Positions 1 through 64,000 of a stretch of DNA of 64,000 nucleotides are shown one piece after another (the first letter of the stretch is position 1; each line of letters begins with the position of its first letter). Source of the DNA: Clavelina lepadiformis (lineage: Eukaryota > Chordata > Ascidiacea > Aplousobranchia > Clavelinidae). Both the position numbers and the translations under genes were made by a program. The stretch covers positions 15,936,501-16,000,500 of the forward strand of contig NC_135247.1 of the NCBI RefSeq assembly GCF_947623445.1, read 5' to 3'. Below the pieces are notes generated by a model. That model was given only the letters and a program-made list of their open reading frames with translations, made no database searches and was not told where the DNA came from.

Positions 1-455
1 CTCAACGCTGTAGTATCGCACAAACCTCGGTTTTAATTTAAAAGCTTCTTCGTGACGTTAAACGTCAAGGAAATTTCCACTCAATTTGCTGAAGGCTGGG
101 CAGGTGGAACGAACATGAAACTGTCTTTCTTGTGACCTCTTGTTCGGAGTCGTTTTTCACCAATTATTTAGATTCATTACAACAACGTCATTTTACATAG
201 AGGCTTGCATACATAATGGAAGTCAAGATTAAACTTGTTACGTACCGAGTAACACCGCTGATAAGTCGTAAACAAGTTGGCGGTTTCGTGGTTACCTCCA
301 CTTGTAAATGTATCCCTGAAGAAAGCAAAAGTTTGGACAATAAATACTAGTAGCAATGTTATAAGAATAGCTACAAGTAATGTGTTAAATACATTTCGTG
401 GGCATTCTGTAAATACATACTGAAAATAAGTTTTGTCGGTTTTTATTGTGCACAG
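1..455. other. Non-coding, probably intron or 5' flank of the first gene
   Basis: I see no coding signal here. The segment ends in a good splice acceptor (pyrimidine-rich tract then CACAG at 451-455) that opens the first visible exon of the + strand gene, so at least its right part is intronic. Confidence 0.6.
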
Positions 456-3400
456 GTCCGGAAATCAGATTATGACAACATGGAAGAATCGTTGCGAGAT
501 GCGCTTCGTCAAGGCGGTCGTCCTGTTACGACGAAAGATGATCCTTCAAAGCATATGCCACAATGCGAGGTAGAGATTAGCTTGACTGCCCCGTTCAAGT
601 GTGCTTTGGTTTTCCTTTACTGTAAGCATACCGGCTCGGTCTTTTCAACCTAGCACGTTTTGGAATCAAGCGATCTTTAGACCCATTAAATGACTGGCTT
701 AGCGATCGCGCTGGCGGTCTCATTCTTATTCGATACTCATGTTAATTTATTTTGCCACAGACCACAATTACAAAGCACCACAACTACATAACTGTTTACG
801 AGCACGATCAAGCCCAACAAGGAGGAAAATACAGAGGTCTACAAAAGGCGGAAAACCACCGTCCACATCCCGGAAGTACTGCGGGTGGTTTTTCACCAAA
901 TTTTAACTTGCAACAAATCGCTAGCATGGTGGGTTATCAATGGATTAGTTTGATGATAAGTGATCTTACATTCTAATAGGACATCTCAAACGTCTTTGTG
1001 TATACGGAAAACGGTATGACAAGTGTTTTTGTTTGTTTCTTATAGGGTGGTGAAGACTTCAGAAAGTATTGCGCTCTTCTCGTAAATCGCGTCCAACAAA
1101 TGGAAGAACAAAATCACCAGCTCCTTCGACTTGCAGAAAAGCAGAAGATGGAGTACAACAAGGTTTGTAAAAATCAAAACCCTCTGTATAACGTGCAAGA
1201 AGTTCGCATATACTCTAAAGTAAGAATGATAGGCTAACACTGTTTAAACAAAGTTATTCCTTTTCAAGGTGGCAGCAATGGTAGCCCAGTCGGAGGAGAG
1301 TCAACGTCGTTTGCAAAGTGAGTGCGCCAACCTCAAGCACCAAATTCAGCAGCTGATCACGCATAATAAAATGCTGCGTGAACAACAAATCATTCAGTCA
1401 AACCAACCGTCGCCAAATTCACCCATGACCGGTAAAACATTGTAGCTTAGAAACGAGCCGGGAAAATGTTTCTCTGTGGAATGCTATTGTGGAGATTTTA
1501 ACATGTTTCACTGCTTTTTAGGTGGTTTTCCAGGCAATCACGGTGGATTTTCCCAATCCGAACACAATAAACAGGTGGGAACTCCAACTAATCAGACCAA
1601 CGCCGAGTTCTTTAGAAATCTACATAGCGGTGTTGAAGGCAGCCATCAAAATGGTGAGATTTGAAACATAGCTAGATACTAATGGAATGTGTGTGCTTAT
1701 TAATAATTTTTTTGGCCTTTCTCAGGTTTAGTAAATGAATGTCAGAAGAATTATCAACCTTCAGACATCGCAGCAATTGTTGACCTCTACGCCGCTTTAC
1801 AAAAATCGACCCTTACCGACCTGGGTTTTGCAACGCAATCCGAAAACAGTCCCCGGAACGGTTACCCAATGAACGAACACCATCCGAATCCGTCCCCATC
1901 ACTTCAAGTTATCCAGGAGCACCCAGAGAGGAGACACCATCGCCAGCACCATCCTGAAAACCACGCGGACTACGCTTCCCCTTCCAGCCTTTGCGCAACT
2001 AACTCTTGCCCGTGCGAGTCCCGGCCATCTGGCGAGCTGACACCGTGCAGAACAAGAGAGTGCAAGGAACACGTAGTATATTCACCTACTCGCAAAGAGA
2101 CGCAAGGCACAGCATTTCCGTTTAACCCTCAACAAGCGTCGTCAAAACCTATGGGTTTGCAAGACGGCGATGGCCGTCAATCGTTCGACAACAATTCCTA
2201 CGTCGAAGTAGAGCTTAAGCGATATCAGAAAGCTGACGAAGGCCTGGACCAAGCCAGACACCCTAGCTCTGAGCATTTTAACCATATTGCGTCTGAAAAA
2301 GTAAGGCGGGACTATCGCCTGCGCGCTTCTCATAACCACTACAGCCAGGTTTCTCCGAAAACTGTGGAGCAACGACGGCCTTCGAGTTTGGTGTTGGATC
2401 TGGGCATTGCACAGAGCCTTCCTAGCCCAACGTTTCACCAAAACCAGTTTCAACCTGTTCCTACCAGTGTTGCTCTTTCTCCTGTGTCCCCTAATTACGA
2501 AAACGTTGTATTCGCGCAGACCAATGGAAAACGCAATGCTAACAACAGCAACAACAACCAAGCCAACGTTCAACTGTCTTATCAAGGAGAGAGATACAAA
2601 CAGCAAAAGGCAGAGATATCATCACCCAAGGTTGAAAAGAAATCGGTACTGAATAAAAACCCTCCTAAAATAGCAATGTCATGCAAAGAAATATCACACT
2701 CCTGTCCCCCTGACAGACGTCACGCTTCACTAAGCAGTTTCACATCACCAACAACGTCAAAGAAACCTTTTTCAAGGAGATCTTCGATAACCAGTAAGTG
2801 AAATGATGAACGATTTCAACCGAAAGAGTTTTGTTTGATTATCTCCTTTAGTCATTGTTGCAAAATTTAGCGTTCGGATGAGTCAAAGGTTGAGGTATTG
2901 TGGCAATAAACATTCATGACGTCAGGGCTTAAAGATCCTTCTTCGCAGATTTACCACCCCCGCCGCCGCCGCCACCGCAAACAGATGAGGAAATAGAACA
3001 AGAAGACAGCAGTCATCCGGAAACAGTCCATAGCGCGAAAGTGACCCCAATACCGAGGAGAGTTCGTAGCAGCAGCGCAGATCACGCAAGAACGAAATCG
3101 CCGGATTACAACAGGTTCGTTTATTTCATGAAAAAATATTGTTGTAATTTGTTCAAGTTTGGTTCGCTCACAAAGCAGTATTTTATCACACTTAAGCTTA
3201 TAGTCGGAATGCTTCATCACCGCATACGGAGGTAATCTCGTTTGCTTTTATTGTATTTGTTTACATAATTACAGGTCTAAGTTTGAGAAGAAAGAAGAAC
3301 TTCGTCCCAAGATTAACGAAGGTTTGTAAAATGAGTTTTTTAATTTTTACCTACAAGCAAACGACTTTGTTGGTTCTTGTTTTGAACTTTGGTTTAATCC

Positions 3401-6400
3401 TGCCAAGCCCGCTAAGACATTGAATTATGACGTACATTGTCGAATGATCCGCGCCAGCTTTCGTGACCGAAGACTTAATGCGTCAAAACGTTGTTATGTT
3501 GGACATAGCTTATGCCACTTGGAAACAAAGCTTATTTGGAAATTTGTATCAGGTTTTCCGCGAAAATTGAGCGTTTGGAGGCAACATAATGAGCATCACC
3601 AAGCTAGCCAGCAGAAACAACAGCATCCGGACTCTCAAACAGAAGCAAAGAATATCGGGTGGCGGCGTGGCTCTTACGCCGCGGCTTGCAGGAAGTCACA
3701 GTCTCTTGATCATCTTTATGAGCTGATGCTCTTGGAAAACGGAACAGCGAGCAGCCAGGACAATAAAGATGCAGTTGACAACAAGGAAGAAGCAGGAACA
3801 TCGGTAGGACTTTTATTGTTGCTGCTTGAATCAAATTTGGTTTGGTTGGTTAGGGTTTACTTTGCAAGCTTTTACCGTGATCAAATGTTATTTGCAGGAC
3901 TTTAGTACCTTACAGTTCCAAAGAAAATTTGGCTCTAATCCTCCATCTCAGGACATGAACTCTCTGCGACCGCTTCATGAAAACTTACTTTCTCCAACAA
4001 CGGAAGAATCAGAGACGCTATCTCCTACGTCCCCTAAACATCATTACTCAAGAAACGCTGATAGACCTAGCCCTTATGAATTTATGATGCCGTTAAAATA
4101 CCAGAACAGTCCGCCAACAGCCGAATGTAACAGGAAGGACTTTCATGGTAAATACGTCGCTAAGATTTCCAGCCATTACCAAACTTGGCCTAGAAATTGT
4201 TTCTCGTTTCTATTTAACATGTTGTCAAATATTAACTTCAAGGTGAAGTAACGAGGGTGCGATTTTTTTGCAGGAAGTGTTCCGACCTCACCTAGATCTC
4301 CTCAATTCTTTCGTCTTCAGAAGAAGAGTAGTAACAGTGAGAGTGCTCTTTTCCATTCCAGAAGTCCTGTGCGACATGCTTCGAAAGCTCCTGATTTTGA
4401 GTTGGACGAAGAGCAAGTGACATCAATTACCGATGACGTAATTGGTGATGATCAAGTTTTTGAGCAAGTCACTACATCTAATAAACCAAGGACAAGACTT
4501 CTAAGTGAAGGTAAAAGCTGCAATTTGGTCTAAATTTGTGTATTTTGGCTTGTAGTGTTGCTGCAAATATTGTTGTCCAACTAGGTTTGGGCCAATCTCT
4601 TAATAGCGTTGATAAATGCTTACAGGTTCCACTGGTCGCTCAAGAAAAGAGTGTGATCCAGGAAAATGTCATCTGCGGAGGCATAGAAGTGTTGAAAGCG
4701 ACGTTTCTATAAACAAAAAAAAAGAAGAAGTGATGTCACGTTGTGCAGAGGAAAAAGCAAAGCGACTAAACTCTGACAGCTTGAACAGCCCGGACAAGGT
4801 AAACCGTTCAGCAAGTGGCATTGCTCAACAACCACGTTTCCCATCCACCAATCCACATCTAAGGCTTCAACCTCCAGCCACTAAAGTCAAACGCCAAGAC
4901 AGTAACGACGGTCAAAAGAGCCCGAAACAAGGTGAAGGTACACCTGTCGCTTCATCTACAAAACCTTCTCCTCTTCAATTCAGACCGGTTGAAAATGCAA
5001 CCGTCAGCCAACCACATGGAGGGATTTCTAAAGTCTCCCAGAACTCTGCACCCTTGCGATCGCCCTTGTCGTCCATGAGTGGCAGCAAGGACAGTATCTT
5101 GGATGATCTTAAGGAACGTGGACGCAGTGAAACAAAATCCTCCAAGAAGACAAAAGATAACGCCGCATCGGGAGCTGTGGGCAAGAAAAAGGGCTCTGGT
5201 AATGGGACGCAATCAAAGTCGTTCGTGAACATTATGAAGGCAAAGTTTGCTCGATCCACATCAGGAGGAAGGTCAAGCTCCGGAGGAAAGAAAGGAGCTG
5301 AAGTAGTAAGGTGGGTATCTAAAACAATTTCATTGTTTAGTTTAACAATATATCACTGAAAATAGAGTTAATATGAGTTAACCCAAGAGTTTTATCAAAT
5401 TTTTTGCTTTTTTATTTTCTTGTACCCTGATTATATATATACGGTGCTCGGTTGACACGGTTCAACCACCGTCAACTTTTTATCGGTATTGTTTAAACGA
5501 ACTTAGATTGGTTTATTGTTTTAGACCGCCTGATCCTTTCGAGATATCGCCAATAAAACCTGCATCCGCTTCCATTGATCCGCGTACGCTGTCCTTAGAG
5601 CCAAATTCCTTCTTGCAGACAAACAAGAGCGTCTCTCCTAACGACAAAAAGAATTCCAAGCAAACTCTCGGAAAGCAAAGTGATGCAGCTGTCGGGCGAA
5701 AACTAAGTCAGCCTTTTCCAAACGGGATAGCCTACAACACAAACAGCCAGTCTCAGACCCAACTCAGCAAGGTTGTTGAGGAGGTTTTATCAGATGAAGG
5801 TTTCGCGGAAGGCAGTACAATCGAGCGCGCCGAAAAAGAATCACCGACTTCCCAAACAACAAACGATAAAACTTTGACGCCACAGAACGTTCCCTCGCCC
5901 CGGTACGTAGACGTTCCAATCGGTGGTGGGCTGAACGTATCATCCAACAAACTCAGTGCGAAGCAATCACGAACGCCCGAGAACAGAAACATGCCGAAGA
6001 AAGACAACATGGATTGGTATGACAGCGTCGTTAGTCTGAATAGACAAAGAACGGAAGGAGAGGGTCCAGCACATGGAAAAAGATTCCAAGTTTTACCGCC
6101 AGAGACTTCCCTTGAAGAAGACCCTGAGGCGCAGGCGTCCGTGAAGCAAAGGCACACAAAGAACGTAATGGAAAGAGAACCACCATACGAAAACTCTCCA
6201 CTGGACGAAAGGCTTGTACAAAGTCGAAGTCTTGCCCAAGAACTCAGCAACAGAATCAACAAAAGTCGTTTTGAATCGATAGAGCAAAGGAACCACCCCA
6301 ATGCTCCCCCGGGAAAAGAAATTCTTGCCACCGAAGTCACCCTCGTTCGTACGTCACCGTCTTTATATCAAAGTGGTTCGTCCATTGCCCAACCCAGCAA

Positions 6401-7996
6401 AAGAAAATCACCAGCAAGATTTAACAAATCTCCGTCAGGAGGGGCGCTGGGGAAACTCATGCAAACAGTCAGCAGCCATTACTCGTCAAGCAGAGAAGAT
6501 CTTTCTGGAAAAGACAATAGTCAGGGTAAGTTTTAATTGTTGCCTGCCATTGCGTAAAGCTACCGCAAAATTGACAAAAATTATTATCTAAAGAAGTCAT
6601 TTACTTTACAGGAAGTGAGGTCAGGAAAACTAAATACGACCAGCAAAAATTCTTTGAAAAGGCTTTTATGCACTCAGTCGTGCAGGCCGAATTGCTGCAA
6701 AGTCAGAGCCAACGAAGCAGTATTGCCGAACCAAACCCTAACGTGAGTTATAAGAAAAATGTTAAATAAGGTATCAAGCATTTACAATAGAAAATCGGTT
6801 GTAATATGTCGACTTAAATAAGGCACTCCATTGTAAGGTCAGTTTTAATTGTTACAGAGCAATACAATCGGTGATAATCCCGGTCATTTAGCCATAAATT
6901 CGACATCAAGTGCTGGTGAAAGCGTCGCCGAGTCAGTGGGGACTGGTTCCAGCTTTGGGTCCCTTCCCTCAGACGGTTTAGCCAGTAGTCACAGCGGTGA
7001 CATCATTGAATGCCAGGGAATAACGTCGTCAGGATCTTCTGATGTTCCGGTAAAACAACAAACGCAACGAATGAGCAAAAATAAGCGCAATAGCGCGTCT
7101 TCCTTTGGCTTTGCCGGAAAGACAGGAACTGGAGGTTCAAGCACATCAACGTCCAGTAGCGAGATGAACTTCAGAGGAAGAAGTAAACTTCCTGGAGCCG
7201 GAGGTTTGCGTCCTCCTGCCCGATCTTCTCCTCCAGTATCTAATAAACATCCTCCAGCAAGTGCAAACCCCTCATCGAACAACCACAACAAAAATCGCAA
7301 TAAAAGTGCGGATCCGAAGGCTAGAAAGGAACCTCAGTCACCGGCCATCCAACAGCGCTCTTCGGAAATAAGCGAATCGAAACCATCGCGGATGGCATCC
7401 GTCCAGAAGACTCAGGTCGCATCTCGACTGTCCAGGATGTCAGGATCGAGTAAACTTCCCTCTTCGGGAAAAGTCTCCGAAATTCGCGCAAGAAAAGGCT
7501 CCGATAGTGCTTCTCCTGCACGTGGGCTGAGCCAAGCTCACAAGATTAAACTGGCTCCGTTAAACTACGGTTTCCAACCATCTACTGCCTCCTACAAGAT
7601 CCGTTCCAGAGACAACACGCCAAAAGGCTCAGTCTCTGAGCCGGTCTACGAGAATACCTCCACAATTCAACATCACGAAGGGAAGCAATCGATTAAAGAG
7701 GCTTCCTCTAACATAAGGCAAAATCTGGCCCCTCAAAGGTAATTTAGCAATAATATATCGGTTGTTGGTTATATAGGCACTGCAGTAGGTTATAAAATGT
7801 TTACTTCATTTTGTTCTCTTCTTAATCATCGTTCTTCTTCAGGCAACCCATGTCCTCATTCGGAATCTCTGTTTCAAGTACCCAGCCCGGATGCGGCGCA
7901 GATCGAGCAGATCTTCGTCGTGTAAAGCGAGGGATACCACCTCCAGGAGCGTTACATCGTCCCAGACCTATACACCCAGGAGTGGGAGCTGGATAA
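456..7996 (+). CDS. Large Ser/Pro-rich coiled-coil protein, 16 exons, 5' end possibly outside window
   Basis: Exons: 456-569, 761-928, 1046-1162, 1269-1431, 1522-1653, 1726-2793, 2949-3114, 3275-3321, 3553-3803, 3898-4147, 4274-4510, 4626-5310, 5525-6525, 6612-6742, 6858-7738, 7843-7996. Every junction is GT-AG and all phases agree, giving 1854 codons to a TAA. The first ATG (480-482) has a good context, but the frame is open back to the acceptor, so the true start may lie upstream. About residues 97-172 form a Gln/Glu/Leu-rich coiled coil; eight consecutive prolines follow near residue 590; the rest is low-complexity Ser/Pro/Lys/Asn sequence, with two Ser-Lys-Leu-Pro motifs near residues 1619 and 1708 and a basic Pro-rich tail. 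The layout resembles microtubule- or cytoskeleton-associated scaffolds (NCKAP5-like proteins are one loose comparison). That is inference; I do not recognise a named family. Confidence 0.85.
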
Positions 7997-8328
7997 AGCT
8001 CATCTGTTAAAACTTTACGTCCCAGGGAAGATGAAAAAGATCTATCTTGCCTTACTATAGTGCAATAACTGTTCTATTTTCCTTTTTTCCTTCGATTGGT
8101 TTTTTACCTTCACTCTGGTAGGTTTTGACCCTATAAGCGCAATACCTCTCTCGTTCTTATCCATGCAGAGGACCAACGGTTGTGCTTAACGTTATTTAAA
8201 TAAGCAATGTTTTTTTCTTTCTTTTTGTTTTGTTCTCTTCATGATGCATTATACTGACATTGTTTGGCTTTCCCTTTATGTTTGCTGTTGGTACATGGGA
8301 CTGCATGGGAGTTACTACCATTTTAGAA

Positions 8329-8334
8329 AATAAA
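8329..8334 (+). terminator. Poly(A) signal of the 16-exon gene
   Basis: AATAAA lies about 330 bases after the TAA stop at 7994-7996 and is the first canonical signal on this strand. The intervening 3' UTR is T-rich and holds no other feature I can name. Confidence 0.6.
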
Positions 8335-8522
8335 TTAAGTATCAATGACGTTCGGTTCGATTTATGAAACTATTTAGTGATGAAGGCGAAAAATAGATGA
8401 GGTTTGTATTTTGATCTTGGTTAAATTTAGCTTTTATGATTGCAAAATTGCGGGATAGTTTTTTTTTTTAAATGACCAACATACTGCCATATAATTCCAA
8501 TTACAGCACTGTTTGAAAATGA

Positions 8523-8546
8523 TTTATTTGTGAAGAAAAGTTTATT
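8523..8546 (-). terminator. Poly(A) signals of the convergent 3-exon gene
   Basis: TTTATT at 8523-8528 and 8541-8546 reads AATAAA on the - strand, about 340-360 bases past the TGA stop at 8884-8886. The two convergent genes therefore end only about 200 bases apart. Confidence 0.5.
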
Positions 8547-8883
8547 GCAACTGACGGTATAAAGGTGCAATGAAAAAAGAATGCACACTATATCAGATAA
8601 TGAACAAAGTTGATGTGTAGGCGAAGCTTCTCAAATAAGAAAACATCTCCTTAACTTACAACTTATACGAGTTATGCAACTCAAAATTCCACAGTAGTTA
8701 ACGCAAGAACAACCTTCTAAGTACAATAAACGTAAAAATCGCCTCGGCCCTTCTGAGTACAAAAAGCAGGAAAAAAATTAAAAGTGACGTTAGATATACA
8801 ACAGAAGAGCTGATTGCTGCGATGAACCACAAAAAAAAAACGACAAGACACGACGTCAAAAGCTTCTTTTTACTTGTTAGTCC

Positions 8884-11086
8884 TCAGTAATCCTGCTGCA
8901 CCGGAGGTAAAACATGGTGAATCGGATCGAAATGTTTAGGGAGTCCCTTCATCCAGCGCTGGACTTTTTCCACGGACTCTCGAATAACAAGTTGGTCAGA
9001 TGAGAGGAACGCAGGGGCTGATAATCTTCCTCTTGTTCCCTTATATGGCGATTGTGATTTTATTACAGCATCTTTGTGGAATTGTGACTCTTCATTGTGA
9101 CGTGCTAACGACGTAACAGTTGACACAGACAAGCGGTTTTTTTCATTAAGAAGTGTCTTCGTAACCTGCTGGTTTGAATCCAAACTGCTAATATTTTTAG
9201 TTTGCACGCTGGTTATGTCCGTGGAAACGTTGCGAGTCTTCGGAGAGTCATCGGAAACGATGGTAAGCTCCGTGGTTTCCGGACTGGTTACTGGGGCGTT
9301 GGACTTGTTTTGATTTGAACTACCGTTGCTTAGATTAGTGCACGATTGCACGGTCGCCGTGTTGTTATTGGCATTCATGCAAAAACTTCGATTTTTTCGC
9401 AATTTCGAGCTAAATTTGGATCCTTTCCGAGTCCTACTTTCTTTCGTACCGGTTGGATCGGCGTCCACCCATTGTGCTGAGTAATAGCTCATAAAAGCAA
9501 GTTTAGATTCACTCTTTGTGTGTTTGCGAAGGGAAGACGTTTTCCTTGTTCCTGTTTTTGCATTTGAGGAAAAGGAATAAACTGAGTGAGGCCTGGTTTT
9601 GGCAGTGGTCGGACGAGATGGAGTTTCTTTTTTGCGAGAATAATCACCCTTCTTTCCATGCCATATAGGCATAACTGTCTTGGAGTCATATTTCCAAGTG
9701 TTAATCGGAACAACTGACATAATTACACCATTCGTAATGACCGATTTCACGTTATGGCTAGAACTGTCATTTTGGTTCAAATTGCTCAGTGACAACGAGC
9801 GAACTGGGCAACCGCGTGTTGGCGCAGCAGAGTTAACGGAAAGCCTTCGTTTGGTACAGGAGATTAGGTTAGCTTTTTTTGTTGCTTTGTTTGGATCTTC
9901 ATGTGAGGTGGACCTGAATAAACGCAAGCAACGAAAAAATATGACGGTTTATTTAATTTAGAACCCTTTACAAATAAAACAATAGTGGACGCATCACGCA
10001 TTACTTGTACAAGGTTTAGAGCGGACACTGACGAATAAACCTTGCATTGTTCTTACTTCTTTTCACTTTTCGCTTCTGCACCAGTGTCAAAATTTTCTTT
10101 GCCCGATTTAGCTGCATCATTCAACTTTTCTTCCTGCCCATTTGCCTTGACTTTAGTCAAGTTGGTGAGGTTATTGTTCAAGCTGTCTTCATGATTCGTC
10201 AAAGCCCGGCCGCAATGCCTTTAGGTATTATTAATATTATTTAATATTATTTCCATATAATATTATAATATTATTATTATTATTTTATGTATTATTTTTA
10301 TAAATATTATTTTTCATATTACAGGAGACATCACACGTCGTGTAACGTCATTTTTACAGCAAATCTAACGTAAAGTTTACTTCGGTGCAGTTTGCCGGCT
10401 TTTAAGCCTACTTCTAACAATCACGTTGATGAAAAAGATGCAAGCACGTTACCTCCATGGAAATCTGGCATTCTGATTGGCTTCAGTGTTATGGTCGTTA
10501 ACCTTTATTTTGCTCGGATTTTTCTCTTGAGAATGTGAGTTCAGTTCTCTTGAGTGAACCACTTTAAGAGCTGAAGACCTAAAATAATTGGTCTACTGGT
10601 CATTTTTCAATGTGTATAGAAATATGCGGACTCTCATGATATCAATGTGCTGTCGTGTACCGATAATAATTAATCAAAGTCTTATTTCTGGATTTAGCTT
10701 TTTATTTAAAACGTTAGATGACAATACCTGTTGAAAGCAGGGTGAAAAGACGTGGTAGGCAATGCTGTTGTCGCCTTGCTTCTCATGCCTCCGGCGCAGA
10801 ACGTAGCATATAGGGATGGAAAAGTTGACGTGTGGTAGTATGACGTAATGGGCCATCGAAATTTTCCCGATTTTGCAAGAGTTTCGTTATTTTCTTTTGC
10901 AGTGGCGAAAAGGATTTCTTCATCTTTCTTCTGCCTGTCGGCAAACCGGACCGAAAACGTCTTTTTAGCGCCATCTTGCAGTAAGCGGCCGTGGGAGGTT
11001 TTGCTCACACGGGTTCTCTCGAAAGCGAGTGGAGTGGCAAGAGTTGGGTGAACAGATAAGCAAGACTGTGGGTCTTTCATTTCCAT
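8884..11086 (-). CDS. Unrecognised basic Ser/Thr-rich protein, 516 aa, 3 exons
   Basis: Exons on the - strand: 11086-10728, 10218-10057, 9913-8884. Junction phases agree (2/1 at both introns); the donors read GTATTG and GTAAGA. The start is the ATG at 11086-11084 and the stop is TGA. The N-terminal exon has a basic segment with Arg/Lys-Thr and Phe-Ala-Asp motifs; the middle exon is a charged Asn/Lys-rich linker; the last exon is rich in Ser/Thr/Lys/Asn and looks disordered, apart from a well-formed C-terminal block (RWMKGLPKHFDPIHHVLPP, roughly the last 30 residues) that looks like a conserved peptide or short helix. No signal peptide or membrane segment is visible. I do not recognise the family and assign no function. 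It is tail-to-tail with the 16-exon gene. Confidence 0.8.
10226..10322. repeat. AT-rich low-complexity tract
   Basis: About 100 bases of TAATATTATT-type words, inside the first intron of the 3-exon - strand gene and directly upstream of its second exon. It reads as a degenerate microsatellite and has no other visible function. Confidence 0.7.
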
Positions 11087-14000
11087 TCAAATGAATCAAA
11101 ACTTTACAAAAGCGAACAGCTGATAAAAGCCATGATGAAACTATGCCAGATGAAGGTTACATTTTCCATCTTAAGCACTGCGTGAAGAACAAAAAGTTAA
11201 AAACAGGAAGAAGATTGTTGAGAGCACTTGACAGTTCTAGTTTGATATGAACTTGGCCTATTATATCAGTTTAAAGCACTCGAGTAAATCTTTAAAGTGG
11301 GGTTAAGATTGGCAGTGCACTTGTTTGAGCGTTGCACACGCCAATCATTTCATTTTCTAAGTAGCCTACAGTACTTTGCTTCTTACCTATTCCACTCTAC
11401 AGTATAGACACGACAGCTTTAAGTTTTATGCAAAATCTATTTAGTGCCTTTTACGATGTAAAATTTTCAGTAGTGTATTTTCTGTTTTCAGACACTATAC
11501 AGTTTACATAAACTTTAAACGTCATGGCACAAAGCAACATACAAAGATTATGGTGACAGTTTAGTTATCTCTCACTTTCCACAAATCCCAGCACCTTGCA
11601 CACAGAAGGCAATGTCTGTAGGTTTTGCTCTAACTATATCTTTCCCTTATCAAAACACTTTGATAACGTGACACCGGTACTCTTCCGACAATAACGGTCT
11701 ATATAATAAATTGATTGCAAACTGTAGCGATGTCCTTCCTATAGAATGGCTAAGTCAACTGGTAATAATTTGTCAAAACAATTCCCCTGTTTGTTCAGTG
11801 ACAAAAACTGCGTTTCGTCGCATATAGAGAAACATAAGCTTAGCTGCGTGAAGCTTCCTTCCGTTAATATCTTGCAAAGAGAGCATGCTTCATGTATGGG
11901 CTCCAAACGTGGAAATTATAATATTGCATTCATCGAACACCAACCAGTGATTCGTGTACGCTTGTACACTTCTGGTGGCTGTATGAAAGGTCACCTTTAT
12001 ATTATAGTAATGTTTTGCATGTTTCTGGTGTAATAGGGAATGTGAATTGCGTATCACATAACGCTAACACGCTATCGCCACTGCAACAAACCACTTAGCA
12101 ACACAGAGTGTAAGATGCGGCGAAAATCAGTTCAGCGATCGTAATCATATTTGACGACGCTACGGTAACGCTATGGAATATTTACTTTAACATTTTTTAA
12201 CTTGCTCATAAAACTTTCAAGTAATGCGTCTTTTGAGATGATATATTACGTTTAGGAATAAGCAATTTTCCATAACTCGGTAAACATTGTCTTTTGTCGT
12301 AACTTTTTCACTATATTAATCTTTAACATGTAGATGAATTCAGCAGGCTGTAGTAAATGACTTTCTGTTTTCAAACGCTATAAAAGTTTAGTTTCAGGGT
12401 TTTATGCGACACAACATTAAGCCATCGACGATATTCACACTAATTTACAGCACTCACAAAATTTCAGTTGTAACACTTTAAAACTCCAATATTTTGCGAC
12501 ATTCATTGAATGTAGGCCTATACTGCGATCATGTTACGAATAAAAACGTATAAAATGGACGTCGTATCAGCAAAACAAGCCTATCGAGAAAATCTGTGGC
12601 AAACAACACGTTTTACAGAATTTAAAATATCTGCAGCCTTCATATCAAGAACAACTCGAAAGCGAAACCTGATTATCATTTTTCATAGGATAAAGAAAGA
12701 CTTCCGTAAACAGCAATTATACTTAAAATGCTTTATGCGGTGTATCTTGTGTCTTGTCGCATTACTATTGTGAGAAGTCAACATATTCTGACTGAACCTA
12801 CAGTATTAACAAATACTAGTTGGACTATATATTGCGTAATGTTTTGCCTATATAAGTCTATACTGAGTGTACAACGCCTTTGTACATAATAAATCGAACG
12901 CTTAACCTTAAACGCGTTCGAAACATAAATGGTTTACCGCTCAAGAAATGCTATGTCAACTGTACAAAACAGAGACAATCGGTTCTCACAAACATGTTCG
13001 GTACCAGCAGCAAAATTGAAAAACTGCTCAAGAGCTTGACATCAACCACACAACACTTGCTTGGACAAAAAAAAGTTAAGAGAAATATATTTACGAAAAC
13101 AAACACTGTAGCTGTCTTGAAACAGTAAATACTGAGCAACGAGTAAAGTTGTCGTCAGGCGCAGAACTAATGAATCATTCACGAATCACTGCACGAATTC
13201 TAAATAGGGATCTTGCCAATATTTATGCATAAGATATGCGGAGATGACAAGATACCGTATAAATGACTTTTATACAACATAGCTTGTTTTCATTTTACCT
13301 GTTGTAAGACTTTCGTGATACAAAGCAGTATATCAATTATTATTAAATGAATAAACAGAACACGACGTTACTTTTCCTTCACAAATTTTGTAAAATCACT
13401 AAAACCGAAATCATTTTAAAACTTGCCTTAAGCGTAACACTGAGACATACCACGCAAGGCTAAACGCAATGGAAGAACTAGATAACGTTTCACTGTTTAC
13501 CGTTTTCAGGAGCAATTTTGAAATTACAAAGCCCCTAAATCCCGACAGCACCTGTTTAATATTACAAGTGAATATGACAATACGACATCACTGGAAAAAA
13601 TATTACAACGGAACATAACTCTCAGCGCTCGAAAACACTTTCGTTACAATGGCAGAGCAAACAAAAGAGTTATGCTTCATACAAGAATACATCAAACTGA
13701 TGAAATCTTCCCATAACTCGGTATCTAAAATTAAACCTTATACGTATCATAGGCTGTACGATGATGCGTTATGTTAGCAAATAAAACATATTTTGATTCA
13801 TGTGTTTTATTAAAACCACCGCTGCTTTTGCGTCATAAATGTTTCATAGGTGTAGCATCGTTAAACAGAAAGCAGGGATTCGGCGCATGCACAGCAATAA
13901 CAAAACTTACAAATTACCAATTTTGCTTACTTCGATGGGTGGTATCAGTTTGTTTCGATCACAAATTCCAGAACTATATGAAAGGAAGAAACATCTGCAT

Positions 14001-17000
14001 AGAAATGCACCCTGCGCTAACCCAAGACAACTGCTATGAAGTGCCTGTAGACCATGAAGTCGTTAAAACACATCCATTTGCTAATTTAACGGGAATAATA
14101 GTAACTCCGGGAGTCTCCAATTACAAAATCGATCGAGCATTCATCGACGATTAAGCCGTGCCAATAAAACGTACAGAATATAGTATATTAGTACATCGTA
14201 GTTAAAAGTAAAATAAAGCGACCAAGCACCCATATTCCCACGACTACAGTGGTTAAGTTGTTGTTTTCATTGAATCGCTGAGCGTACCGGCAGAAAAACC
14301 TCTCTCTCTTTATTTTTGTTCATTTTAAAGAACTAATGTTGCGCTTTTAAACAAAAACTATCAGCTGTCGTGCGAAGAATGTGGACATCGAGTAGGCCTA
14401 CTTAGAACAAGGATCAAAGAAGTTCTGCCCCGGATATGTATATGAGGCTTTATAAAAACACATCTCTTGCTTCGTATAATGTCAATCTAACCACGTTCGA
14501 GGAAACGACGGGTTTCTCCAAGTGATAAACAAACTCGAAGATAAACAACCCAGAATAAAACGAATCAGTCATAGCAACTTTAAAATTAACAGAAATGGCT
14601 TCGGTCAGCAAGGTTAAGAACAAATACGGCTAGTCCTATCTGACCGCGCCCCGTTCGGTCAGTTTGGCAGGAAACCATGGTTAACGGAAAAGGAAAACGT
14701 CAATCGCCACCTCACCCTATAAGCTTGCTCCCTGTGATAAACCGGGCTTTAAAAGGTTCGAAACATTTGCTTCAACAGTTAGTGAAGACGGATGCAACAG
14801 CTACGTAAATAAATTCCAACGATATCATCACGAATATGACGCAATTGAGCTTGGCTGTAAACTTTAATGAAGGAATGATCGAACACAAATCATTCGACGG
14901 ATTCTGATTTTACTCAAGTGCTCATCAACGTTTATCATTGGCTATGCTGTGTGGTGACGTAATAACTACAAGAAACAAAGGTCTGACGTTTTGAGGTAGA
15001 AAAACTTATTACGATTTTCCTAGCACAACGTAAACACTTAAAATTACCCCTGACGTAATACTGAAGTACTAATTAGCTCTTAATAAAGTGCAATTAACAA
15101 CATCACAAGTGTTGTGGTCCGCGTCATTGTTACATTTTCGTTTGAAATCAAGCGGCAAAACGTATGCAGGCTTTATTTGCTAACCCGGCCTTACTGGATG
15201 AAATAATTTGAGACTAACCTTTGTCTTCAAACCTGAGTGCTAAATAAATCCCTACGAGCAAAATAAAGGGTACGCCAAAATGGGCTGCGTATTGCAAAAT
15301 TCTTCAATTTTAAGCTTAGCTTTTATCTGTATAAGTGACATCATAAAACAATCAATATATACAATGCCTTTTACGCGAGACGTCAATAACTTTATTTTCA
15401 ATTTTTTAAGGTCAAAGAAATTTATAATGGCTTTATTGGGAAGAACCTTTCTCAGCGGGCCTGTTTACCCCATAGGTTGAAAAATATTGTTTCAAAACAA
15501 GTTGAAATTACCAAGTTATATGTCACCTTTAGGGCCTACTGTGGCACGTTCATCGCAAAACGATGCTTTGTTCCAAATTTAACCACAAAAACCATAACAA
15601 CCAGTTTCTAAAACGACAATGCGCAATGCTCTGTATAAAGGGCGGGCCGCATAACAAAAGCTACTGTCAGCGAATCCTGAGGCAAGCCCTAAAATTGGTG
15701 TTTAAAGGATTACAGTATAAAAAGAATAAATACACGGAATACTACTGTAACATACGGTAGTGATCATCAGCTTCAGCTGTTTAGCCTTGCATTATTCTGA
15801 CTAAATCTGGCGGCCAAAAATAAAGCGTCTTATTAGGAAACTGCGGAATCATAGAAATGGGATTTCATCCTAATTTTTCTGATCGATGTGTATCTTGTTT
15901 TGCGTCAGCAGCGTTCTCTTTTACAACGATAGTATCTTCTCTTCGCTACAAGAAGCTAATTCAATTCAAAACGCGAATTTTGTCAAACGACGAGTAGGGT
16001 CAACTTCAACAATAGTTTAAGCACTTTCAGTCAATCGCACGGCCAAGTATCTAATAGTGTGCGTACTCTTGGCGAAGAAACGTTAGTCGCCCTAAACAGG
16101 TTCTAACATGTTTTTAACATCAACCGCGTTCCAGTGATTAAATGTTGTTTAAAACGACGTTGAAAAGACCGATACGAGACAACGATACTAAGGGTGCTTT
16201 ATCCCACATGCTTTTCACTCAACAAAAAGTTATTATCATCATTCAGCACAATATTTTGAGACAAAACGTTTATCGACCTGACGGAAGGGCTGAGTCTGTT
16301 GCTGTAAAAATGCTAAACAACCTTCTTCTGACTTCAACCTTTTTCATTCAGCGACCCATTTTGCAACCCAATATAATCAAACGACCTCCTAAAATTTCCA
16401 GCTAAACTTATGTAATGCTGTTGTGTATTCACAATAGCAAAATAAAAACGACTAAATGATGCTGTTGTTAAACAAAACTCATGTATTAACTTTATACTCA
16501 TTGAAAGCTTTCGCGACCCCTAGAAAAAAGGCTAATGACCCCCATGTTGAAAGCCACTGTTCAAAATGAATTCGCTTGGTACGTTTTTGGCTAGGCAACT
16601 TTTTCAAGCTGCGCGCATTATAGCAACAATTTCTACAACAGCATCTGACAATTCCATGGTGTATTGGCTCAAATGACTGCTTTGTCTAAAGTGTGCTTCA
16701 TCGCGTCTAATGCTAAAGGTATAGTGTATAAAGACGTTTGCTGTTAAAACAAACTGTTTCGCTGGTAACAGCTGTTAATACTATGGAGCGGACACAATTG
16801 CGGTAATACTGAAGTCTTTGGGGTGGTGGATCGATAAATGAAAAACACGTTTTTTAAGATTCTTGTATTCCTACGGCAAATGTGACGGTCGCGCCTTACT
16901 AAAGCAAATTTAATCAGCGGTCGTTAGCAACCAGCAATTACAAGTTAATAAAAGCACTTTTACAACATCTTTAAATCAATATTTAGCGCAAATAGTACCA

Positions 17001-20000
17001 TTTGCAAACAGCATTTGGCCGGTTTTGTAAGGCAGTCGTAGGAAACAGTAAATTTTATTATATGGGACCAGTTTACAAATAAGTCTGGGTACTAAGTCAT
17101 AGTCCATGAACAGTTCTTTTTACTACGTTATTGCGCCATATCAATAGTCGCCTGATAGATCAACTTTCGCTTTTAGGGAAACTTTATGGAAGCGTATGCG
17201 GCACTTCGCCTTTGCTTGCGTCCCAGCTATACAAGCGTGTGTTTGTAATTGGATGGTGCATTTCATAAGAAAATAAATAGAAACTCTACTTGTCAATAGA
17301 GCGTGTTCTCCTTTCTTTTTTCACTCTAATACTCTAAATATACTTCAATAAATCACCGAGACAACTCAGAGGTACACAGCCATGCATTAATTATTACAAC
17401 CAGGTTTTCCCTCTTCGTCTACTCTAAATTCGTGTACAGCGTCCTACCACATCAATTATGCCATCTGGTACGGGGTCAGACCTCGCGTTTTGCTCATTAG
17501 AGCGGGAAGAATCAATCTATCAACGGCCAGTGATAAGCTACAGTTCATTTGACAAGGATGTTATATCCTTGGAATTTCTACAACCTTGCGGAACGCTGGT
17601 CTGTAATTTCCATGTTTTGGCGTTTGGTGTTTTCATTAAAAGTCCTAAGTGTTGGTGACAGGTTTTATACACAGACGAATAATGTGAAAAAAGGAAAATC
17701 TTGTTGTGTATGTAGTTACTGCTTTACGTTGACTGCTTGCCATTGAAGCTTTGATTTCATGGACACAAAACATCCATTTGCGTTTAGTAGTTTCATTTTC
17801 ATCAGCTCTATCAACCAGTTACGAAAACAGAGACACATTTTTCCATTTCTCGGTACATAACAAACGTTGGCACGTTATTGAATCGACGGCTGTCAGATCA
17901 AATTACCAAGGAAACGAGGGATATTCGAGAACAACGAGGTCTCTATGATGCGACAGATGCATTTCGGCAAATAGAAAATGTCACCTCACGGAAACTTACG
18001 GTTTACATAATATTCCACGCCAGTTGCCAATTGAAAAACAAACGTGTATGAAAAATTTTCGATAGCTGTCTTATCAGCAAAATCAATACGGCTTAGGTAG
18101 ATATTTTGTTCTACAATTCTGTATCAGTATCTGAATAAAAGCGATAAGAATTATGTCCAAGCGGGCACTTGGGTTTACGTTGAGTGGCTGAAACAAAGCA
18201 CGGGGTTAACGGCAAAGCATTAAGCTTGTCGAATTCGTTTAATAAAAAGCTACTGGCCCAAGCTTTTAAGTGCGTGCTGGGAATTAGCAAGTGACCAGTT
18301 GAGGGCTATGAGGGCATTGTTCAAAACAGAATGCCTTTCAAACAAAAGATTTTTACTGCACGCCACAAAACGATTGTGAAACAAAAATGCGTATAAAACG
18401 GCAATGTGTGTACAACATCTTCACCAAAAACGGAATTGCAGCATAAATAAAAAATAAACTTATTGTTATTACCATGTATTTTGGTTATAGAATTTTTAAC
18501 CATGAAAATTGCTGTTACCTGGCTGTAAGGACGATATATGACATGAAAAAAAACTGCAGTCTCTGTAGTTTGTCGAATTGAGGTCTGAGTCTCATTGAGT
18601 CAAATTGAGTCCTTTTATTGAAAAATTTCATTCATTTTCATCTAAATCGTATGACTCTTCCTGTCAATCACAGTAATTATTGTCTTCAAAGCTTACTATA
18701 CTTCCGGTTTGTAAACCACCGAAAACTCCAGCTCCAATTGAAACCGGTAGACAACGGTAAAATGCTATAAGCAGTAAGTTTCCATATGTGACACGCTTTA
18801 TTATTTGCAAGTAACATGACCTGCTAGGAAGTCGCACACTATATAGTCTATAATCCAGAAGGAACTCTAACGAGAGCTTTTCTTATAGAATTTCAAACGG
18901 AGGAAATCCTTATTTCAACTGAGTGGCGTGCTCCTGCTCTTTGGGATTCTTTGTATGATCCAACCATTATGATGCGAAGGAATGTGGTAAGCATTTATGA
19001 TAAGGCAAAATAAAAACTATATTTTATATGCTTATTAATTCATTGTGTTATTGCATTGCATTGCATCGATGATGCTTGGGACAAGATACATATCAGCGAT
19101 GCGGATATTTCCAAAAGAATACTTACGTGATGTTTTATGGCTAATTTTCTTGCGGAAATATCTACAGTGAAAAGATAGGAATGTCTCGAAATGTTTGAAT
19201 CAAGCATTTATGAGAATTTTACATAAACTGTACAGATAGGTGTATCCATAGTATAACACATAAATTCATACATTATTATCCTATACTCGTACAGGCGTTA
19301 TTTATTGGTTGAAAAACTGCAAAACAACTGCTTAAACCCTTATACTGACGCTTAATTGTGTAAGTAACGGAGTTTTCGCTCATTGTTGCTACCTAACGGT
19401 CATGTTTTCAAGCGCGCGTGAGCAAAAAACACATTTCTGGGACAAGTTTCAGCAACTGCGCCAACAATGTCTTCCGTGGCAATCAATAACTTTTCTATAA
19501 ACTTTTAAATCTTGGCAACAGAAAATGCTTACAGAGGAAAATGCATATTTAGGGTGAACAGAATGCATATTTAGGGTGAAGTGCAGCATAAAGACAGTAT
19601 ACAGCGCATGACGTCATGAAAGGAAAGAGCGATTAATCAATGATTTTCATTGATACTTTGCTACAAAATTTTGACCTACAACAGTGATAAATTACGCATG
19701 TACTGAAGGTCGTTGATACGACCATTTATTTAGACAGCTCAGCAGTTCGTTCGAAATCAACATCAAAATTACCATCAACAGTAAGTTAGTTAAGAAAAAT
19801 GACTACGAAACAAAACTGTTTAAGGTGGTGTTTAAACTGTTTATTTTCTGGTATACAAATAAACATTACAGTACAGAAAGCTTAACAGACATTATAACAA
19901 GCTTAGAAAAGCGCAAGGTAGGTTGCAACAGTCTCGTGCAATGAAAAATTACAACGTCAGCAATGTACATAAAACTTTTATGTCGTAATAATTTCAAAGC

Positions 20001-22787
20001 TAGACGGAGAACTAGGATTAGGGGAATTACAGAGAAGGAGGCTTGCGCCAGAGGTTAACCGAAAAAGGGACGTCATTAAAGCAGCCGAGTTGATGGAACT
20101 ATTAGGCTGTTTGTTTAAAATGTTCTATGAACACTTTGAATTTATCATTAAAACCAAGAACGCTTCGACCAACAGAGAAATATCACGTTATTTTATATTT
20201 TCATAGTTTAAGATTGCAAACGTAAAAGCCACGACCCGTAGCAGGTTTGTTAAATTAGAGTTTTGAGTAGTGACTTAGCATTTGATGACGTCGAATCAAC
20301 CTGTCAAGTTGAGGTATGAACAATGACCAGCACTAACTACGTTGTCGTGACGACCTTATTACGTGTCAGAAGACGAGTGGTCAAATGGGTTCATTTACCG
20401 CTTTACAACCTATGTAGCAACAGTGGCTACTAGAAGTGCAAAAGCAGTATTTGGTAATCGAAATATTGGCATAGATACTGGCCTTGAACAGGAAAATACG
20501 CCAAAACCGCAAGATATGAAGTGGTATATGAAACCAAATCAGGCACAACGATGGAAGTGGTTTTTAGCACGGTAACAGAACGTCATTTTTTGACACTGGT
20601 AGCTCGATCAAATTACTGGTAGGTTATTTAAGTAACCTGATGCTTTTGCATGAGGAATTAATGGCGAACTACAGAAAAAAATAAATACGGACAGCAAACC
20701 ACAGGCCGAATGGCTTGTAACTTTAACCAAAACTCCCTAGAATTCCTTCCAACCTATACAAGCACCAGAGCAACCAACCAACCAAATTCTAACCCAGCGA
20801 GTATGTTATTCTCTCGTGGGTTGTGTAAACCACAAGAGACAGGCAAGGACTCAGCAAAGGAAATCATGTTTCTTTTAACACTTCTTTATTGCATAACATT
20901 TGGCTTGTTAGCGACAAGGTATTGAAAAAACACCCTTTGGAATAAACTATCTTGTTGTATCTTCGTTGTTGTGTCGAAGAAAGTTGAGAAAAGGTTTGAA
21001 CAATAAGAAATGAACAAAATCGGAAGGCGAATTAGGGAATCTACAGTAATCTTATGCAGGTTTAACTTCACTTCTCAAATCCACTTGAAAGTTAGTTGCA
21101 TTTCACATCAGGACAAATCAAATAATAGCAGCAGACCAGCTAAATGGGAATGTTGAGCGTCTGTTTAACATAGCGAAAAACGAACTAGGCCTATGCAAGG
21201 GCATTTCTTTTTTGGCTATATCAGCTGTAATAAATTTAAGGTTAACCTATTGTGCAAGACCGGGTTATATATAGAATAAGCCATTCTCAGACTAAAGCCT
21301 TAGAGCTGCAAGTTCGCAGTTGGAAATGCAATTAGCGCGTCATTAGATACAGAAAACGTTCAGGCCATGGGCAGACAAATATAGATTAGATCTGTGATTA
21401 TTAAAAGCAGATTACGTAAGGACACATATTAGCAAACGTCCTTTTAGTATGGCCAAGTGAGACTTTTTGCTTGCTCAAAGTACCACTCATAATCCAATCG
21501 ATATCATAACAGCCATCCGTGAATAAGCAACGTTGAAAAAATAACACGTGGCGGTTATAGGTGCTTCGAACGTTATGATTGCTCGTAGTATTAACTAACC
21601 CGTAATTACCTATTACGTACAGTATACATGATAAGTTTCGAGAAATACAGAGCGACCTCACCAAAGCTATACCATGGATTTGAAATCGTTACTACGTAAT
21701 ATTTAGCCGGAAGCAAGATGAACTTAGACAGTTACAAGCTGCGATTGTCATCATGTACTTTAACTGAATCTGATCCCTTTTTCATGTAGATGGAAAAGTG
21801 TTTTTGCGCACTACAGTCGCTTTCAAAACTTAATGCTAGAAATCCGTTTGTAAAGCCAGAAAATCGATATGTTTCTCAGCGCATTCTAACGGTACTATCA
21901 GTGCTGTTTATGTACAAGTAAGTCATTCCTCTCTTATCATATGTACAGGCGAGGAATTGTAAACAGCCTAAGGTCATATGAGGCCTCGCTCGAATTTTAT
22001 GAGGCGTTTGTCACTGCGTATTTTGGTTGAGTAATGCAATAGTTTTCATGTACAAGGGACACAGTCGTGAAGCTATTAACATGTACAAAAATGGCCAACA
22101 GGAAGCAATATTCATGTGGCAGCCGAAATGATGTTTTTCAAACTTGAGATTCGAGTGATAAATTCGCTATGTCTACTTTAAGCCAGACGTTAACCCCTAA
22201 CAATCTTAAGAATCGATTGAAACAGTTCACAATAAGAGTAGGCCTAGTTACAGAATTTGGACTGACAACAAACATCAAGCTAAAACGTTGTAAACTTTCA
22301 GGTAAGGTGGGTTTCTTAGCCATATATTAAGCTAAATCAGTTTTGTGCATGTAGTGCATTGTACTAAGAAGGCAAATAAATGATAAGCTATAGCTATAGG
22401 CTTACTTCTAAACACTTTGAAATACACCAGGGTAGCATTTTAAAAGTAGCTATTAGCAAGGATACTAATTTAGCCGTGAATTTATGCTTTCATGATGTTA
22501 TCAATCGTTGTTGTAATAAATTGACCGCAAGTTGTGTTGTGTTAAAATTAGTATTGATATTTAACCAGGAATAATTGCTAAAAGAATACTATTCGACAAG
22601 TTAGCTTTGCTTGGTAAGTATAAAGCTTAAAAAGAAATTTAGGGAATGTCTACAAGCATTGAAGTATTCAGAACTATTTATATTTTCACAACAGAAAAGA
22701 GCTGCTATAGAAATAAATTATGCAAAACGAGTTTCGTTGATCTGAGGCTACTTGAGGTGAATCCTCGCTACCGGTTGAAAGTAGAAA
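11087..22787. other. Long stretch without a convincing gene
   Basis: AT-rich sequence with only scattered short open frames (up to about 127 codons), none with convincing composition, splice context or family resemblance. Small points seen: an imperfect tandem pair of about 20 bases near 19541-19580, a GC-richer hairpin-like stretch near 14640-14665, and one splice-bounded 98-base open segment at 18889-18986 (acceptor CTTATAG, donor GTAAGC) that could be an exon of something I cannot identify. The right end would hold the promoter and any 5' UTR exons of the galactosyltransferase gene. I see no tRNA gene or complete transposon. Confidence 0.5.
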
Positions 22788-24755
22788 ATGGCATCGTCAC
22801 TGGTCAAGCGTTACCTATGTTTGGCCCTTATCATTTTCTCTGGCTTTGTTTCTTACTTGGTGATTGCCATCATATTGCGAATCGAAGTCTACAATCGATC
22901 GTAGGTTACTTTGAATTCAGTCCAAAATTGCTACGTAATGTATAAAATGTGCTCTTCGAAAATCGATAAACTGCCGCCTTGGCTATATTGTTTGTCGGTA
23001 GTGGCTAAAGGGTTTGTGTATATTGAATAAATGGTGATGTTTCTGTATTACTTGGCTGTATAAAGCACGTTTTTATAAGTTTTTCACGCCATTTGTAGGC
23101 ACGAACCGCTTCTGTATGGCTTTGTGCAGCTGCGGCCTAAAAATTTCTACCTGAGGCAGCCCAGAAGGATCTTGGAGCGTATTTGTGACGATGACGCCTG
23201 CTTGCAAGACAAAAGTAAGTAGTCGACTTCTGTAAAAATCGTTAACCGCTGTTGAAAGAGAATTAAAGCAACTGTAATTTTGGCCACTGAAGTGTTACCT
23301 AACTGTAAGTGAAATTATAAACCAGTAACGACAACTCTCTACCATTACGCAGGCGATTATAAAATATCAACAAGGTAGAAAAAAGCAAAGTGATGTTTAA
23401 CAACTTTCAGATACATAGAGTTCAGCCTAGACTGTCAAAATTGTCTGGAAAAAACGTTAAAAAGAAATTCTGTTTCATCCTACTGATGTTGACTAACAGA
23501 GATTAATTGGACGATGGTGACTTTTATCAAATCGAAGGCGGACTACATCCGAAGAAGAGAGTTCCTCAGGAAGACTTGGACATCGCTGAGTTACGTGAAC
23601 GGGGCTCGTTTTGAAACTGTATTCCTGATTGGGAAGACTCAGGATCCCTACGTCACCGCTTTGCTTGATGAGGAGGAAGAGAGATATGGAGACATCCTCC
23701 AGTTCGATGGACCCGATGACTATGAGTAAGTCTTTGTGGAACATCTATTGTGAGCTATGGCCGTCCTCAACTGTTGTGGCCTTGAATTATTAAAATAGCC
23801 ACTCTTTGACATTGATTTATTAAAGTGGTTTATCGACAACTCTTTGTGATTTTATGCCAAAACCGCTCAGATTGTTTCCAACTGAGTTGAATAATTCATA
23901 TATATTCTATGGTACAGAGGTAATTTTTCGCGATTTTATGTCATGTACCTGCACGTGACCCCGTAGAGCTCTTGTGTCGTCGTCAAATCGATTTTCAACG
24001 ATTCCCTGCTGACTTTTATGACAGCTGTGTAGCCGAAAGGATTGAAATGATTGTTCCTTTATCTCGCTGTCGCGTCCTATTGGTCCCGTGATAAAGTTCG
24101 CTGCGTGAAGCAAGGACAATTTACGCTTCAAGCTATATGCCCAAATTACTTTACCTTGTTCTTTTCTTGTTCCAGTAACATGCCGTACAAAGTACTAGCT
24201 GGAATGGAATGGGCAAGCGAGCATCTGGACAAGCACGCATTGTATGCCTCGGCCGACGACGACTTCCTTATCAACATTCACACCCTGGTGGAAAGCGTGA
24301 AGAATATCATAAACGAATCAAGAGAGGCAACATTAAACTCAACTTCTTATACAAACTATAGGGACCTGATGCCTATCATGTGCATGTTTATAAAAGGCGA
24401 GAACGAAAAGCCTGTAAGACGACCAGGTTGGAAATGGTACGTTTCGTTCAGGGAATACCGGCAGAGGACGTTTCCGACGTATTGTCACGGTGGTATGTAC
24501 GTCATGCCTCTTCTGAAAGCAACTAATCTGTGGAATGAATCTAGGACTGCACCCATGCTTCGGCTGGACGATGTATGGATAACAGGGATACTTAGAAAAC
24601 GTTTGAACATGTCCGATCATCTTGTGTATAAGATGCCCGATTTAACCAAACATTTTGGGACGGTTAACGACGTGGTTATGAAGAAAATGCAACTTGAATG
24701 GGACCTTATGGACATAAAACATCAAAAAGATGTCAGATGTAAGTGCATGTTATAG
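22788..24755 (+). CDS. Beta-1,3-galactosyltransferase-like glycosyltransferase (GT31), 344 aa
   Basis: Exons 22788-22900, 23099-23214, 23500-23725 and 24176-24755 join in phase. The product is a Golgi type II membrane protein: short cytosolic start (MASSLVKRYL), a hydrophobic signal anchor at about residues 9-31, a stem, then a GT31 catalytic domain. Family landmarks seen: a VTFIKS motif followed by Arg-Arg-Arg and a Lys-Thr-Trp block, a YGDILQ block, the DxD-type metal/UDP-sugar site as Asp-Asp-Asp at residues 179-181, a YCHGG motif near 254-258 and the DDVWITG block near 283-289. GT31 enzymes transfer Gal or GlcNAc from the UDP sugar in beta-1,3 linkage; the exact donor and acceptor cannot be read from sequence. 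Length is normal for the family. The stop is TAG at 24753-24755, with an in-frame TAA at 24771-24773. Confidence 0.93.
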
Positions 24756-25354
24756 CATCGGCGGGTTACGTAACGGCAAGCTACGGTGTTGGTTGGCAGG
24801 CCTGTATACGGATGCAAGGCAACGGCGTAAGTTGATTAAATTGTGATACGCTGACAACCACACCAGCCGCAAACTTTTGAACTTTTAGCCCATTTATAGA
24901 TACGTGTTCATTCGCAAAAGTTTCTGTAATTAGCTATACTATAAAAAATATTGGAAATAGATGTTAAATGAACTTTGTTGTGTTCCTTATGTTTATTTTG
25001 TACGCTTATTATTTGAACTGTTCCAAACACAAACACCGGTCGGAAAACTGTTTTTGTTATTATGGAGCAAACTATTTACTTTATTTATTTTTTTCACGTC
25101 ATTTTTGATACAGTACAGTAAAAATGGTATCATCAAGTTTTAGACGTTTATAGCCTAGTACGATTGATGTTTATGCGGGCTTCAATGCAGCCTGCCTCGT
25201 AAAAACAACGTTATTTTGAAGTAATGTGAGCGGAAGAAGTTGTAGTATTCCGTACTATGTAGCTGGAGGGCCTACTACGTCATAGAAGGTAAACTATAGG
25301 TCTTCAACAACACACCCGTTCAGACCAAAGTTTTAAATTAACCTTTTCTATGGT
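24756..25354. other. 3' flank of the glycosyltransferase gene, nothing else seen
   Basis: Holds the 3' UTR and intergenic sequence. I see no canonical AATAAA immediately after the stop and no further coding potential. Confidence 0.5.
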
Positions 25355-25362
25355 GTTTGGTT

Positions 25363-25828
25363 CAGGGCTTCGGAGCAGGCGTAAATTTTAAATTGCTCCA
25401 GCTCCAGCTCCGGAGCTCTCTTTTATCATAAATTAGCTCCAGCTTCGGAGCTCATTGATACCACTGCTCCGGCTCCGGCTCCATTACGTCACAAACTGAG
25501 GTTTAAGGATGAAGGCTCAATTTGGAATATCTAGCTCAATGGGTCAGTCAGTAGTCAATACCATCGGTTGCAGCTATGAACATGTGACTGCTCTGCTGTC
25601 AAATCCCAGTAATTCTTAATTTTGTGAAGGGTTGCTCTTAAATTATGTGAATTTAGCCAATAGTAGTAGACTAGTAGCATAGCATCTTATGAAATACATC
25701 GGAGCCGGAGCTATGTTTCAAACAACTGGCTCCAGCTCCTGCTCCGGCTCCATTTGAATTTCACGAAGAGCTCCAGATCCAGTTCCGGTGAAAATGCACG
25801 GCTCCGGGGCTCCGGCTCCAAAGCCCTG
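25363..25828. mobile_element. Non-autonomous hAT-type MITE rich in GAGCC/GGAGC words
   Basis: Terminal inverted repeats start CAGGGCTTCGGAGC on the left and mirror as CAGGGCTTTGGAGC on the right. The element is flanked by a perfect 8-bp target duplication GTTTGGTT (25355-25362 and 25829-25836), the hAT hallmark. The 466-bp interior has no transposase frame. The ends are clusters of GCTCCGGCTCC-like words on both strands, which may be reiterated subterminal transposase-binding sites (inference). Confidence 0.88.
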
Positions 25829-25947
25829 GTTTGGTTCAAACATAGGTCGCCATCTGGCGGTTGCAAACAAGTGAAGATAATGTTCGGCACTCTGTCCTTT
25901 ATCCCTTCGCAGTACGTCAGATGTTGTTATACGACGATGCTATGAAC

Positions 25948-26529
25948 TAGGGTTAGTTCGGATATCAATAATTTTTACTATCCGGATAACGGATATATCC
26001 GTATATTTGGAATTTATCTAACCGGTTAACCGGATAATAACTGCTAAGTGTTTTCACAGGTTTCACATTTTGCCCTCTCACCATTTCTTGATCGTAGAAA
26101 GTAGCCCCAAACTGGATTATCACTTTTGAAACGTTTAAATTCCATCTCTTAAATTTAGTCACTTCAAACTAGGTTGTAAAGCTTTTCAACTGACACTTCA
26201 CAGACTTTACCTTGCCATGAGAATGCAGTCTTCTATTAAAAGAATCATTGATTATGCTTTCTTTGTGACGTGATACTAAATTTCACTCTTGCATTTTACG
26301 AGTACCGTAGTTGAAAGTATAAGACAATAGAAGTGTGAACAAAGGTTTAATTGCGCTCAGCGGGAGTCAGCCTCTACGTAACAAAGAATGTTCAAACTTA
26401 CTAAAAAGTGTAAAACGCATTAGCAACGATACTCTTTTAGCCGGTTAACCGGCAGAATTATATCCGGATATCAGATAGAAAAAAAACTGCGGTTAATCGG
26501 TTAACCGTTATCCGGATAATCCAACCCTA
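25948..26529 (-). mobile_element. hAT-type element, internal-deletion copy, inverted relative to 27418-28281
   Basis: Ends read TAGGGTT...AACCCTA with CCGGATA/CCGGTTAACCGG palindromic subterminal words. The flanks are an 8-bp duplication with one mismatch (CTATGAAC/CTAAGAAC). It is the reverse complement of the 864-bp copy at 27418-28281 but lacks its middle: the BED-finger frame runs for only about 40 codons (near 26150-26040) before joining directly to the far end. Confidence 0.85.
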
Positions 26530-26994
26530 CTAAGAACGCATAAAAAGCACGCTGACTTATCTGACAAACTAAGTGTGGCAATGTTAAGTTCAACGCTTTC
26601 TATTCAACTCAACTGACTATTTGCAGACAACTAATCTTTTTCTAGAAAATAATTTCACCTTTCCTGGCAATCGTACGATCTGGCTGGCGTCGAAATTGTC
26701 ACGCAAAGCTTGCAGAAACCAGTTACAAATTTGACCAGGGTTTTGTTGTAGGCTTTAAGCTGCAGCTCGCATAACATACTTACTCGGTCTTTGGTGACGG
26801 GTAAAACTTTGATTTTCTTTTTCGGTTACAGTATTTCGGTGTATCAGCCTACATATAACACCTCTTTTTACCGCAAGTGAGATGATGTCTTGAGCTTTTA
26901 CTATAAAACATCTGATACTCGAACTCTATAATGAGCGACTTGGAAGAAACGGAATGGACTCCTTCGTAAATTACACTGGGGAACAATTTTGAAA

Positions 26995-27110
26995 AAAAAA
27001 TTTGTTGACTTTGATTTTGCATTTGATTTAGGCTAATTCCGGTGTGCTGATTTCAAAAATGCCGCCAGTTTTCTTCTATCACGTCAAGTTTTTGCTCTAC
27101 AGCATATATC
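26995..27110 (-). repeat. Dispersed repeat segment shared with 29220-29335
   Basis: Read on the - strand, this segment shares an AACTTGACGTGATAGA core, a following GAAAACTG...CATTTTTG block and a later AAGTCAACAAA block with 29220-29335 on the + strand. The two are diverged copies of one repeated sequence, probably the tail of the mobile element whose protein fragment lies at 28560-29110. Confidence 0.55.
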
Positions 27111-27417
27111 CAAAATATGCAAATTTTCACGACTTTAGCCGTATTGCTTTTCCATACGTAATAGGAATACACAAGCTAATCATATAGTAAGTTATATAGG
27201 CCTACAAGAAGAGTCAACTGAATTATTAAGCAAAAAAGGCACAGGCATCGATTTAGGTCGATTCTTTTTCCCCCATTTTTGGTTGGAGGATGCAATCATC
27301 CAACGAAACTAGATAAGAATGGTAAAATTGAAGTTAGTTGCTTTCCACTTTCAACCATGTATGTACTCGTACTTTCCAGGAAAAACAGACAAGCAATAAA
27401 ATAATATCTGTTCCTAT

Positions 27418-28281
27418 TAGGGTTGGATTATCCGGATAACGGTTAACCGATTAACCGCAGTTTTTTTTCTATCTGATATCCGGATATAATTCTGCCGGTT
27501 AACCGGCTAAAAGAGTATCGTTGCTAATGCGTTTTACACTTTTTAGTAAGTTTGAACATTCTTTGTTACGTAGAGGCTGACTCCCGCTGAGCGCAATTAA
27601 ACCTTTGTTCACACTTCTATTGTCTTATACTTTCAACTACCGTACTCGTAAAATTTACTATCACGTCACAAAGAAAGCATAATGAATGATTCTTTTAATA
27701 GAAGACTGCATTCTCATGGCAAGGTAAAGTCTGTGAAGTGTCAGTTGAAAAGCTTTGACTACAACCTAGTTTGAAGTGACTAAATTTAAGAGATGGAATT
27801 TAAACGTTTCAAAAGTGATAATCCAGTTTGGGGCTACTTTCTACGATCAAGAAATGGTGAGAGGGCAAAATGTGAAACCTGTGAAAACATGATTTCTTGT
27901 AAAGGTGGATCTACAGGAGCAATGAGAAACCACCTTGGTTTAAAACATAAGATTGTTCTTGACACAAAGAACAATCCTATCTTATCCGGTCCCGTCTACA
28001 GGATTCCACAATTAATGCATTGTGCTTTATAAGGAGGGCGTTGCAGAAGCAGTGAACATTAAATTTGCGTGATTTTTCTCGTATTCGCTCGTACTGCGCG
28101 TGTACGTAGATCTACAATAAAACTGTGTAATGATTTTACAATCCATTTTTCATGCAAACCTCGTGAAATCGATTGTCTCACTTAGCAGTTATTATCCGGT
28201 TAACCGGTTAGATAAATTTCAAATATACGGATATATCCGTTATCCGGATAGTAAAAATTATTGATATCCGAACTAACCCTA
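27418..28281 (+). mobile_element. hAT-type element, 864 bp, with BED zinc finger remnant
   Basis: TAGGGTT/AACCCTA termini with subterminal CCGGATA and GGTTAACCGG words; perfect 8-bp target duplication GTTCCTAT (27410-27417 and 28282-28289). It retains only the 5' part of a transposase frame (27793-28032) and none of the hAT catalytic or dimerisation regions, so it is non-autonomous. An inverted shorter copy lies about 0.9 kb to the left. Confidence 0.9.
27793..28032 (+). pseudogene. BED-type zinc finger fragment of a hAT transposase
   Basis: A 79-codon open frame beginning MEFKRFKSDNPVWGYF. It contains the BED pattern: an aromatic pair near the start, a CETC cysteine pair at about residues 31-34, and MRNHLGLKH supplying the histidine pair near residues 46-52. 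In full-length hAT transposases this finger binds the element ends. Here the frame terminates soon after the finger, so it is a truncated transposase that could at most give a DNA-binding peptide. Confidence 0.8.
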
Positions 28282-28559
28282 GTTCCTATCCCTGCAGAGT
28301 GATGAGTGGTGGTTCTAGGTTCATAAAATTTCACACTATTGTGCAATTTTGCATCAGTAACCGTCAAATGCCTTAAAAAGATGACGACTCTGTTATACCA
28401 CACGTTTAAAAAGCTTGTCAACTGCGCTGACTCAAAACACGTGTTGCCTCGCTTTGAAGTTGTAGTTTCATAAAAGCGTGGAATGTAACTGCTTGATTCA
28501 AGAAATATGTCAATATGGAATCGACAACAGAAAGCAGAGAAGCCTTCATGTATTGCCAT

Positions 28560-29110
28560 GATATACAGGGTTTACTGGCGGAGTTGTGAATTCCGATCTA
28601 CAACTCAACTGAATGTTCATTGACAGCTCAAAGAGGAGCTTAAAGTGCGTCCTTCTCCATAATGGCAATTTATACCGTGCAGTACTAATTGCACATTTAG
28701 TTAGTCTTCGTGAAGAATACGGAAACATAAAAAGAGTCATTGAATTGTTGCAATATCACAAGCACAATTGGATCATATGTGTTGACCTTAAAATGCACTT
28801 AGGAATACACAGGCGGAGAATTATATCGAAATTGTTCAGAAGCTATTGGAAAGCTACAAAGAACTACCAGTTAACTCTCTAGCTCAAAGAACATAGCCAT
28901 CTTGCTAATTTCCCGGAAAACCTTGGTGCGGTCAGCGATGAGCAAGGAGAAAGATTCCACCTAGATCTGCCCACAGCTTGAACATGCCAGGAAAAGCTAC
29001 AAGCGTAAATTTTTGCCCAAAAACTCGCACTTTATTTGTCCTGCAGAAGCAATATCCGTTTTAAGGAACAGAATAGAGCTGTACAAATGTTTATTTGAAA
29101 ACCATTGAGT
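28560..29110 (+). pseudogene. Broken copy of an unclassified mobile-element protein
   Basis: Several neighbouring stretches recall a protein family that is highly repeated in invertebrate genomes: a KCVLLHNGN motif, a REEYGNIKRVIELL block, a WIICVDLKM motif, and further on a NLGAVSDEQGERFH motif. The family is associated with mobile elements, but I cannot name its class with confidence. The copy is clearly degraded and incomplete; I regard it as a fossil. A repeat tail at 29220-29335 probably belongs to it. Confidence 0.55.
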
Positions 29111-29219
29111 TACTTTCGGTTGCTTGTAGTTCTTAAAACGTTTTATACAATAAACGCAGATGTCTTAAATGTTGTACTTTTTTGTGGCTTATGAGACAAA
29201 GTGGTGGGTGCCTAGCTGA

Positions 29220-29335
29220 AAAACTTGACGTGATAGAGAAAAACTGATGTCATTTTTGGATTCAGCGCCCAAAAGTTAGTCAAACACAATTGTTAGATCG
29301 AAGTCAACAAAAATTGTGTTCCCTTGTGTTATCAA
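29220..29335 (+). repeat. Dispersed repeat segment shared with 26995-27110
   Basis: Partner of the segment at 26995-27110 in opposite orientation, with the same AACTTGACGTGATAGA core and AAGTCAACAAA block. It lies just downstream of the broken mobile-element protein and is probably its 3' region. Confidence 0.55.
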
Positions 29336-29339
29336 CGAA

Positions 29340-29784
29340 TAAAAGGCGAGTTTGAAAATAATCGAGACTGGGTGTATTGCGAGTATAGTTTAGAGAGTAA
29401 CTGAAGGACACAGTTTTACGTTGTAAAAGACATAAAAACCGTGTCCGAGGAGCTCCAAACAATTAGCACAAGGAGAATACTTCGAATGGGAAATGTTTTA
29501 ATTTATGGTTTTCACTTGAAACAAAAGAGCTACGTGCAGTCTCGTTATTTTTCAAACACACCTCGAACTGTCTTATTTCTACATAGATATCGAAGCCTTG
29601 ATTTTCTGATGTTTCCACGAAAAGATACAAACATATCGAGGCCTTTAAAATACCTTTATCCGGTGGTTCAAAAGAAAGGTCTCAGACAAGACCAAACTTT
29701 GTGATGGTTGCTTGTTATAATGGAGCCACAAAAGCTAGTTCCTATAACAGGCTTTCCTTAAACCTAGTGATATGAGCAATAGTT
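29340..29784. other. Intergenic, nothing recognised
   Basis: Apart from a short chance open frame I see nothing here. It separates the mobile-element relics from the 3' UTR of the astacin-like gene. Confidence 0.4.
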
Positions 29785-29790
29785 TTTATT
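29785..29790 (-). terminator. Poly(A) signal of the astacin-like gene
   Basis: TTTATT, which is AATAAA on the - strand, about 100 bases past the TAA stop at 29889-29891. Confidence 0.6.
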
Positions 29791-29888
29791 AGAGTTGTGG
29801 AAAAATAAACTTTCTGGAAACGTAAAACATATACCGAACTTAAACATAGTTAAAAAAGATTAAGCTTCATAAAAAATAAGAGTTTGTC

Positions 29889-32800
29889 TTAATACGGCAG
29901 CTCTTCAAAGTCACTTATATAGATATCCTGTAGCTCCACTCCGGTCTTTGGACTGCAGAGAAGATCTGCTTTCGAATCGCCATTGACATCCTCCAAATAA
30001 ACTTGAGTGCTTTTCTCTACACAGCCGGGAAAATCCCCTTCCCAATCGGGTTCACCGAAGAAAATGCTATCCTTCTGAACCAGCACTTCTATTGACCTGG
30101 TTATGAGTTGAGTAAAATTAAGAGTCGGATAGTGACGAACACTTGGCTGAAACCTGTGTCTTTATTCACCATGAGAATTTATCCTAATAGTACAAATCCG
30201 GCGAAAAAATAACAACTTCAAAAATCGGGAAATCATAACTAAGATAGCTGAAGTATTCTCTCTCACTCTCCAGTAAGAAATTATTGCCAAGATCGGTTAT
30301 AAGTGTAATTTGTCCGAATGAGTGAAAAACCTGCTCCACGAGAAGAGTTAAAATGCCACACTTACCCGTCGCTATGACGACACAATAGATCGTCTTTGAA
30401 ATCGCCACTGACGTCCCCCGCAATGAGTTCAGCCTCTTCATCAAATCTACAAAATGAAGTACTCCCCTCCCAAACAATATCCGAGTACATTCCTTTCTTT
30501 GTTCCAGCGAAAATACGTCTGTTTGTTAAGACACACAACAGGAAACAGGACGCAATTAATTTATCTGCACATAGTATCAAACTGAAATAATTACTGTAAA
30601 GCCAATTATCTACGTAGGTTAGAGTATTTCCATGGGCTATTCTACGTGGTACACTAAATTTAATATCAGTTATGCATTGGAAATATTTCCTCTGACCCAA
30701 AAGATTGAGTTGAAACAAAGTCAACTTCTGGTCATGATAAGAACTACTATGAACAGAATAAAACGCAGAAGTTCAAGAAAACCTAAAAAAGGATTCCCAC
30801 AAAAGTTTGTCGATGCTGATGCTTAACCCACTCAGCATATTATGCACTTCTGGAGTTTTAACATTACGTCTACACGTCCAAAGTTAACTAAACCATTACT
30901 TGATTTGTTTCCCGCAGACAAGATTTTAAGTTAATTGCATGAAGTCTTACAGTTCAACTACACAGTTACTAATAGAATTGACTTACATAAATCCATCGTC
31001 CATATGGCAAAGCAAGTCAGATCTCCAGTCGTATGTAAAATGACCCGAGATGAGTCTCCCATTCATGCAAAGATGTGAGTTTATTGCCACCGGCGTGCCA
31101 TTAAATAGTTCTTCTCGGACTTCTGCAAATGTTAAAAAATTTAGCATTAAACCTGAAAACCTAAATGAAGGAAAATTTTATACCACCTTCACCTGGAATC
31201 TTAAACCCTCCCGACACAAATGCTCTGCCCGTTCTGTTTGTCGTTGGTGCTTTCCAGTCTTTAGCTTGTTCGCAATTGTTAATGGAAGCGATTTCAACCT
31301 TGGCAACTTCATGTGTGAGAGTGACACAAACTCCGAATGTTCCATTCCTTCCATTCAAATAGCATTTTCTTTCCCTGCGGCATTTCGGGTGAATGTCTTC
31401 ATTGGTTGACCAGCTACTCCATTCCGACCAATGTGCAGCTTCTGCATAGTTCAGAATCAAATAAAACATTGCGTGTGAGCAAGCAACTGACGTTTTGCGA
31501 CAGGACAAAACATCTTTTCCATTGCTTTGCACTGATAGAGGCAGTTTAGTTATGATGACGAAAGCACTACATCTATGTCTTTGCACAAACTGAAAAACAG
31601 TCTATGCCTCCTGCATATAGCAAGTGTAGTTTAAGGGAAAGACTGAAGCAAGTTGAACTTGAGTCAACAATTAGTTGTTAAAAAGTAAACCAGAGAAGAA
31701 ATTTTTCAATAATATGTTGCGGTTGAGCAGCTATTGTCGTAAGTGTATCGCAAGTATGCCGTAATAATGACCCCACCAAATAAAATAAAATCATTAATAT
31801 ATAAGCGTTTGAGTCAAGTATGATACCGGCAGCAGCGACTAGTCAGTGCGGCACTTGCAAGTTTTCGACTCGTCAACATGCCTAAGTTTTGCAAACTCAC
31901 ATCGATTTATTATAAATAAGCAAGAAAAATTTTCTGGTTTCAACAACAAGCTGTTATAAAATATAGAATTGAAGCTTCACTACACGTAATCACGCCGGAA
32001 ATATTGTGCAAGCACGATGTTTCGTCGAAAACCGCCATATTTTTTAGTGCCAGCATAAAAATACCACAGGTGACAGTACATGTACGAGTATACCATTCGT
32101 TTTCTTATGGCAAAGACCAGTACCGGATCAGGCTAGCGCCAACAACCAAGACTGAATGAACCGTCATAAAGCTGTTGCTTAGCATTTACATTCACCTGTA
32201 GAAATACACCTACCATAAGGTAATCTAAGTACAAACCAGCTAAGTTCTTCTCGCCTGCACAAACCGTCCTAATCATACTTCGTCCAAACACTAACGTCAC
32301 GCACGCAAATTTAACACTATGGCGTCATTATTACTAGCACATTTGCGACACATTTTTCGCATTAATTGCTCATTCACAAATAACAATTGATTTTTACTTC
32401 TTGATTTAGGAGTTAATTGAGGTTAACTTAATTCTGCACTTGCACTTCACTTTTCCTTTTGAAGACTTTTTGTGTATTTTATGTGTAACACTAAAATAGC
32501 GAAAATCAAAATCATTCATTTTACTTACTAGATTTACCCCCATCATCTGGACATCGATATAACGTTTTAATTTTCAGATAATCTGTGTCTCTAAGTCCAA
32601 TAAATAGGTCATTTTTCTTTTGTCCACGTATTTTCATGCCATTTTTCCCAGATATGGTGGGTTTTCTGTCCTGCTTTGCAAAGGCATTATGTGGAAAATG
32701 CATCAAGGATTGTCCATTGTACTCGATATCGAAATCAAGCCAATAACGATGATTAAGTTTTCCAAAGGCAGACTTTCGACCTAGGACAAATTAAACTCAA

Positions 32801-35800
32801 AAGAAACACAAGCAAAATAATGAATGATAATATTAGAATATAAAACAGCGAATGAGTAAAAAAACTAATACCAAAAGATAAGCACTGGAATAATAACTAA
32901 AATCTAAGCAACATACACTTTAAAACTATAAAACTGATGACTAATCTTTGATCCAAAATCTAAATTTACTTGTTACAACCAACAACTTGTTATTAAATAA
33001 AGTTTAACATCATCAAAAAGCCTAACCTCTATCCTTTAAAGCACATAAAGAAGTGCACTACTTATCACCATAATATTGCATTTGGTAATTTTAATAAAAT
33101 CTACAAAGAATTCAGACCTGGAATGATATTTTTCCAGTCTATTTTGACATGACCATCTCTGTCAGCCCTCGTTTGTTCATGATCGAATCCAAGCACATGC
33201 ATAAAAAGATGTTCTATGCCGGGACTTCCAATACAGTGCTCACTAACAAAAACTGTGTTCTTTTTTGCTCTGAGACCTATGCCTGCACTGTTATACAGAA
33301 AAGTTACAAATTTGGTAGCCATGCAAGCTCACTATGATAAGATGGTAGCCTGAATCTTTACGCTCGGATCTTTGCTTGTCTTAAACTCAGCAATGATTCC
33401 TCATGGCAAAAACTATGTTTACCGAGAGCTTGTCTTAGTGTGTTTTTGTCTGTTATTTTGGTCTTGCCTGAATTAGAAACTGTTCACTGAGAATATGAAA
33501 CAGAAGCAAGCTTCAACAATGCCTCACCAAAAAGTATTACGATGGCAGAGTAAAATCGGCGAGCATCAAACTCGGATCGTATACGTCCGAGCAGGACACT
33601 CCAACCAAGCAGACACAGGCCATTATTGTGATGTAACATAACAGTTATTCATTTTTTATATGCAAAATGCATTAAGTTATCAAGGTTTAAAACAACTACC
33701 TGCAAAAATCCCCCTTTGTTACATACACATAGCTTCCAACCTCATTTTCAATTTGCTGAAACGTTATACAAGTTTTGTATCGAAATGATCTCAATATTCC
33801 CTTAATCGCTAGTATTGTTTCGTTACCTGAAAGTAAATTAACAAAAGCAGTGATTATACACTATACTGGCATCATCTTTATGACAAACAAACTTATAACA
33901 ATTTTAATAACAGCTTCGGCATGCTTTCATTACATATTCACATGTTGAAGTTGGCAACTACAATCATGCTGAATAACAAAGTAACATACTTTTGCACACT
34001 AACGTCAAGTTTAAAATGTAAAATACTTGGGGAAATTTGGAAGTAGCCAAAATTCTTAAGTATCATCAAAAGCACCTTAACTTTACCATCTAAGAAGAGA
34101 GAATACACAGAAGGGCTTTACCTAGCTGGCTATCATAAAGTACATTGATTGTGGTTTCACCGATCCCCCAGCTATAAATTTTAGCATTGCTTGCAATATC
34201 ATCAATCAAATCAAAGTGAGATGAAAACTCCTCTTCTTCTGATATAAACATCTGAAAAGGTTTCAAGTTATTCGAAATTCTAGCTCAAGTTGTTTCTACA
34301 GTATAGCTTAAAGCAGTGATGGAAACAAGTTAAAATGGACGTGACACAAGTCAAGTCACTAACAGCACAAGTCCAAGTCAAGTCGAGTCATTTTATTTAC
34401 ATTCCCATGCCAAGTCGAGTCAGTACCGTTTATCAATTTACAATCCAATAACAATTGTAATTTCAACTGTATTATAATTTAACTAATTTCAATTGTAATC
34501 ACTATTTACAATTTATGTTTTGTTTTAGGTCGATAGTAAACAACTTTTTCAACATACGTAATGTAAATATAAGCAAAAAAATCCATTTCTGAACCTTTCG
34601 CACATTTCATAGAATGTATTGCAAAGTGTTTTGAATAAATTTTTTCACAAATATCAAAACCAATTCTATAACAATTTGAAATAACTAGTTTTTGACTCAA
34701 GTCAAGTCAATCGAAACTTTTATGTTTACACGAGTCAAGTCTTTTAAGCACTAAAACACAAATCAAGTCAAGTCTTTCCAAAAACCTGACTCGAGTCAAG
34801 TAGTTAACTGGAGTCTTTCCACTTCTGGCTTAAAATAACAATAGAAATATTTCTTAAAAACTTTGTTTGATGTCAAGCCAAATATGTACAAATATATCAA
34901 ACTATATTTGGTTGAAAAAAACATTTCACAAAATTCAAAATTTTTGTGTGAAGAGCACAATTTCCTGCAAGTTAGATTAATTAATAAATTTGCCAGTTAG
35001 TATAAAATATTGTATATTGCCACTCACCTTTGTCATCAGGGGAATTTCTTCCTTGACAAACTGAACGTCACCCTGAAATAGGCCAGATTCTTGACATTCA
35101 CATGAATTAGGACAGTTCTTTTCATCACTCTTATAACCAAACGGGCATTCTTCCGAGCACGATTTAATATCAAACCGACACCTTTTTACTGTCAACATTT
35201 AACGTTGGAGAAATAAAACACATATTTAATCAGCTGTGGTTATGCATATTTAGGTAAATGAAACAAAACATACATGAGCAGAGGTTGAGCTGGATCGGGC
35301 TGCTTGCAATATCAATGTGTCGGCCAGTTCGCTTTGCTTCGCTTATGTTTCTGCAAACATCACCAGGTGCTGGCAGACCTATGCGGGCATTGTGTAAATT
35401 AGCTATGGTAATTGCAAATCCTAAAACCATGCGTAATAAAAACAGTTTTTCAAGCACAAATTTTTTTTATCGTATATGATACCTTACATATCAATGAACT
35501 ATAGTAGTAAAACATATTCTGTAATCGCAATGTTCAACAAATCAATAAAATAAAATTTTTTTTATTAGGCTTTAAATTGCTAGTGATGTCTAACCAAAGT
35601 GGATGATATTTTATTGACTACCGTATAACAAAACAAAATTGTAGAAGAAGGACATGCCTGGCTCATCAGCAAAGCGCAGGTGCACTACTGTATGAGCAAT
35701 GAGCATGCTATGTACAACTAGTGTTTTAAAGGTGTGTTTGGGGACCAAAATGGTCTCTTAAAGTTAATGCTTCCACACCTACAGCAGAAAATTCGCAGCA

Positions 35801-38800
35801 GTCTTTAAAAGTTGCCGACTCTTAAAACTTATTAACAATCACCAAAGTAAAACTTTAAAAGACCTGTGCACAACACACTACTTTGTTCGAAAGCATTTTG
35901 GGCATCATGTGCCTTCTAGTAATTATAAAGCAAGATCAGTTTGACCTGGAGATAGTAATATTCATAAGTTAAACATGTTGACATATTAAAACTGTAAAAC
36001 AGCATGTTTGACTCACCCTGCACGCTAAATATAAACAATCCAAGACTGCCCGCAAGAAAGGCTGCACACACTGCCATGCTGGCTTTACGAATCATTTCGG
36101 CACGTTCCGTTTTCCCTAAATGTAAATTGCTTACTTTGTTTTCATGAGTTATGGGAAATTGATGCATTGCCTACTAAAGTCCAACACATTTTACTGATTT
36201 AACAAAATTATTGATAGTTTAAAATTTTGCTGATACAATACAATTCAAACAGTATATGTAAATGGAATAGGGCAGAGGTGTACAACACATGACCAGCCAA
36301 CTATTTTATGTGGCCCACATAAACTTTAATGTTGGTCATGATTTACAAATGCCTTCCTTCCCTTTATTGTACAGCACTATGAGAAACACGAAGGCTATAA
36401 TTATGTATATACGGCATCGAATGTCTGACCTCGTTTTTGCAAACATATGTGCTCTGCATTAATCACATCACAATTGAGGCAGTTTTTATGACTTCTTTAC
36501 TAGCATTTCTTACAAAACAAAGGAAAGATAGAAGAAGCCAAGCATTACAATAATTACAGACAGTAATCAGATATGAGGTTAAGAAGACTTTTGGCAATGA
36601 CAAAATAACAATTTTTTAGGAGCTTTACATAAGTAGATGTGGCCTCAACATAAAATTTATTGATTTTCTGACTGTCGCAGTTTTCTGAACTCTTTAATTT
36701 GGCTGTTTACATAAAACTGTTGCACACCCATAGAATAATTCACAACTACAAACGTACTTTAATTTAATACAAAATAAACATGATTTACCGTTAACAACGT
36801 CCTTTGCATCCAAGGCAATTTCAACTGTCGTTTCATTTGCTTCCTTTGATTCTAATTGTGTATACATTCCACAAATTGATTGTCAGGGTAAACAAAATTG
36901 ATGCAAACAAGTTGAAACAACAGAAAAAGTTAAGCTACCATATTTATATCATTATTACATCATCCTACTAAAATAGAGACAAAATAGACTTATCAAACTG
37001 GAACGCAATTGACGCATACTGAAGTGACCAAGTTTAAATTGAGTAAAGCATGACCACAAAAACAGTTATAACACAAAACAAACATTGACTCACTGTGATC
37101 AACTCTCTTTTTGTCTAAATCGATTTCAACTGTTGATCCATCTACTTTTCTTTGTTCTAAATGTATATGCATTCCACAAGTTGACTGACAGAGTAATCAA
37201 AATTTGATGCATATATATAAAAGGTGGCTTTAGATACACTACATGTATATATATAACTAACTTTTCAAAGTAACGAATATATATATAAAGTTTGTTTTTT
37301 AATGAAACAAGGATGGTTTGTAATAAACACTTGTTATTCCAAACATTCTACTCGTTTAACCGAGTTACTAATCAGGTAATAATTTGTTGTTGTACAATAT
37401 ATGCAAAATACATTAAAGCATTGGAATTTTTTAACACCACAAGCAAGGCTAAAACATGTTAAATCAAATAAGACATCAAATTGCTAAAATATATGCAACA
37501 CAAAACATGACTTACCATGATCATCTTCCTTTGTGTCTGGGGCAAATTTAACATTCATTTTATCTACCATTCCTTGTTCTAAAATTACATACATTGAAAC
37601 CACAATTTAACAAACAGAGTGAATATAAATTAGTGCATACAGAAGAAAAAATTTTAAAAGTTATCATGCAAATTACAACAATTCCAATGAAATAAGGCAT
37701 TATTGAAACATATATACTTAGGGCCACGAAACAAAAGAAATAAAACTTACCCTGATCATCCTTCTTAGTATCTGAAGCAATTTCAACAGCCATTTCATCT
37801 ACTATTTCTGGATCTATATGCAAATTACATATTTGTAAAATATGAAAGGGTCATTAAAATTGATGCAAAGTTTAAGCAACAGAAAGACTTAAGTTAGCAA
37901 ACTAACTCTTTCACCCATACTAATGAAATAAGGATAAACAATTAGTGATTCTACAAACTGGAACAAAATAGATCCACACTAAATTAACACTCCAATCAAT
38001 ACATAAACTTTCATTACAATAGAACGGTGATGGAGTGATACGGTGTGTAATGATAGATCTGATAATTCTAACATTCTATTGATTTAACCGAGTTATTAAC
38101 AGCGAAGATAATTAACAATTTACTGTTATATATACTACATTATGACAGTAGAGCTTTTTTTAAAACTGGAAAGCAAAACATATTTATATACTGTACCACA
38201 ATTTAAATGGAATAGGGAACTAGGCTCCCAAGCATGAGTACTTCTACCCCTTAGGCATATGAGATCAGATTTTAAGGAATCTGAAGTTCAAGTTTTTCTT
38301 GACTTGTTTGTGCTAGCAAAGATTTATTATTATAGGGGTACTAAAAATGCCCCAGTGAAATAACGGGGGATGGACAATATAAAAGGTTGGGAGCGTTTGT
38401 ATCAAATTGCAAAACTATTTATAACACAAAAGATACACGGCTTACTGTGATCTTCTTCCGTTGTAGCTGGGGCAATTTCAACAGCAGTCGCATCAACCGG
38501 TACTATATCTTGCTCTATAAGCATATATACTATGTAACTGGATTGTCAGGGTAAATGCAATAGATATATACAAACAATAAAAGCTTTAGGCTAGCGCATG
38601 GTCGAGATAGTGATTTCACCAATCCTATTACGGCAAAATTGTGGAAAACAAAATAAACTTCTCCAACCGTGTTGCACTTGATGCATATACTAAAGTGATA
38701 ATAACTCAAATTGAAAAAAGTATTATTGCAAGTTTACAAGTTGCAAAATATATATCATGCTTAGGGCTATAACACAAAACAAATAAAATTTACCTTGATC

Positions 38801-40311
38801 ATCTTCCTTTGTATCTGACGCGATTTCAACTGCCGTTTCATTTAATATTTCTACATCTACATGCATATACATTTCAGTAATTTGACTGTCAAGGAAAAGA
38901 AAACCAATGCAAAATGTAAACAGCAGAAAAAACTTAACCTACCAAAATAATTAGATCACCAATGCTACTGAAATGATTGAAAATAAAAATGACCACTCGA
39001 ACCAGGTCACAAATAATGCATAGCAAAATAATAAAAATTTTTAAAAATAGGGCATTAGTGCAATATTTATATATTATATATAATACAAAGCAAACATGGT
39101 TTACCTTGATCATCTTCCTTTGTATCGGAGGCAACTTCAACTGTGGTTTCATTTATTGTTTCTACATCTACATGCATATACATTTCAATAATTTGACTGT
39201 CAAGGAAAAGAAAACTAATGCAAAATGCAAACAGCAGAAAAAAACTTAACCTACCAAAATAATTAGATCACCAATGTTAGTGAAATAATGGAAAACAAAA
39301 GTGACCCATCAAACCAAGTCACAAATAATGCATACTAAAATAATAAAAATTTTGAAAAATAGGGCATTACTGCAATATCTAATACATAGCAAACATGGCT
39401 TACTGTGATCATCTTCCTTTGTATCTGATGCAACTTCAGCAGTTGTTTCATCTACTTTTTCATGCTCTAAATCATATACATTCCATAATTTAACTTACAG
39501 GATAGATAAAATTAATAAACACATTAGAAAGACTTCAGCTAAGGCAAAACTATTTCAGCAATCTACTAAAGTCATAGAAAACAAAACTTGTGACTTAAAC
39601 TGCAACGCGTTATGTTATGTGTGTTATGCAAGCTTTTATAAGAAGCCAAAAACTTTGCAAATTCAAGTATTCAACGCTTCTATATTTAATCTAGGCATAA
39701 AGGTATAAATGCATAATAAGCAACTTTAAACTGAAAGTAATGTACTTACAATTACCACAAAATTTATTTCAACCCTTACCGCTGCTTGCTCACACATACT
39801 GGTTGTTTACAACAGTGTATCAGTAATTTAAAAGCATTCTATTGTGTATTTTTATAAATTTAGTTTCATCTTACAGAAAAATAGTACATTGACTCACAGT
39901 TTTTGCATTTTTGTATAATGGTTGTGCATAAAAAGTTTAACTTTTCGGCCAATGCTACAATTAAAACACTCTAGACGTGTTTTGTGATAACATATTGGCA
40001 GCAAAAATGGAACAGCTATTCATTATACATAAATGTTATTCATTCGTTACATACATGGTTACACAATGCACAAACCAATGTCATTGTGCCTGCAGCACAA
40101 ATTTAATTCATATAGCTTGGCAAGAGAATGAGATTGACCAAGACAAATTGTCATAAGATGTGCATTGCAAATTAAGCACAATTTTATATTTTATACCGAT
40201 ATGTCTATCATCTTTTAAAATTCATGATAAACATGACTTACCGTGATCATCTTCCTCTGTGTCTGAGGCAATTCCAGCATTTGCTTCACCAAGATTAGAT
40301 GAAGATGCCAT
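29889..40311 (-). CDS. Type II membrane astacin-like pseudoprotease with TSP1 and FG-GAP repeats, 803 aa, 22 exons
   Basis: Exons (descending): 40311-40242, 39466-39404, 39167-39105, 38856-38794, 38514-38446, 37813-37751, 37578-37516, 37156-37094, 36851-36789, 36115-36017, 35420-35274, 35188-35028, 34251-34122, 33826-33700, 33287-33118, 32780-32529, 31441-31193, 31122-30987, 30518-30366, 30096-29889. Counting the start exon as the first repeat copy, these join in phase from ATG to TAA. Residues 1-193: acidic duplicated repeats. About 204-224: one membrane helix. About 227-330: Cys-rich, with an antistasin-like CPFGYKSDEKNCP. About 330-555: astacin domain. About 556-638: WSEWSSW TSP1-like segment. 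About 639-803: three FG-GAP/VCBS-like repeats marked by Asp-Leu-Leu-Cys. The zinc-site motif is HLFMHVLGFDHE: His441, His445 and His451 are kept, but the catalytic Glu is Leu442. The Met-turn reads SLMHFP, so the usual Tyr is Phe500. I infer a catalytically dead surface protein. The listing gives 20 coding exons; further 5' untranslated exons are possible. Confidence 0.9.
34314..34827. mobile_element. hAT-type MITE in an intron of the astacin-like gene
   Basis: 514 bp with termini CAGTGATGGAAA and TTTCCACTTCTG (inverted), flanked by GCTTAAAG (34306-34313) and GCTTAAAA (34828-34835), an 8-bp target duplication with one mismatch. The subterminal regions are dense in AAGTCAAGTC/GACTCGAGTC words. 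There is no transposase frame. It sits in the intron between the exons at 35188-35028 and 34251-34122. Confidence 0.8.
36273..36732. mobile_element. Possible degenerate hAT-type MITE in an intron
   Basis: The left end reads CAGAGGTGTACAAC; the right end, inverted, reads TATGGGTGTGCAAC. Flanks GAATAGGG and GAATAATT could be an eroded 8-bp duplication (GAATA shared). An internal GTGGCCCACATAAA word is also typical of such elements. Termini are imperfect, so this is tentative. Confidence 0.35.
36789..40311 (-). repeat. Tandem array of duplicated phase-1 exons (63 nt each)
   Basis: Eight exons (39466-39404, 39167-39105, 38856-38794, 38514-38446, 37813-37751, 37578-37516, 37156-37094, 36851-36789) encode diverged versions of one acidic repeat of about 21 residues, of the type VDETTVEIASDTKEDDH. 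Seven are exactly 63 nt and one is 69 nt; all are phase 1 at both ends, so any can be skipped without a frame change. The start exon carries the same IASDTEEDDH ending. The two exons at 38.8 and 39.1 kb are nearly identical together with about 250 bases of flanking intron, showing a recent tandem duplication. Confidence 0.9.
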
Positions 40312-42184
40312 TATGATCACAATACAGAACACAGACAATCTAGTTTTTTATCATAATCCAACTTCCAACTAAAAAAAATCTACAGACATGGTAAAGTTAT
40401 CTAAATTCTTTAAATTATGTTAGTCACCCTTCTTCTGTTGATAATATCTTGTTTTATATATATCATACATAAACAGCCAAAAACTTTTTAACTGGAAACA
40501 TGTGGTACACCAGAGTAGTGCGTAAAGTTTTTAGTGCAAGTTGTTTGGTCAATAACAAACGTCGACAAGAGATGAAATTCGTAATAACTGGTTTTCAGAA
40601 ATATAAGCCCATTAAAAATGAAATTGGCAGATAAATATTGGCTAATCACCATGTAAACTCTTATGCATTTCACGACGCATGTTTCGCTGACCACAAATCT
40701 TGACGTTGTATTGCACAAATCCAATACGTAGGAGTTAAGCCGCTGTAAAATACGAACTAAGCAACCTATTTTTTCTTTACCATGTAAAGAAACTCATATG
40801 TTACTCACCTGAGCTAAACATTTATAATCTGATGCGTAAAATCCTGTATGGGTCTTGCATTTTAGCACACAGAGATGTCTGTGCAAAAATATAGGTCTGT
40901 GCAAAAATATGTTTCATGCCACGCCAATATTAAAACTCTAAATATTTTCTGCCGTAACTAAGCCTTGCCTAATTTCTAATTTTTTGACCAAAGATAGCAC
41001 AGTGTTACCATTTCCTTTAGACATTCCAGTTGGCATACCATGTCTTTGGCGTACTCGTTATGTACAACATATTGACCTTTGGCGTATGTGTCGCATAGAA
41101 TGCACCATGGCTAAAGGTCAGGTTGGGATATGCTAGATGGCAGTTGCCATGGATTTAGTATGGAAAGGTTATTGCAATATTTTGAAGCGCATGTGCAATC
41201 AAGACTAGTGAATATAATGAAAATTTTTGCAATTAGCCTAGCCTGCACACTACAAGTATTTAAAAAACTTCAATAGTGGAAAGTGTGGCACATTAACGCA
41301 CGAGATTCATCACTGCGCACACCAAACTTTTTCATCGTCATGCTGATTAAAAATAAATAATTACAAAAAAACAGGTTGTTTGAACACCAATTAAATAGGC
41401 TAAATAAACAAAAAGTTTACGCTTCTGTGCATGCTATCATGCCAAAGTTTGGGTCGTAACTTGCATAATTTCTTGTCGAAAATTGCTGTACTCTCCAGTT
41501 GGCCATAGAGGAATGTTCGGCAGTTGCATACAGAGGATTCAACGTGCAAGTCAAATTTCCTTATTTTTATGCCGATTTATAATAAAAAAAGAAAAACTGG
41601 TTGTTCAAATGCCAATTTATAGTTAATAAACAAAGAATTGAGGTTTCAGTGCACTCTACCATGTCAAAATATACATCTTTGCATGCACGAAATCTCGTCA
41701 AAAACTTCAGTACTTTCTGGTCGGGATAACACTGAAACTTTCCAGTGTAGGCTTAGCTTAAAAACTTGCATTTCCTCGTCTTCAGTCTTATTTTAAAGGT
41801 AACTAGGCTATTTCGCACCAAATGACAACCTTGCATTTTGACTTCAATCATTTTAATCAATCTTTTTATTCTTTTTCTTAAAAGCGCGGTGGAGACAAAA
41901 ACTCAAGCCAGTTGCTAATAACACACACAAATGAACAGGAAAAAGCCGAAAAGGCTTAAGACGTGCTCAAAATAATGTTAATAATTGCTGGTAACAACTA
42001 GCACGCCACTAACCTATAATTAGGCTAGTTAAATCCATAAAACATAAGTTGAAAAAGCTAAAATTAAGCAAAAGAGCATCAGGTGGTGTATTCAAGCAAC
42101 TGATGAATGAAAACTGTTTCAATGCTGTACATCAGTGAAAAACACAAACTTTGATAATGAGTTTCCAACTTATAATGGTATGGT
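40312..42184. other. 5' flank of the astacin-like gene, nothing recognised
   Basis: Presumed promoter and 5' UTR region of the - strand gene followed by AT-rich intergenic sequence. I see no coding exon and no complete repeat element. Confidence 0.4.
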
Positions 42185-42268
42185 TCGGCACCACTAGGTA
42201 TCGAACACGGAACATGAACCACGTTTGTTGCTGACCAGCGATTAAACCACTCGTCTATTGAACCGACA
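42185..42268 (-). pseudogene. tRNA-like sequence (tRNA pseudogene or SINE head)
   Basis: On the - strand it has an A-box-like GACGAGTGGTTTAATCG and, about 45 bases on, a B-box-like TGTTCGATACC, in the order and spacing of a Ser/Leu-type tRNA. Acceptor-stem pairing is poor, so it is not a working tRNA. It may be the head of a SINE or an old relative of the tRNA-Ser genes in the array to its right. Confidence 0.5.
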
Positions 42269-43319
42269 ATGAAACGTAATGTTTTGCCAAACTTGCTGAT
42301 CACCTGTAAAACAATGGAATAAGCGCCTACACAGGACGCAACCAACAATCAACTTTCCTGCCAACTTCGCTCGTTCTCATAAACGCCTAACGCAACCAAT
42401 TAGGTAGGCCTAGCCCATAGTCCTATACAGTAGGCTACAGCACCAACAAACCCACTTGCCGACGACCAACAGAAGATGCCCCTAACGACGAAAATAAAAC
42501 GTGCATTATTTGCAAGCGTAACCAGGAACACAAATAACGTAATTTGAAGTCATTTTCAAATTAAGTGAGGATCAAGTTCACTAAAGGCTAAAATTGAGTT
42601 AGGAGCTCCTTATTTAAAATCAGCCGGTATAAGCCTATATCAGTAGTAGGCTATTAAGTAATTTGATATTAAGTTATGCATAGTTAAAATATAAAGAACA
42701 TCTAATTAATACCAGATGTTTCAAAGTGCTTTTTGCGTGAAGTTGCCTCAAAAATATCTTGTTTTCCCCAAAGCATTTAGTACTACGTCCATTTAATGGA
42801 TCATACAAACAGTAAAATAGTTGTTAATAATATTTTAGTGCATTTGTATATATGCAAACAAAAACAGATTTCTTTCATCCACCATTAATGTTAAAAATTA
42901 TAGGTAAGTTTCGTTTGCTTGTCATTAGTTGTTTTGTTGAGTTGAAAAGCAGCAGATTCGGATTTGCGTAAATATCAACAATTATTTTTGGTATTTTCAC
43001 GAATCCAAAACTCTTCTTACTTGACACGATGTTTTATGCAGCGGTTAATTACCAGTTTTAAGACTGTAGGCTATAAACTGATTCTTCATCATGTTGTTGT
43101 GAACGTGAATTGGACGATACAAGTTACTTGTGTAGAAGCGGGAACGTATGGACGTGAATATTTTGTTAAATAACTATATGCGAATCAAATGAGCTCAATA
43201 AGCTGTTTACGGCTTATAAATAGCTAAAAAACTGACTTAAGTTAATCCTCGAAGCTTGAATCTTCTGTAAAGAATTTCCAAGTGTTTTGCCATAACGTTG
43301 TTCGTTTGTTGTGGAAAAG
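42269..43319. other. Intergenic sequence left of the tRNA array
   Basis: AT-rich, with no gene or repeat that I recognise. It ends abruptly at 43319/43320 where the tandem array begins at the TTAA of a MITE. Confidence 0.45.
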
Positions 43320-43320
43320 C

Positions 43321-43777
43321 TTAAGGGGTCATGTCCCAATTCAAAGAGATAGGCTTTTCAATGCAAAGTATATTAAATCAAGAAGCTACCAACGCAAAAC
43401 TACATCATAAACCTACCCTGAATTTTGGCTTGCAACAAGACCTAGGTTATGTCTGTCTACAGTCTTAATTTGGACAAAATCCATGTACTCAGTTTTCTAT
43501 AACAATTGCCTAAACTTTACAACAAGTTTTTAGCTTAACACTTTATGACAAATACTCCAAAAAAACAAAAATTCAAACCCACACAAAATTTACAACTTAG
43601 CCTAGACCTGGAACCAGCTGTCGTCAAAGCAACGACGAACTACTCCACATCGACGTCACATGCGCATTGGACCGGAAAATTTTTACTTTTTTTAATATGA
43701 CGCATTGAGTGCGACACGGTCACAATCACTGTGTTGCCGGCACGAAATTGTCGTTTTATTGGGAAGTGACCCCTTAA
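43321..43777. mobile_element. piggyBac-like MITE (unit A)
   Basis: Begins TTAAGGGGTCATGTCCCAAT and ends with the near inverse (ATTGGGAAGTGACCCCTTAA). TTAA at both outer edges fits the piggyBac target duplication. There is no open frame of note. A copy opens every unit of the array, so this element marks the unit boundary. Confidence 0.75.
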
Positions 43778-43958
43778 ACGTGAAGAAATTCATAAATTTT
43801 AGTTTTACTTATGACTATATCTATATATAGATATCTATATATATTATATAAGGTAAGTGATTAGGATTAGGATTAGGTGATTAGTAGGGCAAGTTTTTGC
43901 AACTTTTGCAACTTTATTTACAGCTTCCGGCAGCTTCCTAAATACTCAGGATTTACGT

Positions 43959-44266
43959 GACCTAGACGTGAGTCTAGCCAGCTGGTGGCTTAGACGTGAG
44001 TCTAGCCAGCTGGTGGCCTAGAGTCTAGAGTCTAGAGTCTAGAGTCTGGTGGCCTAGAGTCTAGAGGCTAGAGTCTAGAGTCTGGTGGCCTAGAGTCTAG
44101 AGTCTGGTGGCCAGCTGGTGGCCTAGACGTGAGTCTAGCCAGCTGGTGGCCTACACGTGAGTCTAGCCAGCTGGTGGCCTAGACGTGAGTCTAGCCAGCT
44201 GGTGGCCTAGACGTGAGTCTAGCCAGCTGGTGGCCTAGACGTGAGTCTAGCCAGCTGGTGGCCTAG
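43959..44266. repeat. 28-bp minisatellite (unit A)
   Basis: Repeat word CCTAGACGTGAGTCTAGCC plus AGCTGGTGG: two copies, then a TCTAGAGTC/TGGTGGCC-rich interlude, then five more copies. Copy number in the second block varies between units (five in A and B, seven in G, eight in E), so it evolves quickly. It contains the self-complementary CTAGAC/GTCTAG and CCAGCTGG words. Confidence 0.9.
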
Positions 44267-44473
44267 CCAGCAATGGTCATCAAACGGTTGTTGGCTCGTC
44301 GCTCTGCGGCTCGCTGGTTTGAACCTGCAGCTTGTCTGTCGACGTTCTCCGGTTTTTCCACTGTGCTATGAGTTCCACCCGGCGGCTCTATGCTTTCTGT
44401 GCTTAATGTTCAATGCAAATAGATAAAATCGCACTTTTCGCAAATCACTTATGGAAGCGTGATTCCAATTCCG

Positions 44474-44555
44474 CGTTGGCGGCAGGATTCGAACCCAAGC
44501 GGGCAGAGCCCAGCAGATTTCTGGTCTGTCGCCTTAACCACTCGGCCACGACAAC
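44474..44555 (-). pseudogene. tRNA-Ser(AGA)-type gene, probably decayed (unit A)
   Basis: 82-nt serine-type tRNA with A and B boxes and long variable arm. The anticodon loop reads CCAGAAA, giving anticodon AGA, but position 33 is C instead of the near-universal U. Stem mismatches are visible at 5-68, 27-43 and 49-65, and there is no close T-run terminator downstream (the first TTTT is about 50 bases on). It is likely a pseudogene, although present in every unit. Confidence 0.7.
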
Positions 44556-44632
44556 TGTGCTTAATGCATAGATGAAATAGTTAAAATACCACATTTCCGA
44601 ATATCCATATGAAATTGCAAAAGTAATATCGG

Positions 44633-44714
44633 CGTTGTCGGCAGGATTCGAACCTACGCGGGCTGGGCCCAACAGATTTCGAGTCTGTCGCCTTAACCAC
44701 TCGGCCACGACAAC
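44633..44714 (-). tRNA. tRNA-Ser(CGA) (unit A)
   Basis: GTTGTCG/CGACAAC acceptor stem is fully paired with discriminator G. D arm GCCGAGTGGTTAAGGC; anticodon stem ACAGA/TCTGT with loop CTCGAAA (anticodon CGA, reads UCG); variable arm GGGC-CCA-GCCC; T arm GTAGG-TTCGAAT-CCTGC. A TTTT terminator follows about 13 bases after the 3' end. All signals of a functional Pol III gene are present. Confidence 0.93.
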
Positions 44715-44791
44715 TGTGATTAATGCATAGATGAAATAGTTAAAATGGCACATTTCCGAATATCCATATGAAATTGCAAAAGTAATATCTG

Positions 44792-44873
44792 CATTGTCGG
44801 CAGGATTCGAACCTACGCGGGCAGGGCCCAACAGATTTAGAGTCTGTCGCCTTAACCACTCGGCCACGACAAC
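44792..44873 (-). tRNA. Candidate amber suppressor tRNA-Ser(CUA) (unit A)
   Basis: Matches the CGA gene except at a few sites. The 7-nt anticodon loop between intact ACAGA/TCTGT stems reads CTCTAAA, so positions 34-36 are CUA, which pairs with the stop codon UAG. Serine identity features (long variable arm GGGC-CCT-GCCC, G73) are retained. The acceptor stem is paired with a G1-U72 wobble. A TTTT terminator lies about 13 bases downstream. A one-base change from CGA (G35 to U) explains its origin. Confidence 0.9.
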
Positions 44874-44950
44874 TGTGCTTAATGCATAGATGAAATAGAT
44901 AAAATCGCACTTTTCCGAATATCCATATGAAATTGCAAAAGTAATATCGG

Positions 44951-45032
44951 CGTTGTCGGCAAGATTCGAACCTACGCGGGCATAGCCTAACAGATTTCAA
45001 GTCTGTCGCCTTAACCACTCGGCCACGACAAC
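44951..45032 (-). tRNA. tRNA-Ser(UGA) (unit A)
   Basis: Anticodon loop CTTGAAA gives UGA (reads UCA). Acceptor stem perfect; T stem has one G-U (CTTGC); the variable arm AGGC-TAT-GCCC is slightly weaker. Proximal TTTT terminator present. Unlike the other eight copies, this one keeps C at loop position 32. Confidence 0.92.
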
Positions 45033-45143
45033 TGTGCTTAATGTGAAATGCAAATAGATAAAATGGCACTTTTCTCGAATCACTAGATAGATTCCACCAT
45101 GTCGGTGTTTCCGGAATCTTCTCCTGACTTTCAAATCTGACAA

Positions 45144-45289
45144 GATGAAAATGTAGCTAGCGTAGTCTAGATGAAAATCAAGCTAGCGTAGTCTAGATGA
45201 AAATCAAACTAGCGTAGTCTAGATGAAAATCAAGCAAGCGTAGTCTAGATGAAAATCAAGCTAGCGTAGTCTAGATGAAAATCAAGCTG
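45144..45289. repeat. 26-bp minisatellite (unit A)
   Basis: Five to six copies of GATGAAAATCAAGCTAGCG followed by TAGTCTA. A similar block with small base differences closes the tRNA run in each unit. Confidence 0.9.
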
Positions 45290-45386
45290 ATTTCGAGAAC
45301 TAGCTACGCCTACGTCTCTGTAGTGTATTAACTATAAGCTAGTTTCAACTAAATTTTAAGTACTAAAGTAAACTTCTGTTATTTGC

Positions 45387-45848
45387 TTAAGGGGTCATGT
45401 CCCAATTCAAAGAGATAGGCTTTTCAATGCAAAGTACATTAAATCAAGAAGCTACCAACGCAAAACTACATCATAAACCTACCCTGAATTTTGGCTTGCA
45501 ACAAGACCTAGGTTATGTCTGTCTACAGTCTTAATTTGGACAAAATCCATGTACAGTACTCAGTTTTCTATAACAATTGCCTAAACTTTACAACAAGTTT
45601 TTAGCTTAACACTTTATGACAAATACTCCAAAAAAACAAAAATTCAAACCCACACAAAATTTACAACTTAGCCTAGACCTGGAACCAGCTGTCGTCAAAG
45701 CAACGACGAACTACTCCACATCGACGTCACATGCGCATTGGACCGGAAAATTTTTACTTTTTTTAATATGACGCATTGAGTGCGACACGGTCACAATCAC
45801 TGTGTTGCCGGCACAAAATTGTCGTTTTATTGGGAAGTGACCCCTTAA
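45387..45848. mobile_element. piggyBac-like MITE (unit B), with pogo excision footprint
   Basis: As in unit A but with five extra bases at 45552-45558 (TACAGTA where other empty copies have a single TA), exactly at the pogo insertion site of units F, G and I. Confidence 0.75.
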
Positions 45849-46537
45849 ACGTGAAGAAATTCATAAATTTTAGTTTTACTTATGACTATATCTATATATA
45901 GATATCTATATATATTATATAAGGTAAGTGATTAGGATTAGGATTAGGTGATTAGTAGGGCAAGTTTTTGCAACTTTTGCAACTTTATTTACAGCTTCCG
46001 ACAGCTTCCTAAATACTCAGGATTTACGTGACCTAGACGTGAGTCTAGCCAGCTGGTGGCCTAGACGTGAGTCTAGCCAGCTGGTGGCCTAGAGTCTCGA
46101 GTCTAGAGTCTGGTGGCCTAGAGTCTAGAGGCTAGAGTCTAGAGTCTGGTAGCCTAGAGTCTAGAGTCTGGTGGCCAGCTGGTGGCCTAGACGTGAGTCT
46201 AGCCAGCTGGTGGCCTAGACGTGAGTCTAGCCAGCTGGTGGCCTAGACGTGAGTCTAGCCAGCTGGTGGCCTAGACGTGAGTCTAGCCAGCTGGTGGCCT
46301 AGACGTGAGTCTAGCCAGCTGGTGGCCTAGCCAGCAATGGTCATCAAACGGTTGTTGGCTCGTCGCTCTGCGGCTCGCTGGTTTGAACCTGCAGCTTGTC
46401 TGTCGACGTTCTCCGGTTTTTCCACTGTGCTATGAGTTCCACCCGGCGGCCCTATGCTTTCTGTGCTTAAAGTTCAATGCAAATAGATAAAATCGCACTT
46501 TTCGCAAATCACTTATGGAAGCGTGATTCCAATTCCG

Positions 46538-46619
46538 CGTTGGCGGCAGGATTCGAACCCAAGCGGGCAGAGCCCAGCAGATTTCTGGTCTGTCGCCTTA
46601 ACCACTCGGCCACGACAAC
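46538..46619 (-). pseudogene. tRNA-Ser(AGA)-type gene, probably decayed (unit B)
   Basis: Same loop (CCAGAAA) and stem mismatches as the unit A copy. Confidence 0.7.
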
Positions 46620-46696
46620 TGTGCTTAATGCATAGATGAAATAGTTAAAATACCACATTTCCGAATATCCATATGAAATTGCAAAAGTAATATCGG

Positions 46697-46778
46697 CGTT
46701 GTCGGCAGGATTCGAACCTACGCGGGCATAGCCTAACAGATTTCAAATCTGTCGCCTTAACCACTCGGCCACGACAAC
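46697..46778 (-). tRNA. tRNA-Ser(UGA), hybrid copy (unit B)
   Basis: The 5' two-thirds match the UGA gene (loop TTTGAAA, variable arm AGGC-TAT-GCCC), but the T stem is CCTGC, as in the CGA gene. This is the crossover product that removed the CGA and CUA genes. Folding is intact. Confidence 0.88.
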
Positions 46779-47132
46779 TGTGCTTAATTTGAAATGCAAA
46801 TAGATAAAATGGCACTTTTCTCGAATCACTAGATAGATTCCACCATGTCGGTGTTTCCGGAATCTTCTCCTGACTTTCAAATCTGACAAGATGAAAATGT
46901 AGCTAGCGTAGTCTAGATGAAAATCAAGCTAGCGTAGTCTAGATGAAAATCAAGCTAGCGTAGTCTAGATGAAAATCAAGCAAGCGTAGTCTAAATGAAA
47001 ATCAAGCTAGCGTAGTCTAAATGAAAATCAAGCTGATTTCGAGACCTAGCTACGCCTACGTCTCTGTAGTGTATTAACTATAAGCTAGTTTCAACTAAAT
47101 TTTAAGTACAAAAGTAAACTTCTGTTATTTGC

Positions 47133-47589
47133 TTAAGGGGTCATGTTCCAATTCAAAGAGATAGGCTTTTCAATGCAAAGTACATTAAATCAAGAAGCTA
47201 CCAACGCAAAACTACATCATAAACCTACCCTGAATTTTGGCTTGCAACAAGACCTAGGTTATGTCTGTCTACAGTCTTAATTTGGACAAAATCCATGTAC
47301 TCAGTTTTCTATAACAATTGCCTAAACTTTACAACAAGTTTTTAGCTTAACACTTTATGACAAATACTCCAAAAAAACAAAAATTCAAACCCACACAAAA
47401 TTTACAACTTAGCCTAGACCTGGAACCAGCTGTCGTCAAAGCAACGACGAACTACTCCACATCGACGTCACATGCGCATTGGACCGGAAAATTTTTACTT
47501 TTTTTAATATGACGCATTGAGTGCGACACGGTCACAATCACTGTGTTGCCGGCACAAAATTGTCGTTTTATTGGGAAGTGACCCCTTAA
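47133..47589. mobile_element. piggyBac-like MITE (unit C)
   Basis: Empty copy (no pogo insertion, single TA at the site). Confidence 0.75.
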
Positions 47590-48284
47590 ACGTGAAGAAA
47601 TTCATAAATTTTAGTTTTACTTATGACTATATCTATATATAGATATCTATATATATTATATAAGGTAAGTGATTAGGATTAGGTGATTAGTAGGGCAAGT
47701 TTTTGCAACTTTATTTACAGCTTCCGGCAGCTTGCTAAATACTCAGGATTTACGTGACCTAGACGTGAGTCTAGCCAGCTGGTGGCCTAGACGTGAGTCT
47801 AGCCAGCTGGTGGCCTAGAGTCTAGAGTCTAGTATCTGGTGGCCTAGAGTCTAGAGTCTAGAGTCTGGTGGCCTAGAGTCTAGAGTCTGGTGGCCAGCTG
47901 GTGGCCTAGACGTGAGTCTAGCCAGCTGGTGGCCTAAACGTGAGGCTAGCCAGCTGGTGACCTAGACGTGAGGCTAGCCAGCTGGTGGCCTAGACGTGAG
48001 TCTAGCCAGCTGGTGGCCTAGACGTGAGTCTAGCCAGCTGGTGGCCTAGACGTGAGTCTAGCCAGCTGGTGGCCTAGCCAGCAATGGTTATCAAACGGTT
48101 GTTGGCTCGTCGCTCTGCGGCTCGCTGGTTTGAACCTGCAGCTTGTCTGTCGACGTTCTCCGGTTTTTCCACTGTGCTATGAGTTCCACCCGGCGGCCCT
48201 ATGCTTTCTGTGCTTAACGTTCAATGCAAATAGATAAAATCGCACTTTTCGCAAATCACTTATGGAAGCGTGATTCCAATTCCG

Positions 48285-48366
48285 CGTTGGCGGCAGGATT
48301 CGAACCTAAGCGGGCAGAGCCCAGCAGATTTCTGGTCTGTCGCCTTAACCACTCGGCCACGACAAC
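48285..48366 (-). pseudogene. tRNA-Ser(AGA)-type gene, probably decayed (unit C)
   Basis: As unit A, but the T stem is TTAGG instead of TTGGG, a variant shared with units E and H. Confidence 0.7.
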
Positions 48367-48443
48367 TGTGCTTAATGCATAGATGAAATAGTTAAAATAC
48401 CACATTTCCGAATATCCATATGAAATTGCAAAAGTAATATCGG

Positions 48444-48525
48444 CGTTGTCGGCAGGATTCGAACCTACGCGGGCTGGGCCCAACAGATTTCGAGTCTGTC
48501 GCCTTAACCACTCGGCCACGACAAC
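48444..48525 (-). tRNA. tRNA-Ser(CGA) (unit C)
   Basis: Identical to the unit A CGA gene as far as I can read; TTTT terminator present. Confidence 0.93.
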
Positions 48526-48602
48526 TGTGATTAATGCATAGATGAAATAGTTAAAATGGCACATTTCCGAATATCCATATGAAATTGCAAAAGTAATATC
48601 TG

Positions 48603-48684
48603 CATTGTCGGCAGGATTCGAACCTACGCGGGCAGGGCCCAACAGATTTAGAGTCTGTCGCCTTAACCACTCGGCCACGACAAC
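48603..48684 (-). tRNA. Candidate amber suppressor tRNA-Ser(CUA) (unit C)
   Basis: Loop CTCTAAA; same body as the unit A copy, with fully paired variable arm. Confidence 0.9.
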
Positions 48685-48761
48685 TGTGCTTAATGCATAG
48701 ATGAAATAGATAAAATCGCACTTTTCCGAATATCCATATGAGATTGCAAAAGTAATATCGG

Positions 48762-48843
48762 CGTTGTCGGCAAGATTCGAACCTACGCGGGCATAGCCTA
48801 ACAGATTTCAAATCTGTCGCCTTAACCACTCGGCCACGACAAC
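48762..48843 (-). tRNA. tRNA-Ser(UGA) (unit C)
   Basis: Loop TTTGAAA (U32 variant), anticodon UGA. The spacer downstream has one base change (GAGATTGC) shared with unit E. Confidence 0.9.
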
Positions 48844-49197
48844 TGTGCTTAATTTGAAATGCAAATAGATAAAATGGCACTTTTCTCGAATCACTAGATA
48901 GATTCCACCATGTCGGTGTTTCCGGAATCTTCTCCTGACTTTCAAATCTGACAAGATGAAAATGTAGCTAGCGTAGTCTAGATGAAAATCAAGCTAGCGT
49001 AGTCTAGATGAAAATCAAGCTAGCGTAGTCTAGATGAAAATCAAGCAAGCGTAGTCTAAATGAAAATCAAGCTAGCGTAGTCTAAATGAAAATCAAGCTG
49101 ATTTCGAGACCTAGCTACGCCTACGTCTCTGTAGTGTATTAACTATAAGCTAGTTTCAACTAAATTTTAAGTACAAAAGTAAACTTCTGTTATTTGC

Positions 49198-49654
49198 TTA
49201 AGGGGTCATGTTCCAATTCAAAGAGATAGGCTTTTCAATGCAAAGTACATTAAATCAAGAAGCTACCAACGCAAAACTACATCATAAACCTACCCTGAAT
49301 TTTGGCTTGCAACAAGACCTAGGTTATGTCTGTCTACAGTCTTAATTTGGACAAAATCCATGTACTCAGTTTTCTATAACAATTGCCTAAACTTTACAAC
49401 AAGTTTTTAGCTTAACACTTTATGACAAATACTCCAAAAAAACAAAAATTCAAACCCACACAAAATTTACAACTTAGCCTAGACCTGGAACCAGCTGTCG
49501 TCAAAGCAACGACGAACTACTCCACATCGACGTCACATGCGCATTGGACCGGAAAATTTTTACTTTTTTTAATATGACGCATTGAGTGCGACACGGTCAC
49601 AATCACTGTGTTGCCGGCACAAAATTGTCGTTTTATTGGGAAGTGACCCCTTAA
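49198..49654. mobile_element. piggyBac-like MITE (unit D)
   Basis: Empty copy. Confidence 0.75.
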
Positions 49655-50371
49655 ACGTGAAGAAATTCATAAATTTTAGTTTTACTTATGACTATATCTA
49701 TATATAGATATCTATATATATTATATAAGGTAAGTGATTAGGATTAGGATTAGGTGATTAGTAGGGCAAGTTTTTGCAACTTTTGCAACTTTATTTACAG
49801 CTTCCGACAGCTTCCTAAATACTCAGGATTTACGTGACCTAGACGTGAGTCTAGCCAGCTGGTGGCCTAGACGTGAGTCTAGCCAGCTGGTGGCCTAGAG
49901 TCTCGAGTCTAGAGTCTGGTGGCCTAGAGTCTAGAGGCTAGAGTCTAGAGTCTGGTGGCCTAGAGTCTAGAGTCTGGTGGCCAGCTGGTGGCCTAGACGT
50001 GAGTCTAGCCAGCTGGTGGCCTACACGTGAGTCTAGCCAGCTGGTGGCCTAGACGTGAGTCTAGCCAGCTGGTGGCCTAGACGTGAGTCTAGCCAGCTGG
50101 TGGCCTAGACGTGAGTCTAGCCAGCTGGTGGCCTAGACGTGAGTCTAGCCAGCTGGTGGCCTAGCCAGCAATGGTCATCAAACGGTTGTTGGCTCGTCGC
50201 TCTGCGGCTCGCTGGTTTGAACCTGCAGCTTGTCTGTCGACGTTCTCCGGTTTTTCCACTGTGCTATGAGTTCCACCCGGCGGCCCTATGCTTTCTGTGC
50301 TTAAAGTTCAATGCAAATAGATAAAATCGCACTTTTCGCAAATCACTTATGGAAGCGTGATTCCAATTCCG

Positions 50372-50453
50372 CGTTGGCGGCAGGATTCGAACCCAAGCGG
50401 GCAGAGCCCAGCAGATTTCTGGTCTGTCGCCTTAACCACTCGGCCACGACAAC
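50372..50453 (-). pseudogene. tRNA-Ser(AGA)-type gene, probably decayed (unit D)
   Basis: As unit A. Confidence 0.7.
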
Positions 50454-50530
50454 TGTGCTTAATGCATAGATGAAATAGTTAAAATACCACATTTCCGAAT
50501 ATCCATATGAAATTGCAAAAGTAATATCGG

Positions 50531-50612
50531 CGTTGTCGGCAGGATTCGAACCTACGCGGGCATAGCCTAACAGATTTCAAATCTGTCGCCTTAACCACTC
50601 GGCCACGACAAC
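50531..50612 (-). tRNA. tRNA-Ser(UGA), hybrid copy (unit D)
   Basis: Same CGA/UGA hybrid as in unit B. Confidence 0.88.
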
Positions 50613-50966
50613 TGTGCTTAATTTGAAATGCAAATAGATAAAATGGCACTTTTCTCGAATCACTAGATAGATTCCACCATGTCGGTGTTTCCGGAATCTT
50701 CTCCTGACTTTCAAATCTGACAAGATGAAAATGTAGCTAGCGTAGTCTAGATGAAAATCAAGCTAGCGTAGTCTAGATGAAAATCAAGCTAGCGTAGTCT
50801 AGATGAAAATCAAGCAAGCGTAGTCTAAATGAAAATCAAGCTAGCGTAGTCTAAATGAAAATCAAGCTGATTTCGAGACCTAGCTACGCCTACGTCTCTG
50901 TAGTGTATTAACTATAAGCTAGTTTCAACTAAATTTTAAGTACAAAAGTAAACTTCTGTTATTTGC

Positions 50967-51423
50967 TTAAGGGGTCATGTTCCAATTCAAAGAGATAGGC
51001 TTTTCAATGCAAAGTACATTAAATCAAGAAGCTACCAACGCAAAACTACATCATAAACCTACCCTGAATTTTGGCTTGCAACAAGACCTAGGTTATGTCT
51101 GTCTACAGTCTTAATTTGGACAAAATCCATGTACTCAGTTTTCTATAACAATTGCCTAAACTTTACAACAAGTTTTTAGCTTAACACTTTATGACAAATA
51201 CTCCAAAAAAACAAAAATTCAAACCCACACAAAATTTACAACTTAGCCTAGACCTGGAACCAGCTGTCGTCAAAGCAACGACGAACTACTCCACATCGAC
51301 GTCACATGCGCATTGGACCGGAAAATTTTTACTTTTTTTAATATGACGCATTGAGTGCGACACGGTCACAATCACTGTGTTGCCGGCACAAAATTGTCGT
51401 TTTATTGGGAAGTGACCCCTTAA
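50967..51423. mobile_element. piggyBac-like MITE (unit E)
   Basis: Empty copy. Confidence 0.75.
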
Positions 51424-52174
51424 ACGTGAAGAAATTCATAAATTTTAGTTTTACTTATGACTATATCTATATATAGATATCTATATATATTATATAAGGT
51501 AAGTGATTAGGATTAGGTGATTAGTAGGGCAAGTTTTTGCAACTTTATTTACAGCTTCCGGCAGCTTGCTAAATACTCAGGATTTACGTGACCTAGACGT
51601 GAGTCTAGCCAGCTGGTGGCCTAGACGTGAGTCTAGCCAGCTGGTGGCCTAGAGTCTAGAGTCTAGTATCTGGTGGCCTAGAGTCTAGAGTCTAGAGTCT
51701 GGTGGCCTAGAGTCTAGAGTCTGGTGGCCAGCTGGTGGCCTAGACGTGAGTCTAGCCAGCTGGTGGCCTAAACGTGAGTCTAGCCAGCTGGTGGCCTAGA
51801 CGTGAGTCTAGCCAGCTGGTGGCCTAGACGTGAGGCTAGCCAGCTGGTGACCTAGACGTGAGGCTAGCCAGCTGGTGGCCTAGACGTGAGTCTAGCCAGC
51901 TGGTGGCCTAGACGTGAGTCTAGCTAGCTGGTGCCCTAGACGTGAGTCTAGCCAGCTGGTGGCCTAGCCAGCAATGGTTATCAAACGGTTGTTGGCTCGT
52001 CGCTCTGCGGCTCGCTGGTTTGAACCTGCAGCTTGTCTGTCGACGTTCTCCGGTTTTTCCACTGTGCTATGAGTTCCACCCGGCGGCCCTATGCTTTCTG
52101 TGCTTAACGTTCAATGCAAATAGATAAAATCGCACTTTTCGCAAATCACTTATGGAAGCGTGATTCCAATTCCG

Positions 52175-52256
52175 CGTTGGCGGCAGGATTCGAACCTAAG
52201 CGGGCAGAGCCCAGCAGATTTCTGGTCTGTCGCCTTAACCACTCGGCCACGACAAC
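52175..52256 (-). pseudogene. tRNA-Ser(AGA)-type gene, probably decayed (unit E)
   Basis: TTAGG T-stem variant, as unit C. Confidence 0.7.
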
Positions 52257-52333
52257 TGTGCTTAATGCATAGATGAAATAGTTAAAATACCACATTTCCG
52301 AATATCCATATGAAATTGCAAAAGTAATATCGG

Positions 52334-52415
52334 CGTTGTCGGCAGGATTCGAACCTACGCGGGCTGGGCCCAACAGATTTCGAGTCTGTCGCCTTAACCA
52401 CTCGGCCACGACAAC
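52334..52415 (-). tRNA. tRNA-Ser(CGA) (unit E)
   Basis: As unit A; loop CTCGAAA. Confidence 0.93.
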
Positions 52416-52492
52416 TGTGATTAATGCATAGATGAAATAGTTAAAATGGCACATTTCCGAATATCCATATGAAATTGCAAAAGTAATATCTG

Positions 52493-52574
52493 CATTGTCG
52501 GCAGGATTCGAACCTACGCGGGCAGGGCCCAACAGATTTAGAGTCTGTCGCCTTAACCACTCGGCCACGACAAC
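52493..52574 (-). tRNA. Candidate amber suppressor tRNA-Ser(CUA) (unit E)
   Basis: Loop CTCTAAA, paired variable arm, G1-U72. Confidence 0.9.
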
Positions 52575-52651
52575 TGTGCTTAATGCATAGATGAAATAGA
52601 TAAAATCGCACTTTTCCGAATATCCATATGAGATTGCAAAAGTAATATCGG

Positions 52652-52733
52652 CGTTGTCGGCAAGATTCGAACCTACGCGGGCATAGCCTAACAGATTTCA
52701 AATCTGTCGCCTTAACCACTCGGCCACGACAAC
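52652..52733 (-). tRNA. tRNA-Ser(UGA) (unit E)
   Basis: Loop TTTGAAA; as unit C. Confidence 0.9.
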
Positions 52734-53087
52734 TGTGCTTAATTTGAAATGCAAATAGATAAAATGGCACTTTTCTCGAATCACTAGATAGATTCCACCA
52801 TGTCGGTGTTTCCGGAATCTTCTCCTGACTTTCAAATCTGACAAGATGAAAATGTAGCTAGCGTAGTCTAGATGAAAATCAAGCTAGCGTAGTCTAGATG
52901 AAAATCAAGCTAGCGTAGTCTAGATGAAAATCAAGCAAGCGTAGTCTAGATGAAAATCAAGCTAGCGTAGTCTAAATGAAAATCAAGCTGATTTCGAGAC
53001 CTAGCTACGCCTACGTCTCTGTAGTGTATTAACTATAAGCTAGTTTCAACTAAATTTTAAGTACAAAAGTAAACTTCTGTTATTTGC

Positions 53088-54459
53088 TTAAGGGGTCATG
53101 TTCCAATTCAAAGAGATAGGCTTTTCAATGCAAAGTACATTAAATCAAGAAGCTACCAACGCAAAACTACATCATAAACCTACCCTGAATTTTGGCTTGC
53201 AACAAGACCTAGGTTATGTCTGTCTACAGTCTTAATTTGGACAAAATCCATGTACAGTGGGACCTCGTTAATCCGGACCCCGAACAACCGGAATCCCCGC
53301 TATCCGACACAAAACTGCCGGGAACGGATTTCTTCCTATGCATTTTACCCCTTTAATCCGGAAACCCCGCTGTCCGACTCCGACACAAAAGTTTTGGAAC
53401 AAATGTGCTAAATCAATAGCAATAAAATCCGATAAACCGGATTATTAACAGTTAAGCGAAAATGATTCACGATTGTCCTAATACACTATGTACACTGGGT
53501 AGTTAGTTGACGAAACAATAGCCGATCATCTACGCATAATAACGTTGCGGTCTTTATTGATTCAAAAGTACAGTATTGCGCTTTGTAAAAAATTTTAGCC
53601 GCACAGCTTTTTAGTCATACAGTACTATGAAATACTGTACAGTATTTTAGAAACGAAAAAATAAATTGTTCATCAACAGTAACAAACAACACTTCCGCGG
53701 TCGCAAAAAAATACGTACAGTACATCGGTTGAGTGCGGCAATCTATTGAAGACATACTGCTGCAACTCAATCGTGCTATCAGCTTAATATATCGCATTGC
53801 GCAAAGATTGGAAACAGGTCAAAGAAAGTTCAAGACTGCTGGTCCCGCCGGAATGCTTCGCCATGCAAGAGCGGTTGTCAAACCGATTTGCGGCCGAATG
53901 TTCGTCACTTGGAGAGCATTCGTCTTTAATACAGTGGTTCTGGGGTTCGACACTGGGTCGGATCATACAAAAAATATAATTTTATTTTAGTTGCTGTCCA
54001 GCCAGAAAGTCGGTACTTAGAATTGGAGTAAGGTGCACACTGCGTTTTGAACACGGTGCTGCATTTGCAAGATTGATTGATTTTTTACTTTCCGATAATC
54101 CGGATACCCCGCTAAACCGACATTTTTTGACGAAACGAAGTGGTCCGGATTAACGAGGTCTCACTGTACTCAGTTTTCTATAACAATTGCCTAAACTTTA
54201 CAACAAGTTTTTAGCTTAACACTTTATGACAAATACTCCAAAAAAACAAAAATTCAAACCCACACAAAATTTACAACTTAGCCTAGACCTGGAACCAGCT
54301 GTCGTCAAAGCAACGACGAACTACTCCACATCGACGTCACATGCGCATTGGACCGGAAAATTTTTACTTTTTTTAATATGACGAATTGAGTGCGACACGG
54401 TCACAATCACTGTGTTACCCGGCACAAAATTGTCGTTTTATTGGGAAGTGACCCCTTAA
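53088..54459. mobile_element. piggyBac-like MITE (unit F), split by pogo-like element
   Basis: The two halves flank 53255-54166; TTAA at both outer edges is intact. Confidence 0.75.
53255..54166. mobile_element. pogo/Tigger-like element, 912 bp (unit F)
   Basis: Perfect-looking terminal inverted repeats CAGTGGGACCTCGTTAATCC versus CAGTGAGACCTCGTTAATCC (inverted), with a TA target duplication, as in the pogo branch of Tc1/mariner. The subterminal regions repeat CCCCGCT(A/G)TCCGAC words. Short open frames inside (60-85 codons) show no transposase signature that I recognise, so it is non-autonomous. Confidence 0.85.
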
Positions 54460-55176
54460 ACGTGAAGAAATTCATAAATTTTAGTTTTACTTATGACTAT
54501 ATCTATATATAGATATCTATATATATTATATAAGGTAAGTGATTAGGATTAGGATTAGGTGATTAGTAGGGCAAGTTTTTGCAACTTTTGCAACTTTATT
54601 TACAGCTTCCGACAGCTTCCTAAATACTCAGGATTTACGTGACCTAGACGTGAGTCTAGCCAGCTGGTGGCCTAGACGTGAGTCTAGCCAGCTGGTGGCC
54701 TAGAGTCTAGAGTCTAGAGTCTGGTGGCCTAGAGTCTAGAGGCTAGAGTCTAGAGTCTGGTGGCCTAGAGTCTAGAGTCTGGTGGCCAGCTGGTGGCCTA
54801 GACGTGAGTCTAGCCAGCTGGTGGCCTAAACGTGAGTCTAGCCAGCTGGTGGCCTAGACGTGAGTCTAGCCAGCTGGTGGCCTAGACGTGAGTCTAGCCA
54901 GCTGGTGGCCTAGACGTGAGTCTAGCCAGCTGGTGGCCTAGACGTGAGTCTAGCCAGCTGGTGGCCTAGCCAGCAATGGTCATCAAACGGTTGTTGGCTC
55001 GTCGCTCTGCGGCTCGCTGGTTTGAACCTGCAGCTTGTCTGTCGACGTTCTCCGGTTTTTCCACTGTGCTATGAGTTCCACCCGGCGGCCCTATGCTTTC
55101 TGTGCTTAATGTTCAATGCAAATAGATAAAATCGCACTTTTCGCAAATCACTTATGGAAGCGTGATTCCAATTCCG

Positions 55177-55258
55177 CGTTGGCGGCAGGATTCGAACCCA
55201 AGCGGGCAGAGCCCAGCAGATTTCTGGTCTGTCGCCTTAACCACTCGGCCACGACAAC
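55177..55258 (-). pseudogene. tRNA-Ser(AGA)-type gene, probably decayed (unit F)
   Basis: As unit A. Confidence 0.7.
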
Positions 55259-55335
55259 TGTGCTTAATGCATAGATGAAATAGTTAAAATACCACATTTC
55301 CGAATATCCATATGAAATTGCAAAAGTAATATCGG

Positions 55336-55417
55336 CGTTGTCGGCAGGATTCGAACCTACGCGGGCTGGGCCCAACAGATTTCGAGTCTGTCGCCTTAAC
55401 CACTCGGCCACGACAAC
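55336..55417 (-). tRNA. tRNA-Ser(CGA) (unit F)
   Basis: As unit A. Confidence 0.93.
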
Positions 55418-55494
55418 TGTGATTAATGCATAGATGAAATAGTTAAAATGGCACATTTCCGAATATCCATATGAAATTGCAAAAGTAATATCTG

Positions 55495-55576
55495 CATTGT
55501 CGGCAGGATTCGAACCTACGCGGGCAGGGCTCAACAGATTTAGAGTCTGTCGCCTTAACCACTCGGCCACGACAAC
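55495..55576 (-). tRNA. Candidate amber suppressor tRNA-Ser(CUA) (unit F)
   Basis: Loop CTCTAAA. The variable arm reads GAGC-CCT-GCCC, one mispair relative to units A, C, E and I; shared with G and H. Confidence 0.87.
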
Positions 55577-55653
55577 TGTGCTTAATGCATAGATGAAATA
55601 GATAAAATCGCACTTTTCCGAATATCCATATGAAATTGCAAAAGTAATATCGG

Positions 55654-55735
55654 CGTTGTCGGCAAGATTCGAACCTACGCGGGCATAGCCTAACAGATTT
55701 CAAATCTGTCGCCTTAACCACTCGGCCACGACAAC
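55654..55735 (-). tRNA. tRNA-Ser(UGA) (unit F)
   Basis: Loop TTTGAAA. Confidence 0.9.
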
Positions 55736-56089
55736 TGTGCTTAATTTGAAATGCAAATAGATAAAATGGCACTTTTCTCGAATCACTAGATAGATTCCAC
55801 CATGTCGGTGTTTCCGGAATCTTCTCCTGACTTTCAAATCTGACAAGATGAAAATGTAGCTAGCGTAGTCTAGATGAAAATCAAGCTAGCGTAGTCTAGA
55901 TGAAAATCAAGCTAGCGTAGTCTAGATGAAAATCAAGCAAGCGTAGTCTAAATGAAAATCAAGCTAGCGTAGTCTAAATGAAAATCAAGCTGATTTCGAG
56001 ACCTAGCTACGCCTACGTCTCTGTAGTGTATTAACTATAAGCTAGTTTCAACTAAATTTTAAGTACAAAAGTAAACTTCTGTTATTTGC

Positions 56090-57461
56090 TTAAGGGGTCA
56101 TGTTCCAATTCAAAGAGATAGGCTTTTCAATGCAAAGTACATTAAATCAAGAAGCTACCAACGCAAAACTACATCATAAACCTACCCTGAATTTTGGCTT
56201 GCAACAAGACCTAGGTTATGTCTGTCTACAGTCTTAATTTGGACAAAATCCATGTACAGTGGGACCTCGTTAATCCGGACCCCGAACAACCGGAATCCCC
56301 GCTATCCGACACAAAACTGCCGGGAACGGATTTCTTCCTATGCATTTTACCCCTTTAATCCGGAAACCCCGCTGTCCGACTCCGACACAAAAGTTTTGGA
56401 ACAAATGTGCTAAATCAATAGCAATAAAATCCGATAAACCGGATTATTAACAGTTAAGCGAAAATGATTCACGATTGTCCTAATACACTATGTACACTGG
56501 GTAGTTAGTTGACGAAACAATAGCCGATCATCTACGCATAATAACGTTGCGGTCTTTATTGATTCAAAAGTACAGTATTGCGCTTTGTAAAAAATTTTAG
56601 CCGCACAGCTTTTTAGTCATACAGTACTATGAAATACTGTACAGTATTTTAGAAACGAAAAAATAAATTGTTCATCAACAGTAACAAACAACACTTCCGC
56701 GGTCGCAAAAAAATACGTACAGTACATCGGTTGAGTGCGGCAATCTATTGAAGACATACTGCTGCAACTCAATCGTGCTATCAGCTTAATATATCGCATT
56801 GCGCAAAGATTGGAAACAGGTCAAAGAAAGTTCAAGACTGCTGGTCCCGCCGGAATGCTTCGCCATGCAAGAGCGGTTGTCAAACCGATTTGCGGCCGAA
56901 TGTTCGTCACTTGGAGAGCATTCGTCTTTAATACAGTGGTTCTGGGGTTCGACACTGGGTCGGATCATACAAAAAATATAATTTTATTTTAGTTGCTGTC
57001 CAGCCAGAAAGTCGGTACTTAGAATTGGAGTAAGGTGCACACTGCGTTTTGAACACGGTGCTGCATTTGCAAGATTGATTGATTTTTTACTTTCCGATAA
57101 TCCGGATACCCCGCTAAACCGACATTTTTTGACGAAACGAAGTGGTCCGGATTAACGAGGTCTCACTGTACTCAGTTTTCTATAACAATTGCCTAAACTT
57201 TACAACAAGTTTTTAGCTTAACACTTTATGACAAATACTCCAAAAAAACAAAAATTCAAACCCACACAAAATTTACAACTTAGCCTAGACCTGGAACCAG
57301 CTGTCGTCAAAGCAACGACGAACTACTCCACATCGACGTCACATGCGCATTGGACCGGAAAATTTTTACTTTTTTTAATATGACGAATTGAGTGCGACAC
57401 GGTCACAATCACTGTGTTGCCCGGCACAAAATTGTCGTTTTATTGGGAAGTGACCCCTTAA
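56090..57461. mobile_element. piggyBac-like MITE (unit G), split by pogo-like element
   Basis: Same structure as unit F. Confidence 0.75.
56257..57168. mobile_element. pogo/Tigger-like element, 912 bp (unit G)
   Basis: Same length, same site and apparently same sequence as the unit F copy, so it was copied with the unit and not inserted separately. Confidence 0.85.
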
Positions 57462-58206
57462 ACGTGAAGAAATTCATAAATTTTAGTTTTACTTATGACT
57501 ATATCTATATATAGATATCTATATATATTATATAAGGTAAGTGATTAGGATTAGGATTAGGTGATTAGTAGGGCAAGTTTTTGCAACTTTTGCAACTTTA
57601 TTTACAGCTTCCGACAGCTTCCTAAATACTCAGGATTTACGTGACCTAGACGTGAGTCTAGCCAGCTGGTGGCCTAGACGTGAGTCTAGCCAGCTGGTGG
57701 CCTAGAGTCTAGAGTCTAGAGTCTGGTGGCCTAGAGTCTAGAGGCTAGAGTCTAGAGTCTGGTGGCCTAGAGTCTAGAGTCTGGTGGCCAGCTGGTGGCC
57801 TAGACGTGAGTCTAGCCAGCTGGTGGCCTAAACGTGAGTCTAGCCAGCTGGTGGCCTAGACGTGAGTCTAGCCAGCTGGTGGCCTAGACGTGAGTCTAGC
57901 CAGCTGGTGGCCTAGACGTGAGTCTAGCCGGCTGGTGGCCTAGACGTGAGTCTAGCCAGCTGGTGGCCTAGACGTGAGTCTAGCCAGCTGGTGGCCTAGC
58001 CAGCAATGGTCATCAAACGGTTGTTGGCTCGTCGCTCTGCGGCTCGCTGGTTTGAACCTGCAGCTTGTCTGTCGACGTTCTCCGGTTTTTCCACTGTGCT
58101 ATGAGTTCCACCCGGCGGCCCTATGCTTTCTGTGCTTAATGTTCAATGCAAATAGATAAAATCGCACTTTTCGCAAATCACTTATGGAAGCGTGATTCCA
58201 ATTCCG

Positions 58207-58288
58207 CGTTGGCGGCAGGATTCGAACCCAAGCGGGCAGAGCCCAGCAGATTTCTGGTCTGTCGCCTTAACCACTCGGCCACGACAAC
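58207..58288 (-). pseudogene. tRNA-Ser(AGA)-type gene, probably decayed (unit G)
   Basis: As unit A. Confidence 0.7.
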
Positions 58289-58365
58289 TGTGCTTAATGC
58301 ATAGATGAAATAGTTAAAATACCACATTTCCGAATATCCATATGAAATTGCAAAAGTAATATCGG

Positions 58366-58447
58366 CGTTGTCGGCAGGATTCGAACCTACGCGGGCTGGG
58401 CCCAACAGATTTCGAGTCTGTCGCCTTAACCACTCGGCCACGACAAC
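58366..58447 (-). tRNA. tRNA-Ser(CGA) (unit G)
   Basis: As unit A. Confidence 0.93.
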
Positions 58448-58524
58448 TGTGATTAATGCATAGATGAAATAGTTAAAATGGCACATTTCCGAATATCCAT
58501 ATGAAATTGCAAAAGTAATATCTG

Positions 58525-58606
58525 CATTGTCGGCAGGATTCGAACCTACGCGGGCAGGGCTCAACAGATTTAGAGTCTGTCGCCTTAACCACTCGGCCAC
58601 GACAAC
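58525..58606 (-). tRNA. Candidate amber suppressor tRNA-Ser(CUA) (unit G)
   Basis: Loop CTCTAAA; GAGC variable-arm variant. Confidence 0.87.
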
Positions 58607-58683
58607 TGTGCTTAATGCATAGATGAAATAGATAAAATCGCACTTTTCCGAATATCCATATGAAATTGCAAAAGTAATATCGG

Positions 58684-58765
58684 CGTTGTCGGCAAGATTC
58701 GAACCTACGCGGGCATAGCCTAACAGATTTCAAATCTGTCGCCTTAACCACTCGGCCACGACAAC
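58684..58765 (-). tRNA. tRNA-Ser(UGA) (unit G)
   Basis: Loop TTTGAAA. Confidence 0.9.
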
Positions 58766-59119
58766 TGTGCTTAATTTGAAATGCAAATAGATAAAATGGC
58801 ACTTTTCTCGAATCACTAGATAGATTCCACCATGTCGGTGTTTCCGGAATCTTCTCCTGACTTTCAAATCTGACAAGATGAAAATGTAGCTAGCGTAGTC
58901 TAGATGAAAATCAAGCTAGCGTAGTCTAGATGAAAATCAAGCTAGCGTAGTCTAGATGAAAATCAAGCAAGCGTAGTCTAAATGAAAATCAAGCTAGCGT
59001 AGTCTAAATGAAAATCAAGCTGATTTCGAGACCTAGCTACGCCTACGTCTCTGTAGTGTATTAACTATAAGCTAGTTTCAACTAAATTTTAGGTACAAAA
59101 GTAAACTTCTGTTATTTGC

Positions 59120-59576
59120 TTAAGGGGTCATGTTCCAATTCAAAGAGATAGGCTTTTCAATGCAAAGTACATTAAATCAAGAAGCTACCAACGCAAAACT
59201 ACATCATAAACCTACCCTGAATTTTGGCTTGCAACAAGACCTAGGTTATGTCTGTCTACAGTCTTAATTTGGACAAAATCCATGTACTCAGTTTTCTATA
59301 ACAATTGCCTAAACTTTACAACAAGTTTTTAGCTTAACACTTTATGACAAATACTCCAAAAAAACAAAAATTCAAACCCACACAAAATTTACAACTTAGC
59401 CTAGACCTGGAACCAGCTGTCGTCAAAGCAACGACGAACTACTCCACATCGACGTCACATGCGCATTGGACCGGAAAATTTTTACTTTTTTTAATATGAC
59501 GCATTGAGTGCGACACGGTCACAATCACTGTGTTGCCGGCACAAAATTGTCGTTTTATTGGGAAGTGACCCCTTAA
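59120..59576. mobile_element. piggyBac-like MITE (unit H)
   Basis: Empty copy lying between pogo-bearing units G and I. Confidence 0.75.
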
Positions 59577-60327
59577 ACGTGAAGAAATTCATAAATTTTA
59601 GTTTTACTTATGAATATATCTATATATAGATATCTATATATATTATATAAGGTAAGTGATTAGGATTAGGTGATTAGTAGGGCAAGTTTTTGCAACTTTA
59701 TTTACAGCTTCCGGCAGCTTGCTAAATACTCAGGATTTACGTGACCTAGACGTGAGTCTAGCCAGCTGGTGGCCTAGACGTGAGTCTAGCCAGCTGGTGG
59801 CCTAGAGTCTAGAGTCTAGTATCTGGTGGCCTAGAGTCTAGAGTCTAGAGTCTGGTGGCCTAGAGTCTAGAGTCTGGTGGCCAGCTGGTGGCCTAGACGT
59901 GAGTCTAGCCAGCTGGTGGCCTAAACGTGAGTCTAGCCAGCTGGTGGCCTAGACGTGAGTCTAGCCAGCTGGTGGCCTAGACGTGAGGCTAGCCAGCTGG
60001 TGACCTAGACGTGAGGCTAGCCAGCTGGTGGCCTAGACGTGAGTCTAGCCAGCTGGTGGCCTAGACGTGAGTCTAGCCAGCTGGTGGCCTAGACGTGAGT
60101 CTAGCCAGCTGGTGGCCTAGCCAGCAATGGTTATCAAACGGTTGTTGGCTCGTCGCTCTGCGGCTCGCTGGTTTGAACCTGCAGCTTGTCTGTCGTCGTT
60201 CTCCGGTTTTTCCACTGTGCTATGAGTTCCACCCGGCGGCCCTATGCTTTCTGTGCTTAACGTTCAATGCAAATAGATAAAATCGCACTTTTCGCAAATC
60301 ACTTATGGAAGCGTGATTCCAATTCCG

Positions 60328-60409
60328 CGTTGGCGGCAGGATTTGAACCTAAGCGGGCAGAGCCCAGCAGATTTCTGGTCTGTCGCCTTAACCACTCGGC
60401 CACGACAAC
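60328..60409 (-). pseudogene. tRNA-Ser(AGA)-type gene, more decayed (unit H)
   Basis: As unit C, plus a change in the T loop (TTCAAAT for TTCGAAT) that damages the B box. Confidence 0.75.
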
Positions 60410-60486
60410 TGTGATTAATGCATAGATGAAATAGTTAAAATGGCACATTTCCGAATATCCATATGAAATTGCAAAAGTAATATCTG

Positions 60487-60568
60487 CATTGTCGGCAGGA
60501 TTCGAACCTACGCGGGCAGGGCTCAACAGATTTAGAGTCTGTCGCCTTAACCACTCGGCCACGACAAC
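60487..60568 (-). tRNA. Candidate amber suppressor tRNA-Ser(CUA) (unit H)
   Basis: Loop CTCTAAA; GAGC variable-arm variant. Here it directly follows the AGA-type gene because the CGA gene has been lost. Confidence 0.87.
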
Positions 60569-60645
60569 TGTGCTTAATGCATAGATGAAATAGATAAAAT
60601 CGCACTTTTCCGAATATCCATATGAAATTGCAAAAGTAATATCGG

Positions 60646-60727
60646 CGTTGTCGGCAAGATTCGAACCTACGCGGGCATAGCCTAACAGATTTCAAATCTG
60701 TCGCCTTAACCACTCGGCCACGACAAC
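60646..60727 (-). tRNA. tRNA-Ser(UGA) (unit H)
   Basis: Loop TTTGAAA. Confidence 0.9.
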
Positions 60728-61081
60728 TGTGCTTAATTTGAAATGCAAATAGATAAAATGGCACTTTTCTCGAATCACTAGATAGATTCCACCATGTCGG
60801 TGTTTCCGGAATCTTCTCCTGACTTTCAAATCTGACAAGATGAAAATGTAGCTAGCGTAGTCTAGATGAAAATCAAGCTAGCGTAGTCTAGATGAAAATC
60901 AAGCTAGCGTAGTCTAGATGAAAATCAAGCAAGCGTAGTCTAAATGAAAATCAAGCTAGCGTAGTCTAAATGAAAATCAAGCTGATTTCGAGACCTAGCT
61001 ACGCCTACGTCTCTGTAGTGTATTAACTATAAGCTAGTTTCAACTAAATTTTAAGTACAAAAGTAAACTTCTGTTATTTGC

Positions 61082-62454
61082 TTAAGGGGTCATGTTCCAA
61101 TTCAAAGAGATAGGCTTTTCAATGCAAAGTACATTAAATCAAGAAGCTACCAACGCAAAACTACATCATAAACCTACCCTGAATTTTGGCTTGCAACAAG
61201 ACCTAGGTTATGTCTGTCTACAGTCTTAATTTGGACAAAATCCATGTACAGTGGGACCTCGTTAATCCGGACCCCGAACAACCGGAATCCCCGCTATCCG
61301 ACACAAAACTGCCGGGAACGGATTTCTTCCTATGCATTTTACCCCTTTAATCCGGAAACCCCGCTGTCCGACTCCGACACAAAAGTTTTGGAACAAATGT
61401 GCTAAATCAATAGCAATAAAATCCGATAAACCGGATTATTAACAGTTAAGCGAAAATGATTCACGATTGTCCTAATACACTATGTACACTGGGTAGTTAG
61501 TTGACGAAACAATAGCCGATCATCTACGCATAATAACGTTGCGGTCTTTATTGATTCAAAAGTACAGTATTGCGCTTTGTAAAAAATTTTAGCCGCACAG
61601 CTTTTTAGTCATACAGTACTATGAAATACTGTACAGTATTTTAGAAACGAAAAAATAAATTGTTCATCAACAGTAACAAACAACACTTCCGCGGTCGCAA
61701 AAAAATACGTACAGTACATCGGTTGAGTGCGGCAATCTATTGAAGACATACTGCTGCAACTCAATCGTGCTATCAGCTTAATATATCGCATTGCGCAAAG
61801 ATTGGAAACAGGTCAAAGAAAGTTCAAGACTGCTGGTCCCGCCGGAATGCTTCGCCATGCAAGAGCGGTTGTCAAACCGATTTGCGGCCGAATGTTCGTC
61901 ACTTGGAGAGCATTCGTCTTTAATACAGTGGTTCTGGGGTTCGACACTGGGTCGGATCATACAAAAAATATAATTTTATTTTAGTTGCTGTCCAGCCAGA
62001 AAGTCGGTACTTAGAATTGGAGTAAGGTGCACACTGCGTTTTGAACACGGTGCTGCATTTGCAAGATTGATTGATTTTTTACTTTCCGATAATCCGGATA
62101 CCCCGCTAAACCGACATTTTTTGACGAAACGAAGTGGTCCGGATTAACGAGGTCTCACTGTACTCAGTTTTCTATAACAATTGCCTAAACTTTACAACAA
62201 GTTTTTAGCTTAACACTTTATGACAAATACTCCAAAAAAACAAAAATTCAAACCCACACAAAATTTACAACTTAGCCTAGACCTGGAACCAGCTGTCGTC
62301 AAAGCAACGACGAACTACTCCACATCGACGTCACATGCGCATTGGACCGGAAAATTTTTACTTTTTTTTAATATGACGAATTGAGTGCGACACGGTCACA
62401 ATCACTGTGTTGCCCGGCACAAAATTGTCGTTTTATTGGGAAGTGACCCCTTAA
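61082..62454. mobile_element. piggyBac-like MITE (unit I), split by pogo-like element
   Basis: As unit F, with one extra T in a T-run. Confidence 0.75.
61249..62160. mobile_element. pogo/Tigger-like element, 912 bp (unit I)
   Basis: Third copy at the same TA. Confidence 0.85.
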
Positions 62455-63143
62455 ACGTGAAGAAATTCATAAATTTTAGTTTTACTTATGACTATATCTA
62501 TATATAGATATCTATATATATTATATAAGGTAAGTGATTAGGATTAGGATTAGGTGATTAGTAGGGCAAGTTTTTGCAACTTTTGCAACTTTATTTACAG
62601 CTTCCGACAGCTTCCTAAATACTCAGGATTTACGTGACCTAGACGTGAGTCTAGCCAGCTGGTGGCCTAGACGTGAGTCTAGCCAGCTGGTGGCCTAGAG
62701 TCTAGAGTCTAGAGTCTGGTGGCCTAGAGTCTAGAGGCTAGAGTCTAGAGTCTGGTGGCCTAGAGTCTAGAGTCTGGTGGCCAGCTGGTGGCCTAGACGT
62801 GAGTCTAGCCAGCTGGTGGCCTAAACGTGAGTCTAGCCAGCTGGTGGCCTAGACGTGAGTCTAGCCAGCTGGTGGCCTAGACGTGAGTCTAGCCAGCTGG
62901 TGGCCTAGACGTGAGTCTAGCCAGCTGGTGGCCTAGCCAGCAATGGTCATCAAACGGTTGTTGGCTCGTCGCTCTGCGGCTCGCTGGTTTGAACCTGCAG
63001 CTTGTCTGTCGACGTTCTCCGGTTTTTCCACTGTGCTATGAGTTCCACCCGGCGGCCCTATGCTTTCTGTGCTTAATGTTCAATGCAAATAGATAAAATC
63101 GCACTTTTCGCAAATCACTTATGGAAGCGTGATTCCAATTCCG

Positions 63144-63225
63144 CGTTGGCGGCAGGATTCGAACCCAAGCGGGCAGAGCCCAGCAGATTTCTGGTCTGTC
63201 GCCTTAACCACTCGGCCACGACAAC
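63144..63225 (-). pseudogene. tRNA-Ser(AGA)-type gene, probably decayed (unit I)
   Basis: As unit A. Confidence 0.7.
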
Positions 63226-63302
63226 TGTGCTTAATGCATAGATGAAATAGTTAAAATACCACATTTCCGAATATCCATATGAAATTGCAAAAGTAATATC
63301 GG

Positions 63303-63384
63303 CGTTGTCGGCAGGATTCGAACCTACGCGGGCTGGGCCCAACAGATTTCGAGTCTGTCGCCTTAACCACTCGGCCACGACAAC
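63303..63384 (-). tRNA. tRNA-Ser(CGA) (unit I)
   Basis: As unit A. Confidence 0.93.
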
Positions 63385-63461
63385 TGTGATTAATGCATAG
63401 ATGAAATAGTTAAAATGGCACATTTCCGAATATCCATATGAAATTGCAAAAGTAATATCTG

Positions 63462-63543
63462 CATTGTCGGCAGGATTCGAACCTACGCGGGCAGGGCCCA
63501 ACAGATTTAGAGTCTGTCGCCTTAACCACTCGGCCACGACAAC
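63462..63543 (-). tRNA. Candidate amber suppressor tRNA-Ser(CUA) (unit I)
   Basis: Loop CTCTAAA, fully paired variable arm as in A, C and E, unlike its array neighbours F-H. Confidence 0.9.
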
Positions 63544-63620
63544 TGTGCTTAATGCATAGATGAAATAGATAAAATCGCACTTTTCCGAATATCCATATGA
63601 AATTGCAAAAGTAATATCGG

Positions 63621-63702
63621 CGTTGTCGGCAAGATTCGAACCTACGCGGGCATAGCCTAACAGATTTCAAATCTGTCGCCTTAACCACTCGGCCACGACA
63701 AC
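63621..63702 (-). tRNA. tRNA-Ser(UGA) (unit I)
   Basis: Loop TTTGAAA. Confidence 0.9.
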
Positions 63703-64000
63703 TGTGCTTAATTTGAAATGCAAATAGATAAAATGGCACTTTTCTCGAATCACTAGATAGATTCCACCATGTCGGTGTTTCCGGAATCTTCTCCTGACTT
63801 TCAAATCTGACAAGATGAAAATGTAGCTAGCGTAGTCTAGATGAAAATCAAGCTAGCGTAGTCTAGATGAAAATCAAGCTAGCGTAGTCTAGATGAAAAT
63901 CAAGCAAGCGTAGTCTAAATGAAAATCAAGCTAGCGTAGTCTAAATGAAAATCAAGCTGATTTCGAGACCTAGCTACGCCTACGTCTCTGTAGTGTATTA

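What the first reader, a model, noticed from the sequence alone, without database searches (positions are those of the whole stretch)
44792..63543. Seven tandem copies of an apparently intact amber-suppressor tRNA-Ser(CUA)
At 44792, 48603, 52493, 55495, 58525, 60487 and 63462 the anticodon loop reads CTCTAAA between perfect stems, so the anticodon is CUA, which pairs with UAG. Serine identity elements, A/B boxes and T-run terminators are kept, and every copy that survives has the same anticodon. A nuclear animal genome carrying an amplified, structurally sound nonsense-suppressor tRNA family would be remarkable. It could allow programmed UAG read-through, or the genes may be silent or unable to be charged.
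Basis: partly seen in the sequence, partly recalled or inferred. Interest (0 to 1): 0.93.

Follow-up and report, generated by a model that had tools for sequence, protein, structure and literature searches.

The report
Remolded amber-anticodon serine tRNA array
A sea-squirt chromosome carries nine near-identical, well-formed serine tRNA genes whose anticodon was mutated to match the stop codon UAG; they look like a recent accident copied along with a tandem repeat rather than a change of genetic code, but they could be tested as a natural suppressor.

Summary
Seven tRNA-Ser genes with anticodon CUA lie on the minus strand at the stated places; two more lie just outside: nine in one tandem block. 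The genes are not decayed (61.2 bits; CGA sisters 62.9), with Pol III boxes, a T4 terminator, G73 and a long variable arm, though all have G1:U72 and 3 of 9 a variable-arm mismatch. A chromosome 7 array has AGA-CGA-CGA-TGA where this one has AGA-CGA-CUA-TGA, so CUA is a remolded CGA gene (G35 to U), multiplied with its repeat unit. tRNA bodies vary no less than spacers, and the AGA gene is broken in 11 of 11 units: no sign of selection. UAG still ends genes (12 of 76), including prenylated GTPases; eRF1 is canonical. The genome holds other remolded Ser tRNAs (ochre, Leu, Cys, Gly anticodons). Best reading: passive amplification of a remolded, possibly chargeable suppressor, not programmed read-through. 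Transcription, charging and suppression were not testable here.

The parts
44792..44873 (-). tRNA-Ser with CUA anticodon, unit 1, G46 form
   Evidence: MFE is the full cloverleaf with variable arm
48603..48684 (-). tRNA-Ser(CUA), unit 3, G46 form
52493..52574 (-). tRNA-Ser(CUA), unit 5, G46 form
55495..55576 (-). tRNA-Ser(CUA), unit 6, G46A variable-arm mismatch
   Evidence: MFE is not the cloverleaf
58525..58606 (-). tRNA-Ser(CUA), unit 7, G46A form
60487..60568 (-). tRNA-Ser(CUA), unit 8 (this unit lacks the CGA gene), G46A form
63462..63543 (-). tRNA-Ser(CUA), unit 9, G46 form
44633..44714 (-). tRNA-Ser(CGA) sister gene of unit 1; same type at 48444, 52334, 55336, 58366, 63303
   Evidence: 62.9 bits each; identical to the CGA gene in the chromosome 7 cassettes compared
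44474..44555 (-). tRNA-Ser(AGA) sister gene, degenerate: U33 to C and U5:C68 mismatch in 11 of 11 units of the block
   Evidence: 38.2-41.3 bits over the 9 window copies
44951..45032 (-). tRNA-Ser(TGA) sister gene
   Evidence: 58.9-63.7 bits over the 9 window copies
44778..44781 (-). TTTT run (Pol III terminator-like), 10 bases between it and the end of the first CUA gene
44400..64000 (-). tandem block of about 1.7-3.0 kb units carrying the cassette TGA-CUA-CGA-AGA or a deleted form; 9 units in the window, 2 more beyond

Best explanation
These are remolded tRNA-Ser(CGA) genes. In a four-gene cassette (AGA-CGA-CGA-TGA) that is redundant with several hundred other Ser tRNA genes, one CGA gene took a G35 to T change, giving anticodon CUA, and a C72 to T change. 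The 2-3 kb unit then multiplied, probably by unequal exchange, and carried the CUA gene to nine near-identical copies (parent slot and unit identity are shown; the route of copying is inferred). Because seryl-tRNA synthetase reads G73 and the long variable arm and not the anticodon, the RNA, if made, would probably carry serine and could insert it at UAG at low efficiency in competition with eRF1 (inferred). It has no demonstrated selected role: neither the sampled genes nor the termination factor shows adaptation to it.
For: Slot homology: 8 of 10 C7 units read AGA-CGA-CGA-TGA and 8 of 11 C8 units AGA-CGA-CTA-TGA; one C8 unit lacks CGA and two lack both CGA and CTA. The CUA body differs from the C7 slot gene at fixed positions 35 and 81 (standard 72) only, plus polymorphic 46. 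In the 8 + 8 units compared there are 8 variable sites in 328 tRNA positions and 4 in 372 spacer positions, Fisher p 0.24, so no excess conservation of the tRNAs. The AGA sister is broken in 11 of 11 units. Two C8 units are 99.9% identical over 3,031 bp. Redundancy: 300 CGA, 46 TGA, 36 AGA and 9 CTA in the 21 stretches scanned. The same family has been remolded elsewhere: CTA x1 and ACA x8, CAA x4, TTA x3, TAA and ACC. UAG ends 12 of 76 gene ends against a 22% share of stop triplets in stretches taken as mostly noncoding, p 0.21. eRF1 keeps TASNIKS and YLCDNKF (meaning of the motifs recalled). Papers: recent alloacceptor remoldings in primates and flies are judged mostly non-functional (PMC4981973, passages); [quoted passage not shown]
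Against: The CUA genes score nearly as well as their CGA sisters (61.2 against 62.9 bits) while the AGA gene beside them has collapsed, which could hint at retention. Among 47 tRNA matches in L011, L017 and L026, only 7 score 61.2 or more. TAG share is below background, though not significantly (15.8% against 22%). The body/spacer comparison rests on 12 sites and has little power; position 35 was what drew attention to the block, and without it the body count is 7 of 327; homogenisation by gene conversion could mask selection.
Confidence: 0.72

Rival explanations
1. Active natural amber suppressor: the genes are transcribed, charged with serine and give measurable but unselected read-through at UAG, tolerated because most stops are UAA or UGA and another stop usually follows.
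For: A and B boxes, T4 terminator, G73, variable arm, U33, A36-A38. An endogenous human tRNA-Leu converted at one locus to CUA suppresses UAG without detected read-through of natural stops or toxicity (PMC12675287, passages). A multicopy ochre suppressor tRNA-Ser worked in transgenic mice (cited in the review PMC8244042, passages).
Against: No expression data; G1:U72; 3 of 9 copies with a variable-arm mismatch; five GTPases with a cysteine in the last four residues end in UAG, where read-through would hide the prenylation site.
Confidence: 0.2
2. Selected, programmed UAG read-through using this tRNA as a dedicated adaptor.
For: Copy number of nine; structural integrity compared with the AGA neighbour.
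Against: UAG usage not different from background (12 of 76), second stop within 5 codons 2 of 12 for TAG against 19 of 64 for the others; no purifying selection visible; two of 11 units lack the gene; block looks recent.
Confidence: 0.03
3. Silent pseudogene array: the block is not transcribed or the transcripts are degraded.
For: AGA member broken in all 11 units; variable-arm mismatch in 3 of 9 copies; most terminal remoldings in primates and flies were judged pseudogenes (PMC4981973, passages).
Against: Promoter boxes, terminator and tRNA score of the CUA, CGA and TGA members look intact.
Confidence: 0.25
4. UAG has been reassigned to serine in this species.
For: Presence of the cognate tRNA only.
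Against: UAG terminates sampled genes; canonical eRF1; in the 16 trypsin exons fetched for an in-frame TAG, the TAG lies just upstream of the conserved exon, as a splice acceptor would; other listed matches with a TAG inside were not fetched.
Confidence: 0.003
5. Sequencing or assembly artefact.
For: Tandem repeats are hard to assemble.
Against: Same base in 9 units that otherwise differ in length and content, published QV 67.4 (PMC10884593, passages); other remolded loci exist independently.
Confidence: 0.02

Closest known systems
Alloacceptor anticodon shifts / tRNA remolding in nuclear genomes (PMC3923123 section 7 and passages; PMC4981973 passages)
   Same: A tRNA gene keeps its body but takes a base change in the anticodon; numbers of shifts rise with tRNA gene number, and middle-base changes are the commonest alloacceptor type.
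   Different: Here the new anticodon matches a stop codon and the gene has been multiplied to nine copies in one tandem block.
Predicted suppressor tRNAs in other animal genomes (for example three flatworm genomes, PMC2770079, passages)
   Same: tRNA genes with CTA or TTA anticodons called by software in an animal nuclear genome; 14 papers hold the phrase 'possible suppressor tRNA' (listing only).
   Different: In the passages seen they are counts in a figure; here parent gene, array and copy number are worked out.
Nematode nev-tRNAs (PMC4300185, abstract and section 7)
   Same: Variable-arm tRNAs with a non-cognate anticodon; charged by body identity in vitro; mature in cells; no detectable mistranslation.
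   Different: nev-tRNAs are charged with leucine, have Gly or Ile anticodons and are conserved in nematodes; these are serine-type, stop-reading, and no conservation is shown.
Engineered suppressor tRNAs from endogenous genes (PERT, PMC12675287, passages)
   Same: Changing the anticodon of a genomic Ser or Leu tRNA to CUA can give a suppressor; the paper also states that natural suppressor anticodon variants occur and are tolerated in humans.
   Different: Here the change is natural, in a tunicate, and in nine copies.
tRNA-Sec (recalled: first described as an opal suppressor seryl-tRNA)
   Same: A serine-charged tRNA with a stop anticodon; this genome has one at C6:239 kb (L143, 75.3 bits).
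   Different: The CUA genes are near-identical to tRNA-Ser(CGA).

Membership tests
Eukaryotic tRNA gene | cloverleaf scoring above the family cut-off | tested here: met
   61.2 bits against 29 for 7 of 7 window copies
Eukaryotic tRNA gene | A box, B box (consensus recalled) and T-run terminator | tested here: met
   TGGCCGAGTGG, GGTTCGAATCC, TTTT 10 bases downstream
Eukaryotic tRNA gene | transcription and maturation | not testable with these tools
   no RNA data held
Serine tRNA | G73 and long variable arm | tested here: met
   9 of 9 keep G73; 6 of 9 keep a 4-bp variable-arm stem, 3 of 9 have a mismatch in it (one of each kind folded)
Serine tRNA | charging by SerRS | not testable with these tools
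   inferred from family knowledge
Amber suppressor tRNA | CUA anticodon with U33 and purine 37 | tested here: met
   CTCTAAA loop in 9 of 9
Amber suppressor tRNA | suppresses UAG in cells | not testable with these tools
   no functional data
Remolded (anticodon-shifted) tRNA | body belongs to a different acceptor family than the anticodon, with an identifiable parent | tested here: met
   parent slot CGA in the C7 cassette
UAG-reassigned genetic code | UAG absent as a terminator in ordinary genes | tested here: not met
   12 of 76 counted ends are TAG
UAG-reassigned genetic code | altered eRF1 stop-recognition motifs | tested here: not met
   TASNIKS and YLCDNKF present in L030
Programmed read-through system | UAG avoidance or back-up stop enrichment | tested here: not met
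   TAG 12 of 76 against 0.22, p 0.21; second stop within 5 codons 2 of 12 against 19 of 64, p 0.49; small sample
nev-tRNA | leucine-type body in nematodes (A73 for leucine recalled) | tested here: not met
   serine-type body, G73

The most novel reading that the evidence does not exclude
A fixed, multi-copy nuclear amber-suppressor tRNA family that is expressed and charged with serine, so that this animal lives with low-level serine insertion at UAG, part of a wider burst in which redundant tRNA arrays in one genome have produced amber, ochre and opal anticodons.
Probability: 0.2. Interest if true: 0.88.

Novelty: new member of a known kind. Interest (0 to 1): 0.5.

Why it matters
Suppressor tRNAs are built deliberately for therapy, and how much of one an animal tolerates is an open question. 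A wild animal with nine intact-looking amber-anticodon serine tRNA genes, plus ochre ones, is a ready-made test of whether natural stop codons withstand genomic suppressors, and of how redundant tRNA arrays generate decoding novelty. Even if silent, it shows that tandem amplification can multiply a stop-reading anticodon.

Tried and rejected
Rejected: UAG reassignment (UAG ends genes; canonical eRF1). In-frame TAGs reported inside trypsin exons by the family search looked at first like suppressed codons; in the 16 such exons that I fetched the TAG lies just upstream of the conserved exon, as a splice acceptor would; further listed matches with a TAG inside were not fetched. A looser amber pattern gave 216 hits against 17 control hits, of which 100 were listed; most listed ones carry the string of Arg(TCT) genes that ARAGORN names elsewhere, a few look like Thr(AGT) (recalled), read out of register, so I replaced it by the tighter pattern. 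Numbers typed by hand were replaced by the computed ones; one search is not used. One search read a gene in the wrong frame and is not used. Pfam on 8 window ORFs told nothing about the block. Paper searches listed no title about amber-anticodon tRNA genes in tunicates; the lists of 54 and 68 were capped (12 of 1,482 and 12 of 71), so this is no proof of absence from print.

The stop-codon count: the ends were picked by hand from the listed matches, not at random; 98 of 99 fetched ends examined (L127 dropped as a repeat of L049), 76 counted, 22 left out because no in-frame stop lay within the family's limit. The stricter rule was set. Of the 12 TAG ends two are weak (L117, L118). The sample is four protein families with related trypsin copies, so the ends are not independent. 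Cassette alignment used 8 of 11 C8 units and 8 of 10 C7 units (the standard four-gene ones). In one search, 72 of 391 Ser-type tRNAs failed the strict anchor and were left out of the allele table.
Full report
Observation. ARAGORN finds 31 tRNA genes in the window, all Ser-bodied and on the minus strand: AGA 9, CGA 6, TGA 9 and CTA 7. Two more CTA copies lie in the next 9.6 kb (L009) and ARAGORN finds no tRNA in the 10 kb after that (L010). A tRNA-shaped amber pattern (intronless genes with a standard B box only) hits 15 places in the 209-Mb genome against 5 for the control: the nine of this block, one Ser tRNA at C4:38.4 kb, one Ser(AGA) gene read out of register and four that look like chance.

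Where it is. The nine contigs seen are 28.78, 26.53, 25.73, 25.07, 24.62, 20.77, 20.45, 19.51 and 15.73 Mb; the published chromosomes of Clavelina lepadiformis are 28.79, 26.54, 25.74, 25.07, 24.62, 20.77, 20.45, 19.51 and 15.73 Mb (PMC10884593, passages). The totals differ slightly (209.06 Mb in 95 contigs here, 210.1 Mb in 102 scaffolds there). The window is thus most likely chromosome 8 of that tunicate: an identification by size, not by name.

Anatomy. The CUA gene reads acceptor GTTGTCG with CGACAAT, D stem GCC/GGC, anticodon stem ACAGA with loop CTCTAAA and TCTGT, variable stem GGGC/GCCC, T stem GTAGG/CCTGC, and G73. U33, A37 and A38 are kept. All nine have G1:U72; 20 Ser genes with ordinary anticodons in the allele table have it too (8 AGA, 5 CGA, 7 TGA), so it may be tolerated. 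Three of nine have G46A, a mismatch in the variable-arm stem. Predicted folding gives the full cloverleaf for the G46 form but not for the A46 form; it also fails to give it for the TGA sister, so folding alone is a weak test. A T4 run begins 11 bases past the gene.

Origin. A block on C7 repeats a 2,309-bp unit; 8 of its 10 units carry AGA-CGA-CGA-TGA. Of 11 C8 units, 8 carry AGA-CGA-CTA-TGA, one AGA-CTA-TGA and two AGA-TGA. In 8 + 8 aligned cassettes the CTA gene differs from the C7 slot gene by fixed changes at 35 and 81 (standard 72) and a polymorphic 46; the neighbouring CGA gene is identical. Variable sites are 8 of 328 in tRNA bodies and 4 of 372 in spacers, Fisher p 0.24; 7 of 327 if position 35 is set aside. 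The longest alignment outside the cassette that I take as unique differs by 5 of 478 bases. Under purifying selection bodies should vary less than spacers; they do not, though power is low. The AGA gene has lost U33 and has a U5:C68 mismatch in 11 of 11 C8 units. Two C8 units are 99.9% identical over 3,031 bp. So the shared anticodon is explained by recent copying.

A wider pattern. In the 21 stretches scanned the Ser genes are CGA 300, TGA 46, AGA 36 and CTA 9. Ser-bodied genes with other anticodons occur at several places: CAA x4 (three on C6, one on C2); ACA x8 and CTA x1 in a 16-gene array at C4:37-40 kb whose 16 Rfam matches score 31.0-59.6 bits, the CTA gene 54.8; TTA (ochre) x3 at C2:55 kb, C2:70 kb and C8:104 kb with 63.2, 61.1 and 56.6 bits; TAA at C7:17.72 Mb (one fetched; three more by pattern only) and ACC x1 at C8:104 kb. 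The ochre pattern as a whole was not enriched (23 hits against 21 control hits); these genes stand on the ARAGORN and Rfam calls. The opal pattern gave 31 hits against 9: two identical genes at C7:1.73 Mb (55.8 bits), one at C5:16.80 Mb (64.5 bits) and the normal tRNA-Sec at C6:239 kb were confirmed among the hits fetched; that the first two look Arg-like and the third Gly-like is recalled, not tested. Of these, the C8 amber block stands out by copy number and by a terminator close by; the two C2 ochre genes have no TTTT within 40 bases and the C4 CTA gene has it 44 bases on, while the C8:104 kb ochre gene has one 15 bases past the called end. Remolding of redundant Ser genes is thus repeated in this genome, which favours drift in surplus copies over a special amber function.

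Is UAG affected? Of 98 gene ends examined in four families, 76 could be called: TAA 43, TGA 21, TAG 12; by a stricter, later rule 33, 16 and 10. The TAG share of stop triplets is 0.22 in two stretches taken as mostly noncoding, so neither 12 of 76 (p 0.21) nor 10 of 59 (p 0.43) is significantly low, though both are below it. Five GTPases with a cysteine in the last four residues end in TAG (L091, L098, L108, L109, L122); read-through would bury the prenylation site. A second stop within five codons follows 2 of 12 TAG and 19 of 64 other stops (p 0.49). eRF1 is an open frame with TASNIKS and YLCDNKF and ends in TAA, as does the pelota-like gene L029 (both names recalled from motif and family).

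How it most likely works. Shown: gene integrity by sequence, parent, amplification, unchanged use of UAG as a stop. Inferred: that Pol III would transcribe it, that SerRS would charge it (Ser and Leu tRNAs are said not to be recognised by the anticodon loop in PMC12675287, passages) and that competition with eRF1 would keep suppression low. The nearest precedent, nematode nev-tRNAs, are mature and chargeable yet cause no detectable mistranslation (PMC4300185, abstract and section 7). In primates and flies most recent alloacceptor remoldings were judged pseudogenes (PMC4981973, passages). Predicted suppressor tRNAs have been listed in other animal genomes (PMC2770079, passages). I therefore put most weight on a passive, at most weakly active suppressor, and keep a real chance (about 0.2) that it is expressed and active.

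Noticed in passing
G000 C2:55538, C2:70475, C8:104092 (L131, L132, L133): Three Ser-bodied tRNA genes with ochre anticodon TTA, 63.2, 61.1 and 56.6 bits, near chromosome ends.
   Followed up: partly
G000 C4:36.9-39.7 kb (L031): Decaying array of 16 Ser-bodied tRNA genes, 8 with anticodon ACA (Cys codon) and 1 with CTA.
   Followed up: partly
G000 C6:18.37-18.43 Mb (L017-L022): Very large array of Ser(CGA) tRNA genes on both strands, many at 159-bp spacing: 205 CGA genes by ARAGORN in these six stretches, odd for decoding one codon, UCG; three genes carry CAA instead.
   Followed up: partly
G000 C7:1.73 Mb (L135, L136) and C5:16.80 Mb (L140): tRNA genes with opal anticodon TCA that are not tRNA-Sec by Rfam: two copies at 55.8 bits and one at 64.5 bits.
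   Followed up: partly
G000 C7:3.93-3.99 Mb: Fifteen copies at about 4.13-kb spacing of a tRNA-like stretch with TTCARA; ARAGORN and Rfam call no tRNA in the two copies fetched.
   Followed up: partly
G000 C1:24.98-25.03 Mb: Tandem array of Arg(TCT)-like tRNA strings at about 664-bp spacing, 64 copies in the capped list.
   Followed up: no
window 43957-44266, 45143-45288 and later units: 28-bp (GTGGCCTAGACGTGAGTCTAGCCAGCTG) and 26-bp (AGATGAAAATCAAGCTAGCGTAGTCT) minisatellites recur in the units of the tRNA block.
   Followed up: no
window 24051-24755: ORF with a galactosyltransferase domain (PF01762, 66.8 bits).
   Followed up: no
L030 (C4:6125501): The eRF1-like gene lies in one open frame of 439 codons, so it seems to have no introns in its coding part.
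   Followed up: no
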